A stretch of 51,102 nucleotides of DNA from a virus. The stretch's first letter is position 1, and every line of letters starts with the position of its first letter. This document shows positions 1 through 51,102 of the stretch, piece after piece. Location of the stretch: positions 1 to 51,102 of the IMG/VR virus record IMGVR_UViG_3300007351_000010; one strand, 5' to 3'. Under the pieces are notes generated by a model. The model did no database searches. It was not told where the DNA came from and saw only the letters and a list, made by a program, of their open reading frames with translations. The position numbers and the translations under genes are program-made.

Positions 1-99
1 CCATGCTCATTGCGCAGGATGCATTCAGGAATGCGGTCGGGCCAACCAAAGCGCTCAGCGGCAACCACCCAATAATCCTGCTCGATGCGCCAGCTCAGG
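1..99. repeat. Terminal direct repeat, left copy (circular join)
   Basis: These 99 bases are identical to 51004-51102. The repeat is what an assembler leaves at the ends of a circular or terminally redundant molecule. A gene reads in frame through the join, so the left and right ends are contiguous in the real genome. Confidence 0.97.
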
Positions 100-563
100 T
101 AATCGGCGAAGACGAGCAGGCTCTCGCTGGGGGAATAATTCTCCGGATTGGAGGCGCTTTCGCTCATCTCGTCGAAAGAGTATGGCCAGCCCTGAGGCAT
201 CGGCACCAGGCAAGGCATGTCTCCGATGTCTTCCAGATTGAACATCCCTTCCTCCAGATTGAAGCTGTCGATCGGGAACAGGCCTTCGAGAATGCGAAAG
301 GCGGCGCTCTCTATCGGGTAGACTTCGTAAGGATGCGCCAGCACATCGGATAGGATGATGCCATCCGGGGCGCTGCATGCATCCAACAGCTTCTCTGGAG
401 CGTACTGGTGGACGATGCAGGCGCTTTGGGTAGTGAAAACCAGCCGGAGCATTTCGTCGATAGCCGTCTTGAATCTCACCGGGCGGCGGGCTTGCAGCGC
501 ACGGCAGGCAGCTTCCAGAGATGGGGCGAGCTGTGGCAGATCGGCAAAGGTATCAGGAAACAT
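1..563 (-). CDS. PRTRC-cassette protein in the F position, N-terminal part (continues at 51003)
   Basis: This is the N-terminal half of a 335-residue protein whose other half lies at 50559-51003. The start ATG at 563-561 is 4 nt after the stop of the ubiquitin-like gene, so the two are probably translationally coupled. The visible part begins MFPDTFADLPQLAP, is acidic and rich in aromatic residues, and has no catalytic motif I recognise. No signal peptide or membrane segment is visible. In described PRTRC cassettes an alpha-helical protein of unknown function (protein F) sits between proteins C and B. Position and length fit that, but I assign F by position, not by a motif. The gene is cut only by the window boundary. 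Confidence 0.85.
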   Translation of the reverse strand, partial: MFPDTFADLPQLAPSLEAACRALQARRPVRFKTAIDEMLRLVFTTQSACIVHQYAPEKLLDACSAPDGIILSDVLAHPYEVYPIESAAFRILEGLFPIDSFNLEEGMFNLEDIGDMPCLVPMPQGWPYSFDEMSESASNPENYSPSESLLVFADYLSWRIEQDYWVVAAERFGWPDRIPECILRNEH

Positions 564-567
564 TATG

Positions 568-1026
568 TCAGAACCCAATGATTACAGCAGGAGCGGGTTG
601 AGGGCGGGCATCGTTCAGACGGGTCAGGGCAGCTTCGAGCATGCGGCCCTGGGCCACGCCCTCTTCGATGGCGGCCTGCAGGCGAGCATCCAGGATGAGC
701 AGCTCTTCGGGAGAAAAGGCAGGGCTGGTGTAGATCTGCTCGTACATCTCGATAGCCGGGTTCTTGTGGCTCGGGCAGGTATCCAGGTATGCCAGCGGGC
801 CGGGATGCCCTGCGATCTGCGCAGGCGCAGGGGCGAGACCTTTGGTACCGGCGCGCTTGACGACGTTGATGGTAACCACGTCGTCTTTCTCGACGCGGGT
901 GATCATGGCATTGGCAGCGTCAGGATAAAAGGGAGTCAAAGCGGCCTTTACTGTTGCGTCGTTTGCGCCGATATCCTCGGATACGGGGATGGTCTGGCCT
1001 TCGATGAGGATGTTATAGGTAGTCAT
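568..1026 (-). CDS. PRTRC system protein C-like: ubiquitin-like (beta-grasp) protein with a C-terminal extension
   Basis: The protein has 152 residues. Residues 1-63 resemble PRTRC protein C: a short beta-rich start, a YPDAANA segment, and an RAGTKG end. That family is classed among prokaryotic ubiquitin-like proteins, and family members I remember stop at or near GTKG. Here 89 further residues follow, including a Cys84/His87 pair and a helical segment (about 104-136), ending in VIIGF. If GTKG is the conjugation end, the tail must be removed; the JAMM peptidase of the same cassette is the obvious candidate (inference). The SD AAGGAG is 7 nt before the ATG. The gene lies between parB and the F-position gene. 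Confidence 0.75.
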   Translation of the reverse strand: MTTYNILIEGQTIPVSEDIGANDATVKAALTPFYPDAANAMITRVEKDDVVTINVVKRAGTKGLAPAPAQIAGHPGPLAYLDTCPSHKNPAIEMYEQIYTSPAFSPEELLILDARLQAAIEEGVAQGRMLEAALTRLNDARPQPAPAVIIGF

Positions 1027-1037
1027 GGGTTATCTCC

Positions 1038-2345
1038 TTAGAATTTGCTCTTGAGATCGAGCAGCATTTCGCCAACGGGACCGTCGAAGTAGATCTCGTT
1101 CTCACGGCACAACCGCATGGCAGGAATGCCCTGGTTGGCGCGAATGGCGACCATGACCTGGCGCCCATTGGGGTTGCCATCGGCGGGCAACCAGGTGACG
1201 GTGACTGCTATGGTGGACTGTTCCCAGGTGAGGGGAGCGGCGGCTTCGGTGGCAGGAGCTGGCGAAGCCGGCGAAGATTCCGGACCGTCGTTATCCGTAT
1301 CTGGCTCGGGAACCTCCGCCGGCGTATGTGCGTAGCGTGGATCGGCGGGCATCTGCGGTTCTTGCGCTTTGAATGCGTCATCGACGGCCTGGAAGGGGCG
1401 CGAATCGGGGCGCGAACCTTGCGACTCTACGGCGTCTGCGGATTGGGATTGAGCGCGTCGGGACTGTTCCCACAGGCGTTGTTTGATCTCGAAGCAGATT
1501 GAGTCGAGGCAGACCTGGCGACCTTTGGAAATATGCTGGTCGCAGTCGACACAGCGAATGGAGCGCGGGCCGTGCTCGTAGAACTCGTGATCCACCGACC
1601 AGGTGATGACCCGGGCGTAGAGGTCGATCAGCTCATCGACCTTGGTACGCAGGTAATCGGAGGATGCGCCGGCCAGGGCTTGCTTGACGATCTCGGTCGG
1701 TCGGGCATTGGCGCTCCAGCCCTTCTCGGCGGTCTCGCGCAGCTTCTCGGGCAGGGAGTACAGGCTGAGCAGGGCGACGCCCTGGCGCTCGCTGAGACGA
1801 TTGTCTTGCATTGCATCCTGGATATCATCGGGAAGCTCGAGCAATCGCAGGCTGTTGCTGATCACCGGACGGGAGAGGTGGAGCAGATCGGCGATCTCTG
1901 CCTGGCTCCAGCCGAAAGCTTCCGTGAAATGCCTGATCGCCCGGGCACGCTCGACCGGGGTATGCGCCAGACGCTGCTCGTTTTCATTCCAGGCTTTGAT
2001 CGCCATAGAGCGATCATCCAGGACATCGATGTGAACGGGCATGGCGGCGAAATCATGCTCATTGGCCGGCTCGCTGGCCAACATGCGGAAGGCGGAGAGT
2101 CGCCGGTGGCCGAAAGCCAGCTCGACGGTAGCGCCATCCGCCAAAGCCTGCTCTACCGCTACCTGGTTGATTTGCTGGTACATGACCGGCTTGCCAGCAT
2201 GGCACAAGCGGCCGGTGGGGATTTGCAGCAGGCCGTTGGCAAGGATGTCATCTGCCAGCTCACGGACGGAGTCCGGTTCTACGAATCGGGTCTGGTAGGG
2301 ATTTGGCTTGACCAAGTCAAGCGGGATATTGCAAATGATTATCAT
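1038..2345 (-). CDS. ParB-like DNA-binding protein of the PRTRC cassette
   Basis: The protein has 435 residues. The N-terminal part has the ParB/Srx pattern with GHRR at about 79-82. A helix-turn-helix follows at about 150-170 (WSQAEIADLLHLSRPVISNS). Four cysteines at 265, 268, 279 and 284 form a probable zinc site. A Pro/Ala/Glu-rich linker (about 310-370) leads to a C-terminal beta domain. It may be a site-specific DNA binder for partition or for control of the cassette. I chose the ATG at 2345 because AAAGGA lies just upstream. A longer frame to 2399 would read through the palindrome at 2383-2397, which is more likely its operator or binding site. First gene of the cassette. Confidence 0.85.
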   Translation of the reverse strand: MIIICNIPLDLVKPNPYQTRFVEPDSVRELADDILANGLLQIPTGRLCHAGKPVMYQQINQVAVEQALADGATVELAFGHRRLSAFRMLASEPANEHDFAAMPVHIDVLDDRSMAIKAWNENEQRLAHTPVERARAIRHFTEAFGWSQAEIADLLHLSRPVISNSLRLLELPDDIQDAMQDNRLSERQGVALLSLYSLPEKLRETAEKGWSANARPTEIVKQALAGASSDYLRTKVDELIDLYARVITWSVDHEFYEHGPRSIRCVDCDQHISKGRQVCLDSICFEIKQRLWEQSRRAQSQSADAVESQGSRPDSRPFQAVDDAFKAQEPQMPADPRYAHTPAEVPEPDTDNDGPESSPASPAPATEAAAPLTWEQSTIAVTVTWLPADGNPNGRQVMVAIRANQGIPAMRLCRENEIYFDGPVGEMLLDLKSKF

Positions 2346-2382
2346 GGTCGGTTCCTTTCTGGTTGATTGGTTGAATAAAATT

Positions 2383-2397
2383 GTTTTGCGTGCAAAC
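2383..2397. promoter_or_regulatory. Dispersed palindrome, copy 1 (GT-centre variant)
   Basis: GTTTTGCGTGCAAAC, a variant of the repeated GTTTTGCGCGCAAAAC element. It lies about 38 bp upstream of the parB start codon, which suits an operator or ParB-binding site. Confidence 0.6.
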
Positions 2398-2422
2398 ATT
2401 TTAGAAGTCTAGCTGCACCTCC

Positions 2423-3283
2423 TTACGGTCCGGATGCGGGGATCAAATCTTCCTGGGCGACAAAAAATACCTCGACTGATTGGTTACAGATACCAACGAG
2501 TAGTCTAGTAACAGTGCTCTTCAACCGGCTTTGTAGCCAGTCTCTGGCATACGCGTTCCCACAGAGGAGGTAAAACTTACCATCCTGGTAATCGGAGGCA
2601 TCGACATCCCGCACCCAGGTATCGAAAGCAGCTTTGGGCATCTCCATCTGGAGCTGGCCTTTCGCTGCGGTCCAGGCTTCTGTAGGAGAGTAGTTGCATT
2701 TCTCGATTTTTCTCCGAAGAACCTCATTGGTTAATTTTGATGGTTCTTTAAGGACGGTTAATGACGGATTCACGGACATAGCTATGTCCCCTATTTTCTG
2801 TGGAAATGTCCCCTGTTTTTCTGAAATGTCCGTTATTTGGGGACATGGTGTCCCTTGTTTTTCAGAATTAGGGGACATAGTGTCCTCTATTTTCTGATAA
2901 TCAGGGGACATGGCGTCCCCTATTTTCTGCTCTTCCGATGGGTCCTCCGGTTCGTTTTCACTGACTTGAGGTTTGCTGGCCGGCCTGCCACGCCGTTGGC
3001 TCTGGTATGGATCTCGTTTCGGTAGTGCATCTACGTCGATGCGATATGCCTGCGTCTTGAATGGGCTTGAGCCATCACGTATCAAAATCTTCTTAGCGAT
3101 CAGCTTAAGCCGAATACGTGTCACCTGCTTTTCGCTGTATCCGGTCTTATAAGCGACCAGCGGATCACCCGGGTAGATGCTCCGGCCGGTGTGATCTGCA
3201 TGATCTGCATAAGCCAGCAGCACGTATTTTTCGTCTCGCTCCAGGTCGCTATCCCAGACCAGTCCCATGATATGTACACTCAT
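2423..3283 (-). CDS. Replication initiator: winged-helix N-terminus plus DnaA N-terminal-like domain
   Basis: The protein has 286 residues. Residues 1-75 look like the helix-turn-helix domain of phage replication proteins (KQVTRIRLKLIAKKILIRDG). Residues about 203-276 match the DnaA N-terminal domain pattern (W, FDTWV, AYARDWL, VEVFFV), which in DnaA binds helicase. The linker (118-170) is built from repeats such as KIGDAMSPDYQ and KIEDTMSPNS, encoded by repeated DNA that looks like origin iterons. A lambda O-like role follows: bind an origin inside its own gene and recruit the host helicase. GAGG lies 6 nt before the ATG. No polymerase or helicase is encoded, so host enzymes are presumably used. 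Confidence 0.8.
   Translation of the reverse strand: MSVHIMGLVWDSDLERDEKYVLLAYADHADHTGRSIYPGDPLVAYKTGYSEKQVTRIRLKLIAKKILIRDGSSPFKTQAYRIDVDALPKRDPYQSQRRGRPASKPQVSENEPEDPSEEQKIGDAMSPDYQKIEDTMSPNSEKQGTPCPQITDISEKQGTFPQKIGDIAMSVNPSLTVLKEPSKLTNEVLRRKIEKCNYSPTEAWTAAKGQLQMEMPKAAFDTWVRDVDASDYQDGKFYLLCGNAYARDWLQSRLKSTVTRLLVGICNQSVEVFFVAQEDLIPASGP
2774..2930. repeat. Iteron-like repeats inside the initiator gene, candidate replication origin
   Basis: Three close copies of a unit beginning GGGGACATRGYGTCC start at 2839, 2871 and 2904 (spacing 32 and 33 bp, about three helical turns). Two further related copies of TGTCCCCTRTTTTCTG lie at 2785 and 2807, and GGACAT is at 2774. The flank at 2718-2770 is AT-rich. 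In lambda, iterons within gene O form the origin, and the arrangement here is the same. Confidence 0.7.
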
Positions 3284-3341
3284 TTTGCGCCTCTAAGAAT
3301 CGAATTGTCGGTCAACATTAAAAAGTTCCTTTAAAACTTCT

Positions 3342-3596
3342 TTAAGGATGAACTCCCCCAGGTAGGGTATCGGTGAGAGCGGGAGTCTCGATTTGCATAA
3401 CGACGATCTGCGCATCTCCATGATGCCCCCCTCGGGTCTCGTCGAGCAACAGTTCGACGAGGTGCGCGGTGCGATCATCGGTGCAGGTAATTTGAATCAC
3501 ATCCTGCACCAAGATTCCTTGCAGCAGTTCTTCGAGTGATGCGAGAGTTGCGATCATCGCATCGGATGGATTGGATATGATAAGAGACTTGCTCAT
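3342..3596 (-). CDS. Unknown 84-residue protein, first gene of the leftward operon
   Basis: I do not recognise this protein. It starts MSKSLIISNPSDAMIATLAS and contains a helical stretch followed by VQDVIQITCTDD and HLVELLLDE. There is no membrane segment or zinc motif. GAAAGG lies about 10 nt before this ATG. An upstream ATG at 3710 has no such site and would run into the divergent leader of the integrase. It lies just upstream of the initiator and could be an early regulator (inference from position only). Confidence 0.6.
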   Translation of the reverse strand: MSKSLIISNPSDAMIATLASLEELLQGILVQDVIQITCTDDRTAHLVELLLDETRGGHHGDAQIVVMQIETPALTDTLPGGVHP

Positions 3597-3753
3597 GATT
3601 TTGTTACCTTTCTGCCAATAGATGGCGGTTATGATACAATTAGCCGGGGGGTGTGTGCGACCTGGGCTGGCTTCACGCACCCTCCGGCTGCGAGGAGTGC
3701 GCATGGACATTTGATGACGTGCGCACGAAATTTATCGTTGCCGGAGGTGTAAT

Positions 3754-4764
3754 TTGGAAAATTCGTTTGAAACTAAGACGGGCATCAAAACTTTGTTGAT
3801 GGCGAGCCAACCAACGTTGCTGCAGGCAGTCGAGACATTTTTACAGGTAGGACTGGCCGGGCGTAGCCCGCGGACGGTAGAGTGGTATCGCAAGCACCTT
3901 GTGCCACTGGCGCATGATCTAGGGGAAGAAATGACCGTGGGAATGGTAATGGAAGCAGACTTGCTGGATTGGTATGCCAGGCTGGAGAGGCGGCAAGTGC
4001 GTTGGGAAGGCAGCTCCAGGCCGACTGCAAAGGGGAGGCTGGCGCCGGATACATTGCACGGCTACGTGCGGGCAGTCAGGCTGCTGTTCAAACGGTTGAT
4101 GCAATGGGGAGTGATCCTGGAAAACCCGGCAGCTCATCTCGAGCTGCCAAAGCTGCCACGTTCTGGGCGGCCGGGGATCAGTGACAGCAACGTACAGGCG
4201 ATCTTGCATGCAGCGAAGGACGATATCCGGGATTACGCATTGCTGCGTTTCCTGGAAGCGAGTGGCTGCCGGCGGGGCGGGATCGCCAATCTACAATTGG
4301 GGGACTTGAACCTGGATAATGATAACGAGCGGCTGCGGAGGCGCGCTACGGTGCATGAGAAAGGAGCAAAGGAGCGATCAGTTGTGTTGACGCCCGGCGC
4401 TCTACAGGCATTGGAGGCCTGGCTGGAATTGCGCTCGAAGTTAGAGATCGATTCACCAGATGACGACCACGTGTTCCTTGGGCGAGAGCACCAGGGCATG
4501 CCGTGGCGTCCAATGCGGGAAGATGGCATTTCGGGAGTGCTGCGGCGCTACAAAGAGCGGCTGGATCTGCGAGGTTCCTGTTCGCCGCATCAATGGCGGC
4601 ACCGCTGGGCCAGAAAGCGACTCCAGGAGGGAATGGGATTGAGCCAGGTTTCGCAGTTGATGGGGCACGAAGACGTGTCGATCACTGTGCGTTATTATGG
4701 CCAGTTCACAATCGACCAACTCCAGGATGCTTACGACCGCTTTGTCAGCGATCCAAAGGAGTAA
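3754..4764 (+). CDS. int: Tyrosine recombinase (phage integrase)
   Basis: The protein has 336 residues, usual for the family. A SAM-like N-terminal DNA-binding region (about 20-130) precedes the catalytic domain. Catalytic residues visible: Arg173/174 in GCRRGG, Lys203 in HEKGAKER, His279 and Arg282 in HQWRH, His305 in LMGHEDVS, and the nucleophile Tyr314 or 315 in VRYYG. It should integrate and excise the phage at the tRNA-Lys attB. TTG is chosen as start because GGAGG lies 6 nt upstream; the next ATG is 45 nt inside and lacks a comparable site. A strong terminator and attP follow directly, the usual int-attP arrangement. Confidence 0.95.
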   Translation: MENSFETKTGIKTLLMASQPTLLQAVETFLQVGLAGRSPRTVEWYRKHLVPLAHDLGEEMTVGMVMEADLLDWYARLERRQVRWEGSSRPTAKGRLAPDTLHGYVRAVRLLFKRLMQWGVILENPAAHLELPKLPRSGRPGISDSNVQAILHAAKDDIRDYALLRFLEASGCRRGGIANLQLGDLNLDNDNERLRRRATVHEKGAKERSVVLTPGALQALEAWLELRSKLEIDSPDDDHVFLGREHQGMPWRPMREDGISGVLRRYKERLDLRGSCSPHQWRHRWARKRLQEGMGLSQVSQLMGHEDVSITVRYYGQFTIDQLQDAYDRFVSDPKE

Positions 4765-4769
4765 ATCTC

Positions 4770-4810
4770 ATCCAATGGCATCGCCATCCAATGGCGAATG
4801 AGTCCATTGG
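4770..4810. repeat. Short repeats beside attP, candidate integrase arm sites
   Basis: ATCCAATGGC occurs at 4770-4779 and again at 4786-4795, with the inverted form CCATTGG at 4804-4810. Their place between int and the att core fits arm-type binding sites; there is no direct proof. Confidence 0.4.
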
Positions 4811-4821
4811 TTGCCTCTTTC

Positions 4822-4853
4822 AGCCGACCCCGATCATGGGGCCGGCTTTTTTG
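4822..4853 (+). terminator. Intrinsic terminator after integrase
   Basis: Stem AGCCG.CCCC / GGGG.CGGCT with loop GATCAT and one A.C mismatch, followed by a T6 tract. It ends the integrase transcript before attP. Confidence 0.9.
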
Positions 4854-4864
4854 TAGCGAGTTGT

Positions 4865-4906
4865 CTTTTAAGCTATTGGTTGCAGGTTCGAGCCCTGCCA
4901 CGCTCA
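4865..4906 (+). other. attP: attP core: 3' half of tRNA-Lys(UUU)
   Basis: The sequence reads as a tRNA from the anticodon loop onward: loop CTTTTAA (anticodon TTT), stem GCTAT, variable loop TGGTT, T-arm GCAGG-TTCGAGC-CCTGC, acceptor strand CACGCTC and discriminator A. No CCA follows. No matching 5' half lies upstream, so this is not a functional tRNA gene. It is the segment that restores the host tRNA-Lys after integration. Confidence 0.9.
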
Positions 4907-4999
4907 CACAATCGATTTTTAAGGTTCTAGCACCCTTTCTGTAGGGTGTTTGATAGTCCCACACCCGTCGCCTCTAAGCATGAGATGTGGGGAATGAGG

Positions 5000-5036
5000 C
5001 AGCTTCACCATTTTTTGGTGGGGCTGTTTCTTTTTT
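5000..5036 (+). terminator. Terminator between attP and the repressor gene
   Basis: CAGC-tt-CACC stem pairs with GGTG-gg-GCTG around an A/T loop, followed by TTTCTTTTTT. It would stop rightward transcription entering the repressor gene from behind. Confidence 0.65.
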
Positions 5037-5039
5037 GCC

Positions 5040-5258
5040 CTACTGCTCGACGATATCGATCACCTTGCCTAGACTTGACAATTCAAAGATATCGGCTATG
5101 ACTCGAAGAGTCTCGGTGTTGAAATTGGTTTCTCCACGCGATAACCGATATGCAGTGTCCTGGCTCAAGCCAGCCAACATGCAATGGGCCACAAAGGTTT
5201 TGATGTCCCATCCTTTTTCGACGAGCAGCTCGGGCACATGGTTCTTGAGTTTGCCCAT
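5040..5258 (-). CDS. Phage repressor, Cro/CI-type helix-turn-helix protein
   Basis: A 72-residue protein with a single XRE-like helix-turn-helix (about 17-60: VAHCMLAGLSQDTAYRLSRG, then LRVIADIFEL). It has no peptidase or oligomerisation domain, so induction by self-cleavage is unlikely. I chose the ATG at 5258 because AGGAGG lies 5 nt upstream. Longer starts are possible: GTG at 5300 with GGAGG, or ATG at 5312. The gene is divergent from the early block, and operator-like palindromes fill the space between. Probable maintenance repressor of lysogeny. Confidence 0.85.
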   Translation of the reverse strand: MGKLKNHVPELLVEKGWDIKTFVAHCMLAGLSQDTAYRLSRGETNFNTETLRVIADIFELSSLGKVIDIVEQ

Positions 5259-5291
5259 GGCTGCCTCCTGGGGGATTGAATTTAGCGGGTC

Positions 5292-5306
5292 GTAAATCAC
5301 GTTTAC
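5292..5306. promoter_or_regulatory. Operator-like palindrome O3
   Basis: GTAAA-TCACG-TTTAC. It shares the GATTTACG half with the operators at 5355-5396 and lies just downstream of the leftward promoter, suited to autoregulation. Confidence 0.5.
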
Positions 5307-5318
5307 CTCCATGCCATA

Positions 5319-5347
5319 ATAATAACAAAATTATGAAAAACTGTCAA
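5319..5347 (-). promoter_or_regulatory. Leftward promoter of the repressor
   Basis: Minus-strand -35 TTGACA (5347-5342), 17 bp spacer and -10 TATTAT (5324-5319). The -35 box is part of the left arm of the inverted repeat 5341-5375. The start point falls near 5312. Confidence 0.8.
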
Positions 5348-5375
5348 GATATTTCATTACGATTTATCTTGACAG
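5341..5375. promoter_or_regulatory. Inverted repeat joining both -35 boxes
   Basis: CTGTCAAGATA (5341-5351) and TATCTTGACAG (5365-5375) form perfect 11-bp arms with a 13-bp spacer. Each arm contains one of the two divergent TTGACA boxes, so one bound regulator could affect both promoters. Confidence 0.75.
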
Positions 5376-5397
5376 ATTTTACGATTTATCGTAAAAT
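5369..5397 (+). promoter_or_regulatory. Rightward early promoter
   Basis: -35 TTGACA (5369-5374), 17 bp spacer and -10 TAAAAT (5392-5397). The spacer and -10 are covered by the 20-bp operator palindrome at 5377-5396. It drives the early block beginning at 5481. Confidence 0.85.
5377..5396. promoter_or_regulatory. Operator palindrome over the rightward promoter
   Basis: TTTTACGAT-TT-ATCGTAAAA, a perfect 20-bp palindrome. The core TTACGATTTATC also occurs at 5357-5368, 22 bp away (two helical turns), giving a likely tandem operator. Confidence 0.8.
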
Positions 5398-5480
5398 AAA
5401 AACGTAAAGCTTATCCGTAAAACGAAAGCTGGCCGGGGCGTCACCCGGCCAGCCAGGCCCACAGAAAGGAACCATCTCTC

Positions 5481-5960
5481 ATGAGCGTACAGATTATACC
5501 AGCAGTTTCGACTTACAAGCCTTTTTTCAACTCTATGGACACCACCAACAAACGAGCTACCCGTTGTGCAAGATGCAAAACGCACTTGCCAGCCGGCGCA
5601 GGCCACAAATGGGACTTTGCCGACGAAGCCTACGCCATGACTGCCAATCTGGCCTCCCGCTTCCTTTGCGACTCTTGCCATAACCACCGCCTGGCGCTGC
5701 TAGAGATCGAAACCGAGGTCAAGGAGGCGCTGGCGGATATCCGGGAATGGTGCAAGTACGTGCCGCTGAGCATGCACCAGATCACGTACGATGCCATCGG
5801 CAGGATCGTCTACCGCTGCGATCTGGCGCAGGCAGACGTGGCGCGTGGGATCGCCGCAGCGCTCTCCGATCTGGACGAATACAGCTACAGCGCTGCAATG
5901 AACACTGCCAGGCGGGTCGCACAGGAAGTGATGGAAGTTTACAGCGGAGGTGAGGCATGA
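5481..5960 (+). CDS. Unknown early protein with a treble-clef-like zinc site
   Basis: 159 residues. The N-terminal half contains CARC and, about 40 residues later, CDSC, a typical four-cysteine zinc site. The remainder is helical (EIETEVKEALADI, DVARGIAAAL). It is the first gene after the early promoter and has AAAGGA before the ATG at a slightly long distance. I do not recognise the family. Its position opposite the repressor suggests an early regulator, but there is no recognisable DNA-binding helix-turn-helix. Confidence 0.8.
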   Translation: MSVQIIPAVSTYKPFFNSMDTTNKRATRCARCKTHLPAGAGHKWDFADEAYAMTANLASRFLCDSCHNHRLALLEIETEVKEALADIREWCKYVPLSMHQITYDAIGRIVYRCDLAQADVARGIAAALSDLDEYSYSAAMNTARRVAQEVMEVYSGGEA

Positions 5961-6175
5961 CTGCCCCGGCAATGGTTATTCCAGTGGTACAGCAAGTGTC
6001 AAACGCATTGTGCAGCAGTGAAGATTTCGCCGAGCTGCTGGCCTGTTTGCCAGACAGTTTCTTCTACCAGGGCGAAGAAACGCAGAAGAGCGGATGGATG
6101 ACCATCTTGCACCTGGTGGTGCACGGCGAACGGGATTTCGAGAAGATCGCCTCGGCGGTGAAGGGGGCATTATGA
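5957..6175 (+). CDS. Unknown small early protein (72 aa)
   Basis: It starts at an ATGA overlap with the preceding stop, and its own stop overlaps the next ATG in the same way, so it is part of a coupled operon. The sequence (MTAPAMVIPVVQQVSNALCS) has no membrane segment or known motif. Function unknown. Confidence 0.7.
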   Translation: MTAPAMVIPVVQQVSNALCSSEDFAELLACLPDSFFYQGEETQKSGWMTILHLVVHGERDFEKIASAVKGAL

Positions 6176-6624
6176 CCGACGGAATGGGAATTACCCAGGT
6201 AGAAGAACAGAAGCGCGACCTATCGATCAATATGAAAGTTATCCAGGTAGGACAGAAGCGCGGCCTATCGATCAATGGCAAGTCCATCACGCGCATCGAT
6301 CTGCACGAAAACCCCAACGGCGTGATGGTGGAAGCGTTTGCTTATGGCTGGACGGCTGGAAGCTATCCGGTCTATTCAAACAAAAATAGGGAGAAGAGCC
6401 TGGACGAATTGGTAGCCTGGCTGAAGACCGGCGGCTGGACGTTGAAGGAATGGCCGGGCAGCGGGCCAGGTCACCGAGGCGCCCGGGCTTTCCTGGGGCA
6501 TCCGGCGCCGGTGCGCACGCGCTGGGGAATCCAGTATTACCGTGAATATTTCACCGGCAGGCGCTATCTGCTGAAGGCCGATCCCAGGCCGCTGGCGAAC
6601 ATCGATTTTGCATACGAGTATTAG
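6172..6624 (+). CDS. Unknown early protein with an internal duplication (150 aa)
   Basis: The ATGA overlap fixes the start at 6172. Residues about 5-36 contain an imperfect tandem repeat, GITQVEEQKRDLSINMK followed by VIQVGQKRGLSINGK, also visible in the DNA at 6189-6282. The rest contains MVEAFAYGWTAGSYPVYSN and a tyrosine-rich end. No known domain is recognised. The duplication looks recent at the DNA level. Confidence 0.75.
   Translation: MTDGMGITQVEEQKRDLSINMKVIQVGQKRGLSINGKSITRIDLHENPNGVMVEAFAYGWTAGSYPVYSNKNREKSLDELVAWLKTGGWTLKEWPGSGPGHRGARAFLGHPAPVRTRWGIQYYREYFTGRRYLLKADPRPLANIDFAYEY
6189..6282 (+). repeat. Imperfect tandem repeat within the 6172 gene
   Basis: Two copies (about 6189-6236 and 6238-6282) share CAGAAGCGCG and CTATCGATCAAT. 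The second lacks three bases relative to the first, which keeps the frame. Confidence 0.8.
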
Positions 6625-6632
6625 GAGGCAAT

Positions 6633-7436
6633 ATGAACGACCAGATATTTGTGGATATGGCGGTATTACAACAATTGGAACGGATCGCCAATGCGCTGGA
6701 GAAGCTGGCGCGTGGGAACGCGCCGGAAGAACCCAACCTGGTGCGACCGATCGAAGAGTACCGCCGCTTCGACTGGGCCAGCATCGGCGCATCGGTGGTG
6801 CGGCAGGACTCGGACGGACCGACGCACCTGGAGTATGGCGGTTTTGTGTGGAGCCGGCGATCCCCGCAGAACAAATTTGATGGAGCGATCTGGTACAGCC
6901 GGTCGGCCGGGAAAGATACTGAGGGGAATGTGCTATATTTGCGGCTGATCACTTTCCGGGAGATCAAGGATGTGGACCCACTGCCGGCGAAGCTGGCCAG
7001 GACTCTGACAGCCGCTCCGGAGGCTGCTGCGCCAGTGAAGAACGCCCAGCCTGCACAACCCGCAGAGATGCCGGCAGAGAAATCAAACGAAGCCACTTCT
7101 GCGCAACCAGTAAAGACGCCGGCAGCGAAGAAAACGCCGGCAGGCAATGGCAGGCTGGCCAGGGAGGATTACCTGAAACAGGCAGTGAGCAAGAAGTTCA
7201 ACCTGAGCGCCCAGGCAGCCGAGGCGGTAGCGCAGATAGCAGGCATTCCAGACGACGGAAAAGACCCACGGGCAGATTATGCGCCGGCGATGAAGTTAGT
7301 GCCTTATTTCGCAGAGTGCAAGGCCCTGGGGATCGTGAAGTTCACCGAGGCGCGTGACATCTTGCAGAAGCACCAGGGCGACATCGAACAGGCGCTTTTC
7401 GACGTGCGAGACAGCCGGCAGGAGGCGAAGCGATGA
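6633..7436 (+). CDS. Conserved phage protein of unknown function (267 aa)
   Basis: The N-terminal part (about 40-115) has a pattern often seen in phage early regions: FDWASIGASVV, then GGFVWSRRSPQNKFDGAIWYSR. A long Ala/Pro/Lys-rich linker (about 125-180) leads to a C-terminal helical domain (YLKQAVSKKFNLSAQAAEAV). The linker joins two folded modules; the second resembles a small helical binding domain. The AGGAGG site is close before the ATG. The family is familiar from phage genomes but I cannot name a function. Confidence 0.85.
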   Translation: MNDQIFVDMAVLQQLERIANALEKLARGNAPEEPNLVRPIEEYRRFDWASIGASVVRQDSDGPTHLEYGGFVWSRRSPQNKFDGAIWYSRSAGKDTEGNVLYLRLITFREIKDVDPLPAKLARTLTAAPEAAAPVKNAQPAQPAEMPAEKSNEATSAQPVKTPAAKKTPAGNGRLAREDYLKQAVSKKFNLSAQAAEAVAQIAGIPDDGKDPRADYAPAMKLVPYFAECKALGIVKFTEARDILQKHQGDIEQALFDVRDSRQEAKR

Positions 7437-7618
7437 AACGCAAGAATCCGATGCTTATCCTGATCCTGATCGTCGTTCTGTATTTGCTCGCCATAGCATG
7501 CTTCTCGGACGACGGGGTGCTCTCGCCTGGCGGCATCGCCACCCGTTCGGCCAATGCGACTGCCACATACGGCGCCGAATTGTTCAGCATTCAGCTGACG
7601 GAGGCATCAAAGCCATGA
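7433..7618 (+). CDS. Small membrane or lipoprotein (61 aa)
   Basis: An MKRKN start is followed by a hydrophobic stretch (8-22) ending LLAIAC, which fits a lipobox. The mature part would be about 38 residues. ATGA overlaps join it to both neighbours. Possible envelope protein acting in exclusion or lysis, by inference only. Confidence 0.65.
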   Translation: MKRKNPMLILILIVVLYLLAIACFSDDGVLSPGGIATRSANATATYGAELFSIQLTEASKP

Positions 7619-7770
7619 CCGCCAATGCTTATCTAGCCATGTGTTGCCTGGGAATGCTTGCGTTTCTGATCGTTATCCCGCTTATGGCTGCTTGTATGCT
7701 CAGCAGCCGGATAAGCGAGAGAGAGAGGGACGAGCAATGTGTACCAACGACAAAAGTGGAGGAAACATGA
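7615..7770 (+). CDS. Small membrane protein (51 aa)
   Basis: One hydrophobic segment (about 8-29, ending LMAACML) is followed by a charged tail with SERERDEQ. It overlaps the previous stop by ATGA and runs into the next gene. Paired with the preceding small hydrophobic protein. Function unknown. Confidence 0.6.
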   Translation: MTANAYLAMCCLGMLAFLIVIPLMAACMLSSRISERERDEQCVPTTKVEET

Positions 7771-8231
7771 ACGCATCAGAACTGAAAGGTAATCCATTGT
7801 ACTGGCTGCCGCCCGAGGTGGTTGCAGCAGCATTGACCCTGGCGGAATATCAGGAAAAGACGGGCTATACGGTCAACTTTTGTACACTCAGCCCCCATCC
7901 AGCCGAACGTTTCTTACCCGCATCCCCTCAGCGCACACTCATCAAGATCGAGAACGTATCGTCCAAAACGGTACACAAATTGGTCAAGAAAGTCGATGGC
8001 TTGGAGCTTACCCGGTTTCTCTCAGGTTATCCGGAAATTTATATCAGGGATTATCAGACCGAAAAGGCAACTTTTACCCTGCATATTGCCGGCGATCGTG
8101 AAGAGAATATCAAAGCAGCAATTGCCAAACAAGCCATGGAGAATGGTAAAGCTGCCGCCGAATGGGTGGCAGACCAGCTCATGCGTGCACGAAGCGAGGC
8201 GGGGGAGGAAGATGGATCATGTACACCTTGA
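7767..8231 (+). CDS. Unknown protein (154 aa)
   Basis: The start at 7767 has GGAGG 4 nt upstream and overlaps the stop of the preceding gene. Mixed alpha/beta protein with no membrane segment. SSKTVHKLVKKVDGLELTRFLSGYP is split between a helix and a loop, and the C-terminus is helical and charged. No family recognised. Confidence 0.7.
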   Translation: MNASELKGNPLYWLPPEVVAAALTLAEYQEKTGYTVNFCTLSPHPAERFLPASPQRTLIKIENVSSKTVHKLVKKVDGLELTRFLSGYPEIYIRDYQTEKATFTLHIAGDREENIKAAIAKQAMENGKAAAEWVADQLMRARSEAGEEDGSCTP

Positions 8232-8941
8232 CCGTAGTCTTCGAAAGCGAACGCCAATTGGAAGCTGCCCGGCGCATCATCGAGCACGCCAACGATCTGC
8301 TAGATGGTGGAATCACTGCACTGCCGGCGCTGCAAATCCAGGCGGATGGGGAGCGCCAGGCGAATGTAATCCGGGCGTTATTTCATGACCGGCGCAAGTC
8401 GAGCAAGAGCCCCCATAAGAGTCGCTCGAAGTCGCAGGAAGAGCCGGAGCGAATGCCTGCCGATGAAGAAATGCGAACTGCTGAATTATCGCCCGGCACA
8501 TGCCCAAACTGCGGAAAGCCGGTCGAGACCGGCGCTAATGGCAAGCCGTTGAAATACTGCTCGATCACGTGCGCCGAAGAATACCGCCGAAAGCATCCGA
8601 CTGGTCCGGTGTGCCTGAAATGCGGCAAGAAACTGCGCAAGGATAATACCTCCGGCTATTGCTCGAAGCATTTATACCTCAAGAACCGCAGGCCGGCAGA
8701 AAGCGAACTAACGAGCGGCAAGGCAGGCATGCGCACCGGCGAATGCTCGATCTGTCACCGGCCGGATGTAAGCCTGACCAGCAGCGGCGTGTGTATGAGC
8801 TGCATCGTTTCCGGCGCCCGCAACCGGGCCATCGAAAAGCACCAACGCAGCCAGGGTGCAACACAAGCCTCGGTTGTAGAGCATTCACCCGAAAAGATCG
8901 CTATCAAGGCCGGCGGCCTGACCGGGCGAAAATTGGGATAA
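8219..8941 (+). CDS. Multi-zinc-finger protein (240 aa)
   Basis: After an N-terminal helix (residues 8-30) and a basic Ser/Lys-rich linker, three zinc-binding units follow: CPNCG with CSITC, CLKCG with a CSKH, and CSICH with CMSC. The second half thus looks like a string of small zinc ribbons, as in RNA- or DNA-binding adaptors. The start chosen (MYTLTVVFE) overlaps the end of the upstream gene; an earlier ATG at 8162 is an out-of-context extension. Function unknown. Confidence 0.7.
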   Translation: MYTLTVVFESERQLEAARRIIEHANDLLDGGITALPALQIQADGERQANVIRALFHDRRKSSKSPHKSRSKSQEEPERMPADEEMRTAELSPGTCPNCGKPVETGANGKPLKYCSITCAEEYRRKHPTGPVCLKCGKKLRKDNTSGYCSKHLYLKNRRPAESELTSGKAGMRTGECSICHRPDVSLTSSGVCMSCIVSGARNRAIEKHQRSQGATQASVVEHSPEKIAIKAGGLTGRKLG

Positions 8942-8969
8942 TAATCAATAGTGTGATGAAAGGGAAACT

Positions 8970-10079
8970 ATGAACGAATACGAAGAAAGACAATTGCTCG
9001 ACCAGGTGCAATATGATGCCCAGGCTGCTTTGCAGCAGGCGCACGAATGGATCAGCCGCGATCCGCTAATCTTCGATACCGAGACCACCGGACTGGAAGA
9101 CGATGCCCGAATTGTCAGCCTGGCTATCGTCGACGTGCAGGGCAATGTCCTGTTCAGTGAGCTGATCAATCCGCAGATCCCCATCCCGCTCGAAGCCAGC
9201 CACATTCACGGCATCACCAACGACCTGGTTGCTACCGCTCGCACCTGGCCGGAGGTATATCCCCGGGTCGGCGAAATTCTCAATGGCCGTCTGGCGCTGA
9301 GCTACAACATCGATTTCGACCTGCGCATGCTCAAGCAAACCTCTACGGCCTACGGGCTGAAATTCTGGCCCGACGAAAATGGAAGTGCATTTTCGATCGG
9401 TTGTATCATGCAACTCTATGCCGCCTATAACGGCGATTGGAATGAGCGATATGGTAATTACCGCTTTGTAAAATTGTCCCAGGCAGCCGAAGACCTGTGT
9501 ATTCCGGCGCCGATCCTGCACAATGCGCTGGCAGATGCGCAGCTCGCCCGGCAGGTACTTTTACGCCTGGCGGGTCGCAGTAAAATCCAGGTCCATCAAG
9601 TGAATGTGCAGTTCGAAGAGCGGATACGCCAGCTTGCCGGTTACCGGAGCAGCATCAAGAAAGCTAAAGAGAAGCTGGATGCAATGATCGCTGCAGTTAA
9701 AGAAGCAGACGATTATAAATTCTGGAGCGCCGTCCTGGATGAAGCCCAGAAAGCAGTCATCTTCCTGGAGCCCGATCTGCGCCAGGAAGCGCAGGAAATC
9801 TTCGAGGCGACCGGCTATCGCTATCCGCACGATGCGATCACGGTGAAGAACATCAGCGAACTGGAGTATCTAGCGCTGGATGCTATCGAATGGTGCAAAG
9901 CCAATCTGCCCAACGCCATTGATTTAAACGTCAGGCTTTTCGAGAAACACGCTCGAGCTATCGCAACCACAGCGCCGCTGCCATTCGTCAGCCTGGTTTA
10001 TAAGCCCCAGGCCCAGATCGATACCGACCTGAGCGGTTTTCTTCCGCAAGAAGAACCAAAAGAAACCATGAATGTATAG
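8970..10079 (+). CDS. DnaQ-like 3'-5' exonuclease (DEDDh) with C-terminal helical domain
   Basis: 369 residues. Exo motif I is FDTETTGL (Asp36, Glu38), motif II includes Asp115 in SYNIDFDLRML, and motif III is HNALADAQLA (His184, Asp189), the DEDDh set. HIHGIT (78-83) is the usual family signature. The C-terminal 170 residues are helical with a coiled-coil-like part (RSSIKKAKEKLDAMIAAVKE) and are not part of the nuclease. It probably acts on DNA ends during replication or recombination. AAAGGGAAACT precedes the ATG. Confidence 0.9.
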   Translation: MNEYEERQLLDQVQYDAQAALQQAHEWISRDPLIFDTETTGLEDDARIVSLAIVDVQGNVLFSELINPQIPIPLEASHIHGITNDLVATARTWPEVYPRVGEILNGRLALSYNIDFDLRMLKQTSTAYGLKFWPDENGSAFSIGCIMQLYAAYNGDWNERYGNYRFVKLSQAAEDLCIPAPILHNALADAQLARQVLLRLAGRSKIQVHQVNVQFEERIRQLAGYRSSIKKAKEKLDAMIAAVKEADDYKFWSAVLDEAQKAVIFLEPDLRQEAQEIFEATGYRYPHDAITVKNISELEYLALDAIEWCKANLPNAIDLNVRLFEKHARAIATTAPLPFVSLVYKPQAQIDTDLSGFLPQEEPKETMNV

Positions 10080-10107
10080 ATTTGCCAAGAATGTATAGAT
10101 TTGCCAA
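10070..10107 (+). repeat. Exact 19-bp tandem repeat at the exonuclease stop codon
   Basis: GAATGTATAGATTTGCCAA occurs twice without spacer (10070-10088, 10089-10107). The first copy contains the stop codon of the exonuclease gene (TAG at 10077). Confidence 0.9.
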
Positions 10108-10125
10108 CACGAAAGGAACCGAATC

Positions 10126-10563
10126 ATGAGCAACAAAGTTTTGCAAGCATTATTCGTCGGATATGGGACTCTGGAAGAGTGGCTGGTATCGGCGAATAAA
10201 AGGAAGCCGGTCTTTGCGATACTGATCACTGAGCCAGGGAAAACGACGCAGATGGGTGTGCGCACCGATCAATTGATCGCCATGGTTGCCCAGCCGGAAG
10301 ACGATCTGGTGCATTACTGCCGGCTGGCGGTGCAGGAACTGACCTATATCAGCGGAGATCCATTCAACCCAGATCACCAGCAGCGCCAGGCGCAGGCTGA
10401 GCAGGCCTGGGGAATCATCGAGGACTGGCTGGTGGAGAAAGGTTTTAAAGTGCGACACGGAGTGATCGCTGCGCCGCTCAATACTCGCTGGATGGACGGA
10501 TGGGCGCATTTCCTGTCCTTCGATAAGGAAAAACAAGAGTATGTCAGAAAGTCAAATCAGTAG
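10126..10563 (+). CDS. Unknown protein (145 aa)
   Basis: Soluble alpha/beta protein starting MSNKVLQALFVGYGTLEEWL. AAAGGA lies 7 nt before the ATG. It contains HQQRQAQAEQAWGIIEDWLVEKGF near the middle and a basic C-terminus. Its stop codon touches a TATAAT box of the following RNA. I do not recognise a family. Confidence 0.75.
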   Translation: MSNKVLQALFVGYGTLEEWLVSANKRKPVFAILITEPGKTTQMGVRTDQLIAMVAQPEDDLVHYCRLAVQELTYISGDPFNPDHQQRQAQAEQAWGIIEDWLVEKGFKVRHGVIAAPLNTRWMDGWAHFLSFDKEKQEYVRKSNQ

Positions 10564-10569
10564 TATAAT
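10564..10569 (+). promoter_or_regulatory. -10 box of a probable small-RNA promoter
   Basis: A perfect TATAAT directly after the stop of the upstream gene. The -35 at 17 bp (ATGTCA) is weak. Transcription would begin near 10576, just before a highly structured segment that ends in a terminator. Confidence 0.45.
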
Positions 10570-10575
10570 TCCAAT

Positions 10576-10768
10576 TGCCCCGCACTCGGCCTGCCCCCCT
10601 CAGGCCGGGTGGGGGCAGCCCCGGAATACTTTAATTTTTGAGGAAAGGGGCGGCGTAGGACTGGGCAACGATTGCGGAAACGCCGCAATCCGCTGACTGT
10701 TGGAAAGACAACCACCCAGTGCCGCCCCGAGAAATTATCCCCCTGCTAACCGGCAGGGGGATTGTTTT
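10576..10768 (+). ncRNA. Candidate structured RNA of about 190 nt
   Basis: No ORF. Stems visible: GGGGCGGC/GCCGCCCC closing a domain, inside it ACTGGG/CCCAGT stacked on the first, and within that two hairpins, ATTGCGG-AAACG-CCGCAAT and GTTG-GAAAGA-CAAC, giving a three-way junction (about 10647-10728). Upstream, CGGCCTG/CAGGCCG and CTGCCCCC/GGGGGCAG overlap, so they are alternative or pseudoknotted. A terminator follows at once. It matches no RNA class I know; it could be a regulatory sRNA or an attenuator of the 10848 gene. Confidence 0.6.
10737..10768 (+). terminator. Intrinsic terminator of the structured RNA
   Basis: CCCCCTGC (10739-10746) pairs with GCAGGGGG (10753-10760), loop TAACCG, followed by ATTGTTTT. 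Confidence 0.85.
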
Positions 10769-10778
10769 GCGTACAAAC
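10764..10778. promoter_or_regulatory. Dispersed palindrome, copy 2 (variant)
   Basis: GTTTTGCGTACAAAC. It lies just upstream of a TATAAT box at 10784-10789 that probably drives the 10848 gene, so binding here could repress it. Confidence 0.5.
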
Positions 10779-10847
10779 GTTGATATAATTGAGTAAGCGG
10801 GGAAAATAAAATACAGTCAAGATCGAAACGGCAAAAGGAGATTAACT

Positions 10848-11369
10848 ATGAAGAAGTGTCCTTACTGCGCAGAAGAAATTAAAGATGAAGCGATAGTATG
10901 TAAGCACTGTGGGCGCGACCTGATACCTCAGTATCGGCCTTCCACAGAGAAATTTAATCCGGAATCTAAAAAATCAAACCGGGGGGCAGTTGTTCTTTTG
11001 CTGGTGCTTTCGATCGTGATTCTGCTTATATTTGCGACGAGCCTCGGGGATAAGAAGAGCAGCGGCGGTACTCAAAAGTCAGTGCCTAAAAGTTATACAG
11101 TGATCTACAAAGTGACTGGTACAGGGTCGTCTGCCTCGCTGACATATGAAAACGATATGGGAAACACCGAACAGAAAGACGTAAGACTGCCCTGGGAGGA
11201 ACGCTTTATAGGTTCGTCAGACCAATTCCTATATGTTTCTGCGCAGAATGACAGCTCACTCAGTTACAGCAAGATCACCTGTGAGATTTGGATAAACAAT
11301 GTTTTAGAAGAAACTGCGACTTCTGAGGGCGCTTATAAGATTGCATCTTGCAGCATGCGCCTGCCTTAA
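10848..11369 (+). CDS. Zinc ribbon - TM - MmpS-like surface protein (173 aa)
   Basis: Residues 1-27 form a two-CxxC zinc ribbon ([16 protein letters not shown]). A single TM segment lies at about 46-63. The exported C-terminal domain (80-173) has the MmpS-like pattern: [16 protein letters not shown] and paired cysteines near the end. It should sit in the cytoplasmic membrane with the ribbon inside. Such small surface proteins are common lysogenic-conversion or exclusion genes; that role is inference. Its own promoter (TATAAT at 10784) lies behind a dispersed palindrome, and AAGGAG precedes the ATG. Confidence 0.85.
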
Positions 11370-11449
11370 CTTAGCATAATCTTTTTTGGGGCTGAAGGCG
11401 GCTGGATGTTGGAGATCATCAGGCGGAAAGTAGATGAGCCAGCATAAAA

Positions 11450-11465
11450 GTTTTGCGTGCAAAAC
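11450..11465. promoter_or_regulatory. Dispersed palindrome, copy 3 (variant), over a promoter
   Basis: GTTTTGCGTGCAAAAC. TTGCGT within it lies 17 bp before TATAAT (11476-11481), so the element overlaps the -35 region of the promoter of the 11496 gene. Confidence 0.6.
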
Positions 11466-11495
11466 TCTTTCAGTGTATAATAGCTCATACGTTCG

Positions 11496-11783
11496 ATGGA
11501 TGAGCTACGAAATAAGAACTGGCTGAAATGTTTGAAGTGCAAGGGCCGGCTGGCAAAGGTCGAGATCCGAAACGGGCACACGACGATCGAAGTGGCTGTA
11601 TTCGGTTTCCTGGCCTGGCTTGAGCGAGCCGAGATCGTTTGCCCGCATTGCGGCGAAGTACGCCGGTTCACGTCGGCGCCGGTTGAGCGAGGGAAAAAAC
11701 AACCAGCAGACGTGACATTTATCACTTCCCCATTGGCTGTTAACACAAACCAGTCGATTGTCAACATAAACCAGTTGACTTAA
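11496..11783 (+). CDS. Zinc-ribbon protein (95 aa), Com-like
   Basis: CLKCKGRLAKVEI and CPHCGEVRRF form one zinc ribbon around a hydrophobic middle (IEVAVFGFLAWLERAEIV). The layout resembles small Com-type zinc proteins of phages. No Shine-Dalgarno is visible, and the predicted transcription start (near 11488) is only about 8 nt before the ATG, so translation may be nearly leaderless. The C-terminal tail is Asn/Thr-rich. Function unknown. Confidence 0.7.
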   Translation: MDELRNKNWLKCLKCKGRLAKVEIRNGHTTIEVAVFGFLAWLERAEIVCPHCGEVRRFTSAPVERGKKQPADVTFITSPLAVNTNQSIVNINQLT

Positions 11784-11803
11784 AGTAATAAAGTCAGTAC
11801 AAT
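11775..11803 (+). promoter_or_regulatory. Promoter of the 11.8-kb leader RNA
   Basis: -35 TTGACT (11775-11780), 17-bp spacer and -10 TACAAT (11798-11803). Transcription would start near 11810. Confidence 0.75.
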
Positions 11804-11809
11804 AATTCA

Positions 11810-11911
11810 TAGAACGGAAGTACTAGACAGCGTTAGTTGTCGCTTCCGGTCCGGCCAGGTTGCGCCTGGCGTCTCAGCGCTCGAAGAGCGCGGACGCCGG
11901 GCGTTTTTGTT
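11810..11911 (+). ncRNA. Candidate leader or small RNA of about 100 nt
   Basis: Between a good promoter and a strong terminator there is no ORF. Hairpins visible: CGGAAG...CTTCCG enclosing GAC/GTC, GCCAGG/CCTGGC, and the terminator hairpin. The RNA ends 22 nt before the holin-like gene, so it acts either as a free sRNA or as an attenuator of the rightward late operon. Confidence 0.55.
11868..11911 (+). terminator. Terminator before the holin-like gene
   Basis: GGCGTC-tca-GCGCTC-gaa-GAGCGC-g-GACGCC, followed shortly by TTTTTGTTT. Confidence 0.75.
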
Positions 11912-11932
11912 TAACCAAAAGAGGAGGTTCGT

Positions 11933-12199
11933 ATGGACGCAGTAGTCAATGGCATTCCGCTGATCGTGGCGATTTTGGGGTTAGTCGAGTTCGCCAAGCG
12001 CCTGGGTGTGAAAGAAAAAGGCAGCCTGATCTTGTCGATGTGTTTGGGGCTGGTTTTAGGGATTCTGTACCAGCTTTCACTGGTGATGCCAGCTAACCTA
12101 TCAGGATGGCTGAGCGCGGTAGTGTACGGCCTGGCGTTGGGCCTGGCGGCCAGTGGATTGTACGATTATAGTAAGCAATTTCGCAGCACTCCACAATGA
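11933..12199 (+). CDS. Holin-like membrane protein (88 aa)
   Basis: Three hydrophobic segments (about 6-22, 31-50, 57-77) and a short charged C-terminus fit small phage holins. GGAGG lies 5 nt before the ATG. It heads a run of small membrane proteins directly before the late genes. Its role as a holin is inferred from size and topology; no endolysin gene is recognisable nearby, which weakens the inference. Confidence 0.65.
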   Translation: MDAVVNGIPLIVAILGLVEFAKRLGVKEKGSLILSMCLGLVLGILYQLSLVMPANLSGWLSAVVYGLALGLAASGLYDYSKQFRSTPQ

Positions 12200-12212
12200 C
12201 CTGGGAATAGCA

Positions 12213-12644
12213 ATGATAGACACCACGGCCCTCGTTGCCGTCATTACAGCTACTGCGCTGCTATCGGGCGCATTCGTCCAGTTTTTACAATGGGCAATAT
12301 CGAAACGGAAAGCCGGATCAGAGGTACGCAAAGTTGATGCGGAAGCATCGAAGGCCAGTGCAGAAGCATCGGACGTTATTCAAGAAGCTGCCAGAGCGCT
12401 CATCGAACCGCTCACAAAACAGATTTCTAAGCTCGAGGGCCAGGTGTGTGAACTAGATAATAAAGTTGAAACCGCTAACCGGAAAATCGCCGTGCTAGAA
12501 ACCGAGAATAACGACCTTCGAGAAGAGAACGGCGATTTGCGTGACTGGGCAGAGCGGTTGGTGCACCAGGTAAAAAGCATGGGCGGCCAGGAGCCAGTGA
12601 AAATCAGGCAGCGGAGTAACCGAAAGGCGGAGGCAAGCGCATGA
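12213..12644 (+). CDS. Membrane-anchored coiled-coil protein (143 aa)
   Basis: One N-terminal TM segment (about 6-29) is followed by a long coiled coil (about 35-125, with heptad-like repeats such as LETENNDLREENGDLRDW) and a basic end. The shape recalls spanin-like or holin-accessory proteins. It follows the holin-like gene, and its stop overlaps the next ATG by ATGA. The function is inferred from shape only. Confidence 0.75.
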   Translation: MIDTTALVAVITATALLSGAFVQFLQWAISKRKAGSEVRKVDAEASKASAEASDVIQEAARALIEPLTKQISKLEGQVCELDNKVETANRKIAVLETENNDLREENGDLRDWAERLVHQVKSMGGQEPVKIRQRSNRKAEASA

Positions 12645-12772
12645 GCATAGGCCATAAGTGTCTAGCAATTCTGGTTGTCTTCGCGCTTACGCTCATCTTG
12701 CTTATCTCGCCACGGCGGACTTTCGGAACGTATGGCTGCGCGCTATGCCCCGATTGGAGGATATCGAAATGA
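12641..12772 (+). CDS. Small membrane protein (43 aa)
   Basis: MSIGHKCLAILVVFALTLIL: one TM segment and a CALC motif near the end. ATGA overlaps with both neighbours support expression. Possible lysis accessory by position. Confidence 0.6.
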   Translation: MSIGHKCLAILVVFALTLILLISPRRTFGTYGCALCPDWRISK

Positions 12773-13029
12773 GCGAGACATTACCCGGCCCTGTAGCCTG
12801 GCTAAGGGTTGCGCCAGTGGAAACCAAGCCTGTCAGGATTGATCTTCCGGATGGCATCAGCATTCTGGGTTGCCAGGATGCTTTTGACGGTTATAAGGAT
12901 CTGCTTATCTGGCATAAAGATTTGCCGGAAGTTCCTGCCGGCGGTGTGATTCCGCTCGTACGACTCCGCTGGATACAGCAAGAGCCGATCCCAATTTGGG
13001 AGCCAATCAGCACGATGGAGGATGTGTGA
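12769..13029 (+). CDS. Unknown small protein (86 aa)
   Basis: The start at 12769 (MSETLPGP) has GGAGG 8 nt upstream and an ATGA overlap. An all-beta pattern with many prolines; no membrane segment or recognised family. The end overlaps the methyltransferase start. Confidence 0.65.
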   Translation: MSETLPGPVAWLRVAPVETKPVRIDLPDGISILGCQDAFDGYKDLLIWHKDLPEVPAGGVIPLVRLRWIQQEPIPIWEPISTMEDV

Positions 13030-14279
13030 TCACCTCAGACCCGCAAAATGCACGCCGGCACCCTGATAGAAATAAAGCCGTCATTCGCCAATCCCTGGAG
13101 GAAGTCGGTCCATTCCGTTCTATCGCCGTAGACGGAGACGATATCATTCGAGCCGGAAACGGCGTATTCGAGCAGGCCCAGGAGCTGGGATTGAAAGTGC
13201 GCATCGTCGATGCATCTCCCGACGAGCTGATCGCCGTCAGGCGCCCAGATCTGCGCGGCGAGGCAGCCGTACGAGCTGCGATCCTGGACAATCGCGCCGG
13301 CGAATTGGCCGAATGGGATGGCAGCGTATTGGCGATGCTGAAAGAGACTGCTCCCGAGGCTCTTGAAGGGATGTGGGAAGACAAGGAATGGCAGAAGCTG
13401 CTGCGTGAGCTCAATACCACGCCGGATGGCGGCGCAGAAGACCAAGGCGCCCAGGAAGACAAGGCGGAGGAGCTGCGCATCAAGTGGAATGTCTCGCCCG
13501 GGCAAATCTGGGAAATTCCCAGCCGGACCACACCGGAGAGATCGCATCGCCTCATGTGCGGGGACAGCACGAACCCGGACGATGTGACTCGCTTGATGAA
13601 AGGCGAGCGTGCAACGCTTTTTTCGACCGACCCGCCCTATCTGGTGAACTACACTGGCACAAATCACCCTTACGCACCGGATAAGAAAGATACCAATAAG
13701 GACTGGTCTCAGGTTTACAAAGACTGGGACAATGCAGAGCAAGGTGTCGAGCTCTACGACGGCTTTGTCGAGGCGGCGCTGGCCGGGGCGATCACGGAGG
13801 ATGCAGCCTGGTACTGCTGGCATGCATCGCGCAATCAATCGATGCTCGAGGATGTTTGGGAGCGGCACGGGGCGTTCGTTCACCAACAGATCATATGGGT
13901 CAAAGACCGGGGCATCCTGACCCGCTCCTGGTACATGTGGCAGCATGAACCATGCTTCTTTGGGTGGCTGAAGGGGAAGAAGCCGCGCCGGATGACCGAA
14001 GAATTCTTGACTTCGGTCTGGCAGTTCAAATCCCCACTGGGAAACGAGCGGGTAGAACACCCGACGCAGAAGCCGGTCGAGGTATTCACGATCCCATTGT
14101 TGCAGCATACGCTGCCGGGCGATCTATGTTATGAGCCGTTTTCGGGGAGTGGGACGCAGCTGGTTGCTGCGGAAGAGACAGGGCGGATTTGTTACGCTAT
14201 GGACAAAGCGCCCCAGTTCGTGGCTGTGGCGCTGGAGAGGCTCGCAAATATGCAATTGGAGCCAAGGCTGGTGGAATGA
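13026..14279 (+). CDS. DNA methyltransferase with N-terminal ParB-like domain
   Basis: 417 residues from a GTG start overlapping the upstream stop (GGAGG 4 nt before). Residues about 1-90 form a ParB/Srx-like domain (DRNKAVIRQSL, RAAILDNRAGE), usual in this phage methyltransferase group. The catalytic motif DPPY is at 202-205, and the SAM site EPFSGSG is at 370-376, giving the beta-class order (catalytic motif first), so N6-adenine or N4-cytosine methylation. No nuclease is adjacent, so it is an orphan enzyme, probably protecting phage DNA from host restriction. Confidence 0.9.
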   Translation: MITSDPQNARRHPDRNKAVIRQSLEEVGPFRSIAVDGDDIIRAGNGVFEQAQELGLKVRIVDASPDELIAVRRPDLRGEAAVRAAILDNRAGELAEWDGSVLAMLKETAPEALEGMWEDKEWQKLLRELNTTPDGGAEDQGAQEDKAEELRIKWNVSPGQIWEIPSRTTPERSHRLMCGDSTNPDDVTRLMKGERATLFSTDPPYLVNYTGTNHPYAPDKKDTNKDWSQVYKDWDNAEQGVELYDGFVEAALAGAITEDAAWYCWHASRNQSMLEDVWERHGAFVHQQIIWVKDRGILTRSWYMWQHEPCFFGWLKGKKPRRMTEEFLTSVWQFKSPLGNERVEHPTQKPVEVFTIPLLQHTLPGDLCYEPFSGSGTQLVAAEETGRICYAMDKAPQFVAVALERLANMQLEPRLVE

Positions 14280-14295
14280 TGCTTTGTGCGATGGG

Positions 14296-14502
14296 TTATT
14301 GCCCGCCCTCCAGGAATTCTGCCAGATCGAATTCTTTCGGCTCGATCAGTTCCACCAGGAACTTGGAGCGCTGTGTGTTCAATGGCCGGATGATCATCGC
14401 CTCGTCGCCATTTTCCAGGGTGATTATGCAGCCGGCATAAAGCGAGTGCTTAAGATGTCTGTAATGCTTGATCTCAGTTCTGTCGATTTGTTTGGTGTTC
14501 AT
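14296..14502 (-). CDS. Unknown small protein (68 aa), leftward insert
   Basis: MNTKQIDRTEIKHYRHLKHS..., a small beta/alpha protein ending FDLAEFLEGGQ. It lies opposite to the late genes between the methyltransferase and the terminase, downstream of the 14506 gene in a two-gene operon. More AT-rich than its neighbours. Function unknown; it has the look of a moron expressed in the prophage. Confidence 0.65.
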   Translation of the reverse strand: MNTKQIDRTEIKHYRHLKHSLYAGCIITLENGDEAMIIRPLNTQRSKFLVELIEPKEFDLAEFLEGGQ

Positions 14503-14505
14503 GAT

Positions 14506-14718
14506 TTACTCCTCGTTGTTCAGAAAAGCGAGTGTTTCGCTCAGCAACTCGATGATGTGGGTCAGGTCGCCAACGTTGGCCCAATTCGGATTCTTGATCT
14601 TTTTGTAATCGACCAATTTTGCTTTGACCTGTTTGATCATTTCTTCGCTGGTTTCAAGCGCCAGGTTGTGCGCTTCCTGTGCCGTCTTCTTGCTGTTGAT
14701 CTGCTGGTAGATGTTCAT
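14506..14718 (-). CDS. Unknown small helical protein (70 aa), leftward insert
   Basis: Almost entirely helical (MNIYQQINSKKTAQEAHNLA, ELLSETLAFLNNEE), charged, without a membrane segment. AAGGA precedes the ATG, and a promoter lies upstream on the same strand. First gene of the two-gene insert. It could be part of a toxin-antitoxin or anti-phage pair, but nothing in the sequence proves it. Confidence 0.65.
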   Translation of the reverse strand: MNIYQQINSKKTAQEAHNLALETSEEMIKQVKAKLVDYKKIKNPNWANVGDLTHIIELLSETLAFLNNEE

Positions 14719-14753
14719 CGTTATTTTCCTTTCTTCTTGGTGAAGTTACTTCC

Positions 14754-14781
14754 ATATTACGTGGAACTCACCGGAAGTCAA
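14754..14781 (-). promoter_or_regulatory. Promoter of the leftward two-gene insert
   Basis: Minus-strand -35 TTGACT (14781-14776), 16-bp spacer and -10 TAATAT (14759-14754). The region holds inverted ACTTCC / GGAAGT arms that could be an operator. Confidence 0.6.
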
Positions 14782-14798
14782 GGTAAGGGGCAATAGAT

Positions 14799-15458
14799 GT
14801 GGCAGGTTTTTTATTCGATCCCGAAAACCCTCTGGAGCGCTGCAAAAGCGAAAGTTTGCGCGCAAATCAGGCGCTGCGGGATTACGCCTTCAAAGGGCCC
14901 GGGCGCAGCCTGCGCAAGCTTTTGGAGCAATACCGCCTACAAACCGCCTACAAAGCGCCTACAGAAAAAAGCGGCCTTCATCCACCTGGCCCACCAACAC
15001 CCGATCCACCAACGACCAGACTCAAAACCTTGTCAGACTGGTCGATCAAATACCAGTGGCAGGAGCGAATATCGACCTGGGAGTCGCTCCTGGCTGGAGA
15101 GGATCAGCACGAGTGGGCCAGGCGGATGGCCGAGCACAGGCAGGGCGAATGGGAACTGCGTTCCGATCTTTTCGACCTGGCTAAAGCCATTATCGCTGAG
15201 GGTCCGAAATTCCTGCAGACCCGGCGCCGAGTGCTAAAAGATGGAACAGAGATCGTTACCATGGCGCTGGATGGTCATTTGCTAATCAAGGCTATCGATA
15301 TGTTATCGAGATTGGGCAGATTATCGACCGGCATGGAGACCGAGCGGCAGAAGCACGAGCATACCGGAAAGGACGGCGAGCCGCTGATCAACCTGGATGA
15401 ATGGCTAAAAATTGCCAGAGAAAACGCCAGGCAATTCGGCGATGAGACAGGTGAATAG
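14799..15458 (+). CDS. Terminase small subunit
   Basis: 219 residues from a GTG start. SDWSIKYQWQERISTWE in the middle follows the DNA-binding pattern of small terminases, followed by helical oligomerisation segments. It directly precedes the large subunit. The dispersed palindrome copy 4 lies inside the coding sequence (residues about 19-23). Selects phage DNA for packaging. Confidence 0.8.
   Translation: MAGFLFDPENPLERCKSESLRANQALRDYAFKGPGRSLRKLLEQYRLQTAYKAPTEKSGLHPPGPPTPDPPTTRLKTLSDWSIKYQWQERISTWESLLAGEDQHEWARRMAEHRQGEWELRSDLFDLAKAIIAEGPKFLQTRRRVLKDGTEIVTMALDGHLLIKAIDMLSRLGRLSTGMETERQKHEHTGKDGEPLINLDEWLKIARENARQFGDETGE
14854..14867. promoter_or_regulatory. Dispersed palindrome, copy 4
   Basis: GTTTGCGCGCAAAT, within the terminase small subunit gene. 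The 12-bp core TTTGCGCGCAAA is exact. A coding position makes a simple operator less likely and fits a centromere-like or stoperator site. Confidence 0.55.
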
Positions 15459-15460
15459 AT

Positions 15461-16930
15461 GTGGCAGCGAAAACGGTCAAGGCGCAGTTTGCAAGAGACT
15501 TCGTCAATCTCCAGGATGCGGCGCAAGTAGAGGACGCAGTCTGGGAAGATTTTCAAATATCGCACCTTAATAACTCAGGTCGTTTCGACATCACGCTCAA
15601 GAGCCGGCAGGTAGCCTGGAGCTTCACTGCGGCATTGGATGCAATGGTAGATGCGATCATCAACCCAGGGACGCCGCACCTGTTCGTCTCGATCAACCTG
15701 GATGAGGCGGCGGAAAAGAAACGCTATGCGAAAGCAATCTGGGAGGCGACCCGGCCAGATGTGCGGCCGGAGATCAAGGCGGATAGCGTTTATCACCTGG
15801 AATTCGAGAATGGCAGCCGGCTAATCAGTCACCCATGCCGGCCGGTGCGTGGCAAGGCGCGGGCCAGGATTTACCTGGATGAGATGGCGCATTACCCGCA
15901 TGGCCTGGATAGGCTGATCTACCAGGCGGCCCTGCCGGCGACGGTGCGAGGCGATGGATACGTTCGTATTGGCTCAAGCCCCATGGGAGCGCGAGGCCTA
16001 TTCTGGGAAATCTACGAACAGAGCCTGAGAGCCTGGCCGGGGTTTGTGCGGCATCTCGTTCCCTGGTGGACCGTACACTCGCTATGCAAAGACGTGGCCA
16101 TGGCTGCCCAGATCGCTCAGGAGATGACCACAGAGGAGCGTGTACGGGCATTCGGCACGAATGCGCTGCTGGAGATCTTCGAGAACATGTTCCTGGAAGA
16201 TTTCCAGCAAGAGTACGAGTGCGCCTGGCTGGACGAAACGGTAAGCTGGATATCCTGGGAGGTGATCCAACGCAATCAGAAGCCGGATTTATTGTGGTGG
16301 CATGCCAGGAGCGTAGATGAGGCGCTGGCAATGCTGCCTGAAATCCATGATGCAATCCGGGCCGGCCAGATCGAGGCGGCGCTGGCTGGCGGGATCGACG
16401 TGGGGCGCAAGCGGGACCTGACCGAGTTCGTGGCGCTGGGCAAGAGCACCACGGGGCAGCTTCCACTCAGGATCAGCGTATCGCTGGACCGGGTGCCCTA
16501 CGACGACCAGCAGCGTTGTTTCGTTGAGTTGATCAATCGGCTGACATTTACGAAAGTTCTGGTTGATCAGAACGGAATCGGAGCGCAGCTGGCCGAGAAT
16601 CTGCACCGGCTGACCGGTGGAAAGGCCGAGGGCGTGGATTTCACTAACCCATCGAAAGAGGTCTGGGCAGTCGAGGCCAGGGTGCAGGCCGAGAGAGGCA
16701 ACACCCCGCTGCCGTTGGATCGAGACCTGACGTACCAAATACATTCGATCAAGCGCAGCGTTTCACCTAGCAAGAAGAACACTTTCGACAATGACAGAAA
16801 TGAGAAACACCACGCAGATAAGTTCTGGGCATGGGCATTGGCAGTTTCAGCAGTGAACACCGGCCTGGCGAGTTGGGATGATGTGGAAGACCTGGGGCAC
16901 GTAGAAGACTACGTTAGCCGGTGGGCTTAG
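15461..16930 (+). CDS. Terminase large subunit
   Basis: 489 residues from GTG. The ATPase part shows a degenerate Walker A (KSRQVAWS, about 47-54) and Walker B (IYLDEMAHY). The nuclease part shows the three acidic sites GIDVGRKRD, VLVDQNGIG and HHADKFWAW, an RNase H-like fold. It pumps DNA into the prohead and cuts it. Starts 2 nt after the small subunit stop, in the same AATAGATGTGGCAG context as that gene's start. Confidence 0.93.
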   Translation: MAAKTVKAQFARDFVNLQDAAQVEDAVWEDFQISHLNNSGRFDITLKSRQVAWSFTAALDAMVDAIINPGTPHLFVSINLDEAAEKKRYAKAIWEATRPDVRPEIKADSVYHLEFENGSRLISHPCRPVRGKARARIYLDEMAHYPHGLDRLIYQAALPATVRGDGYVRIGSSPMGARGLFWEIYEQSLRAWPGFVRHLVPWWTVHSLCKDVAMAAQIAQEMTTEERVRAFGTNALLEIFENMFLEDFQQEYECAWLDETVSWISWEVIQRNQKPDLLWWHARSVDEALAMLPEIHDAIRAGQIEAALAGGIDVGRKRDLTEFVALGKSTTGQLPLRISVSLDRVPYDDQQRCFVELINRLTFTKVLVDQNGIGAQLAENLHRLTGGKAEGVDFTNPSKEVWAVEARVQAERGNTPLPLDRDLTYQIHSIKRSVSPSKKNTFDNDRNEKHHADKFWAWALAVSAVNTGLASWDDVEDLGHVEDYVSRWA

Positions 16931-16959
16931 CCCAATGGCATCAAGAAAGGCAGTGAAGA

Positions 16960-19077
16960 ATGGCAGATAGATTTGAAGAGATCGGATCGAGCGGTTTGCA
17001 GCAGTACGCCGGCATTATCGCCGAGGCGTACAATAAAAAGCTGGAATGGCCCGAGGTGGCCAGCGAATATAACCGCATGTGGCGCAGCGATTCGGAAGTG
17101 GCTATAGGGAGGAATGTACTGCAGGCATTTGCATCGCGGGTGTCAATATCATTTGTTTTGCCAGAACAGGAAGGTAAACCAACGGATGACGACCAGCGAG
17201 CGGTGGAATTTGCCAACCAGGTGCTCAGCGATCTGGATGGCGGTATCACTTCCTGGCTCAGCTCGTGTCTGGCTCGAGTGCCATTCTATGGCTGGGGATG
17301 GTGGGCAGCGCCGGCTTGCTTGCGCAAAGAGGGCTGGAAGGCGCCAGATGATGATTGGCGCTCGAATTATAACGACGGATTGATCGGTTTCAGGCGTCTG
17401 GCATTCCGGCAATATAAGTCGTTCTACAGTTGGGAATGGGATGAGTCTAACCGTCGGATTCTGGGAATGAACCAGCTTGACGTGTACAACCCCACGGGCG
17501 GGGTGGTGTTGATCCCAAAAGATCGTAGTCTGCACATTATTTTCGGAGACCGTGAAAACCCCGAGGGTCTGGCGACGTTGGAGCCCATGTGGCGGTTGGA
17601 GAGACTCAAATATGGCCTGGAGGTGATTTTAGGAATTGGAAGCGAGCACACCGCCGGCTTCCTGAACGTCACATCCGATAGGGCTGAACTCAACAGCACA
17701 GACCACGCTGCAATCCGCAAAGCCGCCCATGCTATTATGAGCGCGCAGGAGGGCAATTACGCAGCCTGGCCGCAAGGCATCAAGGGGGAATTGACCGACG
17801 TGCCTTTTGCGGCGGGCACTGTCATCCTGGACGCTATCCGATATTACGGCATCCTGAAGCTGGCGTTGCTGACTATGCAATGGATGGCATTAGGCACGAT
17901 GAGTCCGTATGGGAGTTATTCGGCATCGAACGACGCATCGAACTTCTTTATCTCGCTGTTCAATGCGATGGTGGGCGGGATCGTCAAACAGGCAGACGAG
18001 CAAATCGGCAAGCGGCTGTTCGATTATCCAATCAACCAGGCGGCATTCCCAGGGATGACCAGGCGTCCGATCCTGCAGGCGACTCCGGTGCAAAAAGATA
18101 TCCCGCTGGCCGAGATGGGGGGATTCCTGACGGCAGTCAGCGCAATCATGCGATTTGGCGATGATGACCTGATTGCTATCCGGCGCAAGAGCGAGTTTCT
18201 GCCAGAACAGCTACCCGAAGAGCCGGCCGAGGCGCCGCAGGCTGAGCAAAAGCCTGGATCGACTCCGGCGCAGGCGGCTACAGAACAGCCGGGGGGCGAT
18301 CTTCCGACGCCGGAAGATGAGCCGGGGAGCGCAGATCCGGGAGAAATGGCGCTGCATTCCGGAGCGATGTTGGCATTCTATCTCCCGCAGGAGTACGCGA
18401 AAAAACTACAACAGGCGGTGAAGGCTGCTCTTCCAGAAGGAGCAAAGGGCATCGATGCGAAGGAGATGCACATCACCCTGGCGTACCTGGGCGAAGTGCA
18501 GCAGCTCGGCGAGAAAACCAGAGAAACAGTGCGCCAGATCACCCAGCAGATCGCCGGCGTCTACCTGCCGCTGAAGGGCAAAGTCGAAGGGGCTGGCCGC
18601 TTCAAAAAGCAGGAGGAAGGCGACCACACGAATGCGTTCTGGGCGCAGCCAGACATTCCGGGAATCCAGGAATTCAGGATGCGCCTGGCGGTCGCACTGC
18701 AGCAGGCGGGTGTGAAGCTGGGCAACAGTTACAGCTACCAACCGCATATCACGCTGGCTTACCTGCCGAAGGAGGCGCCGACGCCGGCATTTGAGATCCC
18801 GGACGGTGAGTTCGAATTGGGTGAGATTGTGCTGGCGTGGAGCGACGACGTTGAGGCTTTCACTCTAAGCGGCTCGCAGCAGGCAGAGCTGGCGCAGCGC
18901 CCATTCGTCGTTCCGGAGGATGAGCTGCCGACAGACGTGATGCACGAGGCTGACACGGTTTACGATGATGCGGCCAAAGCAGTGCGCAGGTTCAAACGCT
19001 GGGCTGAGGAGAATGATCCCGAGATGGCAAGTATATTGGATGCGAAGGCAATCGAAGAAGATGCAGACAATAGCTGA
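16960..19077 (+). CDS. Portal protein fused to a C-terminal 2H phosphoesterase
   Basis: 705 residues. Residues about 1-410 are a DUF935/Mu gp29-like portal. After a Pro/Ala/Glu-rich linker (about 415-465) comes a 2H (LigT-like) domain with both signatures, HITLAYLG (His504) and HITLAYLP (His596), preceded by GAMLAFYLP. The 2H family cleaves or ligates 2'-5' and cyclic phosphates; viral members can destroy cyclic-nucleotide immune signals. A copy at each portal subunit would put 12 copies at the entry vertex; whether it is active there is unknown. About 60 acidic residues follow the domain. Confidence 0.9.
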   Translation: MADRFEEIGSSGLQQYAGIIAEAYNKKLEWPEVASEYNRMWRSDSEVAIGRNVLQAFASRVSISFVLPEQEGKPTDDDQRAVEFANQVLSDLDGGITSWLSSCLARVPFYGWGWWAAPACLRKEGWKAPDDDWRSNYNDGLIGFRRLAFRQYKSFYSWEWDESNRRILGMNQLDVYNPTGGVVLIPKDRSLHIIFGDRENPEGLATLEPMWRLERLKYGLEVILGIGSEHTAGFLNVTSDRAELNSTDHAAIRKAAHAIMSAQEGNYAAWPQGIKGELTDVPFAAGTVILDAIRYYGILKLALLTMQWMALGTMSPYGSYSASNDASNFFISLFNAMVGGIVKQADEQIGKRLFDYPINQAAFPGMTRRPILQATPVQKDIPLAEMGGFLTAVSAIMRFGDDDLIAIRRKSEFLPEQLPEEPAEAPQAEQKPGSTPAQAATEQPGGDLPTPEDEPGSADPGEMALHSGAMLAFYLPQEYAKKLQQAVKAALPEGAKGIDAKEMHITLAYLGEVQQLGEKTRETVRQITQQIAGVYLPLKGKVEGAGRFKKQEEGDHTNAFWAQPDIPGIQEFRMRLAVALQQAGVKLGNSYSYQPHITLAYLPKEAPTPAFEIPDGEFELGEIVLAWSDDVEAFTLSGSQQAELAQRPFVVPEDELPTDVMHEADTVYDDAAKAVRRFKRWAEENDPEMASILDAKAIEEDADNS

Positions 19078-19753
19078 CCTGCTAACTGCTCGCATCGTCG
19101 ACCTGGCTAAGCGCCGGGGCTTTGCCTGGGATGGCGGCATTGCCCGCTATCGCAATCTGGAGAACGGACGGTTGGTTGGCGAAGGCCAGGTACGTGAGTT
19201 GGGCCAGGCGTGGCTGGATCGATTGGTCGAGCGGAACATCCGGGATATAACCCAGCGTATGATCGACGGTAAAAAGACGCTGGGAGATTGGCAGCGAGAC
19301 ATGGCCAGGGAGATCAAGGACGCCGCCATTGTCGAGGCTTCCTTGGGTCGCGGCGGACGTAACCAGATGGAGCCGAGCGACTGGGGCCGGGTGGGTGCAC
19401 GCTTGCGCGAGCAGTACCGTCATTTGAATGATTTTGCTGCAGAGATCAAGGCCGGCTTGCTCAGCGACGCCGAGATCATGCGACGGGCGCAGATGTATGC
19501 CCAGAGCGCCCGCACCAGCTATTTCGATGGCTTGACCAGCGGAAAGACGGCGGCAGGGTTTAGCGAAGAGATGAGAGTCCTGGGGCCGGCTGAGCATTGT
19601 GGAGATTGTCCTCCACTGGCTGGGTACTGGGCGCCAATTGGAAGCTTGCCTGCGATTGGGGCTACACAATGTTTGACTAATTGTCGGTGTTATAAGCGCT
19701 ACCGCAAGACAGTCATCGACGAACAGGGCAACGTGAGTTACATCGAGGCATAG
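19061..19753 (+). CDS. Mu gpF-like head morphogenesis protein
   Basis: 230 residues. The C-terminal part has the family pattern AQMYAQSARTSYFDGL, then a cysteine cluster (HCGDCPPLAG, CLTNCRCYKRY). These proteins sit at the portal side of the prohead. The start at 19061 overlaps the portal end by 17 nt. The longer frame from 18965 would overlap it much more and was rejected. Confidence 0.88.
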   Translation: MQTIADLLTARIVDLAKRRGFAWDGGIARYRNLENGRLVGEGQVRELGQAWLDRLVERNIRDITQRMIDGKKTLGDWQRDMAREIKDAAIVEASLGRGGRNQMEPSDWGRVGARLREQYRHLNDFAAEIKAGLLSDAEIMRRAQMYAQSARTSYFDGLTSGKTAAGFSEEMRVLGPAEHCGDCPPLAGYWAPIGSLPAIGATQCLTNCRCYKRYRKTVIDEQGNVSYIEA

Positions 19754-19759
19754 AATAGA

Positions 19760-20140
19760 ATGGATATTGACACATCGCATATTAGAGATGCTCTGAAGCG
19801 CTTCGGCGTAGACGAAAACTGGGACATATACACGAAGCCGGATGACAAAAAAGAACTCGAAGAGACGGTCTATATGGAATGCACGCCGGATAGCGCTTAT
19901 CTGAATGCAACGATCATCATTGGCAATGTTCCCGAAGGCGAAGTGCGATGCTCTTTTTATCATGAAGCCGCTCATATTGCGCTCTGCGAAATGACCGAAC
20001 TTGCTGAGGAAATCTACAAAGAGAAACGCAAGGCTGTGCGGCGAGTACTGTGGATTCAGTACCGGAATGCAGTAGAGCGCGTTTGCCAACGCCTTGCACG
20101 TGCGGCAGAACGTGAGATTACCACGAAAGAGGCTGGATGA
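19760..20140 (+). CDS. HExxH zinc-peptidase-like protein (126 aa)
   Basis: A CSFYHEAAHIALCEMTEL segment carries HExxH followed by Glu residues that could be the third ligand. The small size and place in the head-gene region match small zincin-like phage proteins of unknown role. Could be structural rather than catalytic. ATGA overlap with the next gene. Confidence 0.75.
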   Translation: MDIDTSHIRDALKRFGVDENWDIYTKPDDKKELEETVYMECTPDSAYLNATIIIGNVPEGEVRCSFYHEAAHIALCEMTELAEEIYKEKRKAVRRVLWIQYRNAVERVCQRLARAAEREITTKEAG

Positions 20141-20376
20141 GCGACGAGCCTGTTTGCGCGCAAAACAATCCACAGCCAGAACCACTAGAAAGACTGGAGC
20201 GTCCTGTCATCAATGGCGTTACCCGCCAGGCTGAAAGTATGGCGCGCATTTTAGACCGCCTTCCGCCTGGTACTTATGTAGTAGAATTAGAGAAATCAAC
20301 GCGGCTTGAAACGTGGCGAGCTGTTGTGACAGACCTGGATGGGCAATTGGTGAGAAGCGTAGAGCTAGAGAGATGA
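20137..20376 (+). CDS. Unknown small protein (79 aa)
   Basis: It starts at an ATGA overlap. Its first codons contain dispersed palindrome copy 5 (residues VCAQN). The rest looks like a small beta domain (YVVELEKSTRLETWRAVV). Function unknown. Confidence 0.65.
   Translation: MSDEPVCAQNNPQPEPLERLERPVINGVTRQAESMARILDRLPPGTYVVELEKSTRLETWRAVVTDLDGQLVRSVELER
20152..20166. promoter_or_regulatory. Dispersed palindrome, copy 5
   Basis: GTTTGCGCGCAAAAC, 15 nt after the start codon of the 20137 gene, core exact. Confidence 0.6.
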
Positions 20377-20398
20377 GCGAAATCGCCGAGGTGAAAAG

Positions 20399-20554
20399 AT
20401 GGGCAAAAAAGTCCATATGAATGCAGTGCCTGTTCCGCCCGTGAAGGTAGTCATCGAAGACGAGGATGGGAATATACTGTATGAGTGCACTGTGGACGAG
20501 TGGATGAAAGAAGTCACAGAAGAGATGGAAAAAGGGCGCAGGCCGACTTTTTGA
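20399..20554 (+). CDS. Unknown acidic protein (51 aa)
   Basis: MGKKVHMNAVPVPPVKVVIE... ends EEMEKGRRPTF. GAGG lies 7 nt before the ATG. Short, but with a clear start signal and the same base use as its neighbours. Last gene before the promoter-terminator unit of the capsid operon. Confidence 0.6.
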   Translation: MGKKVHMNAVPVPPVKVVIEDEDGNILYECTVDEWMKEVTEEMEKGRRPTF

Positions 20555-20579
20555 AAAAAGAGCGAGTAAAACATGATGC

Positions 20580-20608
20580 TTGATTTTGTCGAACATTTGC
20601 GCTATAAT
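20580..20608 (+). promoter_or_regulatory. Promoter upstream of the capsid operon
   Basis: -35 TTGATT (20580-20585), 17-bp spacer and -10 TATAAT (20603-20608). Start near 20615. A terminator follows only about 35 nt later. Confidence 0.8.
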
Positions 20609-20646
20609 TAGATCAACTGAATAAGAAGTTCCCATACGTCCTTGCG

Positions 20647-20682
20647 AAAGCTGGCCTCGTATTTATGAGGCCAGCTTTTTTT
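20647..20682 (+). terminator. Terminator / attenuator before the protease-scaffold gene
   Basis: AAAGCTGGCCTC (20647-20658) pairs with GAGGCCAGCTTT, loop GTATTTAT, followed by a T run. A perfect 12-bp stem only 19 nt upstream of the next start codon means that capsid gene transcription must read through it. Confidence 0.9.
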
Positions 20683-20700
20683 GTTTCTACCGGAGGTGCT

Positions 20701-22008
20701 ATGCCATACAGCGGAATAAACGATGAGACTTTGCCGGATCAAGTGAAAGAGATGCCGGAGAAGGTCCGTACAGCCTGGATCAAGACGTTCAACTCGATGC
20801 ACGAAAAGTGCATGGCCGAGAAAGGCGAAGACTGCGAGGGGAAGGCGATGGCCGGGGCAAATGCGGTAGCAAAGCGCATGATGGACTCCGACGGCGGCGA
20901 AATGGAAGGTGAGCTGCAACTTGCGCCAGTCGAGCTTTCCAACGATGCGTTGACCGAAGGGCGATTGTTCGACGGCCTGGCGGCAGGAGAGTTCATCGAT
21001 ATGCTGGGGCGCAAGGCGGCATTCAAGGCAGCTGAGCTGGGCGAGTTTCTCAAGAATACTCTGGCAGCCATTGAAGCAACCCGCGCCGAAAGTGGGGAGA
21101 TCGTAGGCCTGCCTATCGACGCCAGGGGGCACGAGAGGGGCGATGCAGCCGGCTGGATCGTGGGCGCTGAGCTCGAGGGGGAACGCATCCGGCTCAAGCC
21201 GCGCTGGACGGTGATCGGCGTCGAGCTGATCAGCAAGAGCATCCAGCGGGGATTTTCGGCAACCGTAGATTTGACCAACAAGGTTATCCTGGGCGGCACG
21301 CTGACCAACTGGCCTGCTACCCGTAACAAGTCCGGGCACATACTGCTGCGCCCGGTTGAACTGTCCAGGAATGGACTATCCAATGAGGAGGAGGCAAACA
21401 TGCCTGACAATGTAGTAGCTGTAGACATGGGCCAGTTGCAGAAGCTGGTCGAAACTGCTGTCGCTGCCGCCATGCCAAAGCCGCCCGTCCAAACCGGCAA
21501 CGGGAATACCGATGTTGAGCTGGAGAGCCTGGTAGCGGAATTTGGCGGATTGAGCGACGAAGCGAAGAAGGCGCGCAAGGAAGAATTGCGCCGGCTTTCC
21601 GAGTACGTGCGCAAGCAAGCGGAGCTGGAATTCCAGGCCGAGATGCAGCGCGAGCGGCACGAGAGTCGCATGGCGGAATTGGCTCAAACGCTGGTCGGTG
21701 GAAGCGATGCTGCGCCGCGTGGTTACCAGGCGACGGTCGATGAAGTCAAAGCGCATCTGCTGAAGATGGCGCCGGATGAAGCCAAATTCTGGGGAGAGTT
21801 TCTCAGTAAGACCCAGAAAGATGGTTTTGTCGAATTCGACGAAGTTGGGCACGGCCGTGAGCCGCAAGGCACGAAGCCGCTGCCATCCGAGTTCGCCGAA
21901 CAGTTGGATGCAGGGACGATCAAGCTGGCTGACCTGAGCGATCCGGCAGCCGGGCTTGGCGACCTGCGCCAATACGACCTGAGCAAATGGTCTGGAGGTG
22001 TCAAATGA
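20701..22008 (+). CDS. ChaB domain - prohead protease - scaffold fusion
   Basis: 435 residues. Residues 1-50 match ChaB (LPDQVKEMPEKVRTAWIKTF). About 60-230 resemble Mu gpI-like head protease (FSATVDLTNKVILGGTLTNW). About 245-435 form a charged coiled-coil scaffold-like region. GAGGAGGAGG upstream of an in-frame ATG at 21400 (residue 234, MPDNVVAVDM) suggests that the scaffold is also made separately, as in lambda C/Nu3. Start at 20701 by GGAGG. Confidence 0.85.
   Translation: MPYSGINDETLPDQVKEMPEKVRTAWIKTFNSMHEKCMAEKGEDCEGKAMAGANAVAKRMMDSDGGEMEGELQLAPVELSNDALTEGRLFDGLAAGEFIDMLGRKAAFKAAELGEFLKNTLAAIEATRAESGEIVGLPIDARGHERGDAAGWIVGAELEGERIRLKPRWTVIGVELISKSIQRGFSATVDLTNKVILGGTLTNWPATRNKSGHILLRPVELSRNGLSNEEEANMPDNVVAVDMGQLQKLVETAVAAAMPKPPVQTGNGNTDVELESLVAEFGGLSDEAKKARKEELRRLSEYVRKQAELEFQAEMQRERHESRMAELAQTLVGGSDAAPRGYQATVDEVKAHLLKMAPDEAKFWGEFLSKTQKDGFVEFDEVGHGREPQGTKPLPSEFAEQLDAGTIKLADLSDPAAGLGDLRQYDLSKWSGGVK
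21384..21402 (+). promoter_or_regulatory. Internal ribosome-binding site for a separate scaffold protein
   Basis: GAGGAGGAGG followed 6-8 nt later by ATG (21400-21402), in frame with the protease-scaffold gene. It would give a 202-residue scaffold without the protease. Confidence 0.6.
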
Positions 22009-22484
22009 CCGCTCTCACTGTTAACAAGGATCGCCCATTTCGCGCACCATCCGGCGGCCTGGAAACCATGAAGGTGCAATTGGCCGGTTACACGAATCGC
22101 GGCGCTGGCAACGTGGCGTTCACGTGCTTCAAAGGCGCTGTGATCGCTTGCGACGTTTCAGATACTGACGGCTATTTCGGCCCGATGGATTTCAGCGCAG
22201 CCACCGGCGACCTCTTTGGCGGTATCGCCATGGAGAAGCAGGCTGTCACTTCCGTCGAAACCGCAGACGGCTCGGTAGAACTGACTGTGGCGAAGAATGG
22301 CGTGTGGGCCTTCCCGAAAGCATCCCTGGCGATCACCGACCTGGGGGCCGTGATCTACGCCACCGACACCGACGCGGTGACCACCACCAGCACCAACGCC
22401 ATGGCTATCGGTATCCTCGAGGATATTGACGACACGTACGCGTGGATCAATATCGAGGATTATTTCATGCGGGCCATCGCTTAG
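22005..22484 (+). CDS. Capsid decoration-like protein (159 aa)
   Basis: A beta-rich protein rich in Ala, Thr and Asp, between scaffold and major capsid gene, where Mu-like and lambda-like phages encode head stabilisation proteins (DUF2190 type). GGAGG and an ATGA overlap fix the start. Assigned mainly by position and composition. Confidence 0.7.
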   Translation: MTALTVNKDRPFRAPSGGLETMKVQLAGYTNRGAGNVAFTCFKGAVIACDVSDTDGYFGPMDFSAATGDLFGGIAMEKQAVTSVETADGSVELTVAKNGVWAFPKASLAITDLGAVIYATDTDAVTTTSTNAMAIGILEDIDDTYAWINIEDYFMRAIA

Positions 22485-22494
22485 GAGGTAGAGA

Positions 22495-23469
22495 ATGATT
22501 ACTCGCAACGATATTGCCGCTCATCTGGAGCGGTCAGCAAGAAGCGGTTACCTGGCTTCCAAGAGCACCTACCAGTCACTACGTGCAGCGTTTGTGCGCG
22601 AAGCGCCATCGGATGGCGCCTTCGAAGAATACGTCGACATGGGCAGCACCCCATGGCCAGTGCTCAACTCGGGCAAGGGCGGCAGCGGCGGAACGGACGC
22701 TCGCACCGGCGCGCCGGTGGCAGGGCGCACCAACGCCGGCGGCCAGATCACTATCTGGGGCGGCGGAGAGCTGCCTCTGCAGGTGCGCAACCTGGACTAT
22801 GAGATCGGCATCGGCATGTCGCACAACGCGATCAATGACGACCGGGCCGGCAACCTGGTGCAGTGGGCCATGCAAGCGCGGGTGACCTTTGAGAAGCACA
22901 AAGATTACCTGTGCTTCGACGCCTTGAACAACGGCGAAGCTACCACCAAGTACGGCGCGTGCTATGACGCGTTGAGTTTCTTCAACGATTCTCACATCGA
23001 CCCAGGTGCGGTGTACCAGACCGGGCAGGACAATAAGTATGCCGTGGCGCTGTCCAACGCCAACTTCAAGACGGTCAAGATCGCAGCCGCCAAGGTAAAA
23101 GGCGGCGACGGGCAGCCAGTGGGCATGAACCACAACCTGCTGATCGTTCCCCCTGACCTGGAAGAAGAAGCTGCGCAGATCACCCTCAACAAGGAGAAGT
23201 CCGGGACGGCGAATCGGGATCTGAACCCGTATGCCGGTTCGGTGCGTCACCTGGTGGCCCCAGGCGGATGGCTGGACACGACCGCCTGGTACATCGTCGA
23301 TCCGAACGATATCGTCAAGCCGCTCTTGCTGCAGATTCGTCAGGAACCGACGCTGGTCATCTGGGACGATGAGAGCGCCGGAGACGGCGGCGCGCGCTTT
23401 TTCGTGTGGCGCGCCCGCTATAACGTGGCTTACGCATCCTGGCGGCATTGCTTCCAGGGCAACACTTAG
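22495..23469 (+). CDS. Major capsid protein, Mu gpT-like (HK97 fold)
   Basis: 324 residues. The pattern VDMGSTPWPVLN, then NDDRAGNLVQWAMQARVTFEKHKDYLCFDALNNG, then VPPDLEEEAAQI matches Mu gpT-like major capsid proteins, usual size about 300. GGAGG precedes the ATG. The N-terminal part is short, consistent with a separate scaffold. Confidence 0.92.
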   Translation: MITRNDIAAHLERSARSGYLASKSTYQSLRAAFVREAPSDGAFEEYVDMGSTPWPVLNSGKGGSGGTDARTGAPVAGRTNAGGQITIWGGGELPLQVRNLDYEIGIGMSHNAINDDRAGNLVQWAMQARVTFEKHKDYLCFDALNNGEATTKYGACYDALSFFNDSHIDPGAVYQTGQDNKYAVALSNANFKTVKIAAAKVKGGDGQPVGMNHNLLIVPPDLEEEAAQITLNKEKSGTANRDLNPYAGSVRHLVAPGGWLDTTAWYIVDPNDIVKPLLLQIRQEPTLVIWDDESAGDGGARFFVWRARYNVAYASWRHCFQGNT

Positions 23470-23471
23470 GC

Positions 23472-23951
23472 ATGTTCGTCTATTGCGCCCGGTCGTGGCG
23501 GGTGAGCACGATGCTGACAACAGGCAGCGTCCCGCTCACTTGTCCACCGGTCACCGCCGAGAACTTTGACACCAACAGGCTGGTAGAGCGGCTGATCTAC
23601 ATCCGGTTGCACGGCATACCGGATCAGCCTTATCTCTATGGAGATAATTGGCTAACCGCTCTATCGGCCGACCAGGTGCGCAGCGTGAGGCTGCCAAGTT
23701 CGCTGGTGTTCCTGGAAGGATGCTATGGCGCACTGTTCGCCCAGGCGTTTATTGACGCCGGGGCATTGGCTGTAGCCGGCAGCAGCGAGCAGACCATCGG
23801 GAAGCGCCTGGCCATCGGGCCCTCGAGCACTGTTGGGCAACGCTGGCTGTGGTCGGTCCTGAGAGGCAAGTCGGCAGGCGAGGCGCTGGCTCGAGCTGGG
23901 GCAGGTGAAAACTGGAGCGTGATAGGCGATAAGGAAGCGAGGTTGACATGA
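23472..23951 (+). CDS. Caspase/CHAT-like protein next to the capsid gene (159 aa)
   Basis: Residues 41-142 follow the C14/C25/CHAT pattern: strand and HG (LIYIRLHG, His47), strand and catalytic Cys (LVFLEGCYGA, Cys84), then AQAFIDAGALAVAG and LRGKSAGEALARA. His and Cys are the dyad of that peptidase clan. No other substrate-recognition domain is present. It may be an extra prohead protease, or a host-directed effector packaged with the head; both are inferences. Start 2 nt after the capsid stop; ATGA overlap with the next gene. Confidence 0.75.
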   Translation: MFVYCARSWRVSTMLTTGSVPLTCPPVTAENFDTNRLVERLIYIRLHGIPDQPYLYGDNWLTALSADQVRSVRLPSSLVFLEGCYGALFAQAFIDAGALAVAGSSEQTIGKRLAIGPSSTVGQRWLWSVLRGKSAGEALARAGAGENWSVIGDKEARLT

Positions 23952-24460
23952 AAAGCGATACCAAGAAAAGCAATACCAAGTTTTACCTGATCAATGCGGT
24001 GATCACTCTCGTGGTCGCGCTGGCTGTTTCGGTGGGCGCTCTAATCGCCTTCGATGTGCCGGTCGTGCAAGGTGTGACCAACTTCGACAGCCTGACCCTG
24101 AGCGAGAACCTGATCGTGGGCGGTACGTCTGCTTTGGGCGACGATGTGACGTTTACCGAGAGTATTGTCCTGACGCCAAATACATTCTCAGCGACTACCG
24201 GAGCAATCTCCCTTACGGCGGATTACACGTATTACAACATCACGCCTACGGGAACGATCACTCTAACGCTGACTACGACTGGCGCGTCCATTGGGCAGCT
24301 TCTGGTTATCACCAATAAGGCAGCCCAGAACATTGTAATTGCAGACACGATCGTACGTACATCCTCCGGCGCTGCGTTGACACTCGGCCAATACGATATT
24401 GTGGCTTTTGTGTTCACTGGTACGGAGTGGTACGAGTTGTTCTTGCTCGCCAACAGTTAA
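23948..24460 (+). CDS. Membrane-anchored beta-rich protein (170 aa)
   Basis: A lysine-rich N-terminus and one TM segment (about 13-35) are followed by a Thr/Ser-rich beta region (TLSENLIVGGTSALGDD, then ITLTLTTTGASIGQLL). A TM segment is unusual among head genes. It may be surface-exposed in the host or a capsid fibre with a leader. ATGA overlap; ends before a terminator. Confidence 0.7.
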   Translation: MKSDTKKSNTKFYLINAVITLVVALAVSVGALIAFDVPVVQGVTNFDSLTLSENLIVGGTSALGDDVTFTESIVLTPNTFSATTGAISLTADYTYYNITPTGTITLTLTTTGASIGQLLVITNKAAQNIVIADTIVRTSSGAALTLGQYDIVAFVFTGTEWYELFLLANS

Positions 24461-24462
24461 TG

Positions 24463-24503
24463 AAACTCCGGGGCGAAGGTTTAGCTTTCGCCTCCGGAGT
24501 TTT
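24463..24503 (+). terminator. Terminator after the head block
   Basis: AACTCCGG and GGCGAA arms pair with TTCGCC and CCGGAGTT around a TTTAGC loop, ending in TTTT. The palindrome copy 6 begins inside its 3' edge. Confidence 0.85.
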
Positions 24504-24514
24504 GCGCGCAAAAC
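24499..24514. promoter_or_regulatory. Dispersed palindrome, copy 6 (full consensus)
   Basis: GTTTTGCGCGCAAAAC, a perfect 16-bp palindrome, adjoining the terminator and 22 nt before the next start codon. Confidence 0.7.
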
Positions 24515-24535
24515 AATGCCGCGTCAGGAGGTTCT

Positions 24536-24799
24536 ATGCAAGCGAAAGTAAGAGAGGATTCCGAACAGCGGATCATTACCAGCTGCAGCGGGCGTGAGTT
24601 CGTCAAAGGCGTATGGCGTGACGTTCCGGCTGGCTTCGAGGCGGAGGCGCAGCACAACCCGTTCCTGGAAACCAGAGAACCCACAAAGGTTGTAAGCGGA
24701 TCACTTCCTATCCTGGAAGGCGAGCCGATCAGCGAAACGGTTGTGAACTTCGAAACCAAGCCGGCTGTGAAGCGCAAGAGCGGAGGCAAACATGATTAG
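24536..24799 (+). CDS. Unknown virion-module protein (87 aa)
   Basis: AGGAGG lies 5 nt before the ATG. Small beta protein without recognised motif (SGREFVKGVWRDVPAGFEAE). Position after the capsid gene suggests a minor head protein. Confidence 0.7.
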   Translation: MQAKVREDSEQRIITSCSGREFVKGVWRDVPAGFEAEAQHNPFLETREPTKVVSGSLPILEGEPISETVVNFETKPAVKRKSGGKHD

Positions 24800-25178
24800 C
24801 ATTGCAGGTCCGTTCAACAGCGGCGAAGCGGTCGGGAACAATGGCGTCGCCACTGCCAATGCCAACAGCATGATCAGATTGCGCGGCAAGATCATGGGCA
24901 TCTACGTCAAATACAATGACAGCCCGCCGGCAGCCACCACCGATGTGGTTATCAAAGCGCTGGGCACTTCGCCGGCCGCACCGACTTACAACCTGCTGGC
25001 ATTGGCCAATGGCGCAACGGACGGCTGGCGTTATCCGCAGGCACTGATCCATACCGTTGCGGGCGTAGAGATTGCCGGCGAATACACCCCTCTGCTGATC
25101 GATGATTACATCAACGTATTGATCGACCAGGCCAATGCTGGCGACAACGTTGACGTGTGGTTGATGCTGGAGTTGTAA
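24792..25178 (+). CDS. Virion-associated beta protein (128 aa)
   Basis: Starts MISIAGPFNSGEAVG with the pattern IRLRGKIMGIYVKYNDSPP, then VVIKALG, which I have seen in phage head-tail regions but cannot name. All-beta, probably a head fibre or decoration component. Confidence 0.75.
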   Translation: MISIAGPFNSGEAVGNNGVATANANSMIRLRGKIMGIYVKYNDSPPAATTDVVIKALGTSPAAPTYNLLALANGATDGWRYPQALIHTVAGVEIAGEYTPLLIDDYINVLIDQANAGDNVDVWLMLEL

Positions 25179-25675
25179 TGGCTTACGGATCTGAGAGCGA
25201 AGTAGCAGCCCTGACGCCCCGCGCGGCAAACGCCAGCGGGGTATTCGATACGACCACCACGCCAAAGCTGGCAACGGTGACCACCTGGCTGACGCAACTC
25301 AGCAGCATGGTCGACTCGATGCTGGCGAAGGAAGGCTTTTCCGTTCCGATCACCAATACGACGGTCAAGCCGGCGCTGGACCTGTTCGTTGAGCAGGAAG
25401 CAGCGGCACTGGTGGAAGGCGTGAACGGTTCCGGGCGTTTCGGACCCAGCACAGGCAAGGGCGGCGGGCGCGGTCGTTTTGCCCTGATGCTGGATGACGT
25501 GAAAGCGTTCATCGAAGGTAACGCTTTCGGCTTCGAACAGGCCGGGGCGACACGCAGCCTCAACATCGGCGCGCAGATCGGGTATCGAGGCACAGACGAT
25601 GCCGGCGATGATGTAGAGCCGATCTTCCAGCGCAAGGCGTTCGGGAACGTGTTCGAAGATTGGGATACCGACTGA
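25178..25675 (+). CDS. Head-tail connector, HK97 gp6-like (165 aa)
   Basis: A helical N-terminus (SEVAALTPRAANASGVFD, then LATVTTWLTQLSSMVDSML) is the usual adaptor pattern, followed by a Gly-rich loop. Overlaps the previous stop by TAATG and the next start by TGATG. Confidence 0.75.
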   Translation: MAYGSESEVAALTPRAANASGVFDTTTTPKLATVTTWLTQLSSMVDSMLAKEGFSVPITNTTVKPALDLFVEQEAAALVEGVNGSGRFGPSTGKGGGRGRFALMLDDVKAFIEGNAFGFEQAGATRSLNIGAQIGYRGTDDAGDDVEPIFQRKAFGNVFEDWDTD

Positions 25676-26175
25676 TGGCCAAGAGCTTGATTTCTGTTAC
25701 CAGTAAGCCGCCGTTCAGAGACATTCTGGGGCGCTTCACCAAGGCAGATAAAGGGCTGCTCGAGGATAAGCGTGAAGGCATGCGCAACCTCGGCCGGCGC
25801 TGGGTAGCGATTGCCAGGGAAGAAGCGCCGCTGGGTAAGACCGGCAAGTTCCGAAAGTCGATCGGCTATCGCACCAACCAGAGCGGGCAGACAGTAGGTT
25901 TCTCGACCTTCAGCGCCAAGCCGCTGGGACGGTGGATCATCGAGGGTACGCCGGCGCATGGTATTTGGACGCGCAGGGCCTTCGGCGTGTTGAGGTTCTT
26001 CTGGGAAAAAGGCTTCAACGGGCCAGGGATCTATTTCTTCCGCTCGGTCACCCACCCTGGGACCAAGCCGAATCCTTTCCACGAACGAGCCACCGATCGC
26101 TGGATGCCGGAAGCGGACGTCGAGCTGCGGCGCATCTCCCGCAAGTACGTGATGGCAGTGCAGGGAAAAGGGTAA
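25675..26175 (+). CDS. Head closure / HK97 gp10-like protein (166 aa)
   Basis: REEAPLGKTGKFRKSIGYRT in the middle is the signature of HK97 gp10-like proteins. A basic helical N-terminus (EDKREGMRNLGRRWVAIA) fits. Stabilises the head-tail junction. Translationally coupled to the connector. Confidence 0.8.
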   Translation: MAKSLISVTSKPPFRDILGRFTKADKGLLEDKREGMRNLGRRWVAIAREEAPLGKTGKFRKSIGYRTNQSGQTVGFSTFSAKPLGRWIIEGTPAHGIWTRRAFGVLRFFWEKGFNGPGIYFFRSVTHPGTKPNPFHERATDRWMPEADVELRRISRKYVMAVQGKG

Positions 26176-26178
26176 AGC

Positions 26179-26637
26179 ATGAGCGAGTATGCGATCCAGT
26201 TAGGTATCCAGGCCGCCATTCAGGCGATGAGCGAGTTCACCGACGCAGATGTGGTGATCAACGATTGGAGCTTCCTCGATAAATCCAGCGCCAACGCGCC
26301 GTACGTATTGATCGAGGATAGCGACGATTTCGACAGCGAGCAGAATACCCAGGAGCCGGAAACGGTGTGGAATATTCCTATCAATCTGATCGAGGCTTTC
26401 AGCGACTGGGATACCACACTCAATAATTTTCGCACACGCCGGCAGGCGATCCTCGACAAGATCAATTCCGATACCGTGCGCACGGCGGGCGGCCTGGAAG
26501 CGACCAACGTGCGGCGCGTGCGCAACGATGGGAAGATTTATCACATCTACGACAAGAATATTTCCGACGAAGAACTGCGCCAGGCTTCGCCATCGTTCAT
26601 CGGCCAGCGGATCATACTGGAGACGGAGGAATTCTAA
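26179..26637 (+). CDS. Tail terminator-like protein (152 aa)
   Basis: Alpha/beta protein with NIPINLIEAFSDWDTTLNNF, RRQAILDKIN and a C-terminal LETEEF strand, the usual tail-terminator layout. Sits between gp10-like and tail tube genes. Confidence 0.75.
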   Translation: MSEYAIQLGIQAAIQAMSEFTDADVVINDWSFLDKSSANAPYVLIEDSDDFDSEQNTQEPETVWNIPINLIEAFSDWDTTLNNFRTRRQAILDKINSDTVRTAGGLEATNVRRVRNDGKIYHIYDKNISDEELRQASPSFIGQRIILETEEF

Positions 26638-26638
26638 T

Positions 26639-26866
26639 ATGCCGAAACCTAAACCAGCGGGTAAAGAACACCCGGCGGGTATAGAACACCCGATCGATAA
26701 GCAAGAAGGCCGGGTCGAATATTTCATCGCTCAGACGCAGCTTACCAACGATGCGACTGAGCGCCAGTACGAGGCAGGGGAAACGGTAACCAGCAGGGAC
26801 TTCGAGCCAGGGGTGATCGATAATTGGCTGAAGATCGGTGTACTGGTCAGGAAGGAGGACGCATGA
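26639..26866 (+). CDS. Unknown small protein (75 aa)
   Basis: GGAGG lies 7 nt before the ATG. It contains a duplicated GKEHPAG-IEHP motif near the start, then a beta domain (EAGETVTSRDFEPGVIDNW). Similar small proteins sit before the tail tube gene in other phages. Function unknown. Confidence 0.65.
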   Translation: MPKPKPAGKEHPAGIEHPIDKQEGRVEYFIAQTQLTNDATERQYEAGETVTSRDFEPGVIDNWLKIGVLVRKEDA

Positions 26867-27609
26867 CCGCGGGAAAAAATAAGCTGACCCGTTACATGCG
26901 CATTTATCTGGGCGGCTACGATCTGAGCGGAGACGCCCGGACAGTGGATAGCCTGGATGCCATGTACGCCGACCAGGATATGAGCGGCTGGAGCGACCAG
27001 GTGAAGAAGTCGCTGGCAGATATGGTGATGACGGTTGGCGTGCGAGGCTTCCAGGCGTTGATGAACGATACCGCCAACTCTGGCGCTCATTCGCTGCTGA
27101 AATCGCCGGACGGTGTGACACAGAAACAGGTGTCGGTGCTGTTCGGCGGCGGCGCAGCTCCCGCAGCGAGCGACCCGGCTTATCTGCTGACCGGCGTGGA
27201 CATCGCCGGAAACATCGTCATGGATGGCAAGGCTCCGGCGATCCGGGGAGACTTCGTGCCTATGCCTGGCTATATGGACGGGCAGCCGTGGGGCAAAGTG
27301 CTCATGCCGAATACCAGCCTGGCTGCTACGACCAACGGCTCAACCGTAGATGACGCCGCGTCGTCCGCCAATGGCGCACATGCTAACCTGCACATCCTGG
27401 CAACGGCCAGCGGAAATTTCGAGTTCAAGATCGAGCATTCGACAGATGGCAATTCCTGGGCAACCCTGGGAACGGTGTTTACTGCCAACGGCTCGGCAAT
27501 CACCAGTGAATACAAAACATTCACTGGCACGGTCAATCGTTACGTACGCTTTGTCGCAACCCGCACGGGTGGCACCGTGTCTGTGGTTTGCGTATTTGCA
27601 AGAAAATAG
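26863..27609 (+). CDS. Tail tube protein with C-terminal beta domain (248 aa)
   Basis: Residues 1-155 are a tail tube unit (GKNKLTRYMRIYLGGYDL, DMSGWSDQVKKSLADM, NDTANSGAHSLLK). Residues about 165-248 add an immunoglobulin/discoidin-like beta domain (FEFKIEHSTDGNSWATLG). It shares motifs with the next gene, so the two are paralogues. The extra domain would project from the tail surface. Confidence 0.85.
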   Translation: MTAGKNKLTRYMRIYLGGYDLSGDARTVDSLDAMYADQDMSGWSDQVKKSLADMVMTVGVRGFQALMNDTANSGAHSLLKSPDGVTQKQVSVLFGGGAAPAASDPAYLLTGVDIAGNIVMDGKAPAIRGDFVPMPGYMDGQPWGKVLMPNTSLAATTNGSTVDDAASSANGAHANLHILATASGNFEFKIEHSTDGNSWATLGTVFTANGSAITSEYKTFTGTVNRYVRFVATRTGGTVSVVCVFARK

Positions 27610-27617
27610 GAGGCTGA

Positions 27618-28076
27618 ATGGCTGGAGTACCTGGTAAAAACAAACTGGAAAGAGGCATCAGATTCTACTTCGATGATTCTGGTGGGACCCCCCGCGAACT
27701 ATCGGGCGATATGCTGCCTGGCACGCTGCAGGGCGGCGGCGTTGTGTTGGATGAAGTCGATATGTCGGGCGCATCCGACGCAGTGAAGAAAGCCCTGGGC
27801 GGGCCTGGAGACGGGACGGTTGTTGCACAGTTCTATCTCAACGATACGGCCACGACCGGCGCTCACACCGTGCTGAAAGGCATGGTTGGATTGATCGGCA
27901 CGCTGACCATCCAATGGGGCTCTAACGGCGCCGCACCCTCCACCGGAGATCCGGAATGGGAGGGCGAGTACGTTTACCTGGGCGGGCAGATGAGCGCGTC
28001 GGGTAAAGGGATCTTCAGCGCCACATTCAAGCCGGCCAGCGGCCAGGCTGATCCGGCCTGGGGTACGGTGAGTTAG
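27618..28076 (+). CDS. Second tail tube paralogue (152 aa)
   Basis: Same motifs as the preceding protein in the same order (PGKNKLERGIRFYFDD, DMSGASDAVKKALGG, NDTATTGAHTVLKG) but without the added beta domain. Tandem duplication of the tube gene. The tail may contain both subunits, or one may be specialised for a tail end. Confidence 0.8.
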   Translation: MAGVPGKNKLERGIRFYFDDSGGTPRELSGDMLPGTLQGGGVVLDEVDMSGASDAVKKALGGPGDGTVVAQFYLNDTATTGAHTVLKGMVGLIGTLTIQWGSNGAAPSTGDPEWEGEYVYLGGQMSASGKGIFSATFKPASGQADPAWGTVS

Positions 28077-28429
28077 TGCGCAAGATCGATTGCCCGGCAG
28101 GCGGCTGGATAGGCCTGCCGGACGAATGGTTTGGCGAGCACGCCGTCCGGAGAGAAGAAGCCCAGCGCAAGAGCGAGGGTTTGCCGGATGTATTCCAGAC
28201 CTGGACGATAGCACTATCCTTATTGGAGGACTGGGGAGGCATTCCAGGTCTGGACGGCAATCCTGAAAACTGGGATTTCTCGATGAAGTCCTGGCCGCTC
28301 TTGAACTGGATTTCCAAAACCGTGTTCGCCGATCTGGACGTTGCGCTGCGCTTCCCAAAAGTCTGGCCCGGCTCGTCGCAGGATGGTTCGATGAAAACTA
28401 TCGAACCGGAGATGAAGCCGGGCGATTAG
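28076..28429 (+). CDS. Tail assembly chaperone, short product (gpG-like)
   Basis: 117 residues from a GTG start overlapping the upstream TAG. It lies where lambda-like phages keep gpG. CCCAAAA at 28354-28360 is in the correct frame (C CCA AAA) for a -1 shift near the end of the gene. Without the shift translation stops at 28429. Confidence 0.8.
   Translation: MRKIDCPAGGWIGLPDEWFGEHAVRREEAQRKSEGLPDVFQTWTIALSLLEDWGGIPGLDGNPENWDFSMKSWPLLNWISKTVFADLDVALRFPKVWPGSSQDGSMKTIEPEMKPGD
28354..28360 (+). promoter_or_regulatory. Programmed -1 frameshift site CCCAAAA
   Basis: The heptamer fits X XXY YYZ in the reading frame of the 28076 gene. The -1 frame then stays open for 95 codons to 28647. Confidence 0.85.
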
Positions 28430-28647
28430 AAGGCGATGCGCTGGACCTGACCCCGCCTGCGCTGTACAGCCTGTGGCGATCGTGGCGGGATGGTAAGTTA
28501 GGTTACCTGGATACGCCGCTCAGGCACACGGCAGCAGCGCAGGCGGTAGAAGTGATCCACAATATCCTGGAAATCAAGCGCGGCGGTGATTGGGCGAAGT
28601 TCACCCCGATACAAGCGGAGCTGTTGAGATGGCTAGAAGCAGAGTAG
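28360..28647 (+). CDS. Tail assembly chaperone, frameshift extension (gpT-like)
   Basis: No start codon of its own is needed. After slippage at CCCAAAA the frame reads SLARLVAGWFDENYRTGDEA to a stop at 28645-28647, with LTPPALYSLWRSWRDGKLGY and RWLEAE. This is the T domain of the gpG-T fusion, which recruits the tape measure. Confidence 0.8.
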   Translation, partial: SLARLVAGWFDENYRTGDEAGRLEGDALDLTPPALYSLWRSWRDGKLGYLDTPLRHTAAAQAVEVIHNILEIKRGGDWAKFTPIQAELLRWLEAE

Positions 28648-28973
28648 ACACAATCTATGGCATAGAGCGCGATCCGCAGAGCGAGGCAAAAGGTGATCTC
28701 GTTTGCCCGGTGGTGTTCATCTGGAAGAAGATCGGCGGGGGACTGATCAAGGATAACGTCGCCGGCGCTTTCAAACATGGCGATAGCGTGATAGTGATCG
28801 ACCAGCAGATCGTGGACGGCTTCCGCTGGTGTAAGGTGCGGGGGGAGATCGTTATTCCAGACGGGGAAGAAATGACCCCGGAAGAGCAAGCGAACGGCGG
28901 CAAACGTACGCTCACCGGCTGGCTGCGCTCCAGCCTGCTGAAAGATTACGGGGCGGCCGAGTATGGCGGGTAA
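28629..28973 (+). CDS. Small SH3-like protein (114 aa)
   Basis: Starts inside the end of the frameshifted chaperone. Beta strands with KHGDSVIVIDQQIVDGFRWC suggest an SH3-like barrel. Lies just before the tape measure; a minor tail component by position. Confidence 0.65.
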   Translation: MARSRVDTIYGIERDPQSEAKGDLVCPVVFIWKKIGGGLIKDNVAGAFKHGDSVIVIDQQIVDGFRWCKVRGEIVIPDGEEMTPEEQANGGKRTLTGWLRSSLLKDYGAAEYGG

Positions 28974-31263
28974 CGTCGAAGTCGACCTGATCGTCAAGGC
29001 CATCTCGGAGGGTTTCGAGAAGGTCGCAGATGATCTTAAGAAGGCGGGCGATGGCGCCGGTGGAGCTGGGGATGAATCCGAGAAGGCATCCCATAAGTTT
29101 ACCGAGCTTGCCAACCAACTGAATGTTGCCAAAGACGCCGCCAAGATTTTCTTTGGGACATTCGAGAAGGTCTTTGAGCTGGGCAAGGCCGGGGAACAGA
29201 TAAACCAGACTACAGCGAGCTTCGAAGGCCTGGTAGAGTCTATTGGAGCAGCTCCTGATCTGCTCGACCAACTGCGCAGCGCCAGCAAGGGCACGGTGGA
29301 TGATATGAAGCTGATGTCGTCTACCTTGACCCTGGCGGCAGGTGCAAGCGATGAATTAGCTGGTGCGATGATGGGCGCTGCTCCGCAGTTGATGGAGATC
29401 GCCAAAGCTGCCAACAAACTCAACCCCACGCTGGGCGATACGACTTTCATGTATGAAAGCCTGGCAATGGGTATCAAGCGATCCAGCCCGCTGATCCTGG
29501 ACAACCTGGGGCTGACAATAAAGGTTGAAGAAGCGAATCGCCAGTATGCCGATAGCATCGGAAAGACAGTAGATCAGCTAACAGCGGAAGAACTGAAAAT
29601 GGCGCTGCTGGAAGCGACGCTAAAAGCCGGCGATCAGATGTTACAGCAGGTGGGCGGCTCCACCGATAGCGCCACGGATAGCATAGCCCGAATGGAAACG
29701 GCCACGAAGAATGCCGCCGATGCCTTCAAGGCCATGCTTGCGCCAGCTATTTCCGATGCTGCCGATGCGATCTATTACATGCTCGAAGGCGCCGACCTGA
29801 TTGGGGAGGCGCTTAGAAAGCATGCCAGTTCAGTCGCTTCATCGGCTAAAAATTGGGACGAATACAGCGCAGAGATGATCCGGGCGGCTAAGGCGGCGGG
29901 CCTGTTTGCCAAAGAGGTTGACGGAGAGATCAAGGTATTCGAGCGCCAAGGCAACACATTCATTGAAGTCACCGACAGTCTAAACCTGTTGAACGAGTCC
30001 ATGTTCCGCAATCGCAGCGAATCCAGCGAGGCGACACGCGCCGCTGATAAGATGACTGCAACAAACATCCAACTCGCGAAGACTGCTGCAGATGCTGCCA
30101 AGAGTAATACTGGCATGGCGAATTCCATGCACCTCAGCAAGGACGCAATGGAAGATGCGCTAGACGCTATGAATGGAGCGGATGAGGCATTACAGAGCCT
30201 TGCAAAAGCACAGGATGAATTGACGGCCACAACGGAAGCTCTCGCGGCCGGTTTGGCGGGCGAGCTGCAGGACGCGCTGGATGATTACAGCGAAACAATG
30301 GGGGAGTTAATTGAGGAACACACCAGACTAACCGACGAATTGGCAGAGGCCGAGAGGCTATATGGCGCAAATAGCGAGAAGGTTGCAGAACTGACCGGCG
30401 CTCTTAAAGAGAATGAAGAAGAGCAATTGAAAGCGGGGGAGGCGCTGCGCGTTGCTACGGCAGAGATGATATACCAGCAGGCAGCAGCGGGTTTAGACGC
30501 CGGCGCGGCGCTTGAACTGGCGCGCAGCATGGGCATTCTTTCAGAATCCGACTATGCAACCGCCATGATGGTACAGCTTTTGCGGCAGGAATTCGACTTG
30601 AACCGGGACGGGATGATTAGCGCAGAAGAGGCGGCAAGAGGTTATAACTCAAGCATTTTGCTGATGCAGCAGGCCATAGCGAAGCTGCAATCTACCGGAA
30701 CAGAAATCACCTTTGAGAACCTCAAGAAAGCGATGGAGGAACTTGCAAAGGCAGCCGGCAGCGAGGATGCACAGAATGCGGGTGAAGCGGCTAAAGATGT
30801 AGCCGAAGGCGTTGAAGACGCGGGGAAGGCATCTGAGGACGCAGAGGGCAGCATGGAAGATGCCGCCACCAGCATGGATAAACTGGCGGGCGCAGCCGAT
30901 GACGCCAAAGACCCGGTGGATGATCTTGCCGATACTATCGCCAGGCTGCCAAAGAGCGTGAACGTCCGCTTCTCTCAGTCCGGCGGCGATGCGGTGCTGA
31001 AGCTGCTGAAAGACATCAAGGCAGGGATTGCCGATTTACCCAGCTACAAGAAAGTCGTTATCGAAGTCGAGGCGAAAGAAGGCCCACCGCAAAATATACA
31101 GGGAAACGAAAACCTGAGCGGCGGCAATCAGAACGCAGGCGGGCCGACAACGATTGTAAACAACGAGTTCAATGTTTACGATCAGATGGCGGGCGAGTTA
31201 CTGTTAGAGCAGCAGCGTATGGCTGCGCGTGGCATGGCTGAGGAGTTGATGAATGGCCGCTAA
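28963..31263 (+). CDS. Tape measure protein with an EF-hand (766 aa)
   Basis: Long helical protein, mainly coiled coil, setting tail length; 766 residues would correspond to roughly 110-115 nm by the usual 1.5 A per residue rule. An EF-hand loop DLNRDGMISAEE lies near residue 545. The C-terminal part is Gly/Asn-rich. No lytic or peptidase domain is recognisable. Start after the SH3-like gene by an overlap. Confidence 0.92.
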   Translation: MAGNVEVDLIVKAISEGFEKVADDLKKAGDGAGGAGDESEKASHKFTELANQLNVAKDAAKIFFGTFEKVFELGKAGEQINQTTASFEGLVESIGAAPDLLDQLRSASKGTVDDMKLMSSTLTLAAGASDELAGAMMGAAPQLMEIAKAANKLNPTLGDTTFMYESLAMGIKRSSPLILDNLGLTIKVEEANRQYADSIGKTVDQLTAEELKMALLEATLKAGDQMLQQVGGSTDSATDSIARMETATKNAADAFKAMLAPAISDAADAIYYMLEGADLIGEALRKHASSVASSAKNWDEYSAEMIRAAKAAGLFAKEVDGEIKVFERQGNTFIEVTDSLNLLNESMFRNRSESSEATRAADKMTATNIQLAKTAADAAKSNTGMANSMHLSKDAMEDALDAMNGADEALQSLAKAQDELTATTEALAAGLAGELQDALDDYSETMGELIEEHTRLTDELAEAERLYGANSEKVAELTGALKENEEEQLKAGEALRVATAEMIYQQAAAGLDAGAALELARSMGILSESDYATAMMVQLLRQEFDLNRDGMISAEEAARGYNSSILLMQQAIAKLQSTGTEITFENLKKAMEELAKAAGSEDAQNAGEAAKDVAEGVEDAGKASEDAEGSMEDAATSMDKLAGAADDAKDPVDDLADTIARLPKSVNVRFSQSGGDAVLKLLKDIKAGIADLPSYKKVVIEVEAKEGPPQNIQGNENLSGGNQNAGGPTTIVNNEFNVYDQMAGELLLEQQRMAARGMAEELMNGR

Positions 31264-32698
31264 ATTGCAATTGGAATTGTGGAACGGTGAGCCGCTTGAA
31301 AGCGGCTCACCCACGTATACGCTTAACTTGCTTACGTATACCGATGATTTTGAGCTGGCGTACTCCGGTTACGAGCCGGGCGTCGCCCAGGACGAAAATA
31401 CGCCAATTATTGAGAAGATAAAGCTACGGGTGAAAGAAGCTAGCCATGATGCTCTTTCGGCTTCGCTGCAGGATATGGCGAAATATCTACAGGCTGCAAA
31501 GTTTTCACAATCAGCCAGTGTTGCGGTCTATACCGTCTGGCTGCGCACAAAGTTGACAAATGAGACAGGTGATCGAGTTGCATACATTTACGATATTGAT
31601 GTCAGTCAGAATGACAAATATAACCAAGTAACAAACTCAAAAAGTGCCATTGTTGAGTATACGCTTATTGTCAAACGGGCACCGCTTTGGGAAAGAGATG
31701 TAAATGCAAACGATGTGACCCCAAGACCAGGGGGCGGATTTGTTACCTATAACGCCTATTGTGGCGGCCCAACTGAAATAACAGTAGCCGGAGATTCGGA
31801 TGCCAGATTACGCCAGATTGCTCTAGCCGTTCCTCCTCCAGGCACGTCTCCGTTCAACATTGACGAAGTATGGATTGGATGGGGCAGTGATCCACGGTAT
31901 CCAAGCTTTGGCTCTAAGTTTGACCCTCAGTGGAACCTGGAAGACCTGGCTTGTGACGGACCAGACACGGCATTGGCAACCGTTGCTGATAGTGTAGGAA
32001 CACAAGTTGCTCAATGCACATTTGCGTCCGCAACTGCTATGACACCACGTTTGAAAATAGCAATTGGAGACGTGTATGCCTCTTTAGATGAGCCTGGATC
32101 TGTTGGCAAGTATCTTGTTCTTTTACGTGCTGGATTGTCTGGCGCTGGTGAGTGCCACGTGCGTCTAGGAACTGGAGCGGTCAACAATACATGGAACACA
32201 ACAGACCCTTTTGCAAAGCTTGGTCGTGTCAGTGTAACAAAGAATACTGGCTGGTGTTTTTATGAACTAGGCGTTGTGCAATTTCCATTAGGCGGATATG
32301 GTGATTCTACTAACGTTTCTCGATTTGAGGGCCTGCAAATCGAAGCAGAACGCATTAGTGGTAGCGTAAGCCTAAATATGGATATCCTGGTTTTTATTCC
32401 AATAGGTGAGGGATGGGTACACGTTTCAGGCATTGCTGATGCAGCAGGGCAATCATACGGCATAACGATTTCGAACACCTACAATACCGGAGTTACTTCA
32501 AGGTCATCTGCAAGCTCGCCGGCAAAGCCGACTGCTGCAATGCTTGGAGATGTACCAAGATCGAGTGGGGCAGCTGGAGATAAGACCTATCTAGTCGTGT
32601 GCGCTCAACGTAACGGGGCAAGTGTCAAAGCCGATACGATTGTGCTTGCCAGTGTTTATATAAAGAATCGCTATCTGGAGTTACGTGGTGCAGGGTAA
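31253..32698 (+). CDS. Distal tail (Dit-like) protein, AT-richer (481 aa)
   Basis: The N-terminal half shows the Dit-type beta pattern (LQLELWNGEPLES..YTLNLL, VAVYTVWLRTKL). The second half contains beta-sandwich domains suited to carbohydrate binding. Base composition and codon use become clearly more AT-rich from about 31300 to 32700, unlike the genes on both sides. This suggests exchange of the host-binding part. Confidence 0.75.
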   Translation: MAAKLQLELWNGEPLESGSPTYTLNLLTYTDDFELAYSGYEPGVAQDENTPIIEKIKLRVKEASHDALSASLQDMAKYLQAAKFSQSASVAVYTVWLRTKLTNETGDRVAYIYDIDVSQNDKYNQVTNSKSAIVEYTLIVKRAPLWERDVNANDVTPRPGGGFVTYNAYCGGPTEITVAGDSDARLRQIALAVPPPGTSPFNIDEVWIGWGSDPRYPSFGSKFDPQWNLEDLACDGPDTALATVADSVGTQVAQCTFASATAMTPRLKIAIGDVYASLDEPGSVGKYLVLLRAGLSGAGECHVRLGTGAVNNTWNTTDPFAKLGRVSVTKNTGWCFYELGVVQFPLGGYGDSTNVSRFEGLQIEAERISGSVSLNMDILVFIPIGEGWVHVSGIADAAGQSYGITISNTYNTGVTSRSSASSPAKPTAAMLGDVPRSSGAAGDKTYLVVCAQRNGASVKADTIVLASVYIKNRYLELRGAG

Positions 32699-34199
32699 GC
32701 TTGCTTCTGTTTTACCTGTAGGTCTGTCACTGTTTGATAGTGTACAAAACGGTGGAGCTTTTGTTCGTGATGTTACCACGAAGATCGGCTCAACCTGGAA
32801 GCGTTCTATTCGCTCCATTGGCGGCTATTGGCTGGGTACGGCAGAGTGGGAAGGCCCAGCGTCCGAGATGGAGGACATATTTGCTAACAGCCTCATGGGA
32901 CGGGTGCAAGAGTCTGTTTGCGGGCTTGTCACCTGGGAGGGCTTCCTTGCTGAGATGGAGTTACAGTTGGGGCGAATGAAGCTGACGCGCTCCTGGACTG
33001 AGCTTATCAACAAAGTCAAGGTGATGTATTCCCGAATCGGGGAGAACCTGCTGGCAAACGGAAGCGCAGAAAGCGCGGCGTGGGCAGCTTATGGCACACC
33101 AACCATCAGGGAACAGTCTACCGCATGGGTCAGCCACGGCACGTACTCATGCCACATTGCGACCAATGCGAAGTGGGAGGGCTGCTACATCCACGACGCC
33201 GGTGGTGAGGCAATCGCCGCGGGCAAGTCTTATCACTTCCAGGTGACGGTGAAGGTGGTCAGCGGTTACTGGCGCGTGGCGCTGTATAACATGAATAATT
33301 TCAGCGAGGTATTCGATTACGCTGATATCCCGAATACCACTGATCCACAAGTAATCGAATTGGCCATTGCGGACAGCCAGGCGTGGACGGTTGGAATTGC
33401 AATCTATCAGTATTACGGCACTACGGCTGAAATCTACGCCGATGGCGCGGTGCTCCAGGAGGCGCCCAGCCGCGCCGAAACGAGTTGGTATAAGAACGCT
33501 CAGAGTATTGCCGACTACGGCACACATGAGCTAATCCTGTCGCAGGCGGGAATGAGCGCAGCCGCGGCGCAGGCGTTGGCTGAGACTGAACTGGCAAAGC
33601 GACTCTGGCCTCGCTCTTACCCACCGCGCGCCTTGCAGGATACCAGCACGAAGGAGATGGAGAAAGCGAAGCTAAAGCTGGTCGTTTACGGCTATGTGTT
33701 CGGCTTGACCAAACGCTATTCGATTGCCGATGGCGAGGACAATTGCAGCTCCTGGGTGACAAACCTGTTGACCGGCGACGACAATATCACCGCCGGGATG
33801 ATCCAGGCTAACACGCAGCAATTCGCTATCTCAGCGGCTAACCCCATGCGAGTATGGGACATGATGCGCCAGATTGCGCAATCTGGCGACGCATTGGATA
33901 GCCGTTGGACCCTCGGCGTGTACGAGGGTCGCAAGCTTCATTATTTACAGGCCGAGACGGGCATTATCGCCAGGCTGCGCAACGGGCGCTTTTACAATAG
34001 CGCCGGCTCATTGATTGATCCCTGGCTGGCTCAACCCGGTTATGTGTTCTTGGATGATATGCCCTCGGTGGTGGGCGCTCCGACCACGACCAACATTGAC
34101 GACCAGAAGATTGTCTACATGGAAGAGGTTGAGTTCGATGCCGCTAAGTGGCTCAAGACCGGGCGGGGGCTGGGCTATCGCATGGAGGCTAACAGATGA
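32685..34199 (+). CDS. Baseplate hub / tail protein with inserted carbohydrate-binding domain (504 aa)
   Basis: From a GTG start with GGAG upstream. Residues about 1-110 and 275-504 form the hub-like protein (TWKRSIRSIGGYW, RSYPPRALQD, DSRWTLGVYEGRKLHYLQ). Between them about 120-265 is a galactose-binding-like sandwich (NLLANGSAESAAW, GTYSCHIATN, YHFQVTVKVVSGYWRVAL). Insertion of a CBM into a hub is typical of receptor-binding baseplates. Confidence 0.8.
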   Translation: MVQGKLASVLPVGLSLFDSVQNGGAFVRDVTTKIGSTWKRSIRSIGGYWLGTAEWEGPASEMEDIFANSLMGRVQESVCGLVTWEGFLAEMELQLGRMKLTRSWTELINKVKVMYSRIGENLLANGSAESAAWAAYGTPTIREQSTAWVSHGTYSCHIATNAKWEGCYIHDAGGEAIAAGKSYHFQVTVKVVSGYWRVALYNMNNFSEVFDYADIPNTTDPQVIELAIADSQAWTVGIAIYQYYGTTAEIYADGAVLQEAPSRAETSWYKNAQSIADYGTHELILSQAGMSAAAAQALAETELAKRLWPRSYPPRALQDTSTKEMEKAKLKLVVYGYVFGLTKRYSIADGEDNCSSWVTNLLTGDDNITAGMIQANTQQFAISAANPMRVWDMMRQIAQSGDALDSRWTLGVYEGRKLHYLQAETGIIARLRNGRFYNSAGSLIDPWLAQPGYVFLDDMPSVVGAPTTTNIDDQKIVYMEEVEFDAAKWLKTGRGLGYRMEANR

Positions 34200-34705
34200 G
34201 ATTGACCGATCAAAGCTATCAGCAGCTACCCACAAGCCAGTTTATCAAGAGTGCAGGGAAAAACTGTATTGCTATCGCTGAAATAAGCGGAACACAAACT
34301 GTTGCTCACAATACAGTTACCATCATAAACTACAACGACGTAATTTATGATCCATGGGGTGCTATAACCACTGGAGCAGCCTGGAAGTTTACCTGTCCGA
34401 ATGGCAAAGCAGGTTTTTTCACATTCATCGCTGCCTGTCGCTATAACGGGTTTGATTGGACAGCAGCAAACCAAAACAGCCTTTTAGATTGTTATATAAA
34501 CGGTGTGAATCATCGTCGTGTGGCCTTGTCCTTTACTCAAGCGGCAGGCTTTTTTGCAATCTTTTTGAAAGGAGACTTACTGATCTATTTGAACGAAGAT
34601 GACTATTTCGATATACGGGCTTACCACATCGCCGGCGGAACGTTAACTATACCGGATGTGCCGTCTCAGATTTACATAATGGTTTATAGAGTAGGACTTC
34701 TGTAG
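34196..34705 (+). CDS. C1q-like tail tip protein, receptor binding (169 aa)
   Basis: The C-terminal domain has the C1q/TNF-like pattern: a YDPWGAITTGAAWKFTCP start, GKAGFFTFIAACRYNG, and a C-terminal DDYFDIRAYHIAGG. Such trimeric domains bind receptors at fibre tips. A remnant of a second copy of its last strands follows directly in the same frame. AT-richer than the structural genes. Confidence 0.8.
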   Translation: MRLTDQSYQQLPTSQFIKSAGKNCIAIAEISGTQTVAHNTVTIINYNDVIYDPWGAITTGAAWKFTCPNGKAGFFTFIAACRYNGFDWTAANQNSLLDCYINGVNHRRVALSFTQAAGFFAIFLKGDLLIYLNEDDYFDIRAYHIAGGTLTIPDVPSQIYIMVYRVGLL

Positions 34706-34813
34706 CAGGATGATTACATCCAATTTACGACGCTCCACAATCAGGGCGGTTCATTGACAATTCCGAACCTGGCTTACAATGTTTACATTGTTATTACTCG
34801 GGAGGGGCCGTAA
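34706..34813 (+). pseudogene. Remnant of a second C1q-like C-terminus
   Basis: After the TAG of the preceding gene the same frame continues with QDDYIQFTTLHNQGGSLTIP and ends at a TAA (34811). It parallels EDDYFDIRAYHIAGGTLTIP at the end of the C1q-like gene. No start codon; a leftover from replacement of the receptor-binding end by recombination, or a read-through extension. Confidence 0.75.
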
Positions 34814-34819
34814 GGGGGA

Positions 34820-34835
34820 GTTTTGCGCGCAAAAC
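34820..34835. promoter_or_regulatory. Dispersed palindrome, copy 7 (full consensus)
   Basis: GTTTTGCGCGCAAAAC in the gap between the last tail gene and the cargo block. Confidence 0.7.
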
Positions 34836-34924
34836 ATTGGGAGCATAACAATACACATTCCGTGCACAATCATCAATAAGAAACCCACCAGGTTTGGCGA
34901 AGGCCCTACAGAGGTATAATATCA

Positions 34925-35086
34925 TCACTCTTCACGTTCAACGATCTTTGTTCCCGAATGAGTTTTTCCTTCTTTAGGGCCACCGCCACTACCTTTCACA
35001 AGGCTTGTTTCTGGTGGCTTTGGAGGCGGTAACGGTGTTTTCTCGGGTTGTTTCGGTTCGGGTGTGGGGGATTGCTTTTCATTCAT
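34925..35086 (-). CDS. Small Pro/Lys/Glu-rich protein (53 aa)
   Basis: AGGAG lies 7-8 nt before the ATG. The protein (MNEKQSPTPEPKQPEKTPLP...) is low-complexity, Pro- and Lys-rich, with a GSGGGPK segment. It starts only 23 bp from the divergent 35110 gene, and their ribosome-binding sites overlap. Function unknown. Confidence 0.55.
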   Translation of the reverse strand: MNEKQSPTPEPKQPEKTPLPPPKPPETSLVKGSGGGPKEGKTHSGTKIVEREE

Positions 35087-35109
35087 AAGATTTCTCCTGG
35101 AGGTGTTAC

Positions 35110-35604
35110 ATGGACGAGGAAAAATATTTGGGGTCCGAACTAGGATATCGATTGGCGGTAGATGAAATGCAGCGTTTGTTCAATGCGCAGATGGCAACCA
35201 TTGAAAATGTCAAGACCAATGCCCAAAATATTCTCGGCTCGGCCAGCTTGATTGTAGCTTTGGTTGGTGCTCTGCAGATTTTCAATGCCGGACCTCGCCT
35301 GTTGCCTTATACCATCCTGGTTGTCATCATTTCGCTGCTTTATATTCTCATGGTGATCTGTTGCATCGGGGCTATGTTTCTCACAAATATTGCCATGCCT
35401 GTTAAGGCAAATTGGGATGTTCTCTTCGAGACCTACATCAACCATCCAGACAACATTGCCCTCTACCGCCAAATGTTGAGCCAACTGCTCAACGTTTTCG
35501 AACTGAATAAACCTATGATCGCCCGCCGCTCCCGGTTGGCGAATATTGCTACAGTATTGCTACCAATCATCGTGGTATTATTATTCATCCTAAGCCTGTT
35601 CTAA
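35110..35604 (+). CDS. Membrane protein with three TM segments (164 aa)
   Basis: GGAGG 6 nt before the ATG. A cytoplasmic N-terminus (40 residues), TM segments at about 43-60, 68-92 and 146-163, and a soluble part of about 50 residues between the second and third. The layout resembles small membrane effectors of bacterial immune systems, but there is no diagnostic motif. First gene of the AT-rich cargo. Superinfection exclusion is the simplest inference. Confidence 0.7.
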   Translation: MDEEKYLGSELGYRLAVDEMQRLFNAQMATIENVKTNAQNILGSASLIVALVGALQIFNAGPRLLPYTILVVIISLLYILMVICCIGAMFLTNIAMPVKANWDVLFETYINHPDNIALYRQMLSQLLNVFELNKPMIARRSRLANIATVLLPIIVVLLFILSLF

Positions 35605-35613
35605 ATCGATTTT

Positions 35614-37239
35614 CTAAAACCCCAATTGCTTCCCTTCAGCCTTCTTGATTTTTTCGGCTTTCTTGAAAGTGCCGGCATCGGGCGGCATCTGGATCTCTTT
35701 CCCGGAAAGCAGATCCTCGATGGTCAGAATCTGGATGCGGGGATACTCCTTCTGCCAGATCGGGGAAGTGTACTTGCCGGCTTCCAGGGCTTCCTTGAGC
35801 ATCGGGACGCTGGGCGGCTCCAGGGTGATATACACGGCCAGGGCAGCTTTTTCACGTTCGAGAACGCCATGCAGGTCCCGGATGTCGCTAGATTTGACGT
35901 GACCCGATTTGACCTGGATGATCACCCGCTGGAACGCATCGCTGGTGTTGTCGATAAAATTGATCGTGCCATCAATGCCCTGATCGGCGCCCTTTTTACC
36001 TTTCTTGCTGGACGGATCGCCGCCTTCCGGCCTGGCGCGCACAAGCGATAGCGCCCACCATTGGAACTGAAAGCGATCATCCTGGGCAAGCTGGCGAGCA
36101 GATTCCATATCTTGCGGCTCGCCAACTACCTGATACTGGCTGGTAGGGAACATATCTTTCATGCGGTAGCGAATCAAGCTGATTGCCAGGTGAGTGATGT
36201 CGATACCGATCCAGCGCCGACCCAGTTTCTCGGAGGCGGCAACAGCCGTCCCACAGCCACAAAACGGGTCCAAAACAACGTCGCCCGGATTGCTGCTGGC
36301 CTGGATAATACGTTCGAGCAAGGCAAGGGGCTTCTGGGTGGGGTAGCCGAGGCGTTCGGCGGCCTGAGAGTTGATGGGAGGAACATCATCCCAAATATCT
36401 TGAAGGGGCGTTCCCTGCATTTCATCCAGGTAGCGAATATACTCAACGCTTCCCGATTTTGTGTAGTGTAGCCTGCCTTGATCGTGAAGTTCTTGCATCT
36501 TTTTCTCTGGGCATCGCCATATCTTTGTTACGCCATTCCATGCATACTCATAGCCGCCGCCAGAAAGACTTGTAGCTGTGAGATTGTCGGTCCTAAACTT
36601 TCGACCAGCTTTGTCCAGATAGCGGTAATGGCTCTTTATGTACTCATTACTGTATGGTTGATATTGCTTATTCCACAAAAGTGTATCTGATTTTGAATAG
36701 AACAAGATTACATCATGGGAGTTGCCCAGTGTTTTGGAATCGCTATGAGCGCTTGTGCGTTTCCAAATGATTTCGCTATTAAAGTTTTCCGCCCCGAATA
36801 CTGTATCCAGAATCACCTTCAAATAATGGCTGGCCGTTGGGTCGCAATGCAGATACAGGCTGCCGGTTGGCTTGAGAACCCGCTGCAGCTCCACCAGGCG
36901 GGCAGCCATCATTACCAGGTAGGCGCCCATCGGGCTGTGACCGACAATGCCGAGCATGGACTGGACTGCATCATCCACTTTCCCAGGGTTGGCACGAATC
37001 AATTCATTCAGTGCATTATCGGCGGAATCGCCCCAATGCCAGGAATCACCAAAGGCGGTTATCTGAGCATCGGCAGATTTACCGCCTTCATCCCTGAAAA
37101 GAACATTATAGGAGCGATTAGAGTTGAACGGGGGGTCGAGGTAGATCAGGTCAACGGATTCGGACGGGATGTAATCCCGAAGGATGGGGAGATTGTCCCC
37201 ATAGAAGAGGGTATTACTGATTATCGGTTTTGGGTTCAT
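35614..37239 (-). CDS. DNA methyltransferase fused to an Mrr-like nuclease
   Basis: 541 residues. The methyltransferase part has catalytic DPPF (35-38) and SAM motif [11 protein letters not shown] (about 320), in the beta-class order. Residues about 390-500 form a PD-(D/E)XK unit of Mrr type: [12 protein letters not shown] then VIIQVKSGH. Methylation and cleavage in one chain resemble type IIG or Mrr-type fusions. It probably protects the prophage and cuts foreign DNA. AGGA 7 nt before the ATG; opposite strand to its neighbours. Confidence 0.9.
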
Positions 37240-37268
37240 GGCAAATCCTGGATGGTGGTCTACCCAGG

Positions 37269-37298
37269 ATTATAAACCATTTGGAAGCAGAATGATAA
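37269..37298 (-). promoter_or_regulatory. Promoter of the methyltransferase-nuclease gene
   Basis: Minus-strand -35 TTATCA (37298-37293), 18-bp spacer and -10 TATAAT (37274-37269). Start near 37262 with a short leader. Confidence 0.6.
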
Positions 37299-37521
37299 AT
37301 TTTACAGATAGTTTTCTTGCCGAAGGAATTTAGGAGAACAAGATAAGACTACGAAAAATCCGGACTGTTCATTTCCAGTGTTATGATACTCTCGTCTGAT
37401 CTCTAAGAGATAGAGTTGACCAACCGAAAATGCTTGATCGAATAAAGAACATTCGTTTTATAGATATTTATTACAATCTTTGCTATAATTTAATTTGTCC
37501 ACATTATAGATTAGGAATGCT

Positions 37522-38388
37522 ATGACAATTTGCGTTGCTGTAAAAGTTAGCGAAGGTTTGGTGTTGGCAGCTGATAGTGCTGCAACAATCCATGGTGAGC
37601 TTCACTTACCCAATGGAGAGGTTTCAATCGGTATATTGAAAACTTATGAGCATGCTCGTAAGCTTTCGCACGTCAAGGATTACCCAATTGGCACTTTGAG
37701 TTGGGGACTATCCTTGATCGGACCTCGTAGTGTAGAGAGTTTGATAAAAGAATATGAATACAGCCTTCAATCTCTCCAAGAAGAACAAGAAAAGGCGCAC
37801 CTTTGCAGACTGGAAGGCCGAGCTGAAGTTGATCCGTTTAGGTATCAGGTTAGAGACATCGCACAAGGATTGTTCCAGCATATTAAAAAATTCTATGAGG
37901 CTAATTTACCCGAAGATAAACGCTCCCCGCTTGGCATCCTTGTAAGTGGTTATTCTTCAGACCAGTTCTTTCCAGAACAATTTATGATCCAAATTCCCGA
38001 ATCTCCAGATTTGAAAGAGTTGCGGAAAGATGTTAATGGAAAGCCGAACTTTGGAGCTGACTGGTTTGGGCTGACAGATGCCATGACACGTTTGCATTGG
38101 GGACGTGACCAACAGGTAGTCGCCATAATTGCTGATCGATTCAAAGTAGAGAAAGAAGAAGTTCGTCAACTGCTTGAACCACTCCAGTATCAAATAGTAT
38201 TTGATGGTATGCCGCTTCAAGATGCGATAGATTTTGCTGTTTATGTTGTAAATGTAGTGATCGGAAGATATCGTTTTGTTCTTGGTGCTCCACTTTGTGG
38301 AGGCGAAATAGATGTTGCCGTTATTACACCTGACAATTTCACATGGATTAATAGAAAAGCCTGGAAAATTGACAATCGCATTAGTTAG
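37522..38388 (+). CDS. Proteasome beta-like (Ntn hydrolase) protein
   Basis: 288 residues. After Met removal, TICVAVKVSEGLVLAADSAAT matches the start of proteasome beta / HslV subunits, with Thr1 and Asp17 in the catalytic spacing and an RKLSH lysine after an insertion. The rest keeps a four-layer-like pattern (ALQYQIV-type strands, VLGAPLCGGEIDVAVI). AGGA is 6 nt before the ATG, and a TATAAT box lies at 37484. It heads a three-gene run with a small protein and a Doc toxin. An ATPase partner is not seen here. Confidence 0.8.
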   Translation: MTICVAVKVSEGLVLAADSAATIHGELHLPNGEVSIGILKTYEHARKLSHVKDYPIGTLSWGLSLIGPRSVESLIKEYEYSLQSLQEEQEKAHLCRLEGRAEVDPFRYQVRDIAQGLFQHIKKFYEANLPEDKRSPLGILVSGYSSDQFFPEQFMIQIPESPDLKELRKDVNGKPNFGADWFGLTDAMTRLHWGRDQQVVAIIADRFKVEKEEVRQLLEPLQYQIVFDGMPLQDAIDFAVYVVNVVIGRYRFVLGAPLCGGEIDVAVITPDNFTWINRKAWKIDNRIS

Positions 38389-38407
38389 TTACTTGAGAGG
38401 ATGAAAA

Positions 38408-38626
38408 ATGTTCCCCCTTATTTCAGTCGATGGTACAGTATCGACAAAACCACAAATAATACAAGGTGAGATTGTTATTGAAATCGGAACCTTAGACACC
38501 GGTAATATAATTTTTGCCCACAGGCCAAAGAAGTATCATCAGTTGCCTCAGCCGGAAGTTGTAGAAAGCCTCGAACGCAGTCTGGAAGAGAATGCTGCTG
38601 TATGGGAAGAGCTATCAAAACTCTAA
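38408..38626 (+). CDS. Small protein, possible antitoxin (72 aa)
   Basis: AGAGGA 8 nt before the ATG. Beta-rich start (MFPLISVDGTVSTKPQ) and an acidic helical end (VVESLERSLEENAAVWEELS). It overlaps the Doc gene by 25 nt, the usual arrangement of an antitoxin gene. No known antitoxin fold is recognised; an antitoxin role is inferred from context. Confidence 0.65.
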   Translation: MFPLISVDGTVSTKPQIIQGEIVIEIGTLDTGNIIFAHRPKKYHQLPQPEVVESLERSLEENAAVWEELSKL

Positions 38627-39012
38627 CCCAAGCAGATATAATAGTCATTAACCATTGGATGATTCGGAGATTTGGTGGGGTTTTCTTTAGCCACGATAAC
38701 AATTTGGCGAACCCTGGGTCGCTTGACCATGTACTAGAGGCGATCGAGGGTTCGCTGTTTGGTCAGGAACTGTATCCCACATTGTTTGAAAAGGGAGCCG
38801 CTATTGCTTGGCGAATTATTAAGGGGCATGTTTTCCATGATGGCAATAAACGGACTGGTATGGAGGCATGCCGTAACTTTTTTGATCTAAATGGCTATAT
38901 ATTAAAGATGGATAATCAAACCATCGACGTTGCTGTTGATATAGCCTCAAACAAAATGGAATTTCCAGATTTCGTGGCATGGATTGAAGGACGAATCGAA
39001 AGTAAACCATAG
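38602..39012 (+). CDS. doc: Doc / Fic-family toxin (136 aa)
   Basis: HVFHDGNKRTG (76-86) is the Fic/Doc active-site motif with His, Asp, Asn, Lys and Arg in place. Doc proteins of this length phosphorylate EF-Tu. GGVFF and the ALL-helical frame agree. It overlaps a small gene and stands after a proteasome-like peptidase. No classical Phd antitoxin is seen. Confidence 0.88.
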   Translation: MGRAIKTLTQADIIVINHWMIRRFGGVFFSHDNNLANPGSLDHVLEAIEGSLFGQELYPTLFEKGAAIAWRIIKGHVFHDGNKRTGMEACRNFFDLNGYILKMDNQTIDVAVDIASNKMEFPDFVAWIEGRIESKP

Positions 39013-39116
39013 ATAGAAACTAAACCAACAAGGATTACCAGAAATTTAATCGGTCAGGCAAATCGGAATACCGTCTATCGGTGGTTCAAAACAAGACTCT
39101 GAAGGTTGGGTTATAA

Positions 39117-40295
39117 ATGGATTATTCGAGATTTGTTGAACTGATAAATGGGGGAGAAAAGCGCAATGTTGATTTTAAGATCAAATGTGATGCCTTTCAA
39201 CAATCGCTTTCTTCTAATGCGGAATTAGCCAAAGATATCTGCGCAATGTCTAACAATGGCAACATTGTCAGTTATATAATTCTGGGAGTGTCTAATGACA
39301 GGAAGAATTTTCTTTCGGTGGCTAATCCCAACTTGAAGGACGACGATCTCCAGGTCTTCTGCAAAACTAGAATTTTTCCACCTCCGAAAGTTAAATTAAT
39401 TCGAAAATCTTGGTCAAAGGCTCACACTAATCACAAAAACAAGGAATTTGTCATCATCCAAATTGGACCTCATCGGCGTCAAGCATTTCGTCTAGCTCAA
39501 GATTTTATTAATTACGCCGAGGAAATTTGTTACAGACGAAATGAAGTTTGGATTCGACGTGGTGCTACTTCGGATTTAGCAACACCGGAGGAAATTGAAC
39601 GGCTTATAAAAGGCGAAGCAATAGAGAATACTCCAGATGATATATTAAAACAGGAGGAAAGGTTGAATTTTAGCAAATTAGCTGTTGCTAATAGGTTGTG
39701 TGATATAAACGCTGCTACAAACGATGAATTGCGAAGACTCGGCTTTAAAAAAGCTAAAGAGAAGCAAGAGAGGCGAAGGAGACTTTCACTCCAGGAGGAA
39801 TTACTCAACGCGATTTATCCCAGAAGTAAAAAACTCGACTGGTATCTTAAGAGATATCCGTCATACGTCATGGCCGTTTATATGAATAATAGTAAAGAAA
39901 GCCTTTCTCAAAAAGAAATCGAACAATTTGAGATCAGAATTCTAGCCTGGCTTCATTTTGCAAGAAAAAGTGACTTTCCGCCGCTATTATCGAAGATTAT
40001 AAACCAAGATGTTTTACCAATTAGACGGCTATTGTTGCAGCCAGTACTGGCAAATGTGCCACGCAAAAGAATACAAACCGCATTGAAAACTTGGAAATGG
40101 GCCGGATACTGCTCACATTACTTCACACCTGTAAGCAATACAGGATATTCTTCAGATACCTTTTTCCCCTCGAGTTCGGAATTATTGATAGTTGATGACA
40201 TAGAATCGGTATCGGACTACAAAGAAGAACTTCTTAAAGCTTTGCAACTCGTTACAGAAAACGAGAATACTATTTGCTCACCAATAACCGGATAG
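39117..40295 (+). CDS. AlbA_2 / Schlafen-type protein (392 aa)
   Basis: Residues about 8-130 match the AlbA_2 domain (VDFKIKCDAFQQ, AKDICAMSNNGN, YIILGVSN). The rest is helical, basic and Asn/Lys-rich, with several tryptophans. Proteins with this domain are common in defence islands and mobile elements. Here the base use is AT-rich, unlike the phage core. No ATPase motif is visible. Confidence 0.8.
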   Translation: MDYSRFVELINGGEKRNVDFKIKCDAFQQSLSSNAELAKDICAMSNNGNIVSYIILGVSNDRKNFLSVANPNLKDDDLQVFCKTRIFPPPKVKLIRKSWSKAHTNHKNKEFVIIQIGPHRRQAFRLAQDFINYAEEICYRRNEVWIRRGATSDLATPEEIERLIKGEAIENTPDDILKQEERLNFSKLAVANRLCDINAATNDELRRLGFKKAKEKQERRRRLSLQEELLNAIYPRSKKLDWYLKRYPSYVMAVYMNNSKESLSQKEIEQFEIRILAWLHFARKSDFPPLLSKIINQDVLPIRRLLLQPVLANVPRKRIQTALKTWKWAGYCSHYFTPVSNTGYSSDTFFPSSSELLIVDDIESVSDYKEELLKALQLVTENENTICSPITG

Positions 40296-40359
40296 AATAA
40301 TAAAAGTGAAATAACTATGCTAGAGCCCATGGCGCCCGCCTCACCCCGGCCTGCGGCTT

Positions 40360-40626
40360 TTAAAATTCTACCAATGAGAAGCGAGATGGACTTTCCATCA
40401 GGTCCTGGGCGGCGGTCTGGGCCAACCCGTCGATTTGCTGAAGGATAGTGGAGATCTCGGATGCGCTTCGTTCGGGAGCGCCGGCGGGGCGATCATCGCC
40501 AACGGGACCGATGGCCTGACGAAGGGCGACCAGGCGGTCACGCAGCTCGTGGTCATCGTGGACTGCCATCAACTGGTAGAGCTCCAGTGGCCTTTTACCC
40601 TTCTCACTTTTTTGTTTTGCGCGCAA
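40360..40626 (-). CDS. Unknown helical protein (88 aa)
   Basis: Helical and charged (DDHELRDRLVALRQAIG, ISTILQQIDGLAQTAAQDL). The longest frame starts at a TTG inside palindrome copy 8, with GGGGGAG just before; an ATG at 40569 is an alternative start. Downstream of the terminator at 40673, so it is not part of the long leftward operon. Confidence 0.55.
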   Translation of the reverse strand: MRAKQKSEKGKRPLELYQLMAVHDDHELRDRLVALRQAIGPVGDDRPAGAPERSASEISTILQQIDGLAQTAAQDLMESPSRFSLVEF

Positions 40627-40629
40627 AAC
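40614..40629. promoter_or_regulatory. Dispersed palindrome, copy 8 (full consensus)
   Basis: GTTTTGCGCGCAAAAC at the start of the 40360 gene and 10 bp before the rightward promoter at 40639. Confidence 0.7.
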
Positions 40630-40638
40630 TCCCCCATC

Positions 40639-40667
40639 TTGTGTGCTTGTTGTAATTGTGCTAGAAT
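40639..40667 (+). promoter_or_regulatory. Probable rightward promoter
   Basis: -35 TTGTGT (40639-40644), 17-bp spacer and -10 TAGAAT (40662-40667). It would drive the small 40857 gene through a hairpin at 40681-40700. Confidence 0.5.
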
Positions 40668-40672
40668 CCCGA

Positions 40673-40702
40673 ATATAAAAAGCCCTGCGGGTACAGGGCT
40701 TT
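40673..40702 (-). terminator. Terminator of the long leftward operon
   Basis: AGCCCTG / CAGGGCT with loop CGGGTA; on the minus strand it is followed by TTTTTATAT. It ends the transcript coming from the genes to the right. Confidence 0.8.
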
Positions 40703-40856
40703 GGCTACGGCAGCGGGCGACGCGTCTTCGTGCTGCTATATGTATGATAGCACATCAGCATCATGCCGTCAATCTCTTTTTTAAACGCAAGCCGCGCTTG
40801 CCCGTCATTAGCCCAGCTTTATATCTTGGACTTTGATTAGAAAGGAGAACTCTGCG

Positions 40857-41018
40857 ATGCCTCAAAAATCACCATGGCACTCTATAAAACAACCCGTTTA
40901 TCATAACAACACCAACTGCAACACGGGCAACAATATCGAACCTGAAAACCTAAGGCAGGGCACCGGTGGCAAACCACTTTGCCAAGAATGCGCTCACCTT
41001 AATCAACAAGGGCGTTAA
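40857..41018 (+). CDS. Small Cys-containing protein (53 aa)
   Basis: AAAGGAG before the ATG. Conserved-looking segment CNTGNNIEPENLRQGTGGKP then LCQECAHL, a short zinc-site pattern. Convergent with, and overlapping by 4 nt, the 41015 gene. Function unknown. Confidence 0.7.
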   Translation: MPQKSPWHSIKQPVYHNNTNCNTGNNIEPENLRQGTGGKPLCQECAHLNQQGR

Positions 41019-41317
41019 CTCTTAACGAAGAAAGTAAGCTCCCAAGTTGGCCCAACGGGCTCACCGCTAATGATGCTCCATACACGTCTCAACTCACTAA
41101 CAGAGAGACCATTCTGCAGTGCCACAGCTAATGCCCGAAATCCCTCACTATGATCTCCGTGAAAACGAATGGTTGGCTCTGGGTAAGCGTGCCCAGAGCC
41201 ACCTTCGCACGATTCATAGGTCTCTATTCCCGCCTTATTTAATACAAGTACCGCGTTCGCAATTCCTGGGTCTAGTGGAGGATCAAAACTCGGTATATCC
41301 ATCTGAACAATGCTCAC
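41015..41317 (-). CDS. Conserved phage protein (about 100 aa)
   Basis: GIETYESCEGGSGHAYPEPT, then an RFHGD segment and a C-terminal GPTWELTF; this pattern recurs in many phages without a known function. The first possible start is a GTG (41317); an ATG at 41302 (MDIPSFDPP) is an alternative. Last gene of the long leftward operon before the terminator. Confidence 0.75.
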   Translation of the reverse strand: MSIVQMDIPSFDPPLDPGIANAVLVLNKAGIETYESCEGGSGHAYPEPTIRFHGDHSEGFRALAVALQNGLSVSELRRVWSIISGEPVGPTWELTFFVKS

Positions 41318-41331
41318 AGACCGATTGCATA

Positions 41332-41467
41332 TTACCGCGTACAGGGCGAGCAGAACTGTCCTGGCGGATTGCAGCGCGGATCATGGCACGGGATGCCTGG
41401 CCATGGGCGCAGCATCGGCGGGAGAATGATCAACAGGAACAGCAGGGCGAACAGTCGTTTTTTTCAT
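41332..41467 (-). pseudogene. Small secreted-protein frame disrupted in a 7-A run
   Basis: After GGAG and ATG (41467) there is a run of seven A. With seven A the frame ends after 28 codons. With six A it would encode MKKRLFALLFLLIILPPMLR plus a cysteine-rich end (CHDPRC, CSPC), a convincing signal peptide, ending at 41332. This is either an assembly or sequencing error, a slippage site or a disabled gene. Confidence 0.5.
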
Positions 41468-41475
41468 GGGATCTC

Positions 41476-41820
41476 CTAGAAATCGTCTTGCTTAGAAAAG
41501 GGGTCTTCATCGTCCAGAGCATCATTGTCTGCTGTTGCAGCCAGCTGGCGCAGCTCGGGAACATAGACATTGACCGGCGCCGGCTGGAATCGCTTCAGGG
41601 CCAGGCGGGCGACTTCCTCGCTGACCGGCGTCATGGCGTAGATCGCTCCCTGGCCGTAGAAGCGGGTGAAAGCGGCATTGCCGTTGTTTTCCGGCACGTC
41701 GACCCGGATGAACGAGCAGCCGCCGATGACTTGCTCGGTGACCCGGCCGGCGATGACCTGACGGCCGAAGAGTTCCATAATACACCACTGATCAAATGCT
41801 TCCTGAGACTTTTCGTTCAT
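41476..41820 (-). CDS. Unknown conserved protein (114 aa)
   Basis: MNEKSQEAFDQWCIMELFGR, then a strand-rich SFIRVDVPENN and GAIYAMTPVSEEVARLAL. A pattern seen on phages and plasmids; no function known. ATGA overlap with the upstream gene. Confidence 0.75.
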   Translation of the reverse strand: MNEKSQEAFDQWCIMELFGRQVIAGRVTEQVIGGCSFIRVDVPENNGNAAFTRFYGQGAIYAMTPVSEEVARLALKRFQPAPVNVYVPELRQLAATADNDALDDEDPFSKQDDF

Positions 41821-42083
41821 TTGCGTTTTCCTTTCCTGCCGGCGAACTGCAGCGCCTTAATCTTGTTGGCAGCATTGCGGAGCGCATTGGCAATGCCGAG
41901 GGCGGTGTCGGGGTCGAAGCTGTAGGCGCCGTCATCGATGATCAGGCTGACGACTTTGCCGTTCTCCCTCACGCGGAGCGAGATAGCATGAGGAGCGGGC
42001 GGGATCTGCACAGGCTTGATATCCAATTGCGGCAGCGGGGCTTGTGGTTCGATGGGTTGGTCGGGTGGTTCTTTGGGTTGCAT
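41817..42083 (-). CDS. Unknown protein (88 aa)
   Basis: A Pro/Gln-rich N-terminus (about 1-35) and a C-terminal domain with SLRVRENGKVVSLIIDDG and a basic tail KALQFAGRKGKRK. AAAGGA before the ATG at 42083. Function unknown. Confidence 0.65.
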   Translation of the reverse strand: MQPKEPPDQPIEPQAPLPQLDIKPVQIPPAPHAISLRVRENGKVVSLIIDDGAYSFDPDTALGIANALRNAANKIKALQFAGRKGKRK

Positions 42084-42106
42084 AGGGCATCCTTTCGTTA
42101 GAGGGG

Positions 42107-42169
42107 CTATTTTGGGGATTCTGGTTTTCCGTTCCAATAGACGTAGGTATCAGCGGGAGTGTAATTCAT
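42107..42169 (-). CDS. Possible micro-ORF (20 aa)
   Basis: MNYTPADTYVYWNGKPESPK, preceded by AAGGAGA at 7 nt. It overlaps the end of the 42150 gene in another frame. The start signal is good, the length very small. Confidence 0.35.
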   Translation of the reverse strand: MNYTPADTYVYWNGKPESPK

Positions 42170-42473
42170 CGGTCTGTCTCCTTCCGGCTCTTTCGTCGAT
42201 CTTTTTCAACAATATCCCGGCGATTTCTTCGTCGTTATCGCCAAAGGGATTATCAGGAGCAGCTTTGATTAATTGAATGGCTGCAATTGCATTGGCTTCT
42301 GCTTTCGCCATAACCTGCTTTCGCCGGTCTGGATTTTGGAAGAATTCAAATCCATCAGCAATCCCGCCCCCCGGTGGAATAGCTTCTCGGGTCATAAACC
42401 TGATTATCAATTTTGTCATGTTTGGCCCATGTTTAGTCATCGTATCTTTTTCCTTAATCGTATTAGTTGTCAT
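42150..42473 (-). CDS. Unknown protein (107 aa)
   Basis: Helical C-terminal half (DRRKQVMAKAEANAIAAIQL) and ATGA overlap with the zinc-ribbon gene. Later starts at MTKHGPN are possible. No known family. Confidence 0.65.
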   Translation of the reverse strand: MTTNTIKEKDTMTKHGPNMTKLIIRFMTREAIPPGGGIADGFEFFQNPDRRKQVMAKAEANAIAAIQLIKAAPDNPFGDNDEEIAGILLKKIDERAGRRQTDELHSR

Positions 42474-42664
42474 AGGTTACCTCCACAATACTCACACTTG
42501 GCGGCATCACTTTTATTCTTCGAGCCGCAATACTCGCAGCGAACAACAGTGATGTATTGTGCATGATGTACTGTCCGTGATACATCGTCCGGAATCGCCG
42601 GCGATGGAGGCTTAGGCGGTCTCTGCGCTCTGGGTGGGGGAGGGGATACGGTATAGAAGCCCAT
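42470..42664 (-). CDS. Small zinc-ribbon protein (64 aa)
   Basis: A Pro-rich N-terminus and a C-terminal CEYCGSKNKSDAAKCEYCGG, a compact zinc ribbon. ATGA overlap with the next gene. Confidence 0.7.
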   Translation of the reverse strand: MGFYTVSPPPPRAQRPPKPPSPAIPDDVSRTVHHAQYITVVRCEYCGSKNKSDAAKCEYCGGNL

Positions 42665-42668
42665 AAAA

Positions 42669-42878
42669 CTATCCTTTCACTTGATCAGACTCAGATACAA
42701 TCTGACTACAATGTGCAATCTGTTGCTCAGCATCCGACAGTGGGATCAACTGCAGAAACAATCCCATTGCGTTGGCGATATTTCTAAGGGAAACGGCGTG
42801 GGTCAGGCAAATAAATTTCTCATCCTGTCCAGGCCAGGTATAACGAAAGAGTGCTTGTTCCTGACATTGTTCGTTCAT
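42669..42878 (-). CDS. Unknown protein (69 aa)
   Basis: Starts at an ATGA overlap with the ASCH gene (MNEQCQEQALFRYTWPGQDE). It contains a cysteine pair Cys5/Cys24 region FICLTHAVSL. Function unknown. Confidence 0.65.
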   Translation of the reverse strand: MNEQCQEQALFRYTWPGQDEKFICLTHAVSLRNIANAMGLFLQLIPLSDAEQQIAHCSQIVSESDQVKG

Positions 42879-43372
42879 AGCGGAAATCCATCCAGAAGCA
42901 ATTGATCGAAACTCCACAGACCGAGGGCGCCTTTTGCGGGGATGGGCTCGGGAAGGCGCACGATTGCCCCGAATATCCAGGCAAAGCGACCAGGGGTGTA
43001 ATCGCCGAACGACAGTTCAGGCTCGCCAGGCGGAATCCAGATTCTTGATGCATCGGTAAGCGGGCCGCCGTTATATACCCAGTATCGGTGTCCTGACGCT
43101 GGTATTTGCGTAACATGCAGCAGATGCGCTTTGGCGATTACTTTCCCTAATGGTAAATCAATGCCCATCGATGGATGGATATAACCACATTTCGTCAGGA
43201 ACGAGAAAAACGGTTCCACGAAACATAGTTGTTTTGCTTTTGGTGGAAAGCCTTTAGCGGCGTGAATGGCTATCCAGCCACGATATTTAGTAGACCACGA
43301 TCTCGTTTCAATTGTTTTGATGCCGTGAGCTAATAGAGTCGCCCAGGGCTGGGTTAGGGTAAGAGCTTTCAT
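42875..43372 (-). CDS. ASCH (PUA-like) domain protein (165 aa)
   Basis: LTLTQPWATLLAHGIKTIETRSW near the start and GWIAIHAAKGF are the ASCH signature. The central KVIAKAHLLHVTQI and C-terminal strands complete the fold. ASCH proteins bind RNA or modified nucleosides. ATGA overlaps with both neighbours, inside the early leftward operon. Confidence 0.9.
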   Translation of the reverse strand: MKALTLTQPWATLLAHGIKTIETRSWSTKYRGWIAIHAAKGFPPKAKQLCFVEPFFSFLTKCGYIHPSMGIDLPLGKVIAKAHLLHVTQIPASGHRYWVYNGGPLTDASRIWIPPGEPELSFGDYTPGRFAWIFGAIVRLPEPIPAKGALGLWSFDQLLLDGFPL

Positions 43373-43890
43373 GCTTCAATTTTCTCCTTTCTGTCATTTC
43401 TATGGTGTAAGTAATGTCCTTCGTACCAGTTGTAGAGACGCCAGGATAGTATTCTGGCCACCTGCTCTGTTTTTCGGTCGGTTATTTTCCAATCGTTCAA
43501 CCTTGGCGCTTCTCTTTTTACGCTCAGCTCCCAGCCATTGTTCCTGCCGTTGCGGGTATCGATTTGAGTAACAAATATCCAGCCGGCATTCTCGGGCGGC
43601 TCGATCTCGAAGTCGTAGGCAACGTACCAGAAATAAGCCGGTGCATATCTTTCATGGCCAATCATGTTGTGCTTGAGCTTCTTAGCATCCGCTTTGTAGT
43701 CATACACATTCAGCTTGATCTCGAATTCATGAATAAGCCCAGCCCGGGTAACCGAGATCAAGTCGGCTTCCCAAGTGAAGAACTGGTTGCTGTTCGGGAT
43801 GCAGAAATGATGATGCTTTTCAGTGAGCAGCCAGCGCATCAAGACGGCCTGGATATGGCCTTCGGTGACTTTCGTTACTCTATCCATCAT
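43369..43890 (-). CDS. PD-(D/E)XK nuclease-like protein (173 aa)
   Basis: WEADLISVTRAGLIHEFEIK contains the D...ExK catalytic pattern. A preceding helix (GHIQAVLMRWLLTEKHHHF) matches MmcB/VRR-like nucleases. Likely acts on phage DNA repair or on invading DNA. Overlaps the small membrane gene upstream. Confidence 0.75.
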   Translation of the reverse strand: MMDRVTKVTEGHIQAVLMRWLLTEKHHHFCIPNSNQFFTWEADLISVTRAGLIHEFEIKLNVYDYKADAKKLKHNMIGHERYAPAYFWYVAYDFEIEPPENAGWIFVTQIDTRNGRNNGWELSVKREAPRLNDWKITDRKTEQVARILSWRLYNWYEGHYLHHRNDRKEKIEA

Positions 43891-44017
43891 TTTCTTCCAT
43901 CTCTTCAGCCTGGCTGACGTCGCTGGAAAACATGCAAACGGCTATGCCGATGAAGGCCAGGAAAACGACCAGCAGGACGGTCAAGAGGGTGAGGATGAAT
44001 AGAACGGGGATCAACAT
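43880..44017 (-). CDS. Small membrane protein (45 aa)
   Basis: MLIPVLFILTLLTVLLVVFL: a single TM segment followed by an acidic cytoplasmic end (EEMEENDG). A longer frame from 44086 reads through a promoter-like region with an inverted repeat and was rejected. Confidence 0.6.
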   Translation of the reverse strand: MLIPVLFILTLLTVLLVVFLAFIGIAVCMFSSDVSQAEEMEENDG

Positions 44018-44054
44018 AGTTTCTCTTTCTAAATTCCACAAAAATTGTATGCTT

Positions 44055-44074
44055 TTGATAAATACAATTATCAA
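44055..44074. promoter_or_regulatory. Inverted repeat in the leftward operon
   Basis: TTGATAA and TTATCAA with a 6-bp spacer, near TACAAT on the minus strand. A possible operator of an internal promoter for the 44017 gene. Confidence 0.4.
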
Positions 44075-44082
44075 GAGCGTTA

Positions 44083-44259
44083 TCAATTGCGGGAAAAGGG
44101 CCAGTCCGAGCTATTTTCGGTCGTTGGGATGGTGGAACGCCGGATTTGCAACCAGGTCATCTTGCATCGGCGATTATCATGAAACAACCCATGTCTGCGC
44201 TGGTTGATCAACTTGCGCCAGAATAGCTGGAAATAGATTTGAAATCTAATCGTGTCCAT
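44083..44259 (-). CDS. Small basic protein (58 aa)
   Basis: GGGAGG lies 4 nt before the ATG. The protein (MDTIRFQIYFQLFWRKLINQ...) is basic, Arg/Trp-rich, with RRSTIPTTENSSDW. Function unknown. Confidence 0.55.
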   Translation of the reverse strand: MDTIRFQIYFQLFWRKLINQRRHGLFHDNRRCKMTWLQIRRSTIPTTENSSDWPFSRN

Positions 44260-44280
44260 CCGACCTCCCTACCCCATTTG

Positions 44281-44958
44281 TCAACTATACGCACTGTCAT
44301 TGCCGGCATGCCCATTTCTGGCAGCCGACCGCCAGTTGCGAGCGGTTCTGTCAATCACGCCGTAGGCTTGCATAATCTCTCTCGTAGTCATATTGGCGAT
44401 CAGCTGCCGGTCTTCTTCCGGCAACTTGCGCCAGTCGGAAATTTTGACGGATGCTTCCGGTTTCTTACCGAATTTTTCCGTTTTCATTCCGGAAATTTCC
44501 GCTTCGATTTTCCGCTGCTGATCCCTGGCAATTGCTATGACAAATGCCGGGGCGCTAATCAGGGTCAAAAGTGCGATGCTGACAACCCGGCTGATTTGTT
44601 GGCCCTTCTCGCTCATGGGAATTTCCTGCACCACGTTGACGGTCACAACAACCAGCAGGTAGAACAGATAGGCGCCGATCGGGAAAGCCAGGCTGACACG
44701 GTTCTTTTGCGCCCGGTTGAGTTTGTTGTGGCGCATGTAGGAAAAGGCCGTGGAGACCGCCGACAGGCCCAAGAACTCGACGGTCAGGGCCATTGCAGCG
44801 GAGATGCCGGCAGGGATTTGCAGAACGCCAGTCAGATGATACCAGGTCAGCCAAGCCGGGAGAGCGGGCGCAAGCCAGGGAATGAGCATGGTCACCAGAG
44901 TGATGATCGACCCCTCGGCGCTTTCGATGGCGGTGTTGATGCGATCAAAGATGTTCAT
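44281..44958 (-). CDS. Membrane protein with C-terminal helix-turn-helix (225 aa)
   Basis: Four hydrophobic segments (about 16-40, 48-68, 88-112, 121-142) are followed by a soluble part with LPEEDRQLIANMTTREIMQA and GVIDRTARNWRSA, a helix-turn-helix pattern. The architecture resembles phage membrane proteins with DNA-binding tails. I chose the ATG at 44958; a TTG at 44967 overlaps the upstream stop. Confidence 0.7.
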   Translation of the reverse strand: MNIFDRINTAIESAEGSIITLVTMLIPWLAPALPAWLTWYHLTGVLQIPAGISAAMALTVEFLGLSAVSTAFSYMRHNKLNRAQKNRVSLAFPIGAYLFYLLVVVTVNVVQEIPMSEKGQQISRVVSIALLTLISAPAFVIAIARDQQRKIEAEISGMKTEKFGKKPEASVKISDWRKLPEEDRQLIANMTTREIMQAYGVIDRTARNWRSAARNGHAGNDSAYS

Positions 44959-44963
44959 ATATG

Positions 44964-45452
44964 TCAATCCACTTCATTTTTCTCATCTCGGGCGTCCTGA
45001 GTCGGCAGCGGCAGGATGCTATAATCGCCATCCATGATCGCCTTCCACTCATAGCCGTCGTCTCTCAGATTGCAGAGTATATCTGCGTACTGTTCGGCCT
45101 GGTCGAGCATGATTTCTTGCAAATCGTAGTCGGACGACGAGCTGTGATAAAAATCTTTTGGAGCATCATTGCGCTGCTGGGGGACGATCAGGATGAATTT
45201 GCGCTGGTGTGAAACCATGATCTTATAACGTTGGCCGGAGTAATATTTTGGGGACCTGCCGTTATCGATCAGCGCTTGGTCGATAACGCCGCGAACAAAC
45301 AGGCGGGCCTGCGCCATGAGATCGCAGCGAACTTTCTCTGGGTTGTCTTCCAGCTCGATCTGCGCAGCCAGGCTCAGACCTGGGCGCACGTTGGAGTAGT
45401 TTGGCAAAGAGCAGGTTTCTTCGTAAGATATGGAAATTTCGGTGATTTTCAT
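44964..45452 (-). CDS. Unknown conserved phage protein (162 aa)
   Basis: The beginning, KITEISISYEETCSLPNYSN followed by RPGLSLAAQIELEDNPEKVR, recalls a family often placed beside phage recombination and SSB genes. AAAGGA before the ATG. No catalytic motif seen. Confidence 0.75.
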   Translation of the reverse strand: MKITEISISYEETCSLPNYSNVRPGLSLAAQIELEDNPEKVRCDLMAQARLFVRGVIDQALIDNGRSPKYYSGQRYKIMVSHQRKFILIVPQQRNDAPKDFYHSSSSDYDLQEIMLDQAEQYADILCNLRDDGYEWKAIMDGDYSILPLPTQDARDEKNEVD

Positions 45453-45514
45453 AACATTGTCCTTTCGTTAGATGGGGTGGGTATATCATTGTGGAGAGTA
45501 AGAGTTTTTATCTT

Positions 45515-45637
45515 TCACATCCTTTGCAATTCGTCCAGGATATCGATCCACTGATCTCGTCTCTCGGCGACACGTGTATCAATGATCGCCATAACGCTCA
45601 GTTGGTTAATCTTCTCGGTGACCAGATTTGTCAGCAT
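45515..45637 (-). CDS. Very small protein (40 aa)
   Basis: MLTNLVTEKINQLSVMAIID..., helical, starts at the stop of the upstream gene. The start signal is weak. Function unknown. Confidence 0.45.
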   Translation of the reverse strand: MLTNLVTEKINQLSVMAIIDTRVAERRDQWIDILDELQRM

Positions 45638-45639
45638 AG

Positions 45640-45891
45640 TCAATTGCTTTCGGGTAAGATGTCGCTGCTGAGTAATAGACGCCGGCGAATGCGCTCGATG
45701 ATTTGCAGCCAGTCGGCCAGGCTGAGTTCTTCCGTTTCTGCCATGTCGATTATCTTTGCCCATAACTCCTCCGTGGCCAGATTGAGATTTTGTGTTTTGT
45801 CACGGCGCTTTCCGTGGCTTTCCGTGGTTTTCCGTTGCGTCTGAGATTCCGATAACTGGACATCTATCATCGGGGGAGGGAGGTCAGTCAT
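45640..45891 (-). CDS. Unknown helical protein (83 aa)
   Basis: Overlaps the upstream stop. A basic, polar N-terminus and a helical C-terminus (LSLADWLQIIERIRRRLLLS). Function unknown. Confidence 0.6.
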   Translation of the reverse strand: MTDLPPPMIDVQLSESQTQRKTTESHGKRRDKTQNLNLATEELWAKIIDMAETEELSLADWLQIIERIRRRLLLSSDILPESN

Positions 45892-47065
45892 CGAGTTGCA
45901 CCTCACCCGTTTCGATCTTGTAAATCAATTCATCTCGGCTCACGCCTACCCCAATCAGGTATGTGCCCTTGTTGTTGGTGGCGATCTCCACGCCAGCAGC
46001 TTTCAGGGCTTTGATGGTGGCATCCCACATCGAACCGCTGCCCGTCTCCAGCGATCCTACCAGGCGGCGAGAATCCTTTTTGCCGTACAACTCATTCGAC
46101 TTATGCAGGATCTCCAATGCCCGCTTCTCAGTATCATTCAGCGGCGGAACCATCACCGGAGATGGATTCTTTGCGCTGTAGATCGGCGGGAAGGGCCTGA
46201 TCGGCGGCGTTCCTGCAGGGGCCTTTGCGCCCTCCGCCGGTTCCCACTTTCCATCGGTGATCTGCCAGATATTGCCGTCGTCGTCTTTCATCACTGTGCC
46301 CTGATTGGCTGCAATGGCGATTGGATTCCAGCGGGCGATCAGAGTCACAATCGCAACACCCAGCAGGAACAGACCGAGCAGACCCAGCGCGCCCCAGCCC
46401 AAAACCTGAACCAAAGCGGTTCCGGTCTTCTGCCTGCGCAGCGTTTCAGCCAGGCGCCCACTTTCAACGGCTGCCGTAAACGGTGCTGCGAGTGTTGAGA
46501 TTGCCGCGTCTACTGTGGCAGTCGCATTGTTGCTTATCTCCAGGCGGGCGTCTGTGGTTTGCTGTGCGGCAGCCGCACTGGTTGACTTTGCAGCGGTATC
46601 GGTCGAAAGCGCGTGAATGTCTGCCAGTCGTGCGGCTTCGATGGCGGCGAGGTTGGCCTGTGCGGTTTGACTTGCGCTGATGACCATTTGCGTACCGGTG
46701 ACTTTCAGCAGCGTTAGCGACCGGCTGTATTCTATGCGAGCCTGGATTTCTGCGACCTGGGCAGCAGTCAAAATTCCGTTCTGGGCGACTTCGGTCTCTC
46801 TGAGCGAGCGTTCCTTGGCGGCACTGGTCCCTTGCAGCTCGAGGTAATCTTTGTCCAGGGTATACATTTTTGCAGTCAGTGTGCTGGCCGGATCACCTGT
46901 GCTGATTGGCTTTACGACATCGGCGGGCGAAATGGTGGCGGTCGCTTTTGGAGTGGCGGTGGAAGCGGGGATATGGGCAGCAGCTTCCAGGCCGATGCAG
47001 GCAGTCATGAGAAGCGAGAGCAGGCTGATCAGGCTGATCAGCTTGATCAGGGTTATGTTACGCAT
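45884..47065 (-). CDS. Membrane lipoprotein with coiled coil and TM segment (393 aa)
   Basis: The N-terminus (MRNITLIKLISLISLLSLLM followed by TAC) is a lipoprotein-type signal, built from repeated LIS codons. An Ala/Thr-rich helical region (about 55-215) follows, then a TM segment (about 233-256) and a cytoplasmic C-terminus with a helical domain (EKRALEILHKSNELYGKKDS). Spanning both faces of the envelope, it suits superinfection exclusion or conjugation-like contact. Starts in an overlap with the 47058 gene. Confidence 0.7.
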   Translation of the reverse strand: MRNITLIKLISLISLLSLLMTACIGLEAAAHIPASTATPKATATISPADVVKPISTGDPASTLTAKMYTLDKDYLELQGTSAAKERSLRETEVAQNGILTAAQVAEIQARIEYSRSLTLLKVTGTQMVISASQTAQANLAAIEAARLADIHALSTDTAAKSTSAAAAQQTTDARLEISNNATATVDAAISTLAAPFTAAVESGRLAETLRRQKTGTALVQVLGWGALGLLGLFLLGVAIVTLIARWNPIAIAANQGTVMKDDDGNIWQITDGKWEPAEGAKAPAGTPPIRPFPPIYSAKNPSPVMVPPLNDTEKRALEILHKSNELYGKKDSRRLVGSLETGSGSMWDATIKALKAAGVEIATNNKGTYLIGVGVSRDELIYKIETGEVQLDD

Positions 47066-47549
47066 TATGCCACTCTCCATCGCCCTGGATGAGATCGGGC
47101 AATAACGGAATTGTCTCCACAAAGGTGGAAATATCCACTTCTGACGCAATGTATGGCACTCCACCAGGATGAGCAGCGACATTGGGCAACTCCAGAAAAC
47201 CGAACAACGCGCCCGGCTGAGTCTCGGCAGCGGTCAAAATCGCCTTGACGAAGTGGACGGCAATCCGCCCCATCTGATATTTTGCCTGTTCCTGATGCTT
47301 ACGCTTATTGCCGCCGAAGCTGCTGATTTTATCAGGCAAGCTGCAATCCAATGGGGTAAAAGCAAAGCGGTAGTTGCGTTCCTGCCATTGGAAACGGATC
47401 ATCCAGGCATACTTTCCACCACTCCGACCTTGCGCGACCATGGTGCTATCGGCGCCAAAGCTACCGAGCATCTCCATGATCTCACCCTGGGATTTAGCGG
47501 GGGAAACGGTGGTATCCCAGTAATTGGCTTCTTCTGCGAAACGGTTCAT
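47058..47549 (-). CDS. Unknown protein (163 aa)
   Basis: MNRFAEEANYWDTTVSPAKS, then GGKYAWMIRFQWQERNYRFA and FGFLELPNVA. Soluble alpha/beta protein. ATGA overlap with the upstream gene. Seen as a conserved neighbour of the cassette, function unknown. Confidence 0.7.
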   Translation of the reverse strand: MNRFAEEANYWDTTVSPAKSQGEIMEMLGSFGADSTMVAQGRSGGKYAWMIRFQWQERNYRFAFTPLDCSLPDKISSFGGNKRKHQEQAKYQMGRIAVHFVKAILTAAETQPGALFGFLELPNVAAHPGGVPYIASEVDISTFVETIPLLPDLIQGDGEWHNA

Positions 47550-48079
47550 AAGCTCACCTTTTCTGGCGTTGGCCAGGCAGCGCGCAGGCACCACCAGCCA
47601 TTGTGAGTGAACTGCTCGGGAGTCGTTTCTAATGGCGGATCGTAGGGCAGATGGTTGAGCGTGGTCGTCCATTCGTTCACCGAGGGATAGACGCCTACAC
47701 GCGCCAGCAGGATGCGACTCATGCCATCAATACCGACGATCATGTCGATGCGCAGACCGCCGGTGAGCTCGACGCGCTGGGGAACACCTGTGTTCTGTTC
47801 GGCACGCCGATGAAGATCGGCGAGGATCTGCGCCAGTTTATTCTTCGGTCGCGGACGAACATCGCCCGGGGCCGGGAGATCAGCGGGTTGTTTAGCCATC
47901 GTATGTTGCACCTCATCAGCGAATTGGATCTGCTCGCCGCTCAACGAACGAATGACGGCGGACACGTGGAGACCATCGTCATCATAGACGAAATTCCAAT
48001 GATCGATCTGCAGACCATAGCGGTCGCGCTCGGCCGGCCAGGCATCGAAGGTGATGCTGCGGGGAATGACGATCGTCAC
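47546..48079 (-). CDS. Unknown protein (177 aa)
   Basis: MTIVIPRSITFDAWPAERDR, a beta start, a Pro/Lys linker, and GLRIDMIVGIDGMSRILLAR with a Trp-rich end. Overlaps both neighbours. Function unknown; encoded with the ThiF cassette. Confidence 0.7.
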   Translation of the reverse strand: MTIVIPRSITFDAWPAERDRYGLQIDHWNFVYDDDGLHVSAVIRSLSGEQIQFADEVQHTMAKQPADLPAPGDVRPRPKNKLAQILADLHRRAEQNTGVPQRVELTGGLRIDMIVGIDGMSRILLARVGVYPSVNEWTTTLNHLPYDPPLETTPEQFTHNGWWCLRAAWPTPEKVSL

Positions 48080-48396
48080 CGAAGCAATTCCTGCATGGCT
48101 CGCTGGCCTTCCTGGGACTCCATCCAGGCCAGCGACTCTTCCATCGTGGCATCGAACTCGCCATCGATGACGCGGTGGGAAAATTCAAAATGGCCCAGGG
48201 CGTTCAGTTTTTTGACTAAGGCGATCTGTGGAAATACCAGGGTAGTTTTGAAATCATCGTAGACGCCGGCGCGGGCATTGGCGATCACGTCCACAAGCCG
48301 GGGGTCCCCCAGGGCCTCGAGAGCCAGAGCCAGGCGCTCGGTGGTTGGGATGGCGGACTCTTGGACAGGGCGACGGAAATTGTGCTTCTTAGTCAT
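48076..48396 (-). CDS. Unknown protein (106 aa), cassette neighbour
   Basis: The ATGACTAA overlap with the ThiF gene fixes the start (MTKKHNFRRPVQESAIPTTE). The body is helical (RLALALEALGDPRLVDVIAN) with an acidic end. It directly follows the E1-like gene and may belong to the cassette. No family recognised. Confidence 0.7.
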   Translation of the reverse strand: MTKKHNFRRPVQESAIPTTERLALALEALGDPRLVDVIANARAGVYDDFKTTLVFPQIALVKKLNALGHFEFSHRVIDGEFDATMEESLAWMESQEGQRAMQELLR

Positions 48397-49234
48397 GGTA
48401 GGCCTCCAGATTCTCGGGAGTAATATAGCGGCTGCGAGATGAGCCGCTGGCCAGGTCGATGTAGGTAGCGAAGCGGTTGAGGTCCTTGGTGAGTAACATG
48501 CGCACCAGGTAATCGGCGGCTTCTGCCGCAATGCGCTGGTTGATGGACATACCCTGGCTGTCGAGCATGGCCAGGTCGGCGCAAGAGAGATCACTGGCGT
48601 AGAAGGCGCCAGCTTCGCCAGGGGCAGGCGGGTCGGAGACCAGCTCGGGGTGCTGTGCGGAGGGCAATGGCAGCCAGGAACAAAAGCCGGGGAGCTGGAA
48701 AGGGTCTTCCGGACGGCGGAGGCTCGAGCCGAGAATTACCTGGCCGGCAGAGCTGAAATTTCCGCAGTCCAGCCACCAGCACACATGGCGGGAAGTGAAG
48801 CGCAGGATCTCGTTACGGGCCGAGGCACGGTCTACACAGCCAATCAGGAGATACATACTGTTGTAACTGCCCTCGATCTCCACAGCCGACACATGCTTTG
48901 CCCAGGCAGTGATCTCGACGCCCCAGGCCAGGCTGTAGCGGAAGGCCAGGGCATCGGCTTTATTGCGACCGATCTCGGCCTGGCAGAAGTTCTGGCGAAA
49001 GACGTTCTTGGCTTCCACTACGTCCGGATCGACAAAATGAACGTGGACCGACTTATCGAATTTCTCGATGATCAGCCGGGCGATGCGCACGACTGCCGGG
49101 GCAAGCCAGGAACCGGTGCCACCGCAGCCGACAAGCACCAGGTTGAGCGAATCGCCGGCAGGAAAGATCAATTTGCGGGCGCTCAGATAATCGAGGTTCA
49201 GGAATTCAGTCGAGGGAACTGTTGTAGTGATCAT
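48389..49234 (-). CDS. PRTRC ThiF-family E1-like adenylyltransferase (281 aa)
   Basis: The nucleotide-binding loop VLVGCGGTGSWLAP is at about 33-46. FVDPDVVEAKNVFRQNF then IGRNKADAL gives the E1/ThiF ATP site (Asp, Arg and Lys in place). IGCVDRASARNEI is the second motif. A candidate catalytic cysteine lies in WWLDCGN (Cys157). It should adenylate the C-terminal Gly of the ubiquitin-like protein. No ubiquitin-fold domain is present. Overlaps the JAMM gene by 29 nt. Confidence 0.9.
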   Translation of the reverse strand: MITTTVPSTEFLNLDYLSARKLIFPAGDSLNLVLVGCGGTGSWLAPAVVRIARLIIEKFDKSVHVHFVDPDVVEAKNVFRQNFCQAEIGRNKADALAFRYSLAWGVEITAWAKHVSAVEIEGSYNSMYLLIGCVDRASARNEILRFTSRHVCWWLDCGNFSSAGQVILGSSLRRPEDPFQLPGFCSWLPLPSAQHPELVSDPPAPGEAGAFYASDLSCADLAMLDSQGMSINQRIAAEAADYLVRMLLTKDLNRFATYIDLASGSSRSRYITPENLEAYHD

Positions 49235-49862
49235 AATGGTCTATCTCCATAGAAATGTTCCGATAGAGGACGTCTTCGACCTCCGCATCGGCGGGCAGGT
49301 CGAAAACCCAGTGAGCAGGGATTGGATAGAAATGGCCGTAGATGCCGACGCGCACGGCCAGGACAGGACGGGTGGAAATCTCACCCAGCACGGCATAGAT
49401 GCGGAAGCCGGTCTCGTCTTTATCGTCGGTGCTAGAGAAGAAAGCGCCCATGTTGTGATGGCTGTGGCACTCTATCAGGGCTTCTTGGCCATGTGGGTTA
49501 TACGGATCGACCGGATGGACGCTGGAGGGGGACTGGACCTGGTTGGGGATAACCAGCCTCCAGGGAAGGAAAAACTGCTGGCCAGCGTCATACAACAGAT
49601 AAAACAGGATTTCGTTCGGCGCAGCCTGGCGGGAGAAGTCGAGCATATCCAGCACGAAACCATACGGTACTTTCGTCTGCAGAACGACGGACGGCTCGAG
49701 TACAGACAGGCCACGGATATTGATGGCAGCATACCCTATGCAGGCAGACAGCCCAGGGCGCTCGGCGCGAATGAAGACGCCATTGCCGGCCAGAACATAC
49801 TGGTACAGGCCGGGCGGAAGCGCAGGCAAAGGCAGGGAATGTGCAATGTGGTGAGTGATCAT
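49206..49862 (-). CDS. PRTRC protein A: JAMM (JAB/MPN) metallopeptidase (218 aa)
   Basis: The complete metal motif HSH-x7-SxxD is present at HSHHNMGAFFSSTD. An N-terminal beta domain of about 90 residues (LPPGLYQYVLAGNGVFIRAE) precedes it. JAMM enzymes cut isopeptide or peptide bonds after ubiquitin-like proteins. In this cassette the likely tasks are to free the Gly end of the ubiquitin-like precursor and to remove it from targets. ATGA overlaps with E2-like and E1-like genes. Confidence 0.9.
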   Translation of the reverse strand: MITHHIAHSLPLPALPPGLYQYVLAGNGVFIRAERPGLSACIGYAAINIRGLSVLEPSVVLQTKVPYGFVLDMLDFSRQAAPNEILFYLLYDAGQQFFLPWRLVIPNQVQSPSSVHPVDPYNPHGQEALIECHSHHNMGAFFSSTDDKDETGFRIYAVLGEISTRPVLAVRVGIYGHFYPIPAHWVFDLPADAEVEDVLYRNISMEIDHYDHYNSSLD

Positions 49863-50566
49863 CGGGACTCCAGAATGTGTTCGATGAGAAGTCGAATGGA
49901 TTTATTCACCGGAACCAGATCGGCGTTGGGGAACTTACCGGCTTTCTGGCCGTGCAGAGTGCGCAGGAGCGTGCAGGCGTTATCCAGCTTTTGTGATTTG
50001 CCAGCAGCCAAATCCTGGTTGAACAACGAGCCAAAGAATAACTCCCAGACCTTGCGGGCCGACATCGGAGCGGCGGGGCCGGGCCGGTTCTGTCCCCAGC
50101 AGATATGGCCGTCGTCATAGACGTTGGGGAACGGAGCGTGGAAAGCATCGGCATTGGGATCGAAAACTTTTGTCTGTACGGCCCAAAGATAATAAGTTGC
50201 ACCGACGCCTAACAGCACAGTACGAGGAATCGGCACAGTCAGGTCTTGTGGGTCGTCGCCGGCTTTCGTCATAGCCAGGGTGACTTTCTGCGCAGGAGCG
50301 CTGTAGACAAAATACTCACCTTCGGAGCAGGTCCCCCAGCGCACGACGCCGGCGGGCAGCCAGCCAGTATCGATGTCTTTCTGAGTGAAAGCGGCGGCGG
50401 CATCGACCAGCGAAACAAATTTAGATTGGTATCCGCCACCCGACAATGGACGGCGGTAGAGCAGATGGCCACTGTCCAGGAAGTAGAGGGCAGCCAGGTA
50501 ATTGAACGGCGGATCGACCACCGGCGACAGAACAGGATAAGAAATCGTTACGAGTTGATCAGTCAT
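49859..50566 (-). CDS. PRTRC protein B: E2-like ubiquitin-conjugating protein (235 aa)
   Basis: PNVYDDGHICWG (147-158) closely copies the eukaryotic E2 active site (HPNVYxxGxVC), giving Cys156 as the thioester cysteine. The upstream strands YYLWAVQTKVF and FHAP keep the E2 spacing. The N-terminal half is a beta domain (FLDSGHLLYRRPLSGGGYQS). It would take the activated ubiquitin-like protein from ThiF and pass it to targets. The ATG at 50566 overlaps the upstream stop by 8 nt; a longer frame to 50728 is a shadow of that gene. Confidence 0.9.
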   Translation of the reverse strand: MTDQLVTISYPVLSPVVDPPFNYLAALYFLDSGHLLYRRPLSGGGYQSKFVSLVDAAAAFTQKDIDTGWLPAGVVRWGTCSEGEYFVYSAPAQKVTLAMTKAGDDPQDLTVPIPRTVLLGVGATYYLWAVQTKVFDPNADAFHAPFPNVYDDGHICWGQNRPGPAAPMSARKVWELFFGSLFNQDLAAGKSQKLDNACTLLRTLHGQKAGKFPNADLVPVNKSIRLLIEHILESR

Positions 50567-51102
50567 ATTCGTCTCCATCGGGATCGGGGCCGATCGGGCC
50601 ATAGAAAGGATCGACCAGGACACCGTTTTCAGTATCGGTATCGTCATCGTCTTCGAATTCGGCCTCGCCCCATATCTCGACCAGGGTACGCGGGCGGCGC
50701 TCTTCTTCGTACTGCATACAAGAGTCATACAAGACGATCAGGCGGTCGGCCACGCCCGGCTCTTTCTCGAAGCGCTGCAGGGCGGCGTTGTACTGCTCGA
50801 GCATGGGTTGGGCTTCTTCCCATTCGGCGGCGAGATCTTGGACGTTATTCAAGCAATAGCGCAGGCCCATGGTGTACATTTCCTCGTAGGTGTTATCCAT
50901 GAAGATGTTGCCAGTGTTCTGCCAGACCATCAGAAAGGCGATGGTGAAATCTCCCAGGCCGTTGCGGTCCAGCAGGTTGAGGAGGCGGTCGTGGTCGATT
51001 CGACCATGCTCATTGCGCAGGATGCATTCAGGAATGCGGTCGGGCCAACCAAAGCGCTCAGCGGCAACCACCCAATAATCCTGCTCGATGCGCCAGCTCA
51101 GG
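50559..51102 (-). CDS. PRTRC-cassette protein in the F position, C-terminal part
   Basis: Continues the protein that starts at 563 on the other side of the join. This part is helical (AAEWEEAQPMLEQYNAALQR) and ends in a very acidic tail (FEDDDDTDTENGVL, PDPDGDEYD). The acidic end resembles interaction tails; no catalytic motif. It overlaps the E2-like start by 8 nt. The last 99 bases here duplicate bases 1-99. Confidence 0.85.
   Translation of the reverse strand, partial: LSWRIEQDYWVVAAERFGWPDRIPECILRNEHGRIDHDRLLNLLDRNGLGDFTIAFLMVWQNTGNIFMDNTYEEMYTMGLRYCLNNVQDLAAEWEEAQPMLEQYNAALQRFEKEPGVADRLIVLYDSCMQYEEERRPRTLVEIWGEAEFEDDDDTDTENGVLVDPFYGPIGPDPDGDEYD
51004..51102. repeat. Terminal direct repeat, right copy (circular join)
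   Basis: Exact copy of bases 1-99. Removing one copy gives a 51,003 bp circle. Whether the virion DNA is circularly permuted (pac) or has fixed ends cannot be told from this. Confidence 0.97.

What the first reader, a model, noticed from the sequence alone, without database searches (positions are those of the whole stretch)
37522..39012. Proteasome-like peptidase / small protein / Doc trio
A proteasome beta-like protein with T1 and D17, a 72-residue protein and a Doc toxin with an intact HxFxDGNKRTG lie in one direction, the last two overlapping. I know of no described system of this make-up. A simple model is a toxin-antitoxin pair in which the peptidase controls the antitoxin, giving abortive infection.
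Basis: inference. Interest (0 to 1): 0.75.

Follow-up and report, generated by a model that had tools for sequence, protein, structure and literature searches.

The report
Proteasome-linked toxin–antitoxin module on phage
A phage carries a small "poison and antidote" gene pair led by a gene for a proteasome-like protein cutter, and the same three-part arrangement, with the poison swapped for other kinds, turns up in distant bacteria and archaea, which suggests that an uncharacterised relative of the proteasome has repeatedly been wired to growth-stopping toxins.

Summary
The trio is real and no chance neighbourhood. It lies in a low-GC cassette of a circular-looking phage contig. The peptidase has a confident proteasome-beta fold with T1, D17, K33 and G47 intact; it best fits the PMI proteasome homologs described in 2021, for which no telling genomic context was known. 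The third gene is a Doc toxin. The 72-residue protein is very probably its antitoxin: its C-terminal helix matches a tail profile built from Doc antitoxins of unrelated plasmids and phages (13 of 13 PMI-Doc loci, 0 of 88 other PMI small proteins), while the usual N-terminal domain is replaced. Beyond the window, 36 of 115 PMI loci carry a type II toxin as second downstream gene (Doc 13, RelE/ParE 10, PIN 9, MazF 4); a matched upstream set shows none. PIN- and ParE-like-linked small proteins carry the tails of those toxins' antitoxins. So PMI peptidases head a modular three-gene toxin–antitoxin system with swappable toxins in bacteria, archaea and phages. That the peptidase acts on the antitoxin's N-terminal part is the best reading but inferred; phage defence is untested. 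No description was found in the papers searched.

The parts
37522..38388 (+). Proteasome-like peptidase (PMI type), 288 aa; nucleophile T1 37525-37527, D17 37573-37575, K33 37660-37662
   Evidence: Fold; catalytic residues kept in relatives; extra helices 199-207 and 211-221:
38408..38626 (+). Small protein, 72 aa: chimeric Doc antitoxin
   Evidence: Starts 19 nt after the PMI stop with a Shine-Dalgarno-like GAGAGG; tail profile match p 0.0005
38408..38551 (+). N-terminal part of the antitoxin (residues 1-48), no known domain; proposed handle for the peptidase (inferred)
   Evidence: No Pfam or NCBIfam family; low-confidence strands in the model; not a Phd or AbrB domain as in outside Doc antitoxins
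38552..38620 (+). C-terminal helix of the antitoxin (residues 49-71), Doc-binding tail by homology
   Evidence: Helix 49-71, mean pLDDT about 87-95 by block; matches outside Doc antitoxin tails
38602..39012 (+). Doc toxin, 136 aa
   Evidence: Pfam Fic, TIGR01550, PHROG 577 Doc-like toxin 4e-23, PDB Doc chains 9vzc, 3k33, 3dd7
38827..38853 (+). Doc active-site motif HVFHDGNKR
   Evidence: Read; the form H-x-x-x-D-[GA]-N-K-R is kept in 13 of 13 PMI-linked Docs
37461..37489 (+). Promoter-like site ahead of the peptidase (TAGATA, 17 nt, TATAAT), a lead only
   Evidence: the number of such sites in the region (8) is what shuffles give (7.7), so no evidence by itself
39117..40295 (+). AlbA_2 (Schlafen-type) gene in the same low-GC stretch; membership of the module uncertain, probably a separate cargo gene
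   Evidence: PF04326 45.8 bits; GC profile; not a recurrent neighbour

Best explanation
A three-gene toxin-antitoxin module. Doc is the growth-stopping toxin (by homology). The 72-residue protein is its antitoxin: its C-terminal helix holds Doc (strongly supported by sequence), while its N-terminal part is a handle for the neighbouring proteasome-like peptidase (inferred). The peptidase cleaves or degrades the antitoxin through this handle, so that the element supplies its own antitoxin turnover and need not rely on the host's Lon or Clp; loss of the element, or a trigger such as infection, tips the balance and frees Doc (inferred). Elsewhere the same peptidase-plus-handle unit is coupled to PIN, MazF or RelE/ParE toxins by changing the antitoxin tail (seen in sequence for Doc, PIN and ParE-like). 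I put about 0.9 on the toxin-antitoxin assignment and about 0.55 on the peptidase acting on the antitoxin as a protease.
For: Order PMI, small, Doc in 13 loci. Second downstream gene is a type II toxin in 36 of 115 PMI loci; in 144 downstream ORFs every Pfam family hit more than once is a type II toxin family, NCBIfam agrees; none in 149 matched upstream ORFs among the 25 of 27 families printed; Fisher p 6.6e-13. Tail test 13 of 13 against 0 of 88; PIN and ParE-like antitoxins of PMI-free plasmid loci match only the C-termini of class-matched small proteins, bar one match at E 0.03. L114 and L143 share residues 1-63 (46%) although only L114 has a toxin and the longer end. Toxin start a median 4 nt before the antitoxin stop. 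T or S at position 1, K33 and G47 in 36 of 36 toxin-linked PMIs, D17 in 35 (1 E), so catalysis is under selection. A coupled small ORF also follows toxin-less PMIs more often than other genes (30 of 75 against 23 of 433), so the peptidase-small protein tie does not depend on the toxin.
Against: No experiment. No conserved motif was found across the N-terminal parts, so a common handle is not shown. 71 of 107 scorable loci on the tree have no recognised toxin. L027 and L028, inside the Doc clade, have no Doc, and L021 has an unidentified gene instead. No AAA+ unfoldase was seen in the trio. In L020, L029 and L098 the called Doc ORF starts late and may be truncated.
Confidence: 0.55

Rival explanations
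1. TAC-like stabiliser: the peptidase homolog binds or processes the antitoxin's N-terminal part and makes it competent, so that the antitoxin is addicted to PMI; inhibition or loss of PMI frees the toxin, as with SecB-like chaperones in TAC systems.
For: Same layout of a dedicated third protein, a non-conserved antitoxin segment and swappable toxins as described for TAC (PMC5105189 passages; TAC chaperones protect the antitoxin).
Against: The catalytic residues are kept in 36 of 36 toxin-linked PMIs apart from one D17E, which mere binding would not require; processing would.
Confidence: 0.22
2. The peptidase is itself the effector or a second toxin, and the small protein is a two-headed inhibitor: its N-terminal part holds PMI in check, its tail holds Doc.
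For: PMI genes without a toxin still tend to have a small coupled ORF (30 of 75 against 23 of 433 other genes), as a protease-inhibitor pair would.
Against: Nothing speaks for toxicity of PMI; the small ORFs are not conserved in sequence across clades (one cross-class pair only).
Confidence: 0.12
3. No functional link: PMI genes and toxin-antitoxin pairs are both common cargo of mobile elements and lie side by side by accident.
For: Many PMI genes lie on viral contigs and the family is sporadic (1 of 60 relatives' genomes, the window's own).
Against: The toxin lies downstream and second, never in the upstream set; genes overlap; the antitoxins keep the toxin tail but have lost the usual N-terminal domain.
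Confidence: 0.08

Closest known systems
PMI proteasome homologs, probably PMI-4 (Fuchs, Alva and Lupas 2021, PMC8665760)
   Same: Proteasome-beta fold, T1/D17/K33/G47, extra helices after H1/H2 and between H3 and H4; wide spread in bacteria, archaea and phages
   Different: No toxin-antitoxin context was described; the paper states that no telling genomic context was found. Clustering with its reference set could not be done here
Phd-Doc and AbrB/MazE-Doc toxin-antitoxin pairs
   Same: Doc toxin with intact motif, short overlapping upstream antitoxin with the same kind of C-terminal helix
   Different: The N-terminal Phd or AbrB domain is replaced, and a proteasome-like peptidase gene heads the operon
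TAC, toxin-antitoxin-chaperone systems (PMC5105189)
   Same: Tripartite; a non-conserved antitoxin segment ties antitoxins of several families to one dedicated partner (passages)
   Different: Partner is a SecB-like chaperone that protects; segment is C-terminal. Here the partner is a peptidase homolog and the replaced part is N-terminal
RosmerTA, ImmA-protease antitoxins (PMC10440598)
   Same: A protease tied to varied toxins, also on phages (passages)
   Different: There the protease domain is in the antitoxin itself, often with an HTH; here it is a separate protein of proteasome fold

Membership tests
Proteasome-like family | Proteasome-beta fold | tested here: met
   pLDDT 94.2; Foldseek E 4e-9; VIA-align Z 20.0 over 191 residues
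Proteasome-like family | Active site T/S1, D17, K33 and G47 | tested here: met
   All four in the window; T/S 110, D 109 (3 E), K 112 and G 112 of 112 relatives
PMI-4 subgroup | Insertions after H1/H2 and between H3 and H4 (PMC8665760) | tested here: met
   Three helices 71-128 between strands, and helices 199-207 and 211-221 between 186-193 and 232-251; PMI-3 is described alike, so this does not single out PMI-4
PMI-4 subgroup | Clusters with the PMI-4 reference sequences | not testable with these tools
   The reference set is not in any collection on hand
Anbu | Clusters with Anbu and has its C-terminal helix H5 | tested here: inconclusive
   Anbu chains score Z 19.8 and 19.6, as high as proteasome beta; the model ends in a strand and a low-confidence tail
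Type II toxin-antitoxin system | Toxin of a known family with intact motif | tested here: met
Type II toxin-antitoxin system | Short adjacent antitoxin with a toxin-binding segment | tested here: met
   Tail profile, p 0.0005 for the window; 13 of 13 against 0 of 88
Type II toxin-antitoxin system | Toxicity and neutralisation | not testable with these tools
   Needs expression tests
Phd-Doc | Phd-type N-terminal DNA-binding domain on the antitoxin | tested here: not met
   No Phd/YefM or AbrB family in Pfam or NCBIfam for the 72-aa protein; short weak domains can be missed
TAC | SecB-like chaperone as third gene | tested here: not met
   The third gene has a proteasome-beta fold
RosmerTA | Antitoxin with ImmA-type protease domain | tested here: not met
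   No ImmA-type family in the 72-aa protein or the peptidase

The most novel reading that the evidence does not exclude
PMI peptidases are a general, self-contained switch for toxins in bacteria, archaea and phages: a mobile proteasome relative that reads a transplantable N-terminal tag on small partner proteins. Evolution has plugged at least four toxin families into it by grafting the matching antitoxin tail, giving addiction or phage-defence modules that bring their own antitoxin protease; the toxin-less PMI pairs are the same switch with another output.
Probability: 0.4. Interest if true: 0.9.

Novelty: new variant of a known kind. Interest (0 to 1): 0.8.

Why it matters
The 2021 survey that described 22 new proteasome homologs found no context that hinted at a function (PMC8665760). 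A strict toxin-antitoxin context for relatives of one of its large groups gives a first testable role, ties the proteasome family to toxin control, and offers toxin-antitoxin modules that may bring their own protease, which bears on the open question of how antitoxins are removed. It also predicts that toxin-less PMI proteins act on the small proteins encoded next to them.

Tried and rejected
Single-sequence searches failed at first: no relative of the peptidase in plasmids, phages or viral contigs and none in the PDB by sequence; alignments were needed. Pfam, NCBIfam and PADLOC do not name it; PF00227 matches 4 of 50 relatives weakly. PHROG 5990, of unknown function, matches its first 84 residues.

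Considered and dropped: AlbA_2 as a fourth member. L011 (genome G359) has an AlbA_2 gene after its PMI too, but the two proteins share only a weak N-terminal match (E 0.013) and it is not a recurrent neighbour. Anbu membership: Anbu scores as well as proteasome beta by fold, so this stays open; its usual operon partners (recalled) were not looked for systematically.

Results against or loose ends: L027 and L028, inside the Doc clade, have no Doc; L021, also inside it, has an unidentified 127-aa gene after a 165-aa ORF (PADLOC best E 0.04). The called Doc ORFs of L020, L029 and L098 begin 55-107 nt after the small ORF and may be truncated or use another start. L033, L037 and L054 have unidentified second genes and are counted as toxin-less. 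One off-class antitoxin match, L052, E 0.03. One of ten outside Doc antitoxins (C. difficile phage) was left out of the tail profile because its end did not fit the register rule. The script's small ORF for L047 was replaced by hand with the longer coupled frame. Several toxin-linked loci are close kin (L055/L057, L065/L068, L034/L038). Sampling is biased towards relatives of the window (queries A2, A3; best 80 of 122 genome loci), so 36 of 115 is no population rate. Of 26 and 27 Pfam families in the downstream and upstream scans, 25 are printed each. The upstream control used 149 of 155 ORFs: five lay beyond the printed list and one PMI fragment was dropped. The tree is a quick one with long branches (L004, L153, L142). 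One search also scanned an upstream gene of L020.

Literature: nine searches returned no paper whose listing describes a proteasome homolog in a toxin-antitoxin operon; the library lacks most subscription journals and the bioRxiv collection. Seen: PMC8665760, parts 1-4 of 6 and passages; PMC10440598 and PMC5105189, passages; all others, search listing only.

Full report
What is there. The window is a whole contig of 51,102 bases with a 99-base exact repeat at its two ends, as expected of a closed circle. It carries terminase, major head protein, tape measure, integrase and ParB-like genes: a temperate-phage-like element. The stretch from about 37,000 to 40,500 is low in GC (38-42%; flanks mostly 45-56%; trio 42.1%, whole contig 53.9%), so the trio looks like acquired cargo. 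Of 60 genomes of relatives searched, only the window's own has the peptidase; the seven others of its family lack it.

The peptidase. Sequence libraries do not name it, but an AlphaFold2 model from 50 relatives is confident (pLDDT 94.2, pTM 0.90) and is a proteasome-beta fold over residues 2-282 (Foldseek E 4e-9; VIA-align Z 20.0, 191 residues, rmsd 3.0 against yeast beta5; Z 19.8 against Anbu). T or S at position 1 is found in 110 of 112 relatives (2 gaps), D17 in 109 (3 E), K33 and G47 in all 112. Extra helices lie at two sites that Fuchs, Alva and Lupas describe for PMI-3 and PMI-4 (PMC8665760). They report 22 new proteasome homologs and state that they found no genomic context suggestive of a specific function.

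The trio recurs. An alignment-based scan of one genome per species found 122 relatives, of which the best 80 were kept; further loci came from viral contigs and from 396 genomes of the class of one relative (21 with a match). After removal of duplicates, 115 loci score at least 100 bits and have 300 bases or more downstream. Thirteen, the window included, have PMI, a 63-87 residue ORF, then Doc.

The toxin is swappable. I took same-strand ORFs of 70-260 residues that start 90-700 bases after the PMI stop, at most two per locus (144 ORFs), and scanned them against Pfam. Every family found in more than one ORF is a type II toxin family: Fic 13, PIN 9, ParE_toxin 5, PemK 4, ParE_like 3, PIN_3 3; RelE is found once. 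NCBIfam agrees (DOC_P1 13; YafQ, RelE_StbE and Txe_YoeB 4 each; MazF 3). By locus this is Doc 13, RelE/ParE type 10, PIN 9, MazF 4: 36 of 115. A matched set of 149 upstream ORFs gives no toxin family among the 25 of 27 families printed; Fisher p 6.6e-13, with the upstream count taken as 0 of 114 loci. On a quick tree the labels need at least 17 changes; MazF and RelE are scattered (4 and 7 changes), Doc and PIN clustered (3 each), which speaks for repeated swapping. Toxin-linked loci include six archaeal records of Methanobacteriota.

The small protein is a chimeric antitoxin. Doc relatives of unrelated plasmids and phages have a short upstream antitoxin that overlaps or abuts them. A profile of the last 20 residues of nine of these, none from a PMI locus, picks all 13 PMI-Doc small proteins (each p at most 0.002 against shuffles of its own end) and none of 88 other PMI small proteins at p 0.01. 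Outside PIN antitoxins match the C-termini of PIN-class small proteins (for instance residues 86-124 of 131, E 8e-9), and an outside ParE-like antitoxin matches residues 54-97 of 97 of L041 (E 6e-11); all matches at E 0.05 or better are class-matched except one at E 0.03. In L114 (RelE-type toxin) and L143 (no toxin found) residues 1-63 are alike (46%, E 1e-16), but the first is 119 and the second 79 residues long. In the window's protein the C-terminal helix (49-71) is predicted with confidence and the N-terminal part is not.

Operon logic. In the 36 toxin-linked loci the small ORF begins a median 5.5 bases after the PMI stop and the toxin a median 4 bases before the antitoxin's stop. With a strict rule (ATG, Shine-Dalgarno, 40-140 residues) a small ORF follows 29 of 36 toxin-linked PMIs, 30 of 75 toxin-less PMIs and 23 of 433 other genes of the same loci. 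So PMI tends to have a small partner even without a toxin.

How it most likely works. Seen in sequence: a Doc toxin, its antitoxin tail, a catalytically intact proteasome-type peptidase, a fixed order. Inferred: the antitoxin's replaced N-terminal part is what the peptidase handles, and proteolysis there sets toxin release. Precedents for the logic are TAC systems, where a short segment without significant similarity between systems makes antitoxins of several families depend on a dedicated chaperone (PMC5105189 passages), and RosmerTA, where a protease-domain antitoxin pairs with varied toxins (PMC10440598 passages). The kept active site favours cleavage over mere binding. What triggers it, and whether it serves defence or maintenance of the phage, cannot be told from sequence.

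Novelty. The parts are known kinds; the combination, the chimeric antitoxin and the toxin swapping around a proteasome homolog are not described in any paper listed by my nine searches (named under Tried and rejected). I file it as a new variant of tripartite toxin-antitoxin systems, not as a member of Phd-Doc, TAC or RosmerTA.

Noticed in passing
window 1-51102: The contig has a 99-base exact direct repeat at its ends and phage head, tail, integrase and ParB-like genes: probably a complete circular temperate phage genome.
   Followed up: partly
window 35614-37239 (-): DNA methyltransferase (N6_N4_Mtase) with a C-terminal Mrr_cat/NA-iREase-like domain in one protein, next to the trio; perhaps a fused restriction-modification enzyme.
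   Followed up: no
window 39117-40295 (+); L011 174-1364 (-): AlbA_2 (Schlafen-type) gene just after Doc; the distant PMI locus L011 also has an AlbA_2 gene after its PMI, with only weak similarity.
   Followed up: partly
L033 6879-7544; L037 4228-4695: Unidentified second downstream genes after PMI and a small ORF, both with a stretch like S-x-x-CDL; candidate new toxins.
   Followed up: partly
L021 2108-2978: In the Doc clade of PMI, a 165-aa ORF and an overlapping 127-aa gene take the place of antitoxin and Doc; by recall the latter resembles HEPN-type proteins, but Pfam and PADLOC do not confirm it.
   Followed up: partly
L054 6846-7885: PMI followed by a 185-aa protein whose residues 70-153 weakly match PADLOC candidate PDC-M32A (E 7e-4), then a 193-aa unknown protein: maybe a longer antitoxin fused to the N-terminal part.
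   Followed up: partly
L099-L102, L046, L049, L053: Phage and Paenibacillus PMI loci with a 44-64 residue coupled ORF and no recognised toxin; amidase-like or holin-like genes lie near some of them.
   Followed up: no
L005-L009, L002: Shorter proteasome-like proteins in genomes of the window's phylum, some beside phage-like genes; further proteasome homologs of unknown role.
   Followed up: no

Follow-up and report, generated by a model that had tools for sequence, protein, structure and literature searches.

The cassette and the phage that carries it

The window, that is, the whole 51,102-nucleotide stretch of DNA analysed here, carries on its minus strand a single operon in the order Rep, ParB, C, F, B, A and ThiF. 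Neighbouring gene ends in this operon overlap or almost abut. Each start given in a first-pass annotation (ParB 2345, C 1026, F 563, B 50566, A 49862 and ThiF 49234) is a valid start codon and belongs to an open frame on the minus strand. A Shine-Dalgarno-like sequence lies 5′ of all of these except the F start at 563. Read in this order, the operon runs across the ends of the contig. The same 99 bp are found at both ends, and this exact repeat points to a circular element of 51,003 bp in which the join is real, which bears out the cassette order previously proposed across it.

The genome is that of a temperate tailed phage: terminase, major head, tape-measure and integrase families are all matched, and an integrated relative is found in Leptolinea. 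The tyrosine integrase (3754..4764, plus strand; phrog_1 integrase, 4.5e-39) is divergent from the cassette operon. A search for a chromosomal attachment site with the integrase-flanking stretch of the window's genome gave no match.

The context of the cassette is replication and partition, not tail genes. Upstream of it lies a replication-initiator-like gene (2423..3283, minus strand) with HTH_36 and DnaA_N domains (DnaA_N, 1.2e-8; phage replication initiation PHROGs, 2.7e-8). Rep with DnaA_N occurs in the window, in locus L131 and in 12 of 43 IMG/VR records; the neighbourhoods covered are of 9 kb, and the link to replication is correlative. The ParB-like gene (1038..2345, minus strand; HTH_ParB, 1.1e-17; TIGR00180, 1.3e-20) adjoins the cassette and matches PRTRC_parB at 2.3e-9, with 36 bits against a cut-off of 279. 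The C-terminal domain of this ParB is homologous to a stand-alone protein encoded upstream of C in cyanobacterial plasmids (hhalign 97.5%, 7.7e-12). Classical PRTRC_E was rejected as the source of the domain, with hhalign values of only 0.1–0.6%.

The F position is occupied by a helical protein whose gene crosses the join (minus strand; 50559..51101 encodes its C-terminal part and 3..563 its N-terminal part). Its start is at 563 or 578, and the open frame runs on through 3..578. Homologues are found in 124 loci, and the one from locus L003 gives an all-helical model. An identity with classical PRTRC F was discarded, as hhalign detects no homology, and the best Foldseek hit of F in the PDB (E 0.7) is meaningless.

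The three enzymes follow on the minus strand. B (49859..50566) is an E2-like conjugating enzyme with a predicted catalytic cysteine within PNVYDDGHICWG, which is Cys210 when numbered in the 289-residue frame from 50728. Its proposed identity as an E2 is upheld by a match to Prok-E2_D (1e-25) above the family cut-off; PRTRC_B is matched at 5.9e-17 (61.8 bits against a cut-off of 131.45). A (49206..49862) is a JAMM/JAB metalloprotease with E84, H133xH135, S143 and D146, and its gene overlaps that of ThiF by 29 bp. It matches Prok-JAB (1.1e-9) and PRTRC_A (1.5e-16, 60.5 bits against a cut-off of 101.8), and its JAMM motif is intact. ThiF (48389..49234) is an E1-like activating enzyme with a single adenylation domain and a predicted catalytic Cys218 in an invariant SC motif; it matches Pfam ThiF (7e-13) and NCBIfam PRTRC_ThiF (1.7e-38, 132.4 bits against a cut-off of 144.75). 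The motifs picked out in the first-pass annotation are all present, as HSHHNMGAFFSSTD, PNVYDDGHICWG and GCGGTG, and the family matches put them well beyond chance. No recognisable E3 was seen.

The catalytic residues are strongly conserved among 84 non-redundant cassettes. The E1 C218 is kept in 82 of 82 and the E2 C210 in 83 of 83, while the JAMM residues E84 (69/69), H133 (69/69), H135 (68/69), S143 (68/69) and D146 (68/68) show almost the same constancy. The residues after the catalytic cysteine of B are CWGQNRPGPAAPMSAR, and the CEHH motif is absent. The position downstream of this cysteine is Asp239 in the window; among relatives it is H in 41/84 and D in 35/84.

Three further minus-strand genes lie downstream of ThiF. 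The first (48076..48398) has an uncertain start, with its frame open to 48594, and shares a short conserved stretch with L033 and L036. The second (47546..48079) has 35–44% identical homologues near the cassettes of L004, L039, L072 and L077, and the third (47058..47672) is conserved in six loci, 2–4 genes past ThiF. A proteasome-like ORF at 37522 was set aside as a part of the system, since it is missing from 43 cassette-bearing phage records in a search that had no positive-control match.

The C protein and its predicted cleavage

C (568..1026, minus strand) is, as judged from sequence and model, a protein in which a ubiquitin-like domain ending in G-T-K-G is fused to a helical domain termed X. 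The predicted beta-grasp Ubl comprises residues 1–60, GTKG residues 60–63 (bases 838–849), and X residues 77–152, with GF at its end. The segment past GTKG, which is made up of a linker and domain X (568..837, minus strand), has a gene of its own in relatives. In agreement with the proposed ubiquitin-like nature of C, AlphaFold2 models one beta-grasp domain, with pLDDT of about 95 at residues 1–50 and strands at E3–8, E11–15, E41–47 and E50–56, followed by a floppy linker (61–76) and helices. Model residues 2–60 align to residues 1–76 of ubiquitin (Z 4.8–5.2, rmsd 2.5–2.9), which places GTKG at the position of ubiquitin's C-terminus. The beta-grasp matches in the PDB are seen only by VIA-align, with an intermediate Z near 5, and Foldseek alone finds nothing in the PDB with E < 0.001.

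The boundary at GTKG is also visible in homologues. Profile-profile comparison of C with annotated PRTRC C (98.0%, 2.8e-13) gives a match that stops exactly at GTKG, and the fused C tails match stand-alone X proteins by hhalign (99.3%, 4.5e-20). Tandem arrangements exist as well: of the jumbo phages KLEB27-3 and D69, the first has four Ubl repeats (Prok_Ub) and the second three, each repeat ends in VKG or TKG, and both clusters contain a JAMM gene.

The presence of a tail on C, defined as more than five residues after xKG, goes together with the presence of the JAMM gene. Where C has a tail, JAMM is present in 57/57 non-redundant cassettes (104/104 overall), and where JAMM is lacking, C ends at the motif in 15/15 (23/23 overall; Fisher p = 1.2e-9 for the non-redundant set and 1.8e-17 for all). 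Contrasts on the ThiF tree are in the expected direction or show no difference, and none is opposed. JAMM changes state only about five times on this tree, so that few independent events stand behind the association; three pairs lie on starred branches and none against, and the sign test alone is not significant. In locus L183, JAMM has been lost and C is split into a Ubl gene ending in KAGTKG and a second gene for X alone; the JAMM-bearing sisters of this locus retain the fusion. Taken together, the co-occurrence of tail and JAMM and the split in L183 make it quite likely that A matures C. JAMM is also retained in 12 non-redundant loci where C already ends in GTKG, so A must have a further role, such as deconjugation.

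Relation to known systems and distribution

The cassette is a divergent member of the PRTRC, or type 6d, group and not a canonical one. PRTRC (ParB-Related, ThiF-Related Cassette; NCBIfam TIGR03734–TIGR03738), a type of kit initially reported from plasmids, is known from proteobacterial plasmids such as that of Piscinibacter gummiphilus (NZ_CP136337). The window shares with it the order ParB-(E)-C-F-B-A-ThiF and homologous ThiF, A, B and C proteins. The first-pass annotation had spoken of a full PRTRC set. This holds for the E1, E2, JAMM, beta-grasp C and ParB, which a temperate phage here carries in the PRTRC order, but not for E: a separate E gene is absent, and a C-terminal domain of ParB with no detectable relation to E fills its slot. 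Searches with PRTRC models likewise recover ThiF, A, B and ParB, every one below its curated NCBIfam cut-off, but neither F, whose sequence gives no match, nor C. The window C carries a helical tail domain and has GTKG inside the protein, whereas PRTRC C ends with it; TIGR03738 (PRTRC_C) is matched by 9 of 30 C-family members.

Operon type 6d was described as a ubiquitin-like protein with JAB, E1-like and E2-like proteins and a rapidly diverging helical protein, with a range that includes cyanobacteria (Iyer et al. 2006; PMC1779556). The window has all five in one operon, and among plasmids the cyanobacterial copies are its closest cellular relatives. In the type 6d description, C stands alone and ends in Gly, and the E2 has an absolutely conserved downstream His (PMC1779556), whereas the window C is fused to X and the His is replaced by Asp239.

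The Bil system (BilABCD) likewise contains Ubl, E1, E2 and JAMM, and its JAMM exposes the terminal glycine of the Ubl (PMC11354881). However, the two Ubl domains of BilA, the pseudodimeric E1 BilD and the CEHH motif of BilB (PMC11354881) have no counterpart in the window.

In eukaryotes, UBA52 and RPS27A are ubiquitin fusion genes. The design of the C gene appears similar, with a Ubl fused to a second protein from which a protease would separate it. X is unrelated to ribosomal proteins, and no kinship with UBA52 or RPS27A is claimed.

Phage carriage of the cassette is not unique to the window. Terminase or portal genes accompany it in at least 27 of 43 IMG/VR relatives, and isolated phages with such cassettes include Burkholderia phage BgVeeders33 (OK665841) and Bacillus phage vB_BauM_KLEB27-3 (OM634661). 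A Leptolinea sp. HRD-7 prophage (AP024710) has the same enzymes in the order integrase-ParB-C-F-B-A-ThiF-Rep, followed by terminase. The enzymes are also the same in BgVeeders33 and KLEB27-3, but the former has the classical E-C-F-B-A-ThiF set with another C tail and the latter the four-repeat Ubl. Comparison with about 80 relatives points to a wide occurrence of such kits among phages. The earlier view that PRTRC is known mainly from plasmids and integrative elements and is unusual for a phage is accurate for the open papers searched, which describe little of the kind, but not for phage sequence data, isolated phages included, where it is common. Among the papers searched, those that mention PRTRC do not deal with phage-borne cassettes in their titles or in the abstracts consulted.

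A proposed pathway and its alternatives

An active Ubl cascade is very likely, and its reading as PRTRC or type 6d conjugation with JAMM maturation, whatever the target, is reasonably probable. The literature searched contains no biochemistry for any member of the cassette. In the proposed pathway, C is translated as a Ubl-X fusion, as its sequence and model show. On the comparative evidence, A would then cut after Gly63 of GTKG, giving a Ubl with a free terminal glycine and free X. ThiF, given its conserved E1 architecture, would adenylate this glycine and accept the Ubl on Cys218, and B would take it on Cys210 and hand it to target lysines; candidates for a specificity factor are F, X and the domain fused to ParB. 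A may also strip the tag. From the gene context, the best guess for the targets is DNA replication or partition proteins of phage or host that are made while the phage or prophage establishes or maintains its genome, an assignment that is offered tentatively and is less likely than not.

Several other readings bear on parts of this pathway. Conceivably C is never cut: the tail would be its fixed functional C-terminus, conjugation would proceed via the GF end, and the JAMM association would reflect clade structure. Conservation of a GF or GW terminus in 35 of 48 C tails and the few independent JAMM losses agree with such a C, but stand-alone Ubl genes end at GTKG while stand-alone X genes retain GF, the ubiquitin superposition stops at residue 60, L183 has the two parts as separate genes, and K62 and G63 are the sole invariant columns among 30 C proteins, so that an uncut C is improbable. 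It is even harder to accept C as a ThiS/MoaD-like sulphur carrier that is not conjugated. Sulphur carriers also have a beta-grasp fold and a terminal glycine, and the ThiF fold would suit the role; the dedicated E2 with its invariant cysteine, the JAMM, the terminal GTKG in place of GG and the failure to notice any sulphur-metabolism neighbour make it very improbable. The same argument against sulphur transfer was made for type 6d (Iyer et al. 2006; PMC1779556).

The remaining alternatives concern the target. The prophage cascade might place C on structural proteins of competing phages and so confer superinfection immunity. Bil, which also combines E1, E2, JAMM and Ubl, modifies the central tail fibre (PMC12948488, PMC11364771), and the cassette recurs, as an accessory might, on plasmids and in temperate phages whose packaging genes are unrelated. 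Such a weapon is possible and rather doubtful: the cassette sits by Rep and ParB and not among defence genes, neither A nor B matches a defence system in PADLOC, which gives weak E1-domain matches only, and the E1 with one adenylation domain and the E2 without CEHH differ from those of Bil. The phage's own structural proteins might instead undergo conjugation or JAMM processing. This would fit the ThiF-like and E2-like genes of Salmonella phage Arash, which are annotated as "structural protein" on a basis that is not given (no literature on this phage was found), and the Lambda-type tail clusters in which a Ubl (TAPI) goes together with a JAB domain (PMC1779556). It is unlikely, since the cassette is placed apart from the head and tail genes in the window, L003, L033, L130 and L131, is on the strand opposite the late genes in the window, and occurs as the same operon on plasmids, which have no virion. 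The Rep and ParB neighbourhood favours a role in the replicon over an anti-phage role. As for the most complete form of the proposed pathway, an undescribed and widespread phage branch whose own JAMM cuts a Ubl-X fusion into two working proteins and which tags replication or partition proteins for genome establishment or maintenance, it is unlikely to be right in every part.

PRTRC and type 6d operons were described in 2006 and are still without an assigned function in the papers searched. The phage set supplies many divergent cassettes in which the catalytic residues are invariant, together with a predicted site of cleavage, one case where JAMM was lost naturally and a Rep/ParB context; with these, the maturation step and a search for the target become open to direct tests. 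As the set also shows, temperate phages commonly carry full E1-E2-JAMM-Ubl sets.

The phage genome and its operon

The two ends of the window share 99 identical bases, so the genome closes into a circle of 51,003 bp. Among its products are a large and a small terminase subunit, a major head protein, a tape measure and a tyrosine integrase, families that make it a tailed and probably temperate phage. The stretch flanking the integrase has no counterpart in the rest of the genome assembly (3.14 Mb, 75 contigs, the window being contig C21), and the phage was therefore not seen integrated there.

The cassette described in the first-pass annotation is borne out as a minus-strand operon spanning the real join of the circle. 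It comprises Rep (3283-2423; HTH_36 and DnaA_N), ParB (2345-1038; Pfam HTH_ParB 1e-17, NCBIfam PRTRC_parB 2e-9), the ubiquitin-like C (1026-568; a beta-grasp by model, matched by profile comparison with annotated PRTRC C), F (from 563 over the join to 50559; named by position), B (50566-49859; Prok-E2_D 1e-25, PRTRC_B 6e-17), the JAMM protein A (49862-49206; Prok-JAB 1e-9, PRTRC_A 1.5e-16) and ThiF (49234-48389; ThiF 7e-13, PRTRC_ThiF 1.7e-38). Three short genes without assigned function follow. Neighbouring genes overlap or almost touch, and Shine-Dalgarno-like sequences precede ParB, C, B, A and ThiF. The Prok-E2_D match upholds the proposal that B is an E2. All four NCBIfam PRTRC scores fall below their curated cut-offs, and C and F have no NCBIfam PRTRC match. 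The earlier reading of a PRTRC-type ubiquitin-like cascade with ParB on a phage stands in outline, not as a canonical copy; by these matches the cassette would be a diverged PRTRC relative.

At its C-terminus the phage ParB has a domain homologous to a stand-alone protein encoded just upstream of C on cyanobacterial plasmids (97.5%, 7.7e-12). Compared with classical PRTRC E, this domain shows no detectable relationship. Its match to the cyanobacterial protein, not to classical E, indicates that in this phage lineage a different domain, fused to ParB, occupies the E slot. What is new is a phage-borne PRTRC/type-6d cassette with this domain and with a ubiquitin-like protein fused to a helical domain, X.

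Elsewhere in the window, an ORF at 37522-38388 (+), beginning MTICVAVKVSEGLVLAADSAAT, is reminiscent of proteasome-type N-terminal threonine hydrolases and has no match in Pfam, PDB sequences, phages or viral contigs. A DdrB-like single-strand-binding protein (6633-7436, +; 2.4e-14) weakly resembles UBA at its C-terminus (UBA_8, E=0.012) and, very uncertainly, could read the ubiquitin-like protein. An Mrr-like/NA-iREase domain is joined to an N6/N4 DNA methylase (35614-37239, -), and in the accessory region a gene for a Fic/DOC protein precedes one for a Schlafen/AlbA_2 protein (the pair at 38602-40295, +). Residues 485-629, in the C-terminal part of the portal-position protein (16960-19077, +), match phage 'RNA ligase' families and are perhaps a fused 2H-phosphoesterase-like domain.

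Relatives and candidate targets

About 210 related loci were collected from IMG/VR, from one genome per species across some 85,000 species, and from phage and plasmid records. The order ParB-C-F-B-A-ThiF is retained in the phages nearest to the window. In 43 IMG/VR records screened over their full length, terminase or portal genes belonging to only three PHROG families are present in at least 27, and a tyrosine integrase in 31. The window's terminase, portal-position, head and tape-measure proteins are unmatched within 9 kb on each side of other cassettes, so the cassette appears to move between phage backgrounds. The Leptolinea sp. HRD-7 chromosome reads integrase-ParB-C-F-B-A-ThiF-Rep(DnaA_N)-SSB-TerS-TerL, the arrangement of an integrated prophage. 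The closest plasmid copies are cyanobacterial (ThiF identity 47%).

Among isolated phages, BgVeeders33 carries the classical E-C-F-B-A-ThiF set, and Bacillus phage KLEB27-3 an E2-like protein, JAMM, ThiF and a four-repeat ubiquitin-like protein (gp199, 1721-2428 of its locus; Prok_Ub 5e-27), each repeat ending KAGVKG. Vibrio phage D69 has three ubiquitin-like repeats (2388-3179 of its locus). In Salmonella phage Arash (1519-4539 of its locus), the genes for the E2-like and ThiF-like proteins carry the label 'structural protein'.

ParB lies before C, and a DnaA_N-bearing protein occurs in the window, in Leptolinea and in 12 of the 43 IMG/VR records. SSB, sliding clamp or DnaB genes lie near other cassettes, and ParB and replication genes likewise adjoin the plasmid cassettes. 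Because of these neighbours, shared with plasmids, replication or partition proteins are placed first as candidate targets, though tentatively. Proteins of competitor phages rank below them as a rather unlikely choice, and the phage's own virion lower still, as an improbable one.

C and its helical domain

The beta-grasp fold proposed for C is recovered by AlphaFold2 at residues 1-56 (pLDDT about 95), followed by a disordered linker (61-76), a helical domain (77-139) and a loose tail ending GF. Model residues 2-60 align with ubiquitin 1-76 at a middling Z of 4.8-5.2 (rmsd 2.5-2.9), as other beta-grasp proteins also score, and this alignment places GTKG (residues 60-63) at the position of ubiquitin's end. 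Profile comparison pairs C with annotated PRTRC C (98.0%, 2.8e-13), and the matched region stops precisely at GTKG; in an alignment of 30 C proteins, K62 and G63 alone are invariant. In relatives such as L046, L051 and L052 the ubiquitin-like gene terminates precisely at GTKG, and the helical domain is encoded on its own by the gene that follows, whose product ends in GF or a close variant; such stand-alone X proteins match the fused tails (99.3%, 4.5e-20). Residues 5-65 of C (568-1026, -) also match PADLOC model C3a152, 'Type III-C specific' (5.9e-16), and this ubiquitin-like C appears to be a member of the CRISPR-associated family behind that model.

The cascade and the proposed maturation of C

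Across 84 non-redundant cassettes, C218, the predicted E1 cysteine, is conserved in 82/82, its predicted E2 counterpart C210 in 83/83, and the JAMM ligands in 68-69/69. Such conservation points to strong selection to keep the conjugation cascade working, and the cascade is very likely functional. The downstream E2 histidine, described as absolutely conserved in type 6d operons (Iyer et al. 2006, PMC1779556), is His in 41/84 and Asp in 35/84, the window having Asp239.

If A matures C, tails are expected only alongside A. The loci compared for this have a ubiquitin-like score of 40 or more, apart from four named exceptions (L005 of KLEB27-3, L007 of D69, L029 and L097). A tail of more than 5 residues after xKG is present in 57 of the 84 non-redundant loci, all 57 with JAMM; C ends at the motif in all 15 JAMM-less loci, such proteins being assigned tail length 0 by the pattern; and 12 have JAMM but no tail (Fisher p=1.2e-9). 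All 140 loci give 104 with both, 0 with a tail without JAMM, 13 with JAMM without a tail and 23 with neither (p=1.8e-17). The ThiF tree holds about five JAMM changes, and three contrasts on its starred branches, too few for significance, show the expected direction or no difference, with none opposed.

L183 shows this most clearly: it is a contig of an uncultured Chloroflexi member and lies within a supported group of seven on the ThiF tree. The other members have JAMM and a fused C; L183 has lost JAMM and carries a separate ubiquitin-like gene ending KAGTKG and an X gene (X profile 5.8e-8) ending GW. The retention of X as a gene of its own suggests that it is a working protein, more than a propeptide. 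In the Bil system the ubiquitin-like protein is reported to be matured by a JAMM (PMC11354881); no report of this in PRTRC-type systems was found in the literature searched. The most useful product of the analysis is the prediction that A would cut C after Gly63.
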